A stretch of DNA of 64,000 bases from Gracilariopsis chorda (Eukaryota > Rhodophyta > Florideophyceae > Gracilariales > Gracilariaceae). Of the stretch, positions 1 to 64,000 are shown one piece after another; positions within the stretch are counted from its first letter, which is position 1, and each line of letters starts with the position of its first letter. The translations under genes were made by a program, and so were the position numbers. A model generated the notes under the pieces. The model searched no databases and was not told where the DNA came from. It worked only from the letters and a program-made list of their open reading frames with translations. Where the stretch lies: positions 248,001 through 312,000 of the forward strand of contig NBIV01000033.1 in the NCBI GenBank assembly GCA_003194525.1, in the 5' to 3' direction.

Positions 1-529
1 GGGGCGGGTGAGAGACGGACGGGGAGGGCGGAGACGAAGGATGGTACGACGGACGGTGAGGAGGAGGAGGAGGAAGACATGATGACGTGCGGGGGGTGCT
101 GCGAGTTGTGGCGGAGAGGGGGGGGGCGGGGGGTAGGAAGCGCGACGCGGGTTGTGGTTGTAGGGGAGCGGGCGCGGGCAGGCGGCGCACGTCGCGTCAA
201 CACTTTTCTCAAGTGTGTAACAAACCGCCGCGAGCTGCACGGCGGCTGCGTGTTCTCGACGCGTGGACACTTGGACACGTGGGGCGGGCTCATCTGGAAC
301 ATTCGTCGCTTGTGGCTCGCCACGTGTCCAGTTGCGCGTGCGATGAATGCAAAGAGGAGCAAAGCGGCGGTGCCGACGGCGCGCGTACGACAAGCGTCAA
401 GCGTCACCCGCGCCGCGCACATGTAATTAATCCCAAGTTACCGTCGGTACCAACGGTACACACCGACACGATCTACGCCCCAAAAAAGGGCGCCACACCG
501 CCACGCGCTGTCCCGAATTCGCTCCTATC
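1..529. other. upstream region of the SUMO protease gene, no gene seen
   Basis: This is GC-rich DNA: a purine/G-rich first 180 bases, then a mixed-composition stretch up to a C-rich tract. Long open frames exist on both strands, but they encode low-complexity Arg/Gly/Pro strings expected from base composition alone, so I call no gene. The stretch probably holds the promoter of the gene starting at 637. A near-palindrome centred on GGTACC (440-457) is the only distinct motif. Confidence 0.5.
446..457 (+). promoter_or_regulatory. 12-mer GGTACCAACGGT shared with the PWP2 upstream region
   Basis: The 12-mer lies 180 bp before the ATG at 637. The same 12-mer, in the same orientation relative to the gene, lies 163-174 bp before the PWP2 start (complement strand at 8194-8205). 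The copy here sits inside a near-palindrome (440-457). A shared cis-element is an inference from match, orientation and distance. Confidence 0.4.
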
Positions 530-627
530 AACCCCCCCACTCCTCTCCCTCTCCCTCCCCCCCCCCCACCCCCCGCCGCCGCCTCCCCCCTCCCCCCTCC
601 CCCCCCCCCCCCCCCCCTTCTCCCCAG
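530..627 (+). promoter_or_regulatory. 98-nt polypyrimidine tract ending in CAG before the start codon
   Basis: An almost pure C/T run ends in CAG at 625-627, ten bases before the ATG at 637. Two readings fit: a pyrimidine-rich core promoter, or the 3' end of an intron in the 5' UTR (polypyrimidine tract plus CAG acceptor). No 5' splice site can be assigned from sequence alone. Confidence 0.35.
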
Positions 628-636
628 GAGCCCCCA

Positions 637-2692
637 ATGGCGCAGCTGCTCAACTCGTTCACCGACGCCTGTTCCAACGCCTGGTACTCCTTCAAGGGCA
701 CCCTCAACGCCGGTTTCAACGAGGTTGTCAAAGTCGTCACTCCCCGAAAGCGTCCCCGCCCCTCCTCCGTCTCCGCATCGCCCACATCCTCCGCACCGCC
801 TTCGCCCACATCTTCCGCCTCCGCCCCCCCAAACAAAAGCGCCCCCGTCTCTCAGACCCCCACTTCCACCCCTCATTCCCCACCCCATTCCTTCCGCCCC
901 GCGTCCCACTCCCCACGGAAACTCCCCCCGCCCCCGCACACAACCGCCACCATCAACAACAACCCCCTCACACTCCCGCGTCACAGACGCCGTACGACAC
1001 GCCTTGGCCACATCCCCCCACCGCTCAATCCCCCTTCGTCCCTCCTACTCATCCGCCCCATCCCCATCCCCGCTCGCAACCCGCTCGCACTCCATTCCAG
1101 ATGCCCGTCAGCACTTCTTCAGACGCAGCTACGCCGCGCTTAACGCCGCCGCCGCCCCAACCCCGTTTGCGAAACCTTCTGCCCCCGCTTCTGTTCCCGC
1201 TCCGCGTCATCCACCCGGACCCCCCTTGAGAAAGACCGTCCACAAGAGGCGACCACTCACCGCCCACAGACGTCTCGCTGCCACACGAGCCCTCGCAAAG
1301 TCCACGAGAACCCATCCGAAACTCTACCAAACCCATCCGAGCCCCCGTCTCAACTCCGTCCTGCCCTCTCTACCTCAGAAGACGCCACCACATCCCCCAT
1401 CTCAACGAGATCCATCCTCTCCCAAATCCGATCCCGATGCCTTGCCCTCGCCTTCGCAAAGAGCCGCCCAGCTGGCCCATCTTCCTCCTTCCTTCGCCAA
1501 CCTGTTTGCCACTGATTCGCGCCTCAGCAACAAACTATGGAAGGTCCACCATAAGAGGATACAGCGTCTCGCCTCCGCAGACAATAATGTCAAGGCCTTG
1601 GAGCTCTCGCACTTTGTCGCTCGCCAAAAACTTGACCAACTCCGCCGTCTGCAGGAGCAAAACCGTCGCATCGCTGCACTTCGACATACTGTCCCCAAGC
1701 CAAAACCTTTAAAACCTCAGTCTGAGCGTCCCCCTCCTCGCGCCGCACACTTCTACAATCACAACTACTGGCTTCCGCCCAACCGCGATGCCTTCGACTA
1801 TCATCTTCAACCGCCACAAAAACATCACGCCGCTGCCGTCACTGTCACCGATCCGCAGTCTGCATTCGCCCCGCTCACGGACACCGCTGTAGCTCGTCTG
1901 CAGGCTATATTTGCCGACCCATCAAACCAGCACCAAGAGCTCTCACGTGTCGACGGCTGCATCATTCGCGGCGAAGACCTGCGCACACTCAAGCCCAACA
2001 ACTGGTTGAACGATGAGGTGGTTAATGCATATATGAATCTTATCGCTGCACGCGCCGCTAAGGCAGGGAAGAAGTCTTCATCTGACGAGAACGCAAAGCC
2101 GAATGGCCACCCGAACGATCTCTCAAATGGATATGGGCTCAGCCGTTTCCATACAAGCTCGCCCTCAAAGTCGCTTCTTTCTTCTTCAAACTACGCCCCC
2201 AGAGTTAAGGTCATCTCCTCGTTTTTTTACTCTACCCTGTTCAAGTTTAACCCACATACACGGGTCACCGAGTACAACTACTCGCGCGTCAAGCGGTGGA
2301 CTCGACGGTTTGACGTTTTCGACTATGACATCATGCTAATCCCTATTAATCACCAAAACATGCACTGGACGCTTGGGGTAATTGATTTCAAGAACAAGAC
2401 CGTCGCGCATCTCGACTCCATGGGCAAGGGCGGATCGCCGGAGGTGCGGGAAAACCTTTTACGCTGGGTGCGTGACGAAGCTGCTACGAAGGAACACGAG
2501 TTGAACGACCAAGAGTGGTCGACAGACGACGTCATTGTTCCGCAACAAACAAACTCGGATGACTGCGGTGTGTTCCTGTGCAAATACGCGGATTTCCTAT
2601 CGAGAGGCTGGTCAGATTTCACCTTCTCACAAGATCACATGAATTATTTCCGTGCACGAATAGCACACGAGCTTCTCATGAAAAAGGCATAG
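637..2692 (+). CDS. ULP1: SUMO-specific cysteine protease, Ulp1/SENP family
   Basis: This protease processes SUMO precursors and removes SUMO from nuclear proteins. The C-terminal C48 peptidase domain (about 1940-2690) has the family opening LKPNNWLNDEVVNAYMN and the full catalytic set: His in NMHWTLG (codon 2363), Asp in HLDSMG (codon 2414), and Gln then Cys in QQTNSDDCG (Cys codon 2564). About 45 Ser/Lys/Asn-rich residues are inserted between the first helix and the SSFFYS strand, where animal SENPs are compact. The long N-terminal half is Pro/Ser/Arg-rich and probably disordered. ATG 637 opens a plausible N-terminus (MAQLLNSFTDACSN), but that frame is offset by one base from the protease frame, which is open from 725. 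The frames must join at about 760-990, through a short intron or an indel in the C-runs. The catalytic call is firm; the N-terminal structure is not. Confidence 0.9.
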
Positions 2693-3770
2693 CATTTTGT
2701 AGCTTTCACCCCATCTCCCGGTTCTCGCGTGGGTTGGCAAACGCATGGCATGAGCGTCATGTTGTTATGCGCGACTTGTTTACCCAACACCATCAAGAGT
2801 ACTCTGGCGGCGTATGTGGTATAGCCTCACCGGTCTTTTTTTTTTTTTTTGTGCGCACGAGTACCCGTCGATGTGTATAACTCGAGCGTCTCGTGTGCTT
2901 GTGGGGTCGCTATTAACGTGTTGGGGCATGGTCGACTCGGGGCGAGTACTGTGTGTGTAGTAGTAAGGCATTTTAACATTTGTGCCAAGGAGACCACAAC
3001 TTGCGTGTGTTGCTTTCTGTCTAACTCTCCAATCTTGTCCACAACAATGACAACGTACGGAATAAAGCTCCTTCAGCTTGATGCAAGCATAAAGAGTGAA
3101 CCTTCTTCCTTTTTCGCTGGCCTTCCAAAGTGCTGTTTTGCATATGATGATACAGGTTTTTGTTGTTTGACAACGGACCACGTTCCGCTGCGGATGATTT
3201 AGAGCGTGTGGAAGCTCACTACAAGTATCGCTGAACACGCTTGCCTAATTGTCTGGCCGGACACTTTTGTAGCCCAGTCGTGAGGTCTCACAGAGCGCTT
3301 TGCATTGATACGCTGTGCATCTTGTATGTTATCCATTCCAAACCAACAGTGCAGCCTTGAGGGTTCTCCATGCCGAGAGAAAAAAACGGACCTTTTTCCG
3401 TTCAGAAGTGGTTTTTTGAGCCTGGGGACGTGTCCAGTTAACAGTTTACCTGGTGTGGCTTTTCGCGCCAAATCTGCTCAGACGTCGGTGTTTCCGATAC
3501 ATGACGCAAACCGTCACATGGGTGTTGGCGCCTTGACATTCTGAGCACCTCATAATGCCTGCCGCTGCCTGGCTCGGACCTTATTTCCAGTCAAAGCAAA
3601 CCTCTACAGCCCTATTCCCATCTTGTTTGTCGCTCCACCCTGTCAATACCCGCTGCGATCCAGGCCTCCTTGCGTTCCAATCGTCAGCGTTCCTCTCTTC
3701 AACACGCCCTCGCAACTCGTTTGTAGACACTGCAAGACCGACCCTGCTAGTCGCCTGCCCGCGCTTCACG
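2693..3770. other. intergenic region between ULP1 and FEN1, includes the FEN1 promoter and 5' leader
   Basis: No convincing gene is seen. The short open frames resemble no protein family and differ in codon use from the neighbours. A T-run at about 2836-2850 and an E2F-like site at 3460-3472 are the notable marks. From 3555 a frame is open in phase with FEN1; see the FEN1 entry. Confidence 0.6.
3460..3472 (+). promoter_or_regulatory. E2F/DP-type site upstream of FEN1
   Basis: TTTTCGCGCCAAA matches the E2F consensus TTTSSCGC on both strands. It lies about 300 bp before the FEN1 start codon. E2F control of S-phase replication genes, FEN1 among them, is well known in plants and animals; its action here is inferred from position and match. 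Confidence 0.55.
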
Positions 3771-4970
3771 ATGGGAATTAAAGGGCTCACCAAGCTGATC
3801 GGGGACAACGCACCCCGAGCCATTAACACCAATGAAATACACTCTCTATTCGGCCGAAAGATCGCTATCGATGCCTCAATGTGTATCTACCAGCTTCTGG
3901 TTGCCGTTCGTGTGGGTGCGGATAATCTCACCAACGACGAAGGTGAAGTGACCTCACATCTCAATGGTCTCTTTTACAGAACAATTCGTCTCCTTGAAAT
4001 AGGAATCAAGCCTGTTTATGTATTCGATGGGGCCCCTCCCACAATGAAGTCTGGTGAGCTTACCAAGCGTGCAGAAGCCAAGAAAGCTGCCGAAGAGGCC
4101 GCTAAGAAAGCTCGTGAAGAAGGTGATCTTGAGATGGCCGAAAAGTTCTCCCGTCGTGTTAATCGCGTCACGCCGGCAATGATCGACTCGTGCAAGCGAC
4201 TGGTTCGTGCCATGGGGGTTCCGGCTGTGGAAGCACCCTGTGAAGCCGAAGCTCAATGCGCAGAACTAGTGAAGAATGGAGACTTGTTTGCAACTGCAAG
4301 TGAGGATATGGATTCTCTTACATTTGGAACTTCCCGTCTCATCAGGTACCTATGGGCAGGAACGGCTTCTACTGCCTCGAAGAAAGGGATCAAACCCACA
4401 GAATTTGCTCTGGACGTCGTTCTGCAAGATTTGGACCTTACTTTGCCTCAGTTTATTGATCTCTGTATACTTTGTGGCTGCGATTATGTGGATGGAATAA
4501 AAGGCGTGGGCGTTGTGAAGGCCTTAAACTTGATTCGAAAACACGGTGACTTGCAGAAGGTAGTAGATACTCTCAAGAAAGAAAAGTCCTACACAGTTCC
4601 CGACCCGTATCCCGTTGAAGTGCTTCGCCAAATGTTTGTGGAGCCCATTGTAACTCCTGCGAAAGACGTGGTTCTGAAGTGGAAACGACCGGACGTTAAC
4701 GCTATCAAGAAGCTAATGATTGAGGAGAACCAATTCGATTCTGCGAAGATTGAAAATGGCATAAAGCGCTTACTTGCCGCAAAACAGAAGACCAGTCAAG
4801 TTCGAGTGGATTCATTCTTTAAGCGTGCGACCGCCCCGAACGAGGCAGAAAGGGCTGCAAAGAGGAAGGCAGTCGCGGAAACGAACAAGAAATCGAAGAA
4901 ATCAAAAACGCAAAAGTCGTCCACTTCGACAAAAGGTAGGGCTGCGAAGGCGAAGAAAGATGTGACATAA
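3771..4970 (+). CDS. FEN1: flap endonuclease 1
   Basis: FEN1 cuts 5' flaps during Okazaki-fragment maturation and long-patch base-excision repair. The 399-residue product is full length (animal FEN1 is about 380). The N-terminus MGIKGLTKLI is canonical. All metal-binding acidic residues are present at the usual numbers: D34, D86 (VFDGAPP), E158 and E160 (APCEAEAQC), D179 and D181 (SEDMDSL) and D233 (GCDYVDG). A Lys/Ala/Glu-rich helical-arch segment covers about residues 95-135. A PCNA-binding PIP box, QVRVDSFF, spans residues 343-350, followed by a very basic tail. I chose ATG 3771 because free Gly2 is needed in the family's active site. The frame is also open upstream to an ATG at 3555 (72 extra codons), which is probably 5' leader but could encode a targeted isoform. 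The gene converges with PWP2, and no intron is seen. Confidence 0.97.
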   Translation: MGIKGLTKLIGDNAPRAINTNEIHSLFGRKIAIDASMCIYQLLVAVRVGADNLTNDEGEVTSHLNGLFYRTIRLLEIGIKPVYVFDGAPPTMKSGELTKRAEAKKAAEEAAKKAREEGDLEMAEKFSRRVNRVTPAMIDSCKRLVRAMGVPAVEAPCEAEAQCAELVKNGDLFATASEDMDSLTFGTSRLIRYLWAGTASTASKKGIKPTEFALDVVLQDLDLTLPQFIDLCILCGCDYVDGIKGVGVVKALNLIRKHGDLQKVVDTLKKEKSYTVPDPYPVEVLRQMFVEPIVTPAKDVVLKWKRPDVNAIKKLMIEENQFDSAKIENGIKRLLAAKQKTSQVRVDSFFKRATAPNEAERAAKRKAVAETNKKSKKSKTQKSSTSTKGRAAKAKKDVT

Positions 4971-5208
4971 CCTCGTCAAAGCACAGTACCAAGAGTCGAG
5001 GCAACCCTTGGCCAGCCCCCTAGTGGATATGCATTTTAGTATCTGAAATACATTCTCCTTTTGTGCGTGTCTTGCTCAGATGGAACTGAGGGCAGAGCCT
5101 CTTCGTTTCGAGATAGTTTAAATGGTTTTGTCGCCCGAACACTATGACTAACTGTCGACATGGTACAGTGCGGGTTTTGCTAGCTATACATTATACTGTG
5201 TAACACAC

Positions 5209-8031
5209 TCAAGCCTGCGCTTCAGCTTCTTGTTGGGGTTCATCAAGGCGTCTTTTGCTCAGAGTCAACAGATACTGCAACGCGTGTTCATTCTTGTCGG
5301 AGAGTGGGACTATACGTCGGGAGTGGGCACGGCACGCCCGATTCAAGCTCCGAAGCGCTGTATTAACAGTAGATGGATCGGGAACATTCCTATGCGCCCG
5401 TCCCCCTTGGACCAGCATTATCTCTTTCGCCCAACGTAAATTGAATTCGAGATGTGGAGTGTTTTCGAGACGCCACGCGAACAAGAGAATAAGCCGAGAA
5501 AAGTAGAGAACTGACACAGATGCAACAACCTCACCAATGAACGAAACTGGGACCTTTTCCACAACGTAGTTCAATGAATCTCTCTCGTTCAGCCTCAGAG
5601 CCAGGGAAAGTGCCGTGGCATAGTCACCTTCTGCAGCTGATTTTCTTGCGGCGTCTGGTGTGATGTCTATCTCCAGGTTCGTTGGGTCGAACAGCAACCC
5701 ATCAGCATCTTCGCCCTCATCTTGTCCGTATATCAGGACGCCTTCCGAAGTTACAGCAGCCCAAAGGCGACCAGTTGCACACGTCCTCACGCATGTTACT
5801 TCTGCTTTGAGCATTTTCCTTCGGCGAAGCTTTTGCTCTGAAGCGGCTCCGGGAAGCGATCTTCCATTGGCAGTGCGTGCCTCTTCGTAGTCTTCTGCGT
5901 TTTCATTGTCGTCTTCAATACTGTTGAGGACATGGCCGCTTATTGTTAAATTCTTTGAATTCAGTTTGTCCAACAAACCGTCAAAGTCTTGGTTCTTAGT
6001 GACTATTACCTTGTCTACCAACGTTGGCCTGCTACCTTCGGCGACATGGTAGACGCAGACATTCCTAGACGCGGCCCCCGCTAGCAAGAACCTGCCATCT
6101 GCCGAATAGTTCAAAGTCTGATAGTAGCCCCGCTGAGGAGCAGCAGTCCTAGAACCGCGAAGACGACCAGGCGCGGAGTCCCGAGCTCCGTCGATGGTAC
6201 CAGCAATAGACGCTTTCTCTGCATCCCAAAAAACGATTTCACCCGACGTGGTGCACACCGCAAACTCTTTGCCGTCAGGTCGAAAAGCCACATCCAGCAC
6301 TTCCTTGCTGTGTTCCAAGACTTCGCATGACCCTTTTCGTTCGTACATATCCCAAAGACGGACTGTCCGATCCCAAGAAGAGGTGGCCAGAGTGCCTCTT
6401 GTTGGACGAAATGAAATAGCGCTGACCGGACCTTTATGACCGTTCAGAATCTCAAGAACTTGTCCATTGCGCAATGACCACACTATAACCTCAAACGTAT
6501 CCACGCATCCTGCTGCAATGAGTTCACCGGCAGCATCAGCCGCAACACATCCAAATTGTCTCCGCGGTGGTGGGCCAACCATGACGCGGAAGTTCCGGTA
6601 GCGTCTTATATCGAATGCACGAACAGTTCCATCAAGCGAAGCTGATATAATTACGTCATTCGCTGAAAAGGTAAGGGCTGTTACAGCTGCTGAATGATCA
6701 GAGAAGGTTGCAGCGCAAAACCCTGTTGCAACGCCCCACAACTTCACACGACCGTCTTTCGATGCAGTTGCGACGGCACGGCCATCAGGACTGAATGCAA
6801 CCGCTGTTGCGGAAAGCGTGTGAGCTTGTTGTTTGAGGATGTGGGTCTCAGCACGCCAATCCCAGATGAGAATCTGGCCACTTGCAGATGACAAAGCTAT
6901 CCAGTCCCCGCTAGAGTTAAACGAAATGCTGTTGATAGCATCGTTTGATACGGAGAGCGTATAAAGCAACGTAAGATCAGTGAATACAATCTTCTTCGTA
7001 TCCTCTTTCATCAATTCATCATCTTCGTCAGAGTCCATTTCAGTCCCTTCTACGCGCGTGCTTCTACGCATCTTCAGATTGCCCAACACAAAGAGACCCT
7101 CATCAAACTCTTCAGATTCATCAGTCATGTGCTGGGGTAATTCGAACATGGCAAACACTCCATTGCACATGCCAGCAACAATCCTCCCATCTCTAACTGA
7201 AGCGCTGCCGACAGTTCGCGCAGACGCCCGTTTCACAAAATGGCGACTCGCTAGCTTCGCTGAAACCGGAACAGCAAACAAAGATCTCTTCGGGTTACGA
7301 GTTTCACTGGCGAAAGGAAACTTGTGGACGGCATAGCCTTCGCGCAGATCATTGTAACGTAATCGCCAACAGAAGAGAACACCATCCCGGGACAGAGTTA
7401 GCAGCCCATTCTTACCAACGAATTTTGCAAAAACGACAACCGTTCGGTGTCCATATAGCACGAGCGGCTTTATACGAACGCCTTGCTGTCTTTGAGCCAG
7501 GGTATACACGGTAACATTTCGATCAGACGCCACGGCTAGTCTACGCGAGTCCGGGCTCCAGGCGAGGGAGGATGCTGTTACTGCAAATTGTGCCTGTCGT
7601 CTCCATGCACCGAAAGTCGGCATATGAGAGGAAGGCAGGTGCCACACTTCAACACGTTGACCAGCAAACGCTGCGAGTTTCCCGCACGGAGATAGTGCCG
7701 CAGTGTTCACTTGGAAGTCCAGAGTTAGTCGCGCAATGACCCTCGAAGAAGGAAGTAAGTGAAGCGCAGCTCGTGAAGCGTTATCAATAGTGAGCAAGAG
7801 ATTTTTGGCATGAGTCAGTGCAGAAATAGAACGAGTGGCTTCGAACGGGAGCGTTCGAGTGCGACCATGGTAGGGATCCGTATGCTGAACACGTCCGTTC
7901 GCAGAATGAAGCAGAGTATTCGATACAGTAAACGCTACTTGCACTTGTTGCGGGCATATGGGCAAGAGATGTCGAAGCTTTGGTGGAGATACGCTCATGT
8001 TTGCGATAGCATTGGCTTCGGAAACCCCCAA
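5209..8031 (-). CDS. PWP2: PWP2/UTP1, U3 snoRNP WD40 protein
   Basis: This nucleolar subunit of the UTP-B complex and small-subunit processome is needed for early 18S rRNA processing. The 940-residue product matches the family length (about 920). WD40 repeats fill roughly residues 10-700, with readable repeat ends such as GRVKLWG and RTVRLWDM. They form the two linked propellers typical of PWP2. An acidic insert (MDSDEDDELMKEDTKK, about residues 325-345) interrupts the repeats. A low-complexity linker follows, then the C-terminal Utp12 helical domain (about 790-925). Either Met1 or Met12 (MSVSPPKLRHLL) could be the true start; Met12 aligns better with the usual short N-terminus. No intron is apparent. 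The gene converges on FEN1, with 238 bp between the stop codons. A shared 12-mer (8194-8205) lies upstream. Confidence 0.95.
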   Translation of the reverse strand: MGVSEANAIANMSVSPPKLRHLLPICPQQVQVAFTVSNTLLHSANGRVQHTDPYHGRTRTLPFEATRSISALTHAKNLLLTIDNASRAALHLLPSSRVIARLTLDFQVNTAALSPCGKLAAFAGQRVEVWHLPSSHMPTFGAWRRQAQFAVTASSLAWSPDSRRLAVASDRNVTVYTLAQRQQGVRIKPLVLYGHRTVVVFAKFVGKNGLLTLSRDGVLFCWRLRYNDLREGYAVHKFPFASETRNPKRSLFAVPVSAKLASRHFVKRASARTVGSASVRDGRIVAGMCNGVFAMFELPQHMTDESEEFDEGLFVLGNLKMRRSTRVEGTEMDSDEDDELMKEDTKKIVFTDLTLLYTLSVSNDAINSISFNSSGDWIALSSASGQILIWDWRAETHILKQQAHTLSATAVAFSPDGRAVATASKDGRVKLWGVATGFCAATFSDHSAAVTALTFSANDVIISASLDGTVRAFDIRRYRNFRVMVGPPPRRQFGCVAADAAGELIAAGCVDTFEVIVWSLRNGQVLEILNGHKGPVSAISFRPTRGTLATSSWDRTVRLWDMYERKGSCEVLEHSKEVLDVAFRPDGKEFAVCTTSGEIVFWDAEKASIAGTIDGARDSAPGRLRGSRTAAPQRGYYQTLNYSADGRFLLAGAASRNVCVYHVAEGSRPTLVDKVIVTKNQDFDGLLDKLNSKNLTISGHVLNSIEDDNENAEDYEEARTANGRSLPGAASEQKLRRRKMLKAEVTCVRTCATGRLWAAVTSEGVLIYGQDEGEDADGLLFDPTNLEIDITPDAARKSAAEGDYATALSLALRLNERDSLNYVVEKVPVSFIGEVVASVSVLYFSRLILLFAWRLENTPHLEFNLRWAKEIMLVQGGRAHRNVPDPSTVNTALRSLNRACRAHSRRIVPLSDKNEHALQYLLTLSKRRLDEPQQEAEAQA

Positions 8032-8471
8032 CTAAAGAATGACAAGCGAGAGACCTTTGAATCGCAAAGACGTTCGCATCCTAAGCGTGCAGAGCAGTGA
8101 ACATAACAAGGACTGAGGCACTCAATAGTTTGCAACACGAGGCTAATAGCAGAATCGTTGATGAAAATGGTTCAATGCCAAGGGTTTTTGCGCACCGTTG
8201 GTACCTTTGGTACCAAAACGCGCCATTGTCTTCGTTTCATTGATTACCCTACGTGCCTTTCATCGTGCCGTCGGCGGTCGGATCACGTTACATAACTGCC
8301 TGTGTAACAAGATTCAGCAAATCACAATGCAGCTTTCAGGGAATTCATATTTATTTGTAGCGACAAGACAGCTTATGCTCGATCTTTATTTTTGGTCAGG
8401 TGAGAAAGGTAGACATCATCAGCCCTTCTTTTAGCCAACACTATTGCGGTATGAGGGGGGTGTTGGTGATT
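8032..8471. other. PWP2 upstream region
   Basis: About 440 bp separate PWP2 from the transposon. It holds ACCGTTGGTACC at 8194-8205, the complement of the 12-mer upstream of ULP1. That overlaps a perfect inverted repeat, TTGGTACC/GGTACCAA, at 8198-8216. No gene is seen. Confidence 0.5.
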
Positions 8472-8497
8472 GGGCGACTCCTAAAATCTCAAATCGC
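8472..8497 (+). repeat. left terminal inverted repeat of the Harbinger element
   Basis: It begins GGGCGACTCCTAAAATCTC. The first 15 bases match the complement of the right end exactly, and about ten more match with small gaps. The target duplication ATT precedes it. Confidence 0.92.
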
Positions 8498-8597
8498 AAA
8501 AAGCCCACACTCAAATTCATTAATTCAGAGCTTTAGCGTGCACTCAAAATGCGAAAGACGGGGATGCCTCCGCCCCGTACGAGCTGTTCCGCAAAAT

Positions 8598-8648
8598 GCG
8601 GCATTCGCTCTTTTGGCGCAAAACAGGTTACCAAAACCCGAATGCCGC
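8598..8648. repeat. 10-bp inverted repeat inside the Harbinger left end
   Basis: GCGGCATTCG (8598-8607) and CGAATGCCGC (8639-8648) are perfect complements around a 31-base loop. The loop holds TTTTGGCGCAAAA (8611-8623), which also fits an E2F-type site. The pair lies in the leader upstream of the Myb-like gene, so a role in its transcription is possible but unproven. Confidence 0.45.
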
Positions 8649-8917
8649 CAAACCAGAGCCCAAAACAGCGTACTCGATTTGACATAACCCAGTCTCAGCA
8701 CCCACTCTGAGCGATCAGAACGCCTTCTGCCTTAACAAAACCTGCTCAGCTTCTATCCACCCACCCACCCCGTTTGAGCCCTCCTCTCTTCCGCCATCCC
8801 CGCGGTTGCCACTTTTATAGTGACTCCACGTCTCCCTCCCACCACTACGTCTTTCTCTGCTTGCAATCCGATTGACTCTGTTCTACCACCGCCTTTCAAA
8901 CCGCGTGCAAAAAAAAA

Positions 8918-9601
8918 ATGAAAAAGAAAACCAATACAGCCCCACGGGAATTTGGGTTTTGTAAAAGGGAGACGGATTTTTTATTGGAACTTATGGACAA
9001 GCATCTTCCTATTTTACGTGTGGAATGGGCGGCATTGCTCAGCGAACACAACGAGATGTTCTCTCAGCGAAAGCGAAGTGTTGAATCACTCAAACGCAAT
9101 TTTTCCTCTCTTCACCGTCTTCACATGCCGACAGGGGGTCCGCTGATTCCTTATGATGTCCGTCGTGCAAAATCAATACGAGATTTGATCACCGAGCGTG
9201 CCGAAATTGCTGCGGACGAGGATTTTGAGGATGCCGTAGAAGTTTCGTTTAACGAAACACAGCTATCAACATTAGTTGAGACTGATAGGGAGGGTGCACA
9301 CGACACGAATAAAACGAAAGATATGAATGCGGAAAAGACTTTGGTCCAAACCCCGTTAAGGATTGCACGCCCTTTAGTTCGTCCGTGCTCTATGATGCGT
9401 GGGAAGGATAATAGAGACGATATTATGGATTTATTTAGGTTGTCGATGTTTAATGACCAGAAGCGGAGAGAGGAGGACTTAGAATACCGCAAAGAAGAGC
9501 AAGAGGAGAACCGACTGCAACGTCTTGACGAAAGTCGTCTTCACGAGAAATTGATGGAGATGATGCTTATGTTAGTTGCAAAGTCATCGAATTCTCAGTA
9601 G
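8918..9601 (+). CDS. Harbinger-encoded Myb/SANT-like DNA-binding protein
   Basis: The 227-residue protein is the accessory gene of PIF/Harbinger elements. In the family it binds the transposon ends and brings the transposase into the nucleus. Residues about 10-95 form a trihelical Myb/SANT-like domain (FGFCKRETDFLLELMDKHLP, then WAALLSEHNEMF, then a basic third helix). The family motif TGGPLIPYDVRRAKSI follows. A middle acidic linker leads to a charged C-terminal coiled coil (about 165-220, rich in Glu/Arg/Leu). The ATG at 8918 follows an A-run, and a TATA-like TTTATAG lies about 100 bp upstream. The gene converges with the transposase, 73 bp away. The frame is fully open. Confidence 0.85.
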   Translation: MKKKTNTAPREFGFCKRETDFLLELMDKHLPILRVEWAALLSEHNEMFSQRKRSVESLKRNFSSLHRLHMPTGGPLIPYDVRRAKSIRDLITERAEIAADEDFEDAVEVSFNETQLSTLVETDREGAHDTNKTKDMNAEKTLVQTPLRIARPLVRPCSMMRGKDNRDDIMDLFRLSMFNDQKRREEDLEYRKEEQEENRLQRLDESRLHEKLMEMMLMLVAKSSNSQ

Positions 9602-9674
9602 AGTTTAAAGGTATCCTGCAGATAATAATTCACATCTGCACTTATGTGAGGCGTATAGGTTGACAGAATCTGGT

Positions 9675-10760
9675 TTATGCCGACTTTGCGTGTTCGTAGA
9701 TTAAACAGATGCGCAGTGCAAGCAGCATTATCCTCCTTTCTCTATTTTCTTCATACATGAAGCGGTCTTTCATTCGCGGAAACATTCCTTGAAATGCGCG
9801 CATGCCCCATTCCGAGGCTTGGCGAACTGAGGTTGCTTGACGGAGATGTACAAGGTCGTCTGGATCGGTCACATTTGTCTCATCCTGGGCATATTTTAGA
9901 AGAAACGGGTGATGCTTCTTGCAGAACGCTGAATCTACCACACAAAGGCCGCCACGTTCGGCATATTGAGCGCCAAGTTTTTTGTAAAGCTTTCCAAGAT
10001 CTGCTATAAAATAATCGTGCATGCTGCCAGGAGCATTAAGCACACATGCTATGATCGTTCCATTTGGAGCAAACACAAAAACGTTTCCAACATAATGGTC
10101 GTGAGTCCATCCATTGTAGAACATGTTCTGAATAACACAATCACCACATTGTTCCAACAACAGTTTGAGACCGTTCGCAACTGCATAGACGCTGTCTAGT
10201 TTGTGATACTTCTCAGAAATAGCTTCCTTAAATTCTTGTACTTGAAGTAGATTTGGCATTCTTATAGTAGCATGCTTTTCGCGGGACAAGATATGCAGTA
10301 GCAAGCGCCTCCCAAACCGAAGAAACATAGAGCACACAGAGTTTGTAACTCGAAATAATAGGCACAAATTCCAAATCGCCTCTCTTGTGCGATGCCATGA
10401 AAGCACAAGACCAAGGCACATTTCGGCTATCATAGAGCGGGGACGGCCACTTTTGCTGAATCGTAGTCCTATATCTCCATTGCAGGCGTGTGGAGTGTAT
10501 CGGTAATACAATGGTTCGAATGGTTTCAGAAGATACACGAATGTAACGTGATCAATTCCTGTTAGAGTTATCATAGACTGATCAGACATTGAATTCAAAA
10601 CGTATATAAACGGGGACTTTGGTGGCAATAGCAAAGCAGAACGAGTAATTCGACGATCGCCACGTCGTCTTCCTTCGGAGTTAAGCGTTTGTTTGAATAT
10701 TAAAGTCTTTGAAAGCTCTCGGTTAGGCAGAGCAATCAGTAGGACTGAAGTTGGCGTCAT
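9675..10760 (-). CDS. PIF/Harbinger DDE transposase
   Basis: The 361-residue protein is of the DDE_Tnp_4 type and would cut and paste the element. It shows the family blocks FYNGWTHDHYVGNVFVFAP (about 214-232), LNAPGSMHD (241-249), VVDSAFCKK (second catalytic Asp, D276) and SEWGMRAFQG (catalytic Glu, E317), then FPRMKDRF. The N-terminal half carries a Cys/Arg-rich segment and a helix-rich region. The block I recall as ADGLKL in relatives reads VANGLKL here, so the expected first catalytic Asp would be Asn196, which would make the enzyme inactive. The C-terminus is a little short. The frame is otherwise open. Confidence 0.88.
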   Translation of the reverse strand: MTPTSVLLIALPNRELSKTLIFKQTLNSEGRRRGDRRITRSALLLPPKSPFIYVLNSMSDQSMITLTGIDHVTFVYLLKPFEPLYYRYTPHACNGDIGLRFSKSGRPRSMIAEMCLGLVLSWHRTREAIWNLCLLFRVTNSVCSMFLRFGRRLLLHILSREKHATIRMPNLLQVQEFKEAISEKYHKLDSVYAVANGLKLLLEQCGDCVIQNMFYNGWTHDHYVGNVFVFAPNGTIIACVLNAPGSMHDYFIADLGKLYKKLGAQYAERGGLCVVDSAFCKKHHPFLLKYAQDETNVTDPDDLVHLRQATSVRQASEWGMRAFQGMFPRMKDRFMYEENRERRIMLLALRICLIYEHAKSA

Positions 10761-10898
10761 GTTTTAGGACAGATTGAAAAAGGTGGAGACAATGCTAAGC
10801 TGAACATCTTGGCTTGTCGCATTTTGCGCGGTAATATCAGTGACCGTTATGACACTCAAAATGTGTGTTTGTGCTCATTTTGATATATGCGAATTGCT

Positions 10899-10924
10899 CG
10901 CATTTTGAGTTTTAGGAGTCGCCC
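10899..10924 (-). repeat. right terminal inverted repeat of the Harbinger element
   Basis: It ends TTTTAGGAGTCGCCC, followed by ATT (10925-10927), the second copy of the target duplication. Confidence 0.92.
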
Positions 10925-11025
10925 ATTGACAAGAGTGGTCGCGCCAGAAAATCCGCTTGCACGCCCACTTTAGTGCATGCAATTTCCACTTTGGAGCAAG
11001 GCCTCCCCACTAATTAAAAAATACG

Positions 11026-11065
11026 GCAGCAGCAGCAAAAATCAAAGGTTATTGGCTGCTGCTGC
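11026..11065. repeat. GCAGCAGCAGC / GCTGCTGCTGC inverted repeat
   Basis: An exact 11-bp inverted repeat of a CAG/CTG triplet tract surrounds an 18-base loop. Confidence 0.6.
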
Positions 11066-11150
11066 ATGCTCACTGGCTAACACTACAATAAATGACTGCA
11101 GTGCCAGCCACTCAGCAGTAGTTAGCTTGACTGACACGTAGCTGGATTTT

Positions 11151-11208
11151 TGCACTGCGCCAGTGCAAGACAATACATAGAGCATATTTACTGCACTGGC
11201 GCAGTGCA
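11151..11208. repeat. perfect 17-bp inverted repeat with 24-base loop
   Basis: TGCACTGCGCCAGTGCA (11151-11167) and its exact complement (11192-11208) could form a stable hairpin or cruciform. Each arm is itself nearly palindromic. It lies in non-coding DNA about 75 bp outside the second Harbinger element. Confidence 0.7.
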
Positions 11209-12337
11209 TAAAGTATTTTCTTTGCTGACCTTAACCACTTTTTTGCATCCCATGTAGACTCCACAAATAGCGCAGTTTCGTAAGAGCAAGCCTGACAGAG
11301 TGCTCTATCCCCAAAAAAATCTTAATATATCGCGCACTAGGCCATTTTGACATCCGTACCAGCGTTCTTATTGCCAATTCTCATTTCCATATCCGCCTTG
11401 TGATTTATTTCTTCATTTCAATACGAAGAAAATATAGAAATGAAATTACAGACCTTGCTTTGACATTTCAATGGGTTTTGAAGATGTATTTGACGTATCA
11501 AAGCATTGCTTTCATATCAAACAGATTTCTGGGGTGTACAATGCGCGGAAAACCAATCTCCGCGTCAACAAAAAGCATTCTTGGCTACGACCTCTATCTG
11601 CTCACAACCTGACATCTGGCGTCAAAATGACTCCATCAACCTCTCCACCGTTTTGTATTCTTTCTCCACCTAAACCTGCATAACTATGGCTCTAACCACA
11701 TTTTCAACGTACTAGGCGTCCAATTGCGATACCCAACAAGCAGATAAAACAATGAACGACATGTAAGCTTCAAGGTATTCCAGTGGCGAGAACGAAAACC
11801 AACAACAATCGTCAGTCAGCAAAGCAGACCAGTATGGTCATACTTCTCAGTAATGTAGATCTTGATTAAAGCTAAAACGAGGACAGCACCAGAATGAACG
11901 AATGCACACACAAACCATTCAAACACAGTGTTAGAGGAAAATGTTTTGCAAAACATGAGGCATTGGTTCTTGCAAAGGCTAGGATTGAACAGTCAGCAAA
12001 GGGTTGTAGTCAGCGCGAAAAGAAAATTTGGGTTGAAATAGAAGACATATGTAGAACGTAATACAAAACTGATCACAGCTCTTCGTCTCTAAAAAGCACC
12101 TTGCTTAGGGTAGCCAACCAATACAGTAATTTGTGGCTGCACGGAGTAGGGTGAAGGCAATGAATATATGAGGGGCAGATGGCGAGTTATTGGACGACAT
12201 TGTGGAAGACCAGTATCAAAAGAGAGCAGGCAGAAAGGCTAAAGATGGATACTTTGTGTATGCAGCGACTTAAAAATGATTTTTTACTGCAAATTATCTC
12301 TCTGAGAAAGATAAAGTTTGGATAAAGGCGGCAAGAA

Positions 12338-13162
12338 TGAAGTGCAACGCCCTCAGGGAGGGATTCTTGGTACTTGAATGCTTTCCCGATATTATCGGCT
12401 GTGTAGTGTGTATATGAAGTACGCCCCAAAATGGTGGATATGGACACGTGGGACACGGTTTTGGGTCAATTGGCGGTTGGCCACAGTAGTGGATGTTGCC
12501 ACGAAATGTGGAGTATTTTAGTTGATTTTATTTATTATTTTCACACCCATTTCTGGGAAGCTAGTACTTAGTGCGACGGCGCACTGCCGTCGCACCAGTA
12601 AACCTTCCGCAACCAGGGACCCCAACCTGGGGAATTGGCTCTAGTTGTTACCGCTTGCGCGCGTGCTCTACTCCTCCTTGGAGGGAACCGCCGTGAACCA
12701 CGGGACATCTAACCCCCTTGCACATCTAAAGGGACCCATCACTGGGAATCATATCATTCCAATTGCATTGGTGTTTCACCCTGTATAGGGATATTGTTAC
12801 CAGCATCGCCGTTCGTCCCCGTCGCTCTCGCGACTCACTTCGTCCTCTCTTCCTCCTCTTCGCCCTTCCTTTTCCCCTTTGTAGGGTAGCACCTCCCGCT
12901 ATCCACGTCCCTCGTGTGCGCATCCGCTCACACACCCTCACTTACGTGGAAACCTACCTCTGGCGAGGACGCATTCCCGCTCTCGCGGAAACCGATTCTT
13001 GTCCTAAACCCTCTTGCGCTAGTCGCGAAGGGTGGCCTCGGTCTTAAAAACCGGGTCCGCCGTGCCACCCCTAGAAGGGCTCTACCCAACTGGATTCACC
13101 TCTACGGAGGAAAGATCCCGAACGTCTTTCGGTGTTTCTCCCCTTTGGGGCGTTGCACCACA
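12338..13162 (-). repeat. solo LTR of the chromovirus A family
   Basis: The 825-bp sequence is homologous over its whole length to the LTRs of element A and reads in the opposite + orientation to them. It starts TGAAGTGCAACG and ends TTGCACCACA. An exact 5-bp duplication, AAGAA, flanks it (12333-12337 and 13163-13167), so it is an insertion reduced by LTR-LTR recombination. It is more diverged from A's LTRs than they are from each other. Confidence 0.93.
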
Positions 13163-13264
13163 AAGAAAAAGACGAAGTCAAACTTAACGAGATAGAGTAC
13201 AACAATTATAATGGAAGCTGTTGGTAAATAACGCGCTGGTGAGCGTTCACAGGCTCAACTTGGC

Positions 13265-13777
13265 ATGGATAAGAATGTCCGTGTAGCGACCAAGGGAGAA
13301 ATCGAGGATGAGTTGCTTTCCAGTGATCAAGAAGTACGCACAAAAGGAATAAAGAAACGAAAACTAGAGGAGAAGAACCCTAAAGCAGAATCAAAGGTGA
13401 CGAACACTATACGGGGAGTTCATGCAAGTCTATTCGAGGGTAATAGGATCTTGAGGGAAGAAACAGAGCAGTCGGAGTTGGAAAGGCAGGAAGTAGAGGA
13501 TGTAGAGATGCTCAACCTCTTGGACCCTAAATCTTCTGAGTTCAAGGAGCTCATGGTGGATGTGATGAGCCGCAGGAGACGGAGGGTAAAGAGATACTTG
13601 AACAGAAGTCACAAAATCACGGTGCCGCGCATCAGAAACGATTGTGGTGACTGGGACGTGGGCAAGGTAGAGCAGAGTCTCAGTAAAAAGGAATCCTTTG
13701 GAGTAGATTTAGCAAAAAGATATCTTTCATCTGTCATTCTCGCTTCTGGTGAGGTTGGTGCCCGTGTGTCTACGTAA
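13265..13777 (+). CDS. hypothetical charged protein, 170 aa, inside Harbinger element
   Basis: I do not recognise this gene. It starts at ATG and encodes a Lys/Glu-rich, mostly helical protein with no transmembrane segment. Basic clusters include KKRKLEEK and SRRRRRVKRYL, and an acidic, coiled-coil-like stretch covers about residues 70-95. Its place, on + upstream of a convergent transposase, is where the accessory DNA-binding gene of a Harbinger element would lie, but no Myb/SANT pattern is visible. It could also be a captured host fragment. Confidence 0.4.
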   Translation: MDKNVRVATKGEIEDELLSSDQEVRTKGIKKRKLEEKNPKAESKVTNTIRGVHASLFEGNRILREETEQSELERQEVEDVEMLNLLDPKSSEFKELMVDVMSRRRRRVKRYLNRSHKITVPRIRNDCGDWDVGKVEQSLSKKESFGVDLAKRYLSSVILASGEVGARVST

Positions 13778-13846
13778 TGCCCGAATGGCGTCTCTCGCCT
13801 CTCTCCAGTGCACAGCACGCTGCGTCTTGATATTGGTTCACTGCAT

Positions 13847-14584
13847 CTATACGACCGAAAAGAGGATTATTGCGGCTTTTTTCGCGTTCATCAGCGCTGC
13901 AATCGGCAATAACCTTCGCACCCCCCTCACTCTCATTGTTAGGAACATGCTTTCTTCCACGACCAACAATAATAGCCCTAACCACTGACTAAAACCCGTA
14001 GCCACGCTATCTTGCACATCATTGTCGGCCAGGACGGATTGAACCGCCTCAGTAAGATAAACTGTAGCACTTTCCTTACTCTTTTGCTTCTCAAACACGG
14101 CCGCAACAAAGTCTGATCCCTGTTATCTAACAATATCTCACTGCAAAGCGTCGTTCAACACGCGCACAGCCCACTCCACCGCTCTTTCATGAACTTGATC
14201 ATCCTGCAACAAGCCAAGCATAGGCTGCTTCAAAAGTGCCTCAACTTGTTCGACAGTAGCCCTATCTTGTAGCAAACACCTCACCATAAAAGCGGCCAGC
14301 ATCTGCAACTGCTGCTCCTGCAAGGAAGCCGCAGCAATTTCCGTGCCTTCAACAGCGCCCCACCTACTGAGGCGTGGCCCACACACCGCCACGCCGCCCA
14401 ACAGCAGCAGCGCGCCGCCAACGAGAACGCGCGAGCGGTTAAAGCCACGCTTTTCCAGCGCCCTTTTCAAGTTGTGGTAGGAGGGTAGCAGACGCACACG
14501 CAGGTCTGCTTCCCACGCGGCTGGGCCGGCGTGCGAGTGAGCGCCACCCTGCGCGGTTGCGCTGGCCCGCTCTTTGTCGTACAC
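13847..14584 (-). pseudogene. fragments of a GC-rich membrane-anchored protein of unknown function
   Basis: I do not recognise the family. The right part (14138-14584) is clearly richer in GC than its surroundings. It encodes a basic N-terminal stretch, one hydrophobic segment (VLVGGALLLLGGVAVCG) and a helical tail with motifs such as LLQDDQVHERAVEWAVRV. After an in-frame stop, the left part repeats a similar pattern (SVLADNDVQDSVATGFSQWL). A duplicated helical unit is therefore likely. There is no ATG at the start of the right frame (it opens at a GTG just after a stop), so an upstream exon or a truncated 5' end is implied. Base composition suggests a host gene piece carried by the transposon. 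Confidence 0.35.
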
Positions 14585-14665
14585 CTAGATTCTAGACTTA
14601 GCTTTCGACGGCACCTGCAACAGGTCACAAAATGCTACTGTTCACGGTGCAGGTTCTTGCGAGTA

Positions 14666-14902
14666 ATGGCAGCCAAGACGTGGAGGGCTGATTGGAAGAC
14701 CATGAAAATGCTCCGCGTGGGATTTGCAGAGCCAATCACGGGGTACACCGTGGCTGCAGTGGTTCCAAATGCAAACAAAACAGCATTGGAAGTCCTAGAG
14801 CTGTCCGGAAATGAAGCAGTGCGCATCCCAACAGAGTGCGTGAAGCCGACGCTAGTAGCCCAGCTGCAGAAGCTATATCGGCTACCGAAGCCGCCCGCAT
14901 GA
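14666..14902 (+). CDS. hypothetical small protein, 78 aa, divergent to the GC-rich ORF
   Basis: The ATG at 14666 opens a frame beginning MAAKTWRADWKTMKML and ending in KLYRLPKPPA. The composition is protein-like, with no hydrophobic segment and no family I recognise. Its start lies 81 bp from the divergent ORF on -, as in a pair sharing a promoter. Both sit between Harbinger ends, so they may have been carried there together. Confidence 0.35.
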   Translation: MAAKTWRADWKTMKMLRVGFAEPITGYTVAAVVPNANKTALEVLELSGNEAVRIPTECVKPTLVAQLQKLYRLPKPPA

Positions 14903-15010
14903 ACACAAAGCGAAAACAGCGGAAACACTTTCAGCTAATCTACTTTGAGAAGTTCCCTTTACTCCTACCAACTACAAATGCAACAGAATATAAACCTACG
15001 CCAAGTTCTC

Positions 15011-16040
15011 TTACCTGCGTCTTTGTTCTTCCATGCATCTAATTACGTGCTCTCGTAGAGCGCTGAAGCCGATTGGTGACGTAATAACGCTCTTCTTTAT
15101 GCAAAATGCCTCTAACTCCAACCCGCTGTCCACCGTGATTGACGCTTTAGCTTCCTGTTCTTGTTGAAGTTCTGCTGTCCTTATTTCCTGTAGACGGACA
15201 GTTTCTTCATCCTGTAGTTCCGTAATGAGGTTAACTCCTTGTCGTTGAGCTTGCAATTCCCTAATAAGAAAGCCCTCTTGATTCAGGCGAGCCAAAATGT
15301 TGTGTACTATCACACAGACCTTACTTACCATGACTACGTCTTTCTTATACCATAAGAGAGTTTCTCTTCGCAGTACCTGAGACCGAGCCTGTAGAAAACC
15401 AAAAGCCCTTTCGATGTCCTTTCGTAATGCTTCCTGTACTTTTGTATACTGCCATTCGTCCACGCTCGCCAGAGAATGAATCGGCAGCGCGAATATAGTC
15501 CAACGGGGATCTATTCCATACACGAGAAAATAGTCTAGACGCTTGTCCTCCGCATTACAATTCAATCTGTAGTCAGTAGGGATATTTATACCATACGTAC
15601 CGTTCAAGATAGAATTGAACAAAGGGGATAAATCTAAAAGTGTTTTGTCATTGTTTGTGCCACAACGACCAGCGAACCAATGCCACACAAAAAGATCCCT
15701 ATCTTCCCATGCTTCGACAGCAATTGTAGCCAGCTTCCTTTTTTCCATATTATGGTACTGTCTTTTCAGTGAACCGGGGCAGTTTTTCCAGTGTACGTTG
15801 CAGCAATCCACGCATCCAATCCATCCCTTGAAAACATCTTCACTGGACCTCTCTGATATGTCCTGTAGTTTGCTTTTCGCCGGCAGGTTTAGGTACCTGT
15901 CTAGGTATAGATGAAGGACACAAGAACACAAGACGCAAAAGTAACTTTTGATATTCTCTGCACCCATTCGACACTCATCATCCAGGTCGTCAAAGGAGCG
16001 AGCAGATCCCAGTATTTTTAAGCATGCTGATATCTTTATT
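15011..16040 (-). pseudogene. truncated Harbinger transposase (plant-transposon type)
   Basis: The readable protein (about 340 residues) has the block order of this transposase family: RSFDDLDDECRMG near its N-terminus, WIGCVDCCNVHWKNCPGSL with the first catalytic Asp, FVWHWFAGRCGTNNDKTLLD with the second, GIDPRWTIF, then RKDIERAFGFLQAR with the terminal acidic residue. An ATG lies at 15967, but homology extends upstream to about 16040, where an in-frame stop lies. The expected N-terminal region is lost. The extra C-terminal Gln/Glu-rich tail is probably a coiled coil. It differs from the transposase at 9675-10760 and belongs to another Harbinger branch. Confidence 0.75.
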
Positions 16041-16659
16041 TCAGCAGTTCCTTTCTTCTCCGCCGCATTCTTTTGTTGGTTTCATATCTGTGAAGAAGAA
16101 GAAGTCATATCTTCCAACAGAGTTTTGGACATAACTCTGGAAACTCGAAAAGGACGCCGAAACGAACGCAAAGAATAGTTTTTATGATCACCAAGATAGT
16201 CGGCAATTTATTTCTTTTGACCTCTTGAATTCTTTTGGAAGTAGGTTGTCTGCCCTTTTGTTTCTTCATCGCGTGTTTTCGAATCAATGATGAAGCTGCT
16301 AGAGCTCCAGCAACTGCTACGGTTCGGTTTCACATAAATCCCTGTCTGTTTCCCCTAGTTTTTGCAGTCATAACTCCGACGTCATCAGCTTGTAACCTCA
16401 GTGGCGGGAACCATCGAGCAGAGGCAAGGCAAACAAACTGCGTCGTTCGAACATGTTGGCTGTGATTTTTTGTACCTCATACAGGGCACTTGGTTCAGTG
16501 CTGAATTGGTTGACTAACGTTTCGTGTAGTGCAAACTGCTCGTATTCGTATTCAAGCATATCGCACTCGAATGGTATACTTGCACATTCTTTGGGATGCT
16601 AAATTGAATGTTATTTTCAAAACAAGTGTCTATAACATAGAGCACTGGTAAACTTGCTC

Positions 16660-18176
16660 TACCTTTTGCTACTCTGGGCACTGTTGCTATCCTGGGACCT
16701 AGGCAAGGTCGAGCTTGTGTTCAGGTCATCATAAGAGTAACCCACCCGGGTCTTGTAAAGGTCAGGTGCTCGTTTGTGATATACTGGGCGTTTGACGGGG
16801 ATTAGAAAGTCTGAGGGCTTCGCACATCTAATACCAGCTTGCTGTGCAAAATTTGGCGCGGCCGCCGTGTCGTACCTGTTGGGGTCAGAAAGCATACTTC
16901 GCTTTGTTAGTAAAATCGGTCCAATCATTTTATCCGGAAGCAGGTTAGACATCAAATGGCTTGAAAACCGGCTGGGCACACCCTGCCTGTCATAACCCAA
17001 CAGGATTGTGTCGAGAGTCTCTTTGCTGCATACGACTGCATCGGGTAAATATGGAAGTCCTCATCCTCTAATTGAGCCTCTCTGAGGGCATTCAAGACAT
17101 CATCAATTCCTATCTTTATCACTCTTTTGTCTTCATCGTGACTACGATATTATTGCTCGATGATGGTTTGGACCACTTCCAAGCACGAAAAGAATTTTTG
17201 GTGACGGGCATCCTTCGGGAAGTTCTCCTCAAGTGCTCTGATTGCCTGTTCGATTGCTTTTAGGCGGTGTATATTGATAGAATCAAAGGCCTAAGGGTAC
17301 TATGCGTTATTCTTGCGGGTCATTATTACGTTTTTCATAATATTTGCGAAAATCTGAGACGTTATTCTTGCATTTGAGAGGCAGGATATAGCTAGATTCT
17401 GACTTTCGCTTGAGTTGTGGTCGGATCTTGTTAGGTCAAGATATGACATAGCCGGTTCTATAAAGCGTTCTAGGTATTCAGAGATGGATTCTGATGCTTT
17501 CCATTTTCAAAGGTTAGCTTGATTATGAACTCTAACCATTCTGAGTAGTCGGTTTGTGGTTGAGTCCCTTGCCACCAGATTGACAATTTTTTTGACAAAT
17601 TCTAATTGACGCACATCTTCGTGGCTTTTGAAATTCAACCTAAGTTCCACTTTTCTTACTGCTTTCTTAGTGGTCTCCTTCATTCCAAATTCTAGCGATC
17701 GGTAGAGGGTCATAGCAAGTGTCCCGGCTTCTGCTTTTGCGCGACTGTCGCCGAAGCTAGCATGTGCTTCTAGAGTTTCTGTCCACTCTAAAACGGCTTC
17801 TTGCCAAAGTAACTTGTCACTACCATGCCAGAATCTGGGTGGACTTAAAATTTTGTGCCAGCTGTGATCGTTTTCTGGGTTTATAACTGTTGTTAGAGCT
17901 GCTGAAATATGGTTGATGTTCGTTATCGTAAGTGCATTTTGAGAACGTTCAACTATGGTTAAAAAACAAATGCAGCACAAGTCTGTCGGGAGCTTCTCTT
18001 AGCTCCGTTAGATTAGTGGGTTTATATAAGGCTCCCTATGCGACGTTTGGGCTACTTGGGGCTTCACGTCCCGGACTCCAGTCCTCCATCATTGTACGTG
18101 TTACCTGACAATGTACGTGTTCCGGCTCTTGGGACTACGGAAAGATTACCTATTCAACCACAGTACCAAGCGTAAG
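16660..18176 (-). mobile_element. fragment of a retroelement with a gag-like gene
   Basis: On -, about 17507-17980 encodes a helical, Trp/Leu-rich protein (GSDKLLWQEAVLEWTETL) with the look of a retrotransposon Gag. Decayed pieces of similar style run down to about 16700. Upstream on -, a candidate primer-binding site begins TGGAGGACTGGAGTCC (complement of about 18074-18089). The fragment is cut on both sides by the Harbinger elements and is broken in many places. The family is not assigned; copia-like is a guess. Confidence 0.4.
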
Positions 18177-19520
18177 AGCACGTCTAGCAGAGAGCTATAT
18201 CTCCAAAAAACCTTCAATATTGCGACCGAGGCGCGTTTTCCATCCCCATGAGCGTTTTTATTACAAATTGTCGTTGCCTTATCGACAGGGTGATTGCTTT
18301 TCTGATTTCAATACACGGCGAACATAGAAATAAGAATGGCAACCGTGGTTCAAAATTTCAATGATCATTGAGCACTCCATCGACCAATGAGCGCATTGGT
18401 TCTGTATTGACCACGCTTTTGGCGAGTAGGATGTGCAGTAAAAAAAAACATTCGCCCAACTGGGCAGCAGTTCCTCCCGCTATTCTTCCCTGTTCAAGAC
18501 GTCACCTGTTGTGTTTCCAACGTCCTCCGGACAATGTAGCTCTCATCAAGATTTACGTTCTCGTGAGGTTTCTTCAACCCCTCCAGCGCAAGTATGATTC
18601 CAAAAACAGATTTATCTTCCGCAACGCCTAAGAAGGACCCCCCGCAGATTCTGAACAATACTGAACACGAATCCGTTCCATTCAATTCCAATAAGGGCTT
18701 CGACGCACCACTATAACCAACACACCGCAACTCTCAAAGGTACGAACCGAATATTTGTAAATAAGAAGAACCTGCTCTCAGCGATAACGAGATCAGCGTA
18801 GATATCAAACAACAAGAACACAAAGCAGAATAAAAGAACAAAAATGCCTAAAGTAAGTTCTGATGGTCTCTGCACCCACTCGACACCCATCATCTAGATC
18901 ATCAAACGATCTAGCAGTTACCAGTATTCGTAAGCAAGCTAGAATCTTTATTTCAGGAAGAATCGTTTCCCTCCCATCTGCGTTTTTCTTTCGTTTCCAC
19001 ATCTATGGGAAAGAAAGGTTAGATATTCTACAAACTTCAGCAACATAATTCTTGGGACTCATAAACGACGTCTGAGGGAACGCAAAGAGTAGATAGAGCT
19101 GAGTCCAAGGTAATCAGTAGTCCAAGTGCTCTACACACTTTCATTATTTTTGGAACCTAGTATTCTACCTTTTTGCTTTGATGAAGTTCGTTTGTGAATA
19201 ACTGAAGTTGCTGCTAGAGCTGCAGCAACTTCGGCTGTCCGATATCACATGAATATACGCATTAGGTTGCTACATTGGGTAGTCATGAATAAAAGGGACT
19301 CTAACTGTGAGATAGGCGAAAAACGGTCAACTGGAGACGAAGAGATCAAGCACATCTCAAATGGGCTGAACAATCGAGTGGGCTTGTAGTCGGATTCGTT
19401 CACGCACGATATATAGCACTCGCCTGGTAGACTGGTAGACTTGCGCATTTTTTTGAGAGCTAAATTGAGTGTTATTGTCAAGACGCCTGTCTATATCGGA
19501 GATCACTGGTAGACGTGCTC
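18177..19520. mobile_element. internally deleted relative of the second Harbinger family
   Basis: The ends GAGCACGTCTAGCAG and, complemented, GAGCACGTCTACCAG form the TIRs, flanked by TAA and TAC as in the copy at 11284. About 200 bp at the left and 370 bp at the right align with that copy. A transposase remnant at about 18805-19000 (-) keeps ARSFDDLDDGCRVGAE, matching the N-terminal block of the larger copy, but the catalytic part is gone. It is therefore a non-autonomous deletion derivative. Confidence 0.65.
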
Positions 19521-19614
19521 TACTTGATGCGATTTAGATAAAATTTGATCACCTCTAAACTCACACAATGGGTTTTGGTTTGTTTTCTAGAAGAGTCCGT
19601 GACGATTTCTCCGA

Positions 19615-20011
19615 TGACGGGCCTTTTGCGCTGGCACGATGGTAAGCGTGTTCCGTACCGTATCCAACCCAAACAGTAGATTCGAAACCTGTAGGATAAT
19701 TAGTAGAGTAGAATAGAATATACTTAGAAGGCCAGAGCTGACAACAGCCTTCGTACGCAGCCGGATACGGACAACCGTATTACCCTTCACTGATAATCTT
19801 CAACTTGTGTGTCTGTTCTTTTGAGGTTAGAGACAGAGACGGTGCAGTAGCTACTGATCATCTACAATTTTTCTATCTGTTCTCTTCAGGGTAGAGACAA
19901 AGACGGTGCAGTAGCTATACTAAATAAGTTTTCTAACTACCGTAACACTCTGTTAGGTTCCACCCGTGCGGGAGCTCACGTGAAAGTAAGGCTTACAGCC
20001 ACACATATACA
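19615..20011 (-). repeat. 3' LTR of element D
   Basis: It is homologous to 48330-48662 along its length. A 64-bp segment is tandemly duplicated here (19790-19853 and 19854-19917) but single in the other LTR, which explains the length difference. A short purine-rich stretch adjoins its internal edge. Confidence 0.75.
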
Positions 20012-20452
20012 CTCCCTCCACAATTCATGGGAGCTGCAAACGGTGTCACATGCTTTCTGAGAAAACGAGCAAAGATAAAAACGATGCGGGTAGGCGGCTT
20101 TGTTTCCATCAATGATGCACAGAACTGAGTTTCGAACCCACGAGCTCCCGTGCGTCACCTGACACGTGGCGCAACTGGTATAAACACCAACCCATAACTT
20201 CCATGTGGACAGTAAGAACTGACCTGCGTCGACACACGTGAGTGCGCGGACGTGCTTAGCTGTGGTGCCCATCACGGGTGCCGCAGAGTTGAGCGGTCTG
20301 GCTATGCCGCATGAGAGAGGGTTCCCGTATTCTATGCCGTACGCCTCCCTTCTCACTTTTGCTCGTCAGAGTTAAAGCGTATATCCTTTGCCTCTCATGT
20401 CGAATCTCCTTTCAAAACCATAGAAAGAACGAGATGGTTTTGCGATAATCTT
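20012..20452 (-). other. 3' untranslated part of element D
   Basis: This holds no recognisable domain. It lies between the end of D's RNase H region and its 3' LTR. Confidence 0.5.
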
Positions 20453-20767
20453 CTAATCCAAACGAATAATAAACTGCACAGGTTTTACCTGCCACTTTCT
20501 TTGAAAGAAAACGTCCCAAAGCGGCGTTCGATCAGTCCGTTTGGTTAAGTGGTCTGTAAGATTTTGACGACTGAGAATGAAACCAATATCAGAACTTTGA
20601 CCCAATGGGTATCCTTCACGGGCAATAGTGATGTTTATCATTAGTCACTCCTCCGACATACGCAACCCCTTGTGAATAATGTCAAATATGGACTTCAAGT
20701 AAGTTAAGAGACGAACGGATAGCGGGCCACAACTTAATAAAAGTCCGAATTCAATGGATAGCGAATA
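20453..20767 (-). pseudogene. D: end of RNase H region
   Basis: The peptide pattern, including SRQNLTDHLTKRTDRTPLWD, fits the C-terminal end of copia polyproteins, where a conserved LAD-LTK motif is usual. The fossil is interrupted by element A next to it. Confidence 0.65.
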
Positions 20768-20772
20768 AACAG

Positions 20773-21600
20773 TGTGGTGCAATGCCCCAAAGGGGAAAAA
20801 ACACCGAAAGACGTTCGGGATCTTCCTCTCAAGAGGTGAACCCAGTTGGGTAGAGCCCTCCCAGAGGTGTCACGGCGAAGCCGGTTTGTAACACCAGGGA
20901 CACCTGTCGCGACTCGCGCAGGGGGGTGAAGGCGAAGAATCGGTATCCGCGTGAGCGGGGTGTGATCCTCAGTAGAGGTATGTTTCCACGTAAGTGGGGG
21001 TGTGTGAGCGGATGCGCACACGAGGGCCGCGGATAGCGGGAGGTGCTACCCTAAAAAGGGGAAAAAAGAAGGGCGAAGAGGAGGAAGAGAGGACGATGTG
21101 AGTCGCAAGAGCGACGAACGGATACGGCAATGCCGGTGGACAGGACTCCCTATACAGCGCGAAACACCAATATGATTGGAACAATTATACTCCCAAGGAT
21201 GGGCTTCTTTAGATGTGCAAGGGGGTTAGATGTCCCGTGGTTTACGGCGTTTCCCTCCAAGGAGGAGTAGAGTACGCGCGCAAGCGGCAACAACTAGAGC
21301 CAATTCCCCAGGTTGGGTTTCCTTGTTGGGGAAGGTTTACTGGGGCGATGGCAGTGCGCCGTCGCACTAAGTACTAGCTTCCCAACAATGGGTGTGAAAA
21401 TAAAAAATAATATTAACTAAAATACTCCACATTTCGTGGCAACATCCACTACTGTGGCCAACCGCCAATTGACCCAAAACCGTGTCCCACGTTTCCATAC
21501 CCACCATTGTGGGGCGTAGTTCATATACACACTACACAACCGATAATATCGGGAAAACGATCAAGTACCAGGAATCCCTCCCTGAGGGCGTTGCACTTCA
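20773..21600 (-). repeat. 3' LTR of chromovirus A
   Basis: It begins TGTGGTGCAATG and ends GCGTTGCACTTCA on +. The termini are extended imperfect inverted repeats (TGTGGTGCAA/TTGCACTTCA). It is about 96 percent identical by eye to the right LTR. Confidence 0.95.
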
Positions 21601-21613
21601 TATCCCCCCCCCT
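21601..21613 (-). promoter_or_regulatory. polypurine tract of chromovirus A
   Basis: On - it reads AGGGGGGGGATA immediately before the 3' LTR, the usual place for the plus-strand primer. Confidence 0.75.
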
Positions 21614-21657
21614 AAGACGGGAAAACGACCGCGGACGCAGAGGATTCCCAGACGAAA

Positions 21658-23445
21658 ATGGGTGATAAAAGCGCGTGCTCTGTCCCCGGTTCTCCGGTAA
21701 ATCCCTCTGCATCAGAGTCACCAAGCGCACAAACGACTACAACAGCCACCCTCGACAAAGAAGAAATGAACGACGACAACAACATCAACAACCACAGCCA
21801 ACCTCCGAGGCCTCTCGGGCGATACACCACCGGTTTCCGGTCAGTTCCTCTGCCTCAGGGCGATCGACATCCGGTAATACTGGGGAATATGGCTGCTGCA
21901 GCCGACCATCCCTTCGCACTACCACCTTCGGAGGGATCCTCCGGAACCGCTCCGGAATTCAACTGGCCAACCTACAACACCCTGGTGGGGCTCAACCCGA
22001 TGAATCGGAATCACGCGTCGCGCCTGCGCCTTGCCCCGTGGTTTCACCCGGTCGCTGTCCTCAATGAGAGATTGGTCACGGCTTATGCGGATGGCTCAGA
22101 CACCCTTTCGGGGGATCTGCCCAGAGAGGTCACCACATCGTGGGATTGGCGTCACCGGATTGCGATTCCGCGTCACCACCTCCGAAGGAATTTGGGCGAG
22201 ACCGTCGCTGCGGCGCAGACCGCGTTGACGCGCATGGCATACCAACGGCAGAGCCGGGCTCCATTCGATGTACCGGTCCCACCGGAGTTTGGCTTCGACG
22301 TTAGCTACTTCCGCACTCGCGGGGAGGTTGGGTACGGCGAGAACCTGTTCCGCCTCGAGACCCTCGCTTGGAGGAATTTCCCCGCAGCGCAGCAAGAAGC
22401 CCTTTGTTGGGAGCGAGCGATTATTCGGGCGGAGTTCAGGTACCCTCCCCGGCAATACCGGTCCAACTTTCTCCAAAACTTCATCCGCTACGACCGGCGT
22501 TGGCGATCCCGATTCGGGTATTTCATCCCGTACCAGAACGTGGAGATAGAGCGGATTGCGCCGCCTCACCGACTAGGTCGGTATGTAGCACTCCCCGAGT
22601 GGTGGCGCTTCCACGAAGCCTGCCGGGGGTGCTACATAGAACTCCCGCCGGTACTTACGTACCTCGGTTCGCTGCTCATGCAGGATCCCCGGTCGGGGTT
22701 GTGGTCCGTAGTGGTTACGGAGTGGGCGGCCCGCACTGCGGCTTAAACCCTCAACGAGGCGTACGACCAGTATCGTCTCTGGTTCCTTCAATCGCGTGTG
22801 CGGGCAGCGATCCGAAACCTGGATCTTCGCATCCCCCTTGGGGGCCAGGCCAACAATGAAGAGTTCCTCCAATTACTTGGGTACATCAACACCGTTAGCT
22901 GGAGTGAGGTCCCGCTGGAGCAAAGCGGTCGTCTGGATGGCGGCAGCGGTAACACCGGTGGTCCGGGACTCGGTAGAAACACTGCCCTTGCGGGGGATTT
23001 TATCTACTTTGACCCCTGGGAGGTCCGGGAAATTTCCCCCGAGGAGGCGCGCGAGCTTCGCGATACGCCCCGGCATGTGCCATAAGACCACCCTGTTGGG
23101 TACGTCGATTCTGACGACTACTACCGCGCATACGGCGGGGATGACCCAATGCTCGATAACGAACCGGAAGAACCCGGGGAGATGGACGTAGAGGAAACCG
23201 GCGCTAGCGCGGAACCTTTCCCAGAGGGGGTATCTCCGGCCGAGCCGCCTGCTGACCCTTCGGCAGCAAGTTCCGGACCTTCTATCCCCAGCGGGGGGAC
23301 AGCGAATGAAAACGAGATCATCGCACGTTTTCTGCGGGGTGCCGGTCTTAGCGCTGCCGAGGTATCGGGGGATGTCACCACCATGGACGACGCCTGGGCC
23401 TACCGCCTCGCTGGTGGTTACGCCCCGGGCAACGGCGAAGAGTGA
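21658..23445 (+). pseudogene. A: conserved antisense gene next to the 3' LTR
   Basis: About 595 codons on the strand opposite gag-pol begin 58 bp from the LTR. The protein aligns along its length with the intact 620-residue antisense product of element C. Shared blocks include APWFHP, WRxRIA, RGEVGYGENL (C: YGEVSYCENL), RAEFRY, RSRFGYFIPYQNVEIERI, EWAAR, LDLRIPLG and FYFDPWEV-like. No known domain, signal peptide or membrane segment is seen; it is Trp/Tyr/Arg-rich in the core, with acidic, low-complexity ends. About two breaks. The function is unknown. Confidence 0.8.
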
Positions 23446-23639
23446 GCCCCTTTTGTCCAGTTTCCTGGTGTTCCTTCCCTGGCTTTGCCAGTTAGTGTAG
23501 TGTAGTATTGTGGGGAGCTAGCTGCTCCCTTGAATAAACTTTCCCGTTTAGAACGGTGCTTCTCGGTTGAGTTCCCCGTCTTCGACGGACCTTGCCTTGT
23601 TATCCTTTCCTATCGCTCCCCGCTCGCGCTGCAACGTTA

Positions 23640-24385
23640 CCCAACTTGGGCATTAACCAGCGTGGCTGGGGCTGAGTTCCCGTTTGACGGTGGTATCGCA
23701 GGACCTGCGACCGTGGGAGGTGTTCCATTGGCTTCCACGTATCCCCAATGGGGTCGTACCCGAACCAGCGGACGCGGTATTGTAGAATACCATCCTGGTC
23801 CCAGGTGTGTCCGGCAAGTCAGTCTACTACGAACTCTCGTTCGTAGACCTGCCGGCCGTGCCGCGTGGTGGTTGTACGTCCTTGCGGGGGCTGCCCGCTG
23901 TGCGGTATAATGTCCCTTAGCAGGGTGTTCGGCGATAACTCCGGCGTTGCCGTGCACTGTGATAGCGGCCGCTGCTCATGCGGGAAGATATCCCTCAAGA
24001 GGGTGTGTGGTGCCACGGTTTTCACCGGCAAGTCATTCCCCATTTGGGCAGGTTCATTTCCGCTTTCGCGGTATTGCGGGCGAACCGCCAGTCGGCGGGG
24101 GACTTGGGCTCCGCCTTCTCGGTTGAGATCACGAACCGCGAGTTTGCGGGAAGATGACCGCTCCTGCGGAATCGACATTTCCACAATCTCCTGGGGGGTC
24201 CCGTGCGACACGGTGATTGGCTGGCAAACCGCCTCCCTGCCAGGCGCACGAGCGCTCCGCACCATACGTTCCGGCGATGCCGTGGTGTACCCGGCTACTG
24301 ACGGGTTGCCTGGGGCTAACTCCGGTACACCGGTATTTTGGTCAAAATTCCCCTTTGGGGGGTGCCGGGCAGGTGCCGATGACAC
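23640..24385 (-). pseudogene. A: integrase tail with chromodomain
   Basis: A low-complexity Pro/Arg/Thr-rich linker leads to a chromodomain (about 23650-23825). It has the aromatic and acidic signature YEREFVVD, YRVRWFGYDPIGDTWKP and HLPRSQVLRYH. Chromodomains in this clade steer integration to marked chromatin. This part is broken. Confidence 0.8.
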
Positions 24386-24390
24386 CCTTT

Positions 24391-27300
24391 TCAGGGGCTT
24401 GGCCGCTTAGTGCGGTGCACCGTCTCCACGCGGAGGAGCAGCGTCCGGTATGACCGGTTTCGAGCGTGCGATGGCGTGCGCTTTTTCCGAGTTCCTCGGT
24501 TCTTCCCCGCAGCGTTGCGGGAGGTGGCGCAAATTATTCCCCGGAACGGGGGCTTCAATTCCGTTGACGACGGGAGGTGTTTCCGGCGCTTGCGGGCCAG
24601 GGCCTGAAGCTTCGGCTGCGGCTTGGCTGCCTTTTTCCCCAGGTTGGGTGTGGGGATTTCCCAGCGGCGCTGGTGTATATGGGCTCCTCTTCTCCGCAGG
24701 GCGCGGGTCTGATCGACCCGATTGAACCGCTTCCGCGGGGACTTCCGCCAACGGCGGCTTCGAGGCATCGCTCTGCCCAGGGGATTGGGGGCAATCGTCA
24801 CCATACTCCCGTAACGGGGATCCCTCCCTGACAGGGGTGTGCGGTAGCTGCGTTTCAACTTCCCGTTGCGACGGCGATATCGTTCCTCGAAAACCAGTGT
24901 TCTCCTCCCCCTTCTTAGACGCAGCGGCGGGATAAGGGATAATATTCCCCGCCTGGCGGGGGTAAATTCGCGCCAGGGGGCGGGTGCTGAGAGGCCCAAA
25001 TTACCCGGCTGAGCCGGTGAGTCTGACAGGGTCGGTAGGTCTGAGAGTCCCCGGCTGGGGTGTGGTAGTACCGTAGGCCTAGTACTCCCGGAGGATTCCG
25101 GTGTTGCAGAGTCCGTAGAAACGGGATGTTCTGAATCCAGGATTACCTCTGAGGAGGGAGGGGGGGCGAGTACGACACGATCGCGGGAGATCCGCTCGTG
25201 TGCTCCACCTATCTCTACAACGACAGTGTCGGCATTAACAGAGATGACCTTGAAGGGTCCATCCGCCACAGGCGGGAGTTTGTGACGCTTCTCCCGTTCC
25301 GGGTTGTAGTACTTTTTCCTAATGAAGACGTAGTTATTTGCCCGAATCGGGGGGGTCTTTCCTCGCAAGCGAGCGTCAAAATCCCGCTTGTAAGCGGCTT
25401 GGGCCCGTGCCATCGACATCCGCGCAGCGGGGAACAGCTTGGAAAGCCATTGCTTCCATTGCTGCCGGTAGATACCCACAGATGGGAAATTGTCCAAGGT
25501 AGCTTGGGGTTCCAGCGCCACAGGCGGGGGTGTTCTAGATAGAACCAACTCGAATGGCAAAACTCCGGTAGTCCGGTGTACCTGCGTATTGTACGCTTAG
25601 GTTACCGCATCAGCGTACATGTCCCAGTTCTTTGGGTGGTCTGCGACGTAGGAACGTAACGCCGCGAGTAACGTCCGGTTAAACCGTTCAACTTGCCCAT
25701 TACACTGGGGTGGTAGGTAGTCGTGAACAAGTTCTTGACATCCAGGATGCGACAAACATCCTGGAAGAACTTGCTCACGAACTGTTTCCCGTTATCGGAG
25801 AGCACCTCCACAGGGGGACCGTAGACAAAAATCCAGTGCGTCACCAGAGCCTGGGCCACTGTGAGAGCGGTTATCCTCCGAAGAGGGACAGTCCGTACCA
25901 GCTTAGAAAAGCGGTCGGTAATGACAAGTAGAAACTTGTTTCCACGTTTCGTGGTGAGTAGTGGTCCGAGAATATCGATCGCGATAAACTCGAGCGGCGC
26001 CCTTGCGGGGAATAGTTTCATCTTCTTCGCATTTTTGCGGAGCTTGACGCGATTCTTCGCGCATTCGCTACAAAACCGCACGGTTGCGTAGCAATCCACG
26101 GCCATTGCGGGCCAATAGAAATCCCTTCGCAGGGTTAGGTAGAGTTTCCTCCCACCTGGGTGACCTCCAATGGGGGCGTAGTGTGATAGATGTAACACCC
26201 GCGACTGCAGGGAATGAGGTACCACAATCTGTGGGCGGGCTTCGACCTTCCTTACGAGGTAGTCTTTGTCGTTTACCCCGAAAGGGAGATCTTCACCACC
26301 GTTAAGACGGGCACGAATCCTCGTACAGAATGGGTCGCCGAATTGTTCTCGGATCATTTCTTCCGGTGATACCGGTACAAAGTTTCCCGGTAACGGGTTC
26401 TTAGATTCATCTCGCGATGCGAGTAGTTCGTCAAAGTCAGCATCCTCGTCCCAGTTTTCTGGCCCAGCCTCGACGGCACATTCCGGATCATCCGGGTCTA
26501 TGGCCATGAAACATGGGACTTCATCATCCTCCGTTGGGAGTGCTTCCCCGCTTGTGGGTAACCGCGAAAAAGCGTCGGCCTGGGTGTTCTGCGCACCCTT
26601 TTTATAAATGACTTGAAAGTCATATTCCGCGAGGCGGAGTCTCCAGCGCATGAGGCGTCCCAATGGGTCGGAGATATTCATCAACCACCTCAATGAGGAA
26701 TGATCCGTGTACAAGGTGAAGTGAATTCCCATAAGGTAGGGGCGCAGAGTGGTCATCGCCCATACGATGGCGAGGCACTCTGTCTCCGATACGGAGTAGT
26801 TCCGCTCATGAACATTGAGCGAACGTGACCAATAACCAATTGGATGTCGTTCCCCCTCGGGGGTGGTTTGAAAAAGAGCACACCCGACTTGGTAGTCGCT
26901 CGAGTCCGTATCTACGGAGTATGTCAACCCAACTTTTGGGAGATGTAGGATTGGTGCTGATGTGAAAGCCTCCTTCAAGGAGTTAAAAGCTTCCGATTGC
27001 TCGGGCGTAAATGTTCCCAGTTTTGGGGGGTTCCCCTTTCGCAACAACGCGTTCAGGGGCGCCGCGGTATCCGAAAAGTTCGGGATAGACCGTCGATAGA
27101 CTTTGACCAGCCCCAAAAAGGAGCGCAGTTCCATTTGAGTACGGGGCTCTTTTGCCTCAACGAGGGATTTGACTCGAGCTTTCTCGATTGCTAACCGTCC
27201 AGGACGGATAATGTGACCCAGATACTTCACAGTATCTGTGAAAAACTCGCATTTCCTCAACTTGAGGGTAATTTCCGCATCGCGGAGTACGGTCAGCACG

Positions 27301-29078
27301 TCTTGGACGTGAGTGAGATGGTCGTCCAACGAGTTGGAGAAGATGATAATATCATCAAGGTAGACCAGACAACTCCGCCACTTAAAGCGGTTGAGTAGAA
27401 TATCTACTGCACGCTGAAAGGTGGCGGGGGCGTTGGTTAACGCAAATGGCATCCGCTTGAAGCGGTATGTTCCTGCGTGGCAGGTGAATGCGGTTTTGTC
27501 GCGATCCTCGTGTCTGACAGGTACTTGCCAATATCCCCAATTGGCATCAAGGGCCATGAACACGGTGGCGTCTCCAAGGGAGTGAATGCACTCGTCCATA
27601 CGAGGGATGGGGTACGTGTCCCTAACGTTCATGGTAACGAGCCGGCGATAGTCGACACAGAACCTCCAGGTTCCGTCGGCCTTTAAAGCCAGTACAACTG
27701 GGGATGCCCAGGGTGATTGAGCGGGCTCAATCACACCTGCGCGGAGCATCTTGTCCACTTAGGACTGCTCCTCTTCCCGAGCTTTCGGACCTGCCCTGTA
27801 AGGGGGTTGTGAAACCGTTCGCGCACCGGGGAATAAATCGATCCAGGGTTCCGTTGCGTTAATCTCGCCAAGCGAGCCATCCCACATTGTGGTGAATTCC
27901 CGTAACATGGTACGGAGTTTGTCGCGGTGCGACTCTGGCACGTGGCTAAAGTCCAGCGCTTCAAGTGCCTTTTCCGGATCAATCCGGTCGTTGATCGATG
28001 GAGCATTGTCCTGTGGAACAGGTGTGGTTCGCAATTCCGAGTTACTCGGTATGTTCGACGCTGAAGTAGTGGTTTCCTCCCCCTCCTTAGACTTGACGTC
28101 TTCGGACGGCGGAGCGAACTCCTCAGAAGAGGTGGTAACTCCGAGTACATCGGCGGCTGTCATCTTTGTTGGCAGCATTCCCATAGGATGGGGGGTTACA
28201 CTCCCAATTACTTGGTGTTTTACCAGATACTGGGGGTGTTTGCGAAGGTCGGCAACCAATATCCGGAAAGGAACATCCGAGGAAATGGAGACAATTCCAT
28301 TAGCCAGCGCCAGCTGGGATTTCTCGTACAACGAGGCGAGGGGTTGTATAACCCTAAGACCGTGTTGACGGGAATTTACCTGCACCCAGACTTGGGACTC
28401 AGCCGGTATAGAAACCGAGGCAGCGACGCGGAGCTTGGCGGACTCGCGGGACGCGGGCGGTGGTTCCTGCGCAGCAGGGAGCGGAACTTGTTTCCGAGAG
28501 GACCGCTTTAGCGGGCGGCGAACAATCGGAACCGACGATCCGTCGTCAAGTTCTACACGCCTGAGGCGGGGCCTGATTGCGTCGACAAATCTGTCGCAGT
28601 AATCACATCCCAGTATCACTGGTGCTGCCAATGAACGGCAAACGATGAAGTCCAACTTCACCACAGAGGTACCAAGTCTCACGACGAGGTCCACTGTGCC
28701 CACTGTTTGTAACGGATTGTTGTTCGCATCCGAAATGTCGGGGACCGCGTCAGAGCGGACACGCGACCGCACAAGCGGGGGTAACAATGATTCCACAACA
28801 AAGTTGGGGCCTGCACCTGTATCCAGGACGGTGAGAAACCTCACCATAAACTGGGGATCGAGGCCAAGGTCGGCATAGACCTTATAATTGTGCTTGGCCA
28901 AGACCAAGACTCTACCGGGAATCCGGGGATTTTTATTCCGTATCCACGGGCGACGCAACACACCGAGGTGCGCAGAGTCCGCGTCAGCGGTGTCTTTCCT
29001 CGACAGGACTTTCACCGGGGAGCGAGGCGAGGACGCCTCGGGCGCCAACAGCCTCGTTCTTGAGGACGCCTCTCCCAA
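24391..29078 (-). pseudogene. A: pol region (protease, RT, RNase H, integrase)
   Basis: From right to left: an aspartic protease with DTGAGPNF, a reverse transcriptase with LVYLDDIIIFS, an RNase H with DTDSSDYQVG and TDHSSLRWL, and an integrase with an H-H-C-C zinc finger (HLSHYAPIGGHPGG, CSECAKN) and a catalytic core including AIDILGPL and LSDNGKQF. The RT-RNase H-integrase order is that of Ty3/gypsy. The region is long and readable, with a few breaks. Confidence 0.93.
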
Positions 29079-29275
29079 AGGGGAGACTCCCTCAGTTAGT
29101 TTTCCGCCTTCGGCGGTGGGTTGGTTTCCTCGACAACGAGTGCTTCATCCCGTTGACGGGGGTTTCTATCCGCATAAGCGGGGGTTGCAACGGATGGTTG
29201 CGTGATCTCCCGAATCGGGGTGTATGAAGCTTGCCGCGCACGCGGGGTCTGTGGTAGGGCTTTGGAAAAGTCCGT

Positions 29276-31270
29276 TTAAGCACGGAGGTAAGAAGCCGTC
29301 GGGACGGAACGTTTCTCCTCTGGAGGGAGGGCCTCATAATTTGCCACCACCTTGGCCATATCCTTCAGTGAACAAATACACTGAGGTGAGGTATGGCCAT
29401 GGGCATAGCACAGGTGGCAAATGAGAGCCAATACTGCGACACGCGGATTATTATTCCGAGTCTCGGAGAAGCGAACCGCAGGGCGGGTGTCAGTCCATCC
29501 AGGCCGTTGATAACGGGATTGACCGTTTGAAAACGGGAGTCGTTGGGGTTGAACCCGACTGTTACCACCGTAAAAAACGGGGTCTTCCGTTCCCGTATCA
29601 CGGGTCATCTCCGTCGTTGACGGCAAATCACTGGTGGGTATCGACACACCATCCTCCTGCACTAAATGCACGGTATCAAATCCCTGTGCAGGGTTCCCAT
29701 CCGCAGTCAGCGGGATTGAGGAAGCTTCGCTTTCTAGCAACAACGCCTTGGCGGATTTAGACCGATTGTTCGGAGTTCTTGCACGAAGTGCATCCCCTTC
29801 CGCTCGGGCGTGTTGGACCAGCTCGAGATAGGTGATCCTCCGCTTGTCCTCCCGATAACGGGTAACTAAACTCCGTATTGCCGGGTCAAGACCATCGATG
29901 AACATGGTACTGCGATCCCCAGCGGGGTATACGTTACCACATCTGTGGAAAGCCTTGTTAAGGCGCACCAAGTAATCGGTCTCGGTCTCTCCAGCACGCT
30001 GGCGTGTATCTAGCAAAGCGAGGATAGCCTGCTGAATAGCGGTGTTTGTGGCGTAGGAGCGCAGAAGATACTGCACAGCCTCCGGCCAGCAAGTAACTCC
30101 TCCCTCGGAGGCACGAGAAAATCCTCTGACAGAGTTGTATTTGTCCTCCGCCACTCCCCGTAAGAAATACAGTAAAGCCAAATAGGCTTGTCCCTCATTC
30201 ATACCGACGATATCGGCCTCCACTACAAAGCGGGATAGGAAATCCAGTACTAGTACTGGGTCCTCTCCAGTAAAATACTGGTTGCGGAGCGAGAGCTGCA
30301 TTCGCTTAATGCATTCTCGTACCTTTCCCGTACCACGGGGCGTGCGTCCAAGTGACGAGTCTTCGAGCCGGTAGTACCGGTATGATAAAAGCTTCCGGTA
30401 ATCCGGGTTTGTCGGTTTCAATTCCCGGAGACCGGGGTGTCTTCTCCCCTTTTGGCGGGTTTGGACCACACCTTCAGTGGCCGATGACCGCTTCGAGCGG
30501 GAGGAGTAGCCTCGCTTCTCGTCCTCCGAGTCGGAGTGCGAGGAGCTCGAGCTAACCGAATGGTTTCGGGATGAGTCCAACGATGTCGAAGAATCGGAGT
30601 CCGAATATTTTCGGTGGTGTTTCCGTCGATGACGGCGTTTCTTCTTCCCAGCAAGCTGGTTGTTGTGCGATGCCTCATTTACCGGATCATCCGGGGATGG
30701 TTTGTCCATGACGACGAACTGCTCCAGCGTCTCCGGGCGGGCACCAATCCGATCAAATCGGGCTTCAACTCCTTCGATGAAGGTGGCGGGTTGTCCCGAA
30801 CTCTCCAACACGGGGTTGACGTCAGACCGTAAAATACGGAGTTCCTCGGCGACCTCCTTTACAGGGGTTGCCGAGACCACCTCTTGGAGGGATTTTAGTT
30901 CCCGTAAAAGGGTGTCATGGGCGGTCCACAGAGCGCGGACCTGGGATTCCAGGGAAGTACCCTGGATGGTGTTATCGCCCGTTCCACGGGGACTTGAAGC
31001 CGCGACAGCGGGAGCAGGCCGGGGTGCCTGGGGCACTGCGGCAACAGCCGGAGTCGATGCTGCATTCCCCTGCGGGGGTGATAACGAGGGAAAAAGGAGG
31101 TTCCGGGCTTCCCGGTCGGGGGTATCATTCCGCGATGAGGCGGCGCCAGTACGGCTGGAACTTGTCCATATAAGAATACGGGGTACGAACCGAACTTCGG
31201 AAGTGTCCGCGTTGTCGCGGGAGCGACTACGCGTAACCACTGGCTCCGCATCGGAGGGATTTTTCGACAT
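29276..31270 (-). CDS. A: Gag, open frame of 664 residues
   Basis: The Gag is open throughout. An Arg/Ser-rich N-terminal region is followed by the capsid-like core (GLRELKPTNPDYRKLLSYRY to RKAFHRCGN-like blocks) and, near the C-terminus, a zinc knuckle CHLCYAHGHTSPQC (CX2CX4HX4C). The family's Gag packages the element RNA. It is homologous to the Gag of elements B and C. Confidence 0.88.
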   Translation of the reverse strand: MSKNPSDAEPVVTRSRSRDNADTSEVRFVPRILIWTSSSRTGAASSRNDTPDREARNLLFPSLSPPQGNAASTPAVAAVPQAPRPAPAVAASSPRGTGDNTIQGTSLESQVRALWTAHDTLLRELKSLQEVVSATPVKEVAEELRILRSDVNPVLESSGQPATFIEGVEARFDRIGARPETLEQFVVMDKPSPDDPVNEASHNNQLAGKKKRRHRRKHHRKYSDSDSSTSLDSSRNHSVSSSSSHSDSEDEKRGYSSRSKRSSATEGVVQTRQKGRRHPGLRELKPTNPDYRKLLSYRYYRLEDSSLGRTPRGTGKVRECIKRMQLSLRNQYFTGEDPVLVLDFLSRFVVEADIVGMNEGQAYLALLYFLRGVAEDKYNSVRGFSRASEGGVTCWPEAVQYLLRSYATNTAIQQAILALLDTRQRAGETETDYLVRLNKAFHRCGNVYPAGDRSTMFIDGLDPAIRSLVTRYREDKRRITYLELVQHARAEGDALRARTPNNRSKSAKALLLESEASSIPLTADGNPAQGFDTVHLVQEDGVSIPTSDLPSTTEMTRDTGTEDPVFYGGNSRVQPQRLPFSNGQSRYQRPGWTDTRPAVRFSETRNNNPRVAVLALICHLCYAHGHTSPQCICSLKDMAKVVANYEALPPEEKRSVPTASYLRA

Positions 31271-31351
31271 GAGAAAATACCGTTACGACGGGAACGATCA
31301 CGGAACTTCCGGTAAATAAAAACAAACCTCGTAAGAGGGAAAACAAAAACC

Positions 31352-31371
31352 GATTCTAAGTCAGGAGACCA
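31352..31371 (-). promoter_or_regulatory. primer-binding site of chromovirus A
   Basis: On - it reads TGGTCTCCTGACTTAGAATC, three bases inside the 5' LTR. Near-identical sites occur at the same place in B (43790-43807) and C (51019-51038). The tRNA was not identified. Confidence 0.75.
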
Positions 31372-31374
31372 CTT

Positions 31375-32202
31375 TGTGGTGCAATATCCCAAAGGGGAAA
31401 AACACCGAAAGACGATCGCGATCTTCCTCTCACGAGGTGAACCCAGTTGGGTAGAGCCCTCCCAGAGGTGTCACTGCGAAGCCGGTTTGTAAGACCAGGG
31501 ACACCTGTCGCGACTCGCACAGGGAGGTGAAGGCGAAGAATCGGTATCCGCGTGAGCGGGGTGTGATCCTCAGTAAAGGTATGTTTCCACGTAAGTGGAG
31601 GTGTGTGAGCGGATGCGCACACGAGGGCCGCGGATAGCGGGAGGTGCTACCCTAAAAAGGGGGAAAAAGGAAGGGCGAAGAGGAGGAAGAGAGGACGAAG
31701 TGAGTCGCGAGAGCGACGAACGGATACGGCAATGCCAGTGGACAGGACTCCCTATACAGCGCAAAACACCAATATGATTGGAACAATTATACTCCCAAGG
31801 ATGTGCTTCTTTAGATGTGCGAGGGGGTTAGATGTCCCGTGGTTTACGGCGTTTCCCTCCAAGGAGGAGTAGAGCACGCGCGCAAGCGGCAACAACTAGA
31901 GCCAATTCCCCAGGTTGGCGTCCCTTATTGGGGAAGGTTCACTGGTGCGACGGCAGTGCGCCGTCGCACTAAGTACTAGCTTCCCAGAAATGGGTGTGAA
32001 AATAATAAATAATATTAACTAAAATACTCCACATTTCGTGGCAACATCCACTACTGTGGCCAACCGCCAATGGACCCAAAACCGTGTCCCACGTTTCCAT
32101 ACCCACCATTGTGGGGCGTAGTTCATATACACACTACACAACCGATAATATCGGGAAAACGATCAAGTACCAGGAATCCCTCCCTGAGGGCGTTGCACTT
32201 CA
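31375..32202 (-). repeat. 5' LTR of chromovirus A
   Basis: Partner of 20773-21600. The duplication AACAG follows at 32203-32207. Confidence 0.95.
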
Positions 32203-32207
32203 AACAG

Positions 32208-33120
32208 CATCGAACATCCCAGCGAAAGCTATCAGTTCTGCCACAAATGCCGAACGGGTGACCTTAAGAGCCTTATAGGACTTCAAAGAAATATGTATTA
32301 CGGTTCCAAAGCGGTCTGGAAGAAACACAGGGTAGCCCAATTGTGAAGTTAAGTCCGCATTGGTTGCGAATGATGGCTCGGATACACCAAGGATGTCCAT
32401 CGTATCACAGTCCAGTTTGGGAAATACTAGAGGTGTGAGATGCCTCTTTAGAACGTGAATGGTCTCATAACGTTCTTTAGGAAGCCTTATTGGTCTGTAT
32501 CAAAGCAACCCGGAGTGACTTGCGTGAGCTGCGAGACCTCATAAAGAATTTCCACTTGCGTATGAGCAAGCCAAACGAGCTTCATTCGTACAGAAGCAAG
32601 TTGCTCAAACGTGGAACTGGTCGACATCGGTGTTAACTTCTTAACGTACTTCGGTTGATTGATGCAAGGGAGTCCATCGTGGTCTGTCTCAATCTGAAAA
32701 CCTGTGAAGGTGCAGAGTAATTCTGAGTCGGGTTTTGTCTCGAACCGTCCACGGGTCTGTTCACAAGCTGACGAAACTCATCTGTCCCAGGGCGGAGCAA
32801 TTCGTAGACGTATGAAACTGATACACCCATAAAAATTCCGTTGCGTATTAAGTAGTAGAGTGTGGGGTCGGAGCGCAGTGCTTTAATTCCGAAGTCCGAA
32901 CGATGGTGCTTATTCATTGTGGCAAATCGAAGGTCTTCTGACTGGCATAGAACATAAAAGGGTTTTAAGAGCTGCAAGCACTGGTGAGGCTCAAGGTCAA
33001 ACTCCGGAACGGGATCTGCGATGTAAAGATCGCGTCCAAGCGTTTTTATCGACTGCAAGTAGGCTTGTGTTATGTCACTGGTCTACATCTTGAATCCTAA
33101 AAGGTTGGAGAGTGCAAGAC
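32208..33120 (-). pseudogene. D: reverse transcriptase and RNase H fragment between A and B
   Basis: Peptides such as GRDLYIADPVPEF, LLKPFYVLCQSEDLRF and TRSAFVAELIAFAG fit the copia RT and RNase H blocks (the family patterns are KLxKPLYGL and RSxAEAE). This is the part of fossil D that lies between the two inserted chromoviruses. It is broken. Confidence 0.7.
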
Positions 33121-33125
33121 TTATC

Positions 33126-33892
33126 TGTAGTGCAATGCTCGGAAGCGGGAGTGCATCGAAAGATGTTCGGGATCTTTCTTCGTTAGATGTGAGCCCAGTT
33201 GGGTAGAGCCCTCCCGAAAGTGGCATTATTATGTCGGGTTGTAAGGCCGAGACCACCCGTTGCAACTTGCGCAGGGAGGTCGACAGAAGGATGAGGTATC
33301 CGCAGGAGCGTTGTGTGGTGGTGGTCGTCTTCTAGAGAGCTGAGCTTTCCACGTTATTGGGGCGCGCAAACACGAGCCGTGGGTAGCGGAAGAGCCATCC
33401 CGTAAAGGGAAAAGGAAAAAGGGAGCTGAGTCACGAGCTTCGTGACGAAGACTAAGGCGAACACCAAGACAGTTGGAATAACAACCCGAATATGGGGGTC
33501 CTTTAGATGGGCAAGGAGGTTAGACTTTCCCTATGCTATGGTGCTTTCCTCCAAGGAAGAGTAGAGAAAACACGAAGGCGGTCAGGTGTAGAGCCAATTC
33601 TCCAGACTGGGGTCCCTTGTTGGGGAACATTTACTGGTGCGAAGGCAACTCGCCTGAGCACTAAGTACTAACCATCCCAGAAATGGGTGTAAGAATAATA
33701 AATAGAATTAACTAGATTACTCCACTTTGGTGGTTCGTGCCCACTACTGTGGCCAATAACCAATTGGATGTTCCGTGTCTCACGTTCTAATTCCAGTATT
33801 GGTGGTCTTAGTTCATGCAATGACTACATTCCCAAAACATTCGGGAAATCAACCAAGTACCAAGAATCTTTCCCTGAGGGCATTGCACTCCA
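33126..33892 (-). repeat. 3' LTR of chromovirus B
   Basis: It begins TGTAGTGCAATG and ends ATTGCACTCCA on +. It is homologous to the A-family LTR with many differences. Confidence 0.88.
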
Positions 33893-33948
33893 TATATTCC
33901 TCTTAAGTCGGGAAAGCAACCACGAACGCGGGTGTGTCCCAGCGACAA

Positions 33949-35770
33949 ATGGGTGATAAAATTTCAGACCTCTTCGGGTCACCTGTTCAAACTCTGCCTT
34001 AGAGAAGCAAGCTCCTGCAAAAGCAGCAAACCAGCCTTGTACAAGTGCCAGCTCTTCTTATTATTACTCAACTCCGTTAGATCACACCCTTTCAGAGGAG
34101 AATATGAACAAGAACAACAACCATCCTCCAAGATCGAGTCCATTCGGGAACATCACAACCGGTTTCCGGTCCATAGCCCTGCCACAAGGGAGGCGAGCTC
34201 CGGCACACGTGGCCAAAATTGGCGCACCGTCCTAGCATGGGTTCCAAGTTCTACCAGCCATGGCTCCCTCTGGACCAATCCCAGCGGCCACTTGGCATTC
34301 TTATAATGCCATCATATGGTAAGATCCTATGAATCGGAGTCAACCCTGTCAGCTCCGGCTTACGCCGTAGTTACATCCCATTGCTGCCCTCGACGAGGAT
34401 TTGGTTTGGGCCTACGCGGATGGTTCCGGTACCCTGCCCGGGAATCTACACAGCCTCTTTACCTCGTCGTGGGACTGGCGGCATCGAATCGCAACACGGT
34501 GAAACATATCAGAAGAAACTCGGCAGAATCCGTGGCTGCAGCTCACTTGGCGCTGGTGTGGATCGCATATCAACGGCAGAGCAGGGTGCCTTTCGGTTTC
34601 CCGGTGCCTATTGGCTTTGACTTTGACGTGAGACTTTCCGCACGCGGGTGTAAATCGGTTAGGGAGAACGCCTGGCCAGCCTCGAAACCCTTGCGTGGGG
34701 GAACGTTACCGCTGCACGGCAAGAAGCCATGTGTTGCGAACGACCGATCCTTCGGACTTAATTCCAGTACTTTCCCTGGCAGTCCCGATCCAACTTCCTC
34801 CAAGACGTCATTTTTTATGAACGGCGCTGGCGATTCCGATCCGGGTACTTTGTCCAGTACCAAAATGTGGAGATTGAGCGGAGTGCTCCACTTCACTGAC
34901 AGGGTTGGTAGGTCACACTCCCCGACTGGTGGATTTTTCACGAGGCCTGCTGGGGTTGCTACGTTGAGCTCCCACCGGCACTCACGTACCTCGGTTCCTT
35001 CCTGGTTCAGGATCCCAAGTCGAGACTTTGGTCAGTAACTATAACCGAGTGGGCTTCCCGCACTGTGGCGTATAAAGTTGCTGAAGTTTATGGCCAGTAT
35101 CGACTATGGGTCATCCAACGGCGTGCGTGGGCCGGTGTTCGCAACCTGGAACTCAGAGTTTTCCTTGGGTTTATTGCCAACAACGACGAAGTACTTCAGT
35201 TACTTGGTTTGATTGACAGTATTGACTGGAGCAAGGTCACGCTGGAACAGAGCGGTTGGCTTGAGGGCAGCGGTGGCGGTACCGGTGGACCGGGTCTTGG
35301 TAGAAACACCGCCTTCGCGGGGGAGCTCATCTACTTCGATCCCTGGGAGTTCCGGCAGATTCCCTCCGAGAAAGCAAGAGAACTCTGCGACGCACCGCAG
35401 CACATGCTGGACAACCACACGATTGGGTATATCGACTACAACGATTACTACCGCGCCTATAACGGGGATGACCCAAAGGTCGATAACGAGCCCAAGGAAC
35501 CAAGAGACCTGGAACTAGATGTTGCCAACATGGTCGTAGACGAATTCCCGGAGAGGGTGCCTCCGGTTCCCACTCTCTGACGGCGAGTGCCGCGCTTCCA
35601 CTCCCCAGTGGAGTTACAGTAAATGAAAGCGATCTCATTGCCCGTTCCTCCGCAAAGCGGGTTTTAGCGCTGCCTAGGTTTCGCGTGACGTCTCCGCGAT
35701 GGCAGATGCCTTGGCCTACCGCTTTGCGGGTGGTCACGCCCGGCAAGATGGGGAGGGGTTGAACCTCTAA
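33949..35770 (+). pseudogene. B: antisense gene remnant next to the 3' LTR
   Basis: It starts 57 bp from the LTR with MGDKISDLFGSPV, matching MGDKSACSVPGSPV of element A. The second half is the best preserved (GQYRLWVIQRR, LELRVFLGFIANNDE, IYFDPWEF). It is the third copy of the antisense gene in the window and is broken in several places. Confidence 0.75.
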
Positions 35771-37495
35771 TCCAGTATCCTGGTGTCTTTCCCTGGCTTA
35801 GCCAGTTAGGTAGCTTAGCATCACACAGGAGCGCGAGGCTCCTCAGTAAACTTTCCCGTTTAGAACGGCGTTTTCTCTTTCATTCTTGTCCTTGACGGAG
35901 TCCATACAAAAGGGCGTGTACTCCTTCTTTCCTACTTTCCCCGGCTTCGCGGCATATTTATCCGACTTGGGCGTTGCTCAGCGTAGCTGGATTTGCGGTA
36001 CCCAGGCTGCGGTGATATTGGACCAACTTCGAACGAGGGCGGTGTTCGATCGATTACATAGTGTCCCAGCTTAATTCATACCCGTACTACGGACGCGGTA
36101 TCTTAGAATAGCTTCCCAATTACAGGTGTTCTCGACGATTCGGTCAATCACAACCTCTTGTTTGTATACTTGCAGCCCTTGCCGTGTTATGGTGAGCTCG
36201 CTTGTTAAGGGTTGCCCATGGTATGGAATATTTTCCTCAAAGGTGCGTCAGGATGCAACACGCCGATTTCACTCAAAGCGTGCGGCGCAATGTGCGGAAT
36301 AATATCCCTCAAGAGGGTGTTTTCGTGGAACGTTTGCCGCGTACCGCGGTAATTATGTCGTACCGCTAGTTTGCGGGGGTCTTCCTTCCCAGGTTGATGG
36401 TATTCCGGTCGAGCCGTGAGCTTGCAGGAATTTTGCCGTTTTGACAGAGTTGCGGAGGTCATTCTCTGGTGGGGCATTCCGCGTTGCGCGGTGATTGGTG
36501 CGGGGCGCGTAATCTCCGTGTGTTCACGTGACTCCCACGACATGTGGTTCTGAACCGCCTCCCTGCGTTCTTCCTCCCTTCAAATGGGCCTTACAACGTC
36601 CGACTGCGCCGTGCACTGCTGTGTCGGCACCCGATATCTGGTGATTACTTCCAGTGCGCTGGTATGTTGCATCAAACTGCCTGATGGGGCGTGTACAGGT
36701 GGGGCCGTGGACACCCTGTCCGGGGACTTTGTCTGTACTTTAGTTGTGATTTCTTCTTCAAGAGGTGCATCATCCGGGACGACCAGTGTAACCCTGGTGA
36801 CGACATCGGAATTTTCCGAGACGCTCAGTATATTATCGTGATAGCGCGGAAACTTCAGCATTTTGATCTCAGACGTTCGGAAAACATTCCCATTATGAAC
36901 AGTTCTTAAGTCCCGGGCTGTAGAGCCAGGGACTTGAGTTGTAAGAGGTTCATTCCTACCTTCCTCCCTCAGGAGGGTCTCTTCACTTTCCAGCGTTGCT
37001 GGTTTTCTAACGCGTGCGTTGTATGCTGCCAGCGGTGTGGATGGTGCTGATGAACACGTTTTGGCGAGAAATTCTGTCGATGACGGTTATGCGATCAAAC
37101 CCTGGTGAGTGGTCTGCGAAACGATACCGGTATCCTGATTCAGGGACTTGCCCCGGTTCAGGGATACGGACTGCGATTGAGGTCCATTCTCCCGTATCAT
37201 ACGGTGTAACTGTGTCGTTCCGGAACCATGTGTGGGGGATTGCGAGGCTTCATCGACCTTCCCTGTTCCATAGCTAGAATCCCGTTGCGACGGTAATATA
37301 TTCCTATTGGAGAGATAGGCCCCCTCCCACTCCTTAGACGGAGCAAGGGGAGTAGCATTAGGATATCCTACGTGGCATTTGTAGATGCTTGGCAAAGAGG
37401 CGGTAGTGTTACGAGTAGGAAAGGTCCGTTTGGACCTGAACGATCCGGCAGAGCCGGGGGTTGGGACAAATTCGGTAATTCTGAGAGGCCCCCAG

Positions 37496-40400
37496 TTATG
37501 TGTGATAGAGAAGTCCGTCTACTTGATCCGGGGTTTCCGGCGTTGCTGAGTCCGTACAGAAGGGTTTCCCTGTATCCAGAACGACCTCAGACGAGGGAGG
37601 AGGGGCAGTTACAATACGATAGCGGGAAATCTGCCCTAGTGCATTGCCCATTTCCACTACGACATAGTCAGAGTTGACAGACACCACTTTAAATGGTCCA
37701 TCTGCCACAGGCAAAAGCTTATGAAGCTTCTCCCGTTCCGGGTTCTAATATTCCTTCCGTATAAAAATGTAGGTATGAGCCCGTATGCCGGAAGCATTTT
37801 CTCTTACACAAGCGTCGAAATCCCGCTTGTACACAGATTTTGCACGTTTCATAGACTTCAGTGCTGGGGGGACCAGTTTGTAAAGCCATTGCCTCCATTT
37901 CTGGTGGTTGCGACCCACAGCTGGGAAATTGTCCAAGGTGGCTTGAGATTTTAACATCACGGGCGGGAGTGAACGAGATAGAACCAACTCGAACGGTGAT
38001 ACTCCGGTAGTCCGGTGAACTTGCGTATTTCATGCAAATGCTAAGGCAATTATATACAAGTCCGAAGTCTTGGGATGTTCAGCAACGTAGAAACGGAGAG
38101 AAGCCAACAAAGTCCGGTTGAACCGCTCGAACTGCCCATTACACTGGGGATGGTAGGTTGTCGTGAACACGTTCAGCACGTCCAGAATGCGATAACCATC
38201 CTGGAAGAACTTGAACGCGAACTGCCGTCCGTTATCGTGGAGCATCTCCAAAGAAGGACCGTCGAAAAAAATCCAGTGCACTACCAGAGCCTTGGCCAAC
38301 GTGAAAGCGGTTGTCCTCCGAAGAGGGACAGTCTGAACAAGCTTTAGAAAACGATCGGTGATCACAAGTGAGAACTTGTTGCCTCTCTTTGTAGTGCGAA
38401 GAGGTCCGAGAATATCGATTGCGATAAACTCGACTGGCTCCCTAGCAGGGAATAACTTCATTTTCTTCGCTTTCCTGCGAAGCGTCACACGGTTCTTTGA
38501 GCATTCGGTACAAAACCGCACAGTTGCGTAGCAATCAACCACCATGGCTAGCCAGTAAAAAGCCCCAGGCAGGGTGCGGTAGAGTTTCCTCCCACCTACG
38601 TCTCCACTGAGCATCGCATATTGCGAGAGAAGTAACACCGGCGACTGCAGGGAAAAAGGTACCATACTCTGTGGGAGAGCTTTGACCAACCGGAGGAGGT
38701 AGCGTTTATCGTTCACCTCGAAGGGGAGGTCTTCAGAACCGTTTAAACGGGCACGAACCCTCATACAGAAGGGGTGACCGAATTGTTCTCAAATCAGTTC
38801 CTCCGGTGAAACCGGTACAAAACTTCCCAGTATGTGATTCTGAAGGGTCTTGCGGGATGCGACTAAGTTTTCAAAGTCAGCATCTTCATCCAATTCTTCT
38901 GGCCATTCCTCGAACTTTTACTCCCTTTCATCCGGTTCTTCAGCCATGAAGCACGGAATTTCGTCATCTTCCGTTGGTAGTGCTTCCCCATTTGTGAGTA
39001 AACTTGACGAGACGTCGGCCTGGGTGTTGAGCGCACCCTCTTCATATATGCCTTTCAAGTCATAATCAGCAAGGCAGAGTCTCCAGCGCATATGGCGGGC
39101 CGAGGGATCGGATATGTTCATTAACCACCTCAACAAGAAATGAACCGTGTATACGGTAAACTGAACTCCCATAAGATAGAGGCGTAGGGTGGAAAGGTCT
39201 CACACGACGGCAAGACATTCTTTTCTCGACACGGAGTACTTCCACTCGGGACATTGAGCAAGCGTGACCAATAACCAATTGGAAGTACGTCCTCCTCTGG
39301 GGTGGTTTGGGAAAGAATGGAACCAACTTGGTACTCACTCGAGTCCGTGTCTACGGAGTACGGGAGTCCCAGGTTTGGTAAAGAAAATATAGGTGCTGAC
39401 GTGACAGCCTCCTTTAAGGAGTTAAACGCTTCCGATTGGTCGGGCGTGAACTGCAGCAATTGTGAGGGATTTACTTTGCGTAACAACGCGGTCAAAATTG
39501 CTGTGATATCCGAAAAGTTCGGGATAAATCATCTGTAGACGGTTGGAAAGCTCCAAGAAGGAGCGGAGTTCCGTTTGAGTGCCGTGTTCCTTGGCCTCAG
39601 TGAGGGAGTTGACTCGAGCCTTCTCGATCAAAAATCGTCCTGAACTGATGATATATCCCAGATATTTGACTGTATCGGTGAAAAGTTCGCACTTCCTCAA
39701 CTTGACGGTAGTTTTTGCATCGCTGAGCACGGTCAGAACGTCCCTGAAATGGATGATATGGTCGTCTAAGTTAATGAACAAGATGATAATATCATCTAAA
39801 TCGACCAGGCAGCTCTGCTAATTGAATTGATTAAATAGAATATCCATTGCACGCTGAGAGGTAGTGGGAGCGTTTATCAAACCAAAAGGCATCCGTTTGC
39901 AGCAGTACAATCCAGCGTAGCAGGTGAACGCGGTCCTATTGCAATATTCCTGTCTAACAGTGACCTCCCAATAGCTCCAATTGGCATCCAAAGCCGTGAA
40001 CAAGGTAGCATCTCCAATGGAGTGGACGCATTCGTCCATACGAGGGATTTGATATGTGTCCCTAACGGTCATGGCATTGAGCCAGCGATAGCCAACACAG
40101 AACCTTCAGGTTCCTTCGTCCTTTAAAGCCAGTACAACTGGGGATCCCCAGGGTGATTGATTGGGCTCTATTACACCTGCGCGGAGAATTCGGTCCACTT
40201 GGGATTGCTTCTCTTCCCGAGCTTTCAGTCCTGCCCTTTAAGGGGGTTTTGCCATTCGATGTGCACCCAGTAACAAATCTATCCGGTGTTCCGTAGCATT
40301 TATCTCGGCGAGCGAGTCCTCTCACATCATCGTAAGTTCCCGTAGCAATGTGCAGAATTCGTCGCTGTGGCACTCGTGCACATGGCCAAGGGCTATACTT

Positions 40401-41550
40401 TCGAGATTCTTTATGGAGTCCACTCGATTAGAACTCGCCGTAGCATTTTCCTGTGATACAGGTGTGGCAGCGAGTTCCAATTTTTCCACGGTGTTCGACC
40501 TTGAAACAACAGTTAACTCCTCCTCCTTTTACGATAGTTCGTCAGTGGTGGGGATGGCTTCTTCATAAGAGGCGGCGATTCCCAAAACATCGGCGGTCAT
40601 CATCTTCGTCGTGAGCATCCCAAAGGGGTGTGAAGTGATGCTTCCAATTATTTGGTTCTTTAGCAGATAATGAGGGCATTGGCCAAGATTAGCAAGTAGT
40701 ATCCAGAAAGGGGCATCCGGGTAACGTGAATAATTCCGTTCGCCAGCACGTGCGCGTATGTCTCGTATAATGATGACAGAGGTTGAATACCCCGAAGACC
40801 GTGTGGACGGCAATTGGCTTGCACCCAGACTTGGGACTCAGGCAGTATAGAAACAGAGGCTGCGATTCGAAGTTTGATGGACTCACGAGACGCAGGCGGT
40901 GATTCCTGCGCAGCAGGCAGTGGGACTTGCTCATGTGAAGCATGCTTCATTGGGCTACGGATTATCGGGACTGAAGATACGTCGTCCAGCTCCACACGCC
41001 TAACGCAGGGCCTGATTGCGTAGACAACTCTGTCGCAGTATGCAAATACCAATGTGAATGGAGCGGCGAATGACCGACAAATAATGAAATCGAGCTTCAC
41101 AACGGAGCGCCCCGACTGCACGACCAAGTCGACGGTACCCAGCGTTTTTAACGGATTATTGTTTGCATCTGCGACGTTGGGAACCGTTTTGGAATGGCAA
41201 CGATACCGCAATTATGGGGGTAGCAATGACTCCATGATGAAGTTGGGGCCTGCACCTGTGTTCAGGAATGTCAGAACTCTCACCATAAAATGGGTTTCAA
41301 GCCCAAAGTTGGCATAAACCTTGTGGTTGCGCTTGGCTAAGGCCAAGACTCTATCCAAGATCTCGTTGTTTTTATTCCCTATCCACTGGCGACGTAGCAG
41401 AGAGAAATGTGCAGAGTCCGCGTCTGCGGTGTCTTTCTTTGAAAGTATTTTCACCGGAGAGCGGGGCGGTGACGCCTCGGGCGTCAACATCCTCACCTCT
41501 GAAGACCCCTCTCCCAAACATGAGACTGCATTAGTTAGTTTTCCTGGCAC
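37496..41550 (-). pseudogene. B: pol region
   Basis: Remnants of protease (LNTGAGPNF in place of the usual DTG motif), reverse transcriptase, RNase H and integrase (CTECSKNRV zinc-finger part, IAIDILGPL) align in order with element A. There are many breaks. Confidence 0.88.
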
Positions 41551-41822
41551 GTTCCCACCGTAGGCGTTAGTCCAGGGTCCTCGACCACGAAAGCTTCATT
41601 TTGGGGGCCGGGGTTCTTATCCACATAAGCAGTGGTTGCGTCGGATGTTTGCATGACTTCCCGATTCGGGTTAATTGAAGCTATCCAAGCAGGCAGGATA
41701 TGTGGCAAGGCATGTGAGAAGTCCGTTTTAGCAAGGAGCTAGGAAGCCATCGGGAGGGAACCTTTCTCCTCTGGCGTGAGCGCCTCTTAGGTTGCCACAA
41801 CCTTGGCCATAGCCTTCACTGA

Positions 41823-43261
41823 TCAAAGAAACTGAGGAGATGTATGGCCATCGGTGTAGCAAAAGTGGCAAATCAGAGCCAGCACGCCAAAGTTCCAGTT
41901 AATATCCAGAGCGTGGAAGAAGCGTACCGCAGGGCAGATGTCATTCCATCCAGGCCGTTGATAACGGCATTGACCGTTCATAAACGAGACTCGTAGTGGC
42001 TGAATGCGATTGTTCTCCAAGTACAATACGGGGTTTGCTTGCACCGTTTCGAACGTGTCCTCCGTCGATGACGTTACTTTCGTGGATGGTATAGACACAC
42101 AATCTCCATGTGCTAAATGCACAGATTCGTATCCCTGTTCGGGGATTCTATCCATTAAAAGTGAGGGCGATGAGGAATTACCCTCCAGCACCAACGCTTT
42201 GCAGTGCTCAGACCGAGGATTAAGAGTTCTTGCACGACGTGCTTTCCCTTCCGCTCGATGGTTTTGAACAAGTTCGAGGTAGGTGATTTTCTGCTTGTCC
42301 TGGCAGTGACGAGTTACAGGACTCCGGATTGCTGGGTCAAGGTCATCGATGAACATGGGACAGCGTTCCCCTGTGGGGTATACATTCTCAAAACGGTGGA
42401 AGGCCTTGTTAATGCGCACCGAGAGCCGGTTTCAGTCTCGCATGAGCGCTGACGAGTATCTCGAAAAGCAAGTATTGTCCCCTGAATGGCGGTATTGGTT
42501 GCATAGGAACGCAATAAATATTGCACACCCTCCGGCCTGCACTTTACTTATCCCTTTGAGGCACGAGATGATCCTCTGACAGAGGTGTATTGGTCCTCTG
42601 CCACTACCCGTAAGAAAGATGGTAATGCCAAATAGGCTTATCCCCCCTTCCTTCCGAGGATATCGGCTTCCGCTACAAAGCGGAAAAGAAAGTCCAAAAA
42701 TATAGTTGGGTCTTCTCCAGTAACATAATGGGTACGCAGTGAGAGTTTCACATGTTTTATATACTCTTTTTCCTTCCCTGTGTCACGGGGTGTACGTCCT
42801 GAAAATGAATATTCAAGCCTGTAGTATCGGTATGACATTAGTTTCCGATACAACGGGTTCTTTGGTTTTAGTTCCGTGGGGCCTGGGCATCGTTTCCCCT
42901 TGCTGCAGGTCCGAACCAAACCTTGGGTGGCAAACGACCACTTAGAGCGCGAAGAACGGCCTCGTTTCTCGTCCTACAAATCGGAGTCTGAGGAACTAGA
43001 ACCATCTCACTGGTTTTTAGATGAAGCCAATTATGTCGTAGAATCCGAACCCGAGGGATCTCGTTTGTGTTTACGCTTATAGCGGCGCTTCTTTCTTTCA
43101 GCATGCTGGTCATGATGTGACGCAGCTGGTGCCGGATCACCTGGGGACGGTTTATCCATTAGGATAAACTGCTCTAACGTCTCCAGACGGGCACAAACTC
43201 GATCAAATCGAGAGTCAACTGCTTCTATGAAGGTGGCGGGTTGCTCCAAACTCTCTAACAT
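41823..43261 (-). pseudogene. B: gag remnant
   Basis: Homologous to the Gag of element A (blocks near KAFHRFENVYP, ELKPKNPLYRKLMSYRYYRL). It is heavily broken. Confidence 0.85.
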
Positions 43262-43810
43262 AAGTTGACTTCAGACCATAATATATGGAGATCCTCCGCG
43301 ACCACCTTTGTAGGGGTGTCCATCATCACCTAACGGAGGGTTTGTGAATCCCCAACAAGGGTGTCATGGGCGGGCCAGAAAGTGTGAACCTGAGATTCCA
43401 TGGAATTTCCCTGGATGGTGTTATCGCCCATCAGACGGGGTTCTAGTGCGACGGCAGCCACGGCCGGAGCCGGATGAGCACCATGCATGGCATTTGATAA
43501 CGGGGTCGAAGTGAAGTTCCAGGATTCTAGGGGTTCGTTTGAAGTCCTAGACGTGGCACCCCCAGCGTGGCTGCATTTCGCCCGAGTCAGGATCCGAGAA
43601 ACAAACCGAACTTCGAGATTATTTCCACAATTATGGGAGCGGCTGTGCGTAATCGCAGGCTCCGCAGAGGAGGTTTTCCTCGAAATGAGGGCGAAACTTT
43701 ACGATGGGAAAACAACGGAGCTTCCGGAAACTGAGCAAAAGAAACGAAATCTTAAAAGATGAAACCGAGCACGAACCCGATTCTAGGTTTTCTAGGTCAG
43801 GGGACCACTT

Positions 43811-44605
43811 TGCATTGCAATGCCAGGACGCTGGAGTACACCGAAAGATGTTTGAGATCTTTCGTCGTCAGAGCTGAGCCCAATTAGGTAGAGCCCTGCC
43901 AGAAGTGGCATGACTATGTTGGGTTGTAAGGCCGACGCCACCCTTTGAAAGTTGCACAGGGAGGTCGGGACAAGAATCAGGTATGCGCAGGAATGTTTTT
44001 TGGGGGTTTTTGTCTTCTAGAGACCTGGGTTTTCGACGTTATTGGCGCGCTATCACGAGCCGTGGGTAGCAAAAAAGCCACCATGTAAAGGGAAAAAGGA
44101 AGAGGGAGCTGAGTGACGAGTGTCGTTATGAAGACTAATGGCAGTGCCAGTGAATGAACCTTGTACAGAGCAAACACCGAGAGAGTTGGAATAACAAACC
44201 GAATGCTGGGGTCCTTTAGATGGGCAAGACGGTTAGACTTTCCGTAAGCTACGGTGCGTTCCTCCAAAAGGCAGTAGAAAACACACCACGTTGGTCAAGT
44301 CTGGAGCCATTTCCCCAGGTTAAGGTCCCTTTTTGGGCAAGATTTACTGGTTCAATGGCAACTCCCCAGCGCATTAAATACTTACTATTCCAGAAATGGG
44401 TGTAAAAATATTAAACTGATATAACTAAATTTCTCCATTTTGGTGGTTTATGCTTACTACTGTGGCCAACCACCAATTCACTCTTCGGTGTTCCACGTGT
44501 CAAATCCAGTATTAGTGGTCTTAGTTCAAGCAATGACTACATTACCAAAGCATTCGGGAAATCAACCAGGTACCAAGAATTTTTTCCTGATGGAATTGCA
44601 CTTCA
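43811..44605 (-). repeat. 5' LTR of chromovirus B
   Basis: Partner of 33126-33892. TTATC follows it. Confidence 0.88.
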
Positions 44606-44610
44606 TTATC

Positions 44611-45047
44611 CTAACAGTTTGTGGTTGGAGAGTCTGTATGTAGTGAGGTATTCGGCTTTTCATTTGAACGCCGTGACCTCCAATAACATATCGGGGCTTG
44701 ACTTTCTCTTGAACGTCTTCGGTAGACTTGATTGCCAAGACAAAACGACCGGGCAGTATATTACCGTCTGGCGGAATGTCCTGCTTTAAGATAACCTTTA
44801 GGGTGCCACGCTCAAATAATCCACATAGTTCGGCTTTCTTAGCTTCATTCATCCGAGGGTCGTTTGTGCCAGGATCATCAGCATTGAGGATCTCAATCAT
44901 ATAGATAACTTCCTTGTCCCAGCAGTATATCAAGAAAATATTGAAACGCTCACACAAGTGCCTCTGCGATACCTCTGGAGAGGTAAGGTGACGTTTCAAT
45001 TCGGCCAAACTGAATGAAGTTACATCCGACATCGGTGCCAAACGCAA
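44611..45047 (-). pseudogene. D: start of reverse transcriptase region
   Basis: Peptides EAKKAELCGLFERGTLKVI, NILPGRFVLAIKST and VKPRYVIGGH match the opening of copia reverse transcriptases. Element B lies directly beside it. Confidence 0.72.
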
Positions 45048-45329
45048 TTATACCAGCATGGAAGTATTATCCACGCCGTTAACCTCAAAGGGGCCAACCC
45101 ATTCTCCGATGCGATTCGAAATCAGCTTCTCCCTCCAGATGAGAACTTTACCACATGGTTGGTATGCGCTATTAGCCGATGGCGGAACATTATGGGGCAA
45201 AGATCGTTGGAAGCGGAGTTTTGCCATATGCTGTTCCATCTCTCTCCGTGCTGTGCTTGCCGATTTGGCTCGTTCGCCTAGAGTTGCTTTGGAATGCAAT
45301 TCCTCATTTATCATACGGAGTGAGGGAAA

Positions 45330-46250
45330 TTACCCGAGTACTCCTACCAAAGGAAGCAATCCTTCTGGTCCCAGGGTGGTTTTCATTGCATACACCGAGA
45401 TTGCGAGTAGCATGCTGGGATCCATACCAGGTGAGGATATTCTTAGCTTCCTAAACGTTTTCCGAAGGGGTTCATGGTAGCGTTCACCAATTACCATGGA
45501 GGAATGAGAAACAATACCAGTTCGGACAACGTCAATATTTGAAGTCTTAACGACGGAAATTAAATTGTTCCCGAAAGCAGAGCCTTGATCCACTTTTATC
45601 TTATACGGTGTACCAGTGTAGATGATTATCCAGCACTGAATGGTACACTTCCATATGTTCGTAGTAGATACATCTGCTATACGCCGAGCAGCGGAAAACT
45701 GGGTCTGTGCATCTAGCATGTGGAGCACGGGCTTTTCATCGAGGTACATTATGTCAATGACAACTTCTTCATTGAACAGAATGTTTTCTGTACCAAAGGA
45801 GACTTTGGACAGAGTTGGTCTAGCCTGATTCCTTTGAGATGGATCGCACGAGCAGCTGATCTCCTCAAGTTTTTTCTGCGTCTCCTGGGTGGTATCTTCC
45901 GGATGGGCTTTCCTCAGAAGGTTGTACAGCTTTTCGGAAGACCGGTGCAAGAATTGTCGACTCAGTTTGATTACCTGCTGAGAATTGAAACAAGTTAAGA
46001 CCAAAATGGAGTACTGAGCGTAGAGATGCCCTTCGAACTTTGTCAAAGGAATTTGCGAGACACCCATTGCATAAGATGTATCACCTTCATCGACTAAGGT
46101 CCATTTAATTAGCCAATTACTGACGGTGCAAGGGGTCAATGAACGTTGATCAAGTACATCTATCTCCGTTAAGGCTGGAACCCCCGCCGATATTACATCG
46201 AATAGAACCAGTATGGTAGGTATTCCTTTTGGTGTATCCAATGGAATCAT
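45330..46250 (-). pseudogene. D: integrase
   Basis: The core shows acidic catalytic positions in IDIMYLDEKPVLHMLDAQT, VDQGSAF and GERYHEPLRKTFRK. It precedes the reverse transcriptase, the copia order. The fossil is partly open. Confidence 0.65.
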
Positions 46251-46673
46251 TATCGTTCCCTGAGATTTGTATACCGAGAGGGCGAATCTGAGCTTTCGAT
46301 CGGATTGCAGAAGTTGAAATCGTTTCCCAATGCAGTGATGTATCCTACGGGCATCTTAAATACCGATAACGGACCACGGTACGTCTATGTCTACACAACA
46401 TCCAGAGCAGAATCTCTTTTCTGTCTGCTGGATGAGTGAAGTGCTGTAGATAGGAGTAAAGTCTATGAGTTCTTTTCAAAGCCGGCTACGCTTGAAGTGT
46501 TTGTGGTTAGGGATTGCTGCGGAAAGCAGACGATTTTCCTGGATGTATAGAAGAAAGCGCACCTTCTAGGCATCCTGATGAAAACCTGAACGGTCATCTA
46601 AACGAACCTGTTTCTTCGGTACAATACTAACCGTAGGCGGTGAGGATAGTGTAGAGGAATTATTGTTCTGTAA

Positions 46674-48200
46674 TTATCTTTCGTCCACATAGTTCGTTGA
46701 GTTCACTTCCTCAGAGATGTTACGCTCGCCCAAGTGGTCATCAGATGTCAATGCGTAAAAAGTTTCAAGATCTTTGGCCTTAACAACCTCGGAGAGGACA
46801 TTGATAGCTGGATTTCCCTGTTTGAGGGATTGAGCTGCACCATTCCGAAAGCGGATGAACTTCGAACCAGTGGGGTGATCTTTGGCGAATTGGTCTTCGC
46901 TTCCATATATGTGGCACTGCATACGTTTGCCATCTTTCCTAAATGGGGTTGCAGCACTCGTAAGGCGTCCAGGTACGGCCATTTTCGCGGTTGGGTGGTA
47001 CACCAAACTGTTTCTAGAATGTACCCGCGACGAATGATAAGGCATTGCCAAGAATCCTTTTTTCTTCCTCCATTTGAATTTGTTCCCTAAGAGCAGCCAC
47101 AAATCTGTTAAAGGTAAACCGGGTGGTAGTCATCTAGTACAATCGAGTTCTGACCATGACTAGGTGAGCAACGCATTGCACAAAAAGCGTTTCTTATGTT
47201 CGTCCGATCGGAAGTGTGGCAGGGCATGGGGAGTACGAATGTTTATCTTATCCACGAGGTGGGTAAGACTTGAGCCCGAATCGGTAACATCTTTCTCCTT
47301 CATCACCTGATTGGTGGTAATGCCTTCCAGCTCCGCCTGTGTATCGAGTAGATCAGCGTCAGCTTCATACTTTTTGAGCATAACATTCACCATTTCTTGG
47401 AACGGCATTTCCGGAGCGGTGTTTTCAAAAAAGTATTCCCAAACCGGTCCACCAAAGACGTTCACAAAGAACTTCTGCTGTTTTTCAGGAGAGAGCTCGA
47501 AGTGGTGAGAGCATACCTCATAGTCGCCAAGGATGTATGAGATGGATTGCTCTTTCGAACCAGAAAACTTCATATCCTTGACATAGGTGGGAATTGAAGC
47601 GGCTTTCTTCGCAGTATTCCTAGTAGGCTGCATGGGAGGATCTGAAGCGGTGTGGTGTCCAGACGGAGGCACATTATTCTACGTAATTCTCTGTGCGGCT
47701 GGGGAACTCGTGTTCTGAGTCTGCATTCCGAACAGGTTATTCGGAGTTTTCGACTCCGATGAATGATCGTTCTTGACGTAGAACGTTGGAAGTGGTTGTA
47801 ACGGTGAGTATTTACCAGTGCCGAGTTGTTGTGCATATTATAGATTCGCATTATGGATCGACTTGTACGCTTGAACCATCTCAAGAACTTTGTTATTGTC
47901 ACTATCGTAAGTGGAAGATATCCAAACAAAAGCCATGAGACTCGTGCTCTCCCGATCAGCCGGTCATAGGGCATTGACAATAAAGTCAGGTGTCGGAAAG
48001 GCGTTGAAGAACCAAGCAGTTTTATGCAACAGTAGGATCGCATAAGCCCCGTGCCGGAATATTTCTCGACTAAAGATGAGAATCTGTGCTGGTAGAAACG
48101 AGGCAATATCTTCCTGAATGGTCTGTAGATCATGCAAGCCATCAAACTGAAAGACGTTCAGTAGATACTTTGCGATGTCCGAGACGGCATGCGATATGCA
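46674..48200 (-). pseudogene. D: gag and zinc-knuckle region
   Basis: A Gag-like helical segment (KFSGSKEQSISYILGDYEV to HFRSDEHKKRFLCNALL, about 47160-47560) is followed by a degenerate zinc knuckle (QCHIYGSEDQFAKDHP). Broken. Confidence 0.65.
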
Positions 48201-48329
48201 ATCTCTAGGGTTGGAGATATCCAAACGCTTGAGCAGAGCATCACATTGTGCGTTGCGCGCGTCGGCAGAAATCCCCGCCGTGTCGTTAGAACTACGAAGA
48301 CATCAAATCCGGCTTGACGACTTATGCAA

Positions 48330-48662
48330 TGACGGGCCCTTTGCGCTGGCAAGACGCTAAGAGTGTTCCGTATGGTATTCAACCCAAACTGTAGATTAGA
48401 AACCTGTAAGATAGTTGGGTTAGTAGAGTTGAATACACTTAGAAGACCAGAGCTGACAACAACCTCTGTACGCAGCCGGATACTGACAACCGTACTAACC
48501 ATTACTGATAATCTTCAACTTGTCTATCTGTTCTCTTCAGGTTAGAGACAGAGAAGGTGCAGTAGCCAGACTAAATAAACTTTATCACTACCGGAACAGT
48601 CTGTTAGGTTCGATCCGTACGGGAGCTCACGTGAAAGTATGTCTTACAGCCACACATTCACA
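48330..48662 (-). repeat. 5' LTR of element D
   Basis: Homologous to 19615-20011 but without the 64-bp duplication. Its inner edge is set by loss of similarity, so it may be off by some tens of bases. Confidence 0.7.
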
Positions 48663-50103
48663 CTCTGAGCAATGGAGCTCGTTATATCCCACACCTGGTT
48701 TTTGGTGAGGCAGACGATTTGGTCTTGAAAGTTGTTGAAATCACTCATGGGCTCATGTAATTGGTTTTTGCTACTCAAAAGGCCGGTATCTGCATGTTTT
48801 AGTCAGACCTACAAGCTACTGCAGTCAGAAAAATTGTTTTTCACTCCCCACTTAAGTGTGATCGATGAGATGAGAAATCTCACTGCCCTTGCACAGCTAC
48901 TCCATCCAGACATAAAAGCACCTCATTACCAGCTTCTGTTATGCAGCGATGCTAACACACAAAGAGAAGTCGCTCCCTGATCCCCCATGTTCATCCTTCA
49001 CCGTACGAAAACGTCAACTATGGCTCGTAATTCTGATTTTCTGAAACTCAATTTTCTGTCAAACGATCCTCAGAGAGTGGGGAAATCAAGCACTTGATTT
49101 ATCAATTCCTAGGGAACAACTGAAGTTTCTAGATCACAAAATTATTCCACTCGCATGAATGAAACTCCTCTGCGCATATTGATGTATTTGAGTCTGAAGC
49201 GTTACTCTTTGGCCACAGGTGACTGGGTACGCAACCAAATCCGTGATGGTGCTCCGTTTCTTTTTCGATCGACTCACAAATCTTGTATATTTCCGTCGGA
49301 CAAGCTCATATATCTGCGTCAGCGCTGCAAACGAAAGACCCATCAAATATCTGCATTATTAATAGCTGGGGAACTCCAGATTATACCGATCTAGATCCCC
49401 TCAGAAATTAATCCTGCAGATGTCCCGTTACGACGGTTTTGAACTAGCTCTGACTGCGTTGGCCCCCGCGACGCAGAAACGATATTCACAAGTCATGAAT
49501 CGAATTTGGGAATGGTGCGAACAAAATCGGAGAAGCCGCTCTCTAGATGAAATTGAAAGAGTGATTGAGGAGTATTACTTCTCCATCTATCACTCCAACG
49601 AAGGAGCTGGAAAGAGTATCTGTGCCCAGACAAGGACTGCAGTTTAATTTTTTTTGCCCGAATTAAAACGTGAGCTACCGTTTTTGCATGAAGTATTGCT
49701 TGCTTGGGACCGACTAGTGCCTATCCAGCAATACAATCTCTGTGCTCTTGCTTTAGTAGTTGCTGTGGCCTCCTTTGAAAATCGCCTCTACGCGTTCGAG
49801 TTTCGCCGTTCTATCCTGTTCTATTTTGACCTTTACCTACCGTCTAGTGAGTTAATAGCGCTCCAATACCAAGACATACTCCCCGCCGAGTGACATGAAT
49901 CGCATGCTGGAGTCCTGATTTGCTCAGAAGTAAAACCTCCCAGCTACAAGAAAGTGGGATTATTTGGAATCCCAGGCTTTGAAAATGGTTACAACGAGTT
50001 TTTGTGCTATACAAAAAGTGGTCCGAGTTCACAGCCCTTTTCGCTCTGCAATGTGCAGTTCAACGAACGCACTCGTCGTATTAGTCAAAATCCCCTTCGT
50101 TGT
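48663..50103 (+). mobile_element. DIRS-like tyrosine-recombinase retroelement fossil (E), left part
   Basis: About 48732-48980 encodes an RT-connection/RNase H-like segment (LKSLMGSCNWF, LLLCSDANTQ). From 49420 on, a tyrosine recombinase follows, with an N-terminal core-binding domain (TQKRYSQVMNRIWEWCEQN) and the block LPSSELIALQYQDILP of DIRS-type recombinases. Tyrosine recombinase after RT/RNase H is the DIRS signature. The fossil is broken and is cut on the left by element D and on the right by element C. Confidence 0.6.
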
Positions 50104-51016
50104 TGTAGTGCAATACATTCCCGCGTACGGGCGATGGTGAACCTCATATCTGAGGTGTACTCGGTGCGAGCGATGAAGCGGGATGCATGAATTTTAGCCC
50201 CCGTTTACCGGGCTAATTAGCGGTCTGGTTACCCAGGGTGGTTATGGGAACATTCATATTTTGTGGTACTTGCCTGGCAAGGGTGGTGGACACGTGGCTA
50301 CAGCCCCGGCCAGGAGGCCCAAAACGGCTACTTATTTTAGTATAGTTTAGGGGTTAATTTTACTTAGGCTAGTGCACTACCTACTGTACTGCACTGAGCT
50401 AGTACTTGAGCGTCGGCCGCACGGCGGCGAGCTCACCAAGAAAAGTAACAAGAGTTCGGCTCTGACTCTATTCGCCATGCGAAGTGTCTAACTCCTCGCG
50501 GAGGTACACCGCTTGCCCGATAGTTTCACCCGACTCGCACCACCGAGGAGACCGTGCTCGTCGTACCCAGTGGGTTGTGACCACTCGTGGTATTCGTTGT
50601 TGTCGTGTGACCGCCCGTACAGGCCCTATCTCCGCCCCAGTTTTGGGTATTGATATTACCGACGTGTGTCGTGAGACCGTGAGACCATCCCTTCCCCTCA
50701 TATCCCCTAACCGCCGCGCGGTGCGTGTTCGTGTGTGTTTATCGGCACCCCCCTCCGGGGTCTGTTCCCGCTTTCCGCACGCCCCCGTCGGGTGGTCCCT
50801 TTCCCTCTTTTGTTCCACTGTTCGCAGGCTACTTCCGGACCAGCCGTGGTTCCGACCCGTTCTAACCCCTAAACCTCCGAGGTACATCCAGGCTCCCGAC
50901 GGAGTTACACCCGTCATACGGGACACGGAGGGCTCTACCCAGCTGAGCCTACCTCTCCAAGAGAGCAAGGCTTCGAGCTGCCTTGGGTGCCTTTCCCACA
51001 CCGGGATTGCACCACA
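50104..51016 (+). repeat. 5' LTR of chromovirus C
   Basis: It begins TGTAGTGCAATAC and ends GGGATTGCACCACA. The terminal inverted repeat (TGTAGTGCAA/TTGCACCACA) is longer than the usual TG..CA. Confidence 0.96.
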
Positions 51017-51018
51017 AA

Positions 51019-51038
51019 TGGTCTCCCGACCTAGAACG
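51019..51038 (+). promoter_or_regulatory. primer-binding site of chromovirus C
   Basis: TGGTCTCCCGACCTAGAACG lies two bases after the 5' LTR and resembles the sites in A and B. The tRNA was not identified. Confidence 0.75.
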
Positions 51039-51165
51039 GGTTTGGCTTTCAATCCGGCCTGTCGGAAGTCCGCTTCCCCTTTTCCCTTTTATCCCTTTTT
51101 GCTCATTCGTTGAGATTACCAAGCCGTGGGACTGGTGAAGTAAGCCGTGGACGGCTATCTGCAGT

Positions 51166-53207
51166 ATGCTACCCACAGCTCCGAGTTCCCCCAGGAATGG
51201 TCCGCAACGGAACGCCGCAGCGGCGAGATCACGAAGGTCCGTTCCGGAACAACTACTTACCAATGCCGTCGGTCTGGAATCCCAAGGAATCCCATCGGCA
51301 ACCTCGGTGCCTCGAGCCGTGACAGCTGTGGCCACTACGCCACCTCCGGTGGTCGAAACGCCGTCGGCTGTCCCCCCGAGACCAGGGTCGCCTAAGTACC
51401 ATCTCCTCGAGTCGAGAATCGACATTGCCAATGTGGCCCACGCCTCCCTCTCGCAGCAAGTTACCGAGTTGGAACGGCGATGGAGTGACTCCCTGGCTCG
51501 GGATTATTCGGGAGATATTCGTCTCCTGAGAGCTGATGTGAATTCCATTCTGGAGTGTCTGGGTACTCCGGCTGCCTTCGTAGAAGGATATCGGGAGTTC
51601 GTGGAGGAAGTTAAAACCCATATGATGCGGGTAACCGGACGTATGGACACGCTGGAAGCGTTGCTCAGAGAAGACCTGAACGCTCCGAGACAGGAGGAAG
51701 TGAAGGTCATCTCAACCCAACACCGCTCCAGTCACCTCCTCCGTCACCCTGGAAAGAGAGTTCATCGTTATGAAGTTTCGCCAAGTTCCGACTCGGAAAC
51801 AAGTTCGAGTAGCTCGTCTTCGAGATCATCGCGTGAAGGGAGAGGCCGCCGTCGCGGAGAAGAACCTAGTTCGAGGGCTACCTACACCTCCCATGGAGCA
51901 ATCCGTGCGCGGGAGAAAGGTCGCCGTCATTTCGGCTTGAAGGAATTGAAACCGACGAATCCCCTTTACAGGAAGCTGTTGTCCTATCGTTATTACCGAT
52001 TGGAAGACTCTTCGGGCACTCGAAGTTCGAGAAACACCGGTCGGGTGAAGGATCTCATACGTCGTATGAATGTGACGATGCTTAAGCAGAAGTTCTCCGG
52101 TGAAGATCCGATCCTCGTGTTGGATTTTCTGGCCCGCTTTGTGCAGGAAGCAGACGTCCTCGAAATGAGTGAGGCGCAGGCATACGTTGCGTTGCCCTAC
52201 TTTCTTTCAGGAATGGCTGAAGATCAGTACAACTCGGTCAGGGGTTCGTCCAGGGCCTCAGAAGGAGGTGTTACGTGCTGGCCCGAGGCTGTACACTACC
52301 TGCTCAGGTCGTACGCGACGGGAACTGCAATCAGTCAAGCCATCGTGGCGGTTCGCGATACGAAACAGAAGCCTGGTGAAACGGAAACGTGGTATTCAAC
52401 TCGCTTGAATAAAGCGTTTCATCGTTGTGGAAATGTGTTTACCGCTTTTGAGCGTTCCTCCATGCTGGTGGATGGTTTAGATCCTGGTATCAGGGCACTG
52501 GTGTCCCGCTACAGGGAAGAGAAGCGCAAGGCGACGTATCTGGAACTGGTCCAGTACGCGCAGGCTGAGGGTGACACCCTCAGAGCGAGAGACCCGAGGC
52601 GTCGGTCGTCGAAGGCTCTCTTCGTCGAGAACGAGACTTCCTCGGCATCTCTCCCTAACCCGGGACCACCTTCCGGATTTGCGGATAACATCCAGTATCT
52701 TGGCAGTCTTGAACAGTCGTTGGCACCTCGGAACTGCCGTCCACGGTTACACCCCCCGTGGTAGATCCGGCCTTTTACGCAAACCCCGGTCGGGTTCCCC
52801 CAGCCCCGCTAGCCTACGCGTCGAGCGCCACAAGACACTCCCGCCCGGAATGGTCCAACCCGAAGCAACTAGCATTCCAACCACAACACCCTCAGCACCG
52901 CGGAATGATGTCCCACGCCACCGGAACACGTTCAGCCCCGCTGATTTGCTACATTTGTTACCTTGAAGTTCATACTGCGTCGCAGTGTACCCTCCCCATT
53001 CGCGAGATGTGGAAGATCGTGGGAAATTATGAGAATCTCCCACCGGAGCATAAGGCTCGTGTCCCGAGTAATTCGTATGAAGACGCAAAGGCTGCGGTCC
53101 ACAATGCTCAAGCTCGAGAAGCCGCGAAAACCGCGAACGGTAACAACCTTAACCTTTCGGAACGGGCTCAGCCGCACCCAGCGGTCGATTCGGTCCCGAA
53201 AAACTAA
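51166..53207 (+). pseudogene. C: gag
   Basis: A Ser/Arg-rich linker (SETSSSSSSSRSSREGRGRR) precedes the capsid-like core (FGLKELKPTNPLYRKLLSYR, RLNKAFHRCGNVF, YLELVQYAQAEGD). A zinc knuckle, CYICYLEVHTASQC (CX2CX4HX4C), lies near the end. Homologous to Gag of A. Broken. Confidence 0.88.
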
Positions 53208-53209
53208 TC

Positions 53210-56200
53210 TTGGGAGTCTCCCCCACGGGAGGGGTGTCTTCCAAGCCGAAGTTGGAGACGCCTGAGGCGCCACCGCTTCGCTCCCCTGCCAAAATCCTTA
53301 CCAGGAAACTGGCTCAAGAAGACGTGAGCTCGGACCACTTAGTGGCTCTGCGTCGTCCGTGGATACGGTCCCGTAACCTCCGCATCCCGGATCGAGTTTT
53401 GGTAATGGCCAAGAGGAACTATAAAGTTTATAGTGACCTCGGTCTCTCTAACCAGTTCATGGTTCGTCAGTTATCTGTCCTGGATACAGGTGCCGCTCCG
53501 AACCTGATCAGTATCGGGATTATTCCACCCGCCATGCGGAAATGCATTCGCATTGGTCCAAGTCTGGATCTGGCGGACGCTAATAACAACCCGCTCCAGA
53601 CTCTTGGAACAATTCCTCTGGTACTCAGACTAGGCACCTACGTGGTGAAGTTGGACTTCATCGTATGCGATTCTCTTGCTGCACCGGTCATCCTCGGTTG
53701 TGATTTCTGTGACCGCTTCGTGGAAGCTATCCGCCCTCGCTCCAGATCCGTGGAATTGGCCAACGTTTCGACCATCCCGATTGTACGGAAGCCCTTGCGA
53801 CACGCCTCCCGTAAACGGGTACCTTTACCTGCTGCTCAGGAAGCGTCCAATGTGGATCGAGCATCTACGAAGATTCGCGTCGCGGAACCAGTTTCGATCC
53901 CGAAGGAATCTCAGGTGTGGGTCTCAGTAACATCCAAACACCACGGGTTGCAGGTTGTTCAACCGCTCCCCTCGCTCTACGAACAGCGCCGTCTCGCATT
54001 AGCAAATGGGATCGTATCCGTCGAGCCGGACAAACCCTTTAAGGTTCTCGTTGCTAACCTCGGAACTACCACTCAGTGGTTGGTTAAAAACCAGGTCCTG
54101 GGCAACATGCTTCCGCATCCATTGGCTATCCTTCCTACAAAGATTCCGATATCCGACGTTCTCGGAATACAAGACCCTAAGGAGGGGGAGGAGGTCCCGT
54201 TCGTTCCGTTGGATCCCGCCCGGGAAAGTTCAGATTCGACTGTCGAAGAAGCTCAGAAGAGCACGACTTCAGCATCGGCAGATACTGCGTTAGACCCAGA
54301 ACAGGCTTTGGATAAGTTGGACCTGGATCACATTAATGAATCTCATCGTGAGAAGTTTCGTGACATGCTCAGGGACTTTACCGCCATGTGGGACGGTTCC
54401 CTGGGGACGATAGGGGTAACCGAACATCGGATTGATTTGTTGCCGGATACACGGCCTATTGCACAGCACCCGTATCGGGCAGGCCCTAAAGCAAGGGGGG
54501 AAGAGAAATCTCAGGTGGAGAAGATGCTGCGAGCTGGAGTTATCGAAGCAGCACAATCCCCTTGGGCTTCTCCTGTTGTCCTTGTTCCGAAAGCCGATGG
54601 ATCATGGCGTTTCTGTGTGGATTACCGCCGCCTGAATGCGGTTACTGTCAAGGACGTCTATCCGATTCCACGAATGGACGAGTACATTGACTCCCTGGGG
54701 AGCGCAACGGTGTTCACTACCCTCGATGCCATTTCGGGATACTGGCAGGTCCCTATTAGGAAAGAAGATCGTGATAAGACCGCGTTTGTGTGCCATCAAG
54801 GACTATATCGCTTTAAGCGAATGCCGTTTGGACTAACGAATGCCCCAGCTACATTCCAACGGGCAATCGATATCCTCTTGGCGAGGTTCAAATGGACCAG
54901 CTGTCTGGTATACTTGGACGACATTATAGTGTTCTCCAATAACTTGGACGATCACCTGTCCCATGTCCGGGAAGTCTTGACAGTGCTCCGCAACGCAGGC
55001 ATCACCGTGAAGCTGGGAAAGTGTGAGTTCTGCGCCGATTCGGTAAAATATCTGGGGCACATCATCCGCCCCGGACAGCTTTCAATCGATGAAGCAAGAG
55101 TGAAATCACTTTGAGAGGCGAAACATCCGACTAATCAAACGGAGCTTCGATCCTTCCTAGGACTTTGCAATGTATATCGCCGATTCGTCCCGAACTTCGC
55201 CGACTTGTCAGCACCGCTTAACGCACTCCTCCGGAAAGGACAACCTACCGAACTGGACGTCTTTGACGAGGCTGAGTCGTCAGCATTCTCGTCTCTTGTC
55301 GACGCTGTAACGTCCCCGCCAGTTCTGGCCTTACCGCACCCGGACTTACCCTTCGAAGTGGATACTGACTCAAGTGCCCACCAGGTGGGTTGTGCGTTGT
55401 TTCAAGTCACGGAAGAAGGAGAAAGACATCCGATCGGATATTGGTCACGTTCGTTGAACGTTCACGAGCGCAATTACTCGGTGTCCGAGAAGGAGTGTCT
55501 TGCTGTTGTTTGGGCGTTGGCAACGCTTCGCCCATACCTTATGGGTAACCATTTCAAGGTTCACACCGATCACTCGGCCCTCCGTTGGCTACTCGAAATT
55601 CGAGAACCGTCGGGCCACCTCATGCGTTGGCGTCTCCGACTCTCGGAATTTACATTTGATGTCCTCTACAAGAAGGGATCCCTGAATACTCAGGCTGACG
55701 CCCTATCGCGCTTAGGAACATCAGCGGAAACCGAACCGGTCGACGATCTGGAAATACCATGTTTCATGGCACAATCCCCGGAGGGGACGGAAGAAGACGA
55801 CCCAGACGTGAATGGGGATGACATCTGTGACGATATTCTGGCTGCAAACCCTACGGATCCTCCGGATGACCAGGTTGTTCCCATATCCCCTGAGGAAATG
55901 ATCCGTGAACAACAGCAGGATCCTTTCTGTGCCCAGATTCGTGCCCGTCTTAACGGGGGCGCACAGATACCCTTTGCGGTGAACGATCGAGGCTACCTAG
56001 TCAGGTTGCTGACACGGGCCCCACAGATCGTTGTACCTCACACGCTGCAGCAGCGCGTCTTGCATCTATCGCATTACGCGAAGTTGGGTGCACATCCCGG
56101 CGGGAGGAAACTATACCTGACCCTTCGCAGGGACTTCTATTGGCCTGCTATGGCATTTGACTGCTATGCAGTTCGCCGCTCGTGCGTGGAATGTGCGAAG

Positions 56201-57625
56201 AATAATGTGAAACTTCGGAAGTACTCGAAGAAGTTAACACTATTCCCGGCACGGGCGCCACTCGAATATGTCGCTATTGATATCTTGGGCGAGCTTGTCA
56301 AAACCAAACGTGGTTACAAGTATCTTCTCGTCATTACTGACCGCTTCTCAAAGTTGGTGAGAACAGTACCGCTTAAACGGATTACCGCGGACGTGGTTGC
56401 GCGTGCGTTCGTAACCCACTGGGTCTTTACTTACGGCCCGCCGGTACACCTACTCTCCGACAACGGATCTCAATTTACCTCAAAGTTCTTTCAGGACGTA
56501 TGTAGAATCTTGGGAATCAAGAATATGTTTACTACCACCTACCACCCGCAGTGTAACGGACAAGTGGAACGATTCAATCGTACTATGCTCAACGCACTGC
56601 GCGCGTATGTCGCGGATCACCCCATGGAATGGGACTTGTACACGGACGCTATTACGTACGCGTATAACACCCAGGTACACCGGGTCACGACCCTCGCTCC
56701 ATTTGAGCTGGTCCTGTCTCGGATTCCGCCACCCATGGCTATTGAAGCGCAACCGAACGTCTCGGGGTACCCTTCACCAAGGTTATATCGAGATTCCTGG
56801 AAGGAATGGTTGAAGAACATGGTCCCTACCGCCCGAAAGGCTATGGGAAAAGCCCAGGAGGCATACAAACAGAACTTCGACGCGAAGATTCGTTCCCCGA
56901 TACCCCAGGTCTCGGAAGGGGATTCTGTCTTCCTGCGAAAGGAATATTATAATCCCGAAAAGGAGAAGCACCACAAGTTGTCACCGATAGTGAATGGACC
57001 CTATCGGGTGGTTTCCGTCGCCGACGACACAGTCGTACTGGACATCGATAACCAGTTCGAACGCGTCTCACGCGACCGCGTAGCCCACGCGCCTGCGCCC
57101 CCTGAGGGCTCATCAACGCTCGTGACAATCCCGGAGGATGACCTCGTAACTCCGCCAACGGATAATCTGCTTCCGTCCCGCCCACCCGTCTTACCGCACC
57201 CGAAACGGGGACTCTCGGATCTTCCAATTGCCGATCAACCGGTTGGGCGCGCCGCGCGTATCGTGCAACGCACGCTTGACCCCAAACGCCTAACCGTTAC
57301 TCCGCCCGCGGAGGTCCTTCATCCTGAACCCACCGCCCTCTCACCTAAGGAGGGGGAGGGACGGGAATCGATCGCGCCATTGCGGAAGGAAGCGCCGGCG
57401 TCGGACGGTGTCCCGTTTCATACGGCATCGTCGGATGAGCACCCCCGGAGCAGAGAGGAGTTGAACGCATCGCGAAGCGAGAAGGCCGTCTCCGCGGACC
57501 CGGATGCACTCCTGTCGAGCGAGTCGCTGGGTAGCGAAGGAGGAAGTAGTGAACCGGACTCGGTGTGGTCACTTATGTGGCGAATGATATCTCCGAGCAC
57601 GGAGCACATACAACCTCGGTCATAA
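53210..57625 (+). pseudogene. C: pol (protease, RT, RNase H, integrase)
   Basis: In order: protease with LDTGAAPNL (about 53480), reverse transcriptase with LVYLDDIIVFS (about 54905), RNase H with DTDSSAHQVG and TDHSALRWL, then integrase with its zinc finger (HLSHYAKLGAHPGG, CVECAKNNV) and core (AIDILGEL, LSDNGSQF, QCNGQVERFNR). This is the Ty3/gypsy order. Nearly whole, with about one break. Confidence 0.95.
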
Positions 57626-58189
57626 CCAGTTTCGTGGTGAGCTGAAAAGCAACCGCGGACACGGAGAGTGTGGTTGACACTGTGTGCGTTACCGCAGAGC
57701 CCCACAAATGGACACTGTGACGCCACTGTCACGCGGACGAAGCCCGAAGTTCCAAACCGTGGAAAGGTGTACACGTACATACCGCCGGCCGGCGTCAGGA
57801 GTACAGTCAAAACCCGCGTCGTGGAAAGACCGCGCGCGACACTTGCCGCCAGCGGCCAGCCAATCACAGTGTGTGATGCATGGCAATCCGCCTCCTGGCG
57901 TCGGAACCGTAGTGAACCGCCTCCCTCACCGTGAACGGTCAAACTCACCAGAGTTGCACGGGTCGCGTGGGAGAAGAGCTCGCGAGCTGCGAGTCAATAG
58001 GGGAATCCGGTTAGAACGGAAGGCCCTCCCCCCCACAAGGAGAGGATTAGGAAGCGGAAAGACCGCAATGCGGTATCAAGTCCCAGCACTCGCAGCGTCG
58101 AGGAATGCTGACTTTGCCCGCAGGGTCGCGCCAATTTCAGGCAAGTCCCCTCACAGGGTTCTCCCCTTAAGCCCTGCCATGACGGGTCA

Positions 58190-58412
58190 GGAGCCGGCTA
58201 CGTACGACCAGGAGTTTGTCGTTGACCACATCGTGGATCATGTTCTGGACTCCAAAGGAGTGTGGTTTTACCAAATCCGATGGTACGGATACCCCCCGGA
58301 AGAGGACACATGGGAGCCCATTCAGAACCTTCCTCGTTCCAAGGTGATAACCTACCACCGCCGGACGCGGTTCCCACTCCCATCCACTTTGGACATGGCC
58401 CAGGTTGGGTAG
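58190..58412 (+). other. C: chromodomain
   Basis: TYDQEFVVDHIVDHVLDS, then YQIRWYGYPPEEDTWEPI and NLPRSKVITYHRR form a full chromodomain with the aromatic-cage and acidic positions seen in chromoviral integrases. It is separated from the integrase core by about 600 bp of low-complexity sequence and is not read in the same open frame as pol. Confidence 0.85.
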
Positions 58413-58427
58413 GACGATACACTGCAC

Positions 58428-58748
58428 TATGCAGAAGATTCCGAAGACGGAAGAGAAGTCTCCGAAGAGAAGAGGACACAGGAAGAGATCTGGCTACAGA
58501 AGGTTACACGAAGTAATGGACTGGATAGGGAAACCAATGGTCATTGGACGTCACACCGCCTAGCGGTCCGACCGAAGTAACGGTTTAATGAAGAATACCG
58601 CCTAGCGGTCCAGCATGAAGATGCTATGAAGAAGAAAAAGAAGAGTCCGGACATACGGATATAGAAGAAGGAAGTCGTTTACCACAAGCTATGGAGCGTT
58701 AAGCGCTAACCTATATCAGGTGTGCGTGCCACGGTCCAGGATCCTGAC
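58428..58748. other. C: spacer between chromodomain and antisense gene
   Basis: About 320 bp with purine-rich stretches (GAAGAAG-like) and a repeated CCGCCTAGCGGTCC motif (about 58557 and 58600). The sense genes end on one side and the antisense gene on the other, so both polyadenylation signals should lie here. No gene is seen. Confidence 0.55.
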
Positions 58749-60611
58749 TTAGGATGAGCCGCTCGTTGGCGGTTGGTAGTTCGCAGACGCGAAAGCCAAT
58801 AACTCGCTCACGCTGGTGAGGTTGGAAGGCGCAACCACTCCAATGGACTGGAGGTGAGCCCTGAGGGCAACGGCCTGAGGGTCCACGGGGACCGGAGATG
58901 CGGTAGACGGAGAAGCAGCCGCACTGGCGGCCATATTCCAGCCATCTGGAGCAGCCACATGCTGGCCGGATCCGTCGAGATCGTTGACCATCGCCGTTAC
59001 CGGGGCTACGGCCTCCTCCACCTCATCGGGGTCGTCATCCACCATTGGATCATCCTCGTAGGAACCGTGCCATTCATCGGAAAACATGAACCCAACCGGG
59101 TGGCCTCGCGGAACGGAGCGTGGTACATCGCGTAACGCTAGCGTGTGAGCCCGTGAAGTCACGGATACCTCCCAAGGGTCATAGAAGACGAAGTTGCCAG
59201 CGTTTGGATTTCTCCGGCCTGGAGAGCGATCATGCCTGGAAGGCTCACCGTCAGGGACGTTGGAGACTGAGACTGTATCCCAGTTAACCATATCGATGGT
59301 GTTCAGAAGGCACTGAAGCTCATCCACATTGGCTTCGGATCCCAGAGGGATATAGATATCCAATCGGCGGATAACCTGGCGTAGGTGAGGAGGAATGTAC
59401 CACAGACGGTTCTTGTCGTACACCTCCCAGAGGAGAAATGCGGCAACGCGAGCAGCCCATTCGGCGAGGAAGAGAGTCCAGTAACCGGAATCCGGATTGT
59501 TGATTAATCGTGAACCGATGTAGCTGAGGCACGGAGGCATCTCCGCAAAGCATCCCCTCGGGACTTCGAACCTGCTCCACCAATGGGGAAGAGGTGCATA
59601 CCGGCCGCGCATCGCGGATGGACGGAGCCTCTCGACCTCGAGATTTTGGTATGGTACCAGGAACCCGAAGCGGGAGCGCGCCTTTCGCTCAAACCGGAGT
59701 CGGTCGAAGAAGGATCCGCGATGATTCGGAAGACGAAGATATCGGAACTCTGCACGCAGAATTGGGCGCCTCCAGAGGAGCATCCCGGCTTCTATTGGAG
59801 TGGACCGGAACGGTGTAGATGGCTGGTAGGCAGCAAGGTTCTCGCAGTATGAGACTTCACCGTAGGTACGGTACCGCGAGAGGTCAAAGCTGTATTCCGT
59901 TGGTACCAGCTCATCCGGATAACTCGCGCGGGCGAGACGGTCGTAGGCGACCTTGGCCATCCCGGCACGGGCTTCATTCAGCGTCTCGAAACCATATCTG
60001 GTGCGCTTCCGTGCGAGGAACTGTGGCTCTACCGCGATACGCGTTCTCCAGTCGAAGGAGTCGACCATATCCCGGCCTAGTCCCCCTGGGAGCTCGCCCT
60101 CCTCCACATAGGAGTCGATGAGGTCCGAGTCGGAAACCCATGTGGGGTGGAACCAGGGCGCACGCGAAAAGAGGAGAGCGTCTTCCCGGGGATTGCGGGC
60201 CCAAAGTGTCGATGGTGACACCCAGCCGGCGGCGGTCGCAGTGATCGGTATCGCTTGGGCGGAATTCCAGGCGGCGATACTCGCGGCATCCGAGGCATCC
60301 AAGGTTGGAACATGAGACGATCCTCCAGGCAGAGGCAAGGAGAGGAACCCAGAGGATGGGTGACGAACCCACGACCCCGGCGTCGCGAAGGAAGGTTGTC
60401 CGCTCGCGGAAGTCCCCTGCGGGGCGCCCGCAGGCGGGTTGTTCGAAAACGGAGTGTTGGTCATAGTAGAGAGGGGCGCAGAGTCTGTTGAAGAAGGTAC
60501 TGAGGGTTGATCAGTTGTAACCGTGTTGGTACGGGGGACCGGTATCTCGGCGATTCCCTTGTCGGGACTATTTATACCCTCGCGCCTCATCTCCTCACGT
60601 TCTATACTCAC
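58749..60611 (-). CDS. C: conserved antisense protein, 620 aa, intact
   Basis: This is one open frame on the strand opposite gag-pol. Its first ATG lies 32 bp inside the 3' LTR, and it ends about 340 bp from the chromodomain stop. Architecture: a Pro/Ser/Thr-rich N-terminus (about 1-130); an ordered, Trp/Tyr/Arg-rich core (about 150-500) with APWFHPTW, WRTRIAV, YRTYGEVSYCENL, RPILRAEFRYLRL, RSRFGFLVPYQNLEVERLRP, LPHWW, FLAEWAARVAAFLLW and NFVFYDPWEV; an acidic stretch (EDDPMVDDDPDEVEEAV); and an Ala/Ser/Pro-rich tail. There is no signal peptide, no clear membrane helix and no Cys-His cluster. The core is conserved in elements A and B, so the gene is an old part of this lineage. I recognise no domain. 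Plant Tat-lineage elements also carry extra antisense ORFs in this position, but I see no sequence link. Confidence 0.85.
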   Translation of the reverse strand: MSIEREEMRREGINSPDKGIAEIPVPRTNTVTTDQPSVPSSTDSAPLSTMTNTPFSNNPPAGAPQGTSASGQPSFATPGSWVRHPSSGFLSLPLPGGSSHVPTLDASDAASIAAWNSAQAIPITATAAGWVSPSTLWARNPREDALLFSRAPWFHPTWVSDSDLIDSYVEEGELPGGLGRDMVDSFDWRTRIAVEPQFLARKRTRYGFETLNEARAGMAKVAYDRLARASYPDELVPTEYSFDLSRYRTYGEVSYCENLAAYQPSTPFRSTPIEAGMLLWRRPILRAEFRYLRLPNHRGSFFDRLRFERKARSRFGFLVPYQNLEVERLRPSAMRGRYAPLPHWWSRFEVPRGCFAEMPPCLSYIGSRLINNPDSGYWTLFLAEWAARVAAFLLWEVYDKNRLWYIPPHLRQVIRRLDIYIPLGSEANVDELQCLLNTIDMVNWDTVSVSNVPDGEPSRHDRSPGRRNPNAGNFVFYDPWEVSVTSRAHTLALRDVPRSVPRGHPVGFMFSDEWHGSYEDDPMVDDDPDEVEEAVAPVTAMVNDLDGSGQHVAAPDGWNMAASAAASPSTASPVPVDPQAVALRAHLQSIGVVAPSNLTSVSELLAFASANYQPPTSGSS

Positions 60612-60629
60612 GTTCGTTTTCGGCCCTTA

Positions 60630-60640
60630 AGGAGGGGGAT
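60630..60640 (+). promoter_or_regulatory. polypurine tract of chromovirus C
   Basis: AAGGAGGGGGA lies two bases before the 3' LTR. It also falls within the short leader of the antisense gene. Confidence 0.8.
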
Positions 60641-60642
60641 GT

Positions 60643-61553
60643 GTAGTGCAATACATTCCCGCGTACGGGCGATGGTGAAACTCATATCTGAGGTGTACTC
60701 GGTGCGAGCGATGAAGCGGGATGCATGAATTTTAGCCCCCGTTTACCGGGCTAATTAGCGGTCTGGTTACCCAGGGTGGTTATGGGAACATTCATATTTT
60801 GTGGTACTTGCCTGGCAAGGGTGGTGGACACGTGGCTACAGCCCCGGCCAGGAGGCCCAAAACGGCTACTTATTTTAGTATAGTTTAGGGGTTAATTTTA
60901 CTTAGGCTAGTGCACTACCTACTGTACTGCACTGAGCTAGTACTTGAGCGTCGGCCGCACGGCGGCGAGCTCACCAAGAAAAGTAACAAGAGTTCGGCTC
61001 TGACTCTATTCGCCATGCGAAGTGTCTAACTCCTCGCGGAGGTACACCGCTTGCCCGATAGTTTCACCCGACTCGCACCACCGAGGAGACCGTGCTCGTC
61101 GTACCCAGTGGGTTGTGACCACTCGTGGTATTCGTTGTTGTCGTGTGACCGCCCGTACAGGCCCTATCTCCGCCCCAGTTTTGGGTATTGATATTACCGA
61201 CGTGTGTCGTGAGACCGTGAGACCATCCCTTCCCCTCATATCCCCTAACCGCCGCGCGGTGCGTGTTCGTGTGTGTGTATCGGCACCCCCTCCGGGGTCT
61301 GTTCCCGCTTTCCGCACGCCCCCGTCGGGTGGTCCCTTTCCCTCTTTTGTTCCACTGTTCGCAGGCTACTTCCGGACCAGCCGTGGTTCCGACCCGTTCT
61401 AACCCCTAAACCTCCGAGGTACATCCAGGCTCCCGACGGAGTTACACCCGTCATACGGGACACGGAGGGCTCTACCCAGCTGAGCCTACCTCTCCAAGAG
61501 AGCAAGGCTTCGAGCTGCCTTGGGTGCCTTTCCCACACCGGGATGGCACCACA
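60643..61553 (+). repeat. 3' LTR of chromovirus C
   Basis: Nearly identical to 50104-51016. GTTGT, the target duplication, follows it. Confidence 0.96.
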
Positions 61554-61558
61554 GTTGT

Positions 61559-61660
61559 GATCCGATCAATCCACACAGCATATCGCATTACTCTCATTAT
61601 GGTGGTTGGACGCATGATTACACATAAAACGATCCTATTCTACACATTCAACGGCATGGC
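61559..61660 (+). mobile_element. fossil E, right part
   Basis: Beyond element C a short stretch keeps the PHSIRYYSHYGGW pattern, close to the PHSLRHGGAS block around the catalytic residues of DIRS recombinases. This supports C having landed inside this gene. The similarity fades within about 100 bp. Confidence 0.5.
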
Positions 61661-64000
61661 CACTGGAAGAGACCGGATATGCTTCTCCATTAGATGCAGC
61701 CTGGAGCGGAAACTGTTCCCGAACTACATTTTTGTGCTCAAGCAAAACGGAAAATGGAGTCCGTTACTTCTTCGAACAACCCTTAATTAAATTTTACGAG
61801 TGAGATCAGATGGGCATAGTGAGCGTCTGGAGCGTCCAGAGCTAGAAGTGAACTTGAAGGAGGGTTGCAACGGCGACCCCGATGACGATCACTGCAGGTG
61901 GCAGCTGCCTGGAACTGCACATTCCGAGACCTGAGTATCATCTTGAAAGGGTGAAGGATTTCCGGGAACAAGTGTGAACTGGGTTCGCTTATTGCGGTGT
62001 TAAAAAATACTTTCGGGGCAATACATAAAATTTGAATGCTATGAAGCCTCAATTGCGACAAGCTTGCGTGCAATAAGGGAAGTAGTCTCACATGCATATC
62101 GTGTACGTGATGTTTGGAATTTCTGACTCTTATACTCAGTGGTGCTACCAGGGTTCTGGAAATATTTCATTTACATCTCGTATTGTAGTCTAGAATAGGA
62201 AATAAAAGAAATTTCAGTTTTCCTGCTTGAAATGCCTCCGAACAATAATTTCCTGAATGTTTCCTCGATGCAAGGTTCAATAATGCCCTTGGTCCTTCAG
62301 AACCGTGATTTTTGCATATGTGAAAGGTACATGGCTGTCTTCAGACCAGATTTGCACGATGGTCTTCAGTTTTCGAAATCCAAGCGAAGAATTTCATTGC
62401 AGCCAACAGAAAGTTCTAATGTTTTGGTTGCCGTCGTTGCATATAATTAAAAAGCGTGCTTTTTGAGAACTGTTTATGTGAATGGATCACAAATCCTACC
62501 ACATTTAAACTTAAAAATCTAGATTCTCAAAGTTTTTGATAACCGTTGTTGAGTGGGTGGTTACCTCGGCTCCAGAGAGAGCCAGTATTCTTAGGTCTTT
62601 ATATGCACCTATGCAAAACCCCGCTAAGATCTATGGTGCTAGATACTTCAGTGGTCACAGTGCAGGGGACCACTCAATACGGATATCATATCAAGATGGT
62701 GCTGTCAATCTTCTTTCGTGAGAACTGATGACACTACTGTGCACATCTCTCTTACTCATGTCTCAACTCTCACGCGAAGTATTGACGTGTCTCATGGCAA
62801 ACATATCTCTCTTACATCAACTGTCCTCCCAAATATGTTTCTGGGTCTGGAAACGTCGGCGATCTCGTTTTCCCGACATTTTCAAGATTATCTTACAGAA
62901 TTGGCTTCGAAAATAACTTTTTGTAGAGTTTCTCACCTTCTTCTGCGCTCCGGGCACAAACGTTTTAAGAACAAGGTTTTTGGCACTGTGTTTTCTGCTT
63001 TAACAGCGTCCTGAAGACAAAATTTCAGAGTATCCACATAGGTTTTCTCCTGGCACCCCAAAACCCGCTCTGTCCGTGATTCTGATGACGAAATTCTGGT
63101 TTTTGAATTTTTTAATATCCTCAAAAATGAGATTGGCCTTAACGGTGTCAATTTTGGATCAGCCTCTTCTCCAGATATCAGAAATCGTATCACTAGATCC
63201 CCATATTCCGTAATTGTGGGCAGTGCTGATCAATATCTGGAAATGGTATTCTCATGACCACAATTCTGGAGATTAAAATATTTTCCGACGGACTATAAAG
63301 TGCGGTTTCCGTGATTTTGGTCCATTCCTCACAAAATTGAAATCTTCACACTTTAAAATGACGTTTCCAAAGTCATAACTTGCCATCTGATCCTAGCCAG
63401 GTGAACATTTCGGTCACCCAGTTTTTCGGATGACGCGAAAAATCCCTTTGCTGTGAATTTGACCAATATCCACACAACATGAGTTCTTGGAGATCAGAAA
63501 TATTGAATCCAATCATGACAGGCAGAGATTTGTGATCGCTTAAGTTTTCTGACCCATAAGAAACTAGTTTTTGTTCCAATCCGATAAATTTCCGCACAGC
63601 ACCATTTGTTCTGGATTCGAAATGGCAAAGCTGATCCATCACATGGCAGAATCCGGATCACCCGGTGTTTTTGAATACGCGAAAAATCAGTTTCGTGAGC
63701 ATTTGCTCATGTTACAGGTAAAATGAATTTCCCTGCATTGCAAATCTTAAATGTGGTCTTTGGTACCAATGACTGATGATCCTGATTCAGGAAAAATTAA
63801 AATTTTAAGATTGCCCTTGTTTTCGAAGAACAATGTTCAGCACACCACAAAAATCAGTGTGGTGTAAATTTGGCCGAATCGCGACCACAACCATGTTTCT
63901 TGGATCAGTTACCGCACATTGTAGTGACATTGGCAAAGAATTCGGATCATGCATATTGTTATGTTCAGAGAAATCAATTTCTGCACGATTTCTCTCAGTT
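61661..64000. other. AT-rich sequence with no recognisable gene
   Basis: All open frames are short and match no family I know. The base composition is AT-rich compared with the host genes. From about 63250 on, degenerate short similarities recur (for example ACGCGAAAAATC at about 63434 and 63678), suggesting a decayed repeat. It may include the 3' part of fossil E. Confidence 0.4.

Follow-up and report, generated by a model that had tools for sequence, protein, structure and literature searches.

A long reading frame that lies antisense to gag-pol in chromodomain-bearing Ty3/gypsy elements of the red alga Gracilariopsis chorda is a real protein gene under purifying selection. The stretch of DNA analysed here (the window; 64,000 nucleotides of contig NBIV01000033.1) holds three elements with this gene, A, B and C, and the 91.3 Mb assembly containing the window was searched for further copies.

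Element C (50104–61553), a Ty3/gypsy element with a chromodomain, carries gag-pol on the plus strand and the antisense frame on the minus strand. Its 5′ LTR (50104..51016, +) and 3′ LTR (60642..61553, +) are 99.56% identical over 913 columns, with the target-site duplication GTTGT preceding the former and following the latter. Between them, also on the plus strand, are a gag-position ORF without a Pfam domain (51166..52764), a pol piece with the reverse transcriptase (53210..55114; PF00078), a second pol piece with RNase H and integrase (55205..57625; PF17917, PF17921, PF00665) and an ORF with a terminal chromodomain (57684..58412; PF00385, residues 178–222). LTRs, the order reverse transcriptase, RNase H, integrase, and a chromodomain after the integrase identify C, and likewise A, as Ty3/gypsy chromoviruses. 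C thus shares the domain order of chromoviruses generally, whereas the extra conserved antisense gene sets the present elements apart from them.

In C, this gene occupies 58749..60590 (−) as an uninterrupted frame of 613 codons from an ATG at 60590 to the stop at 58749, and the frame is open back to 60626. The earlier note, made from the sequence of the window, had reported an open antisense frame of 620 codons, and this is indeed present at 58749–60611 (−) as a GTG frame; the likely ATG start gives 613. Small indels between C copies directly upstream of the ATG shift the upstream frame, the ATG itself is present in 30 of 30 copies (the best-scoring 30 of 71), and all 613 codons are stop-free in 27 of these 30, so that the ATG at 60590 is the likely start codon of the C gene. 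A chance ORF was considered and rejected, as the longest open run in this frame is 625 codons versus at most 368 in 1000 dinucleotide shuffles.

Element A has the same layout in reverse, with reverse transcriptase, RNase H, integrase and chromodomain (the chromodomain piece at 23600..23818, −; PF00385) opposite the antisense frame. With gag-pol on the minus strand, its antisense gene is read from the plus strand as a first open piece (21658..22746, with an in-frame stop at 22744–22746) and a later part (22747..23445, with a second in-frame stop at 23083–23085). Remnants of the gene in B (34307..35577, +) are broken in several frames, with profile hits at 34307–35035, 34371–34499, 34762–34896 and 34912–35577. 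The claim that A, B and C all carry an antisense gene of about 600 codons therefore holds as to its presence, but the frame is open only in C. The conserved blocks quoted for it (APWFHP, GEVxYxENL, RAEFRY, RSRFGxxxPYQNxExERxxP and EWAAR) were found in the translations, DPWEV being located in the later A piece, and the description of A and C as different subfamilies with different LTRs is in line with a repeat analysis of the window, which found no repeat family common to the LTRs of the two. Element B as a whole (33131–44606) is an older chromovirus-like copy with LTRs about 78% identical and 72–80% DNA identity to A in repeat blocks, and both its antisense gene and its pol have decayed. An inverted copy of an A-type LTR at 12337–13112 (91% and 84% over two blocks) has no obvious partner element and is perhaps a solo LTR.

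Selection within families was measured in the 30 best-scoring copies each of C and A, a choice that favors intact ones. In these samples the antisense frame contains 4 stops in C and 15 in A, versus 394–625 (C) and 220–631 (A) in the other five frames, and its pN/pS is 0.59 (C) and 0.39 (A). In family A, nonsynonymous and synonymous changes stand at 258:126 among singletons versus 73:85 among changes shared between copies, where the neutral expectation is about 2.6 (Fisher p 7e-6); the corresponding counts in family C, 66:30 and 10:10, do not differ significantly (p 0.13). In 9 of 12 ORF bins of family A, variability is highest at third codon positions, and no clear pattern of codon periodicity was seen in family C. 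Diversity within the ORF of family A (0.023–0.052) is lower than in the downstream flank past the ORF end (0.053–0.121), without being consistently below the values on the LTR side (0.028–0.100). The way in which shared changes differ from singletons suggests that the copies that left descendants mostly carried a working gene, and the protein may therefore act preferentially on its own element.

Comparison of sister lineages found elsewhere in the genome gave a dN/dS of 0.22 for L065/L067 (dS 0.32) and 0.20 for C/L066 (dS 1.34). For these two pairs, four of the five control frames yielded 1.34–2.19 and the codon-mirror frame 0.32–0.33, and all five control frames hold 11–30 stops. A third pair, L068/L069, had a ratio of 0.48 at a dS of 0.09, with control frames down to 0.61–0.67, and a fourth, L062/L063, had a ratio of 1.35, close to the 1.39 of the integrases of the same pair, which fits two copies drifting after insertion. 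In more distant lineage pairs, dS is saturated. Taken together, the frame-specific lack of stops, the dN/dS of 0.20–0.22 in two sister pairs, well below 1, and the depletion of amino-acid substitutions among the shared changes of family A establish a coding gene and bear out the earlier view that selection on the protein had preserved it. As this selection acts on the amino-acid sequence, the gene is translated.

These measurements also bear on the possibility, named in advance as one that would overturn the claim, that the conservation is the shadow of a coding gene on the sense strand. The codon-mirror frame does show low ratios (0.475 in A, 0.77 in C, 0.33 in C/L066), and some A/C similarity can be read from it (124 bits) and from another sense frame (summing to 108 bits). 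However, third codon positions lie opposite one another in the mirror frame, so a low ratio there is expected, and this frame is interrupted by 625 stops in the 30 copies of C and 583 in those of A. In a six-frame comparison of A with C, the antisense frame scores 320 bits and no other frame exceeds 124, this maximum belonging to the mirror frame with 21 stops in each sequence. We regard the shadow explanation as refuted and leave it practically no probability. Codon usage did not single out the antisense frame, its correlation with gag/pol being 0.28–0.47 compared with 0.51–0.53 for the mirror frame.

The same evidence weighs on a role for the antisense transcript as a regulatory RNA in which the open frame is incidental. 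Such a transcript could base-pair with about 1.9 kb of genomic RNA, and antisense RNA of LTR elements can itself regulate, according to the accessible sections of two papers (PMC7264820, PMC10186651). Selection at the amino-acid level and frame-specific absence of stops nevertheless need translation, which refutes the RNA as sole explanation and makes that account very improbable; an RNA role on top of the protein would be compatible with the data.

Intact copies of the gene are abundant in the assembly. C-type antisense places were stop-free over the matched part in 55 of 71 scored (71 of 1683 candidates were scored), and A-type places were stop-free within the 376 residues searched in 90 of 109 (109 of 1719 candidates; counted by eye), a number that includes the window's own A copy, where the query piece was cut at its stop. 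The RNase H-integrase piece of C was stop-free in 41 of 56 scored copies (by eye, on first rows with short second pieces left out), and the antisense frame is thus about as intact as pol. An antisense gene lies within 3 kb downstream and on the opposite strand of 42 of the 56 C-family integrase copies, and six more (C70, C148, C594, C161, C270 and C188) were identified from a census of the core, so that 48 of 56, most copies of the family, carry the gene. The remaining eight have no antisense gene nearby among the matches listed, and at least two of them (C300 and C947) are near a contig end. The flanks were examined for integrase and chromodomain in L061–L063, out of L061–L069, and Pfam searches placed both opposite the antisense gene in the same position and orientation at all three loci, which represent two lineages, as L062 and L063 are one. 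An ORF antisense to gag-pol and downstream of pol, the position typical of the antisense genes named aORF-3R in plants, is accordingly found in C, A and L061–L063.

Eight lineages with uninterrupted frames are present in the genome (C, L066, A, L068/L069, L065/L067, L061, L062 and L064), with 34–61% identity among them; the frames of L064 and L068 run to the end of the stretch analysed. Between lineages, integrase identity is 61–79% and antisense identity 39–62%, and the closest integrase pairs (L061 with L062/L063, 74–79%) are also the closest antisense pairs (51–62%), the remaining pairs being too similar to rank. A search of about 5.8 billion proteins with a single protein, a profile and the core region recovered eight relatives. 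One of these, P0002 (G. chorda protein BWQ96_10156, 'hypothetical protein'), matches six places in the genome at 97–99% over most of its length. Three others, P0005, P0006 and P0008, reach best identities of 46, 41 and 38% in the genome and, having no close match there, come from elsewhere. In a phylogenetic tree, P0003 joins A and P0001 joins C, both with 100% bootstrap support; should these two proteins likewise belong to other species, the subfamilies separated before the species did. We consider it about as probable as not that a whole clade of red-algal chromoviruses is ambisense by ancestry, with a third, antisense gene of a family known nowhere else that was acquired once, has passed vertically across host species and is needed for propagation. 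Separately, BWQ96_10156 lacks about 30 residues that are encoded by the uninterrupted frame at L061:3585–5465 (−) and are similar in L062; the annotated gap (intron) in this protein looks wrong.

This distribution makes it improbable that the frame is a host gene which a single element picked up recently and which hitch-hikes in its copies. LTR elements are known to capture host genes (PMC7264820, in the sections available), but a gene common to eight lineages at such divergence, and under selection within them, argues against a recent event, and none of the eight database relatives is named as a host gene, the one that carries a name being the 'hypothetical protein' above. An ancient capture of a host gene would be compatible with these observations.

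The C protein begins with a stretch rich in small residues and proline (59% P/S/A/G/T in residues 1–140), followed by a core (about 144–500) that holds most conserved columns, many of them invariant (R, E, G, P, W, Y or C) among the relatives, and that is slightly basic in its parts 141–300 and 301–430. Residues 491–613 have a pI of 4.1 and form an acidic tail, and a short conserved segment is present near the C-terminal end. Across 18 sequences no convincing transmembrane stretch was detected (maximum 19-residue hydropathy 0.97–1.85, the highest segment, in L064, including E and K), nor was a shared basic cluster, and a lone CxxC occurs in 6 of the 18. An Env-like aORF was ruled out on the lack of a convincing transmembrane segment in these sequences and on the antisense rather than sense orientation.

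Profile searches of the kind proposed in the earlier note, which had recognised no domain, returned no match above chance in Pfam, NCBIfam, PHROGs, PADLOC or PDB sequences, and at the level of sequence the protein appears to have no recognised domain. Scanning ten members against Pfam at E values up to 5 gave two other families, each hit by a single member (E 0.053 and 0.11), and no match to Transposase_28 (PF04195); the antisense protein likewise had no Pfam match to a bZIP domain. No similarity to the element's own gag or pol was found, and a derivation from either was rejected, as the profile matched only the antisense pieces of A, B and C among 931 window frames of at least 40 amino acids. 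At the reach of pattern scans, no relatives were present in viral contigs or prokaryote genomes, and a viral or prokaryotic origin was set aside within that reach; an integrase query also gave no match in viral contigs. The protein may have an undescribed fold.

Some of these features would suit a different job for the same gene, that of a structural or enzymatic accessory such as a particle component or a host-silencing antagonist. The large core with its many invariant columns fits this, and the divergence between A and C, with 40% identity in the antisense protein, is nearer that of the gag-position ORF (51% over 439 columns) than that of RNase H-integrase (67%), as in structural or host-facing proteins. 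On the other hand, the protein resembles neither the gag-position ORF nor any library family, and no positive pointer to a host target was found, and we treat this alternative as possible but tentative.

The reading we prefer, at roughly even confidence, is that a Ty3/gypsy chromovirus group in a red alga has this frame as a genuine accessory gene, that these elements are ambisense, and that the product is a soluble regulator or cofactor serving the element's own propagation. With a gene on the strand facing gag-pol, in the interval from the chromodomain to the 3′ LTR, the element would be ambisense. Transcription would start from a promoter within or beside the 3′ LTR, or a short way into the gene, and would yield an RNA convergent with the gag-pol transcript. 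About 50 bases separate the C start codon from the edge of the LTR, which would place promoter elements in the LTR, in the short gap or in the gene itself. No TATA-like motif was found at a common place across C, A, L061 and L062, as the motifs seen lie within the gene in C (TATAAA, 14 bases in) and A (GATAAA, 6 bases in) but at −343 in L061 (TATATA) and −167 in L062 (TATAAT). Rather than an envelope, the product would be an intracellular protein, soluble and globular apart from its disordered tails. It would serve the propagation of the element, most probably by acting, as regulator or cofactor, upon the transcript or the integration complex; such roles have been proposed for the antisense proteins of other LTR elements. 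A regulatory role is the most likely reading, held with modest confidence and by analogy, since the antisense proteins of LTR elements with a known role or location (Grande gene23, HBZ and APH-2; PMC7264820, PMC10186651) are nuclear or regulatory.

Genes that lie antisense between pol and the 3′ LTR are already well established, as described in the available sections of three papers on plant elements (PMC7264820, PMC11963269, PMC6317226). These plant genes (aORF-3R or eORF-3′R) include gene23 of maize Grande and those of rice RIRE2 and Silene Retand. Like the present gene, they run opposite to gag-pol, start and end downstream of pol and before the 3′ LTR, and are retained by most members of a family. 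According to the same sections, these genes have no known function, although some encode a domain conserved through a lineage, such as Transposase_28, which is present in 97% of Retand clusters. Retand, however, belongs to a non-chromovirus lineage of flowering plants (PMC11963269, in the part available), whereas the present gene is carried by chromodomain elements of a red alga. The proteins differ as well, with PF04195 in the plant antisense proteins (Retand) and no Pfam match of any kind in the present one. RIRE2 is a member of the same Tat group as Retand.

Outside plants, brtn is an additional antisense gene of the Ty3/gypsy Boty-like elements of Botrytis cinerea (PMC8365987, PMC7264820, in the parts available) and, judging by title and name, would resemble the present gene in being antisense in a non-plant Ty3/gypsy element. 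HBZ and APH-2 of deltaretroviruses are minus-strand genes beside the 3′ LTR that are expressed from that LTR and regulate the element (PMC10186651, in the sections available). The present gene shares their minus-strand position beside the 3′ LTR and, putatively, their expression, but HBZ is a bZIP factor of 31 kDa and the present protein has 613 residues and no recognised domain. In the openly licensed literature we found no description of such an antisense gene in red-algal chromoviruses, while subscription papers may differ. Both the protein family and its conservation in chromodomain elements of a red alga appear to be new. The suggestion of novelty for a chromodomain lineage that has an antisense gene of its own agrees with the literature found, with the caveat that the fungal Ty3/gypsy element Boty, which may or may not have a chromodomain, carries antisense brtn.

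One survey, in its available part, describes plant LTR elements as having extra ORFs of such heterogeneity that it questions whether these are functional at all (PMC6317226). In contrast, chromodomain elements here have kept a single antisense family through eight lineages within the same genome, at a dN/dS near 0.2, and its many near-identical, mostly open copies provide a tractable system for what antisense genes do for LTR elements.

Other mobile sequences are also present in the window. A 655-codon frame at 725–2692 (+) has a terminal Ulp1-type peptidase domain (PF02902, E 9e-34), a domain common in DNA transposons. DDE transposase frames are found at 9675–10760 (−; PF13359), adjoining a small DUF6818/Myb-like frame at 8918–9601, and at 15011–15967 (−; PF04827/PF13359); the pairing of a DDE transposase with a Myb-like frame is that of Harbinger-type transposons. 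Finally, two copies of another repeat, 85–87% identical, are located at 19600–20014 and 48315–48665, outside the three chromoviruses.
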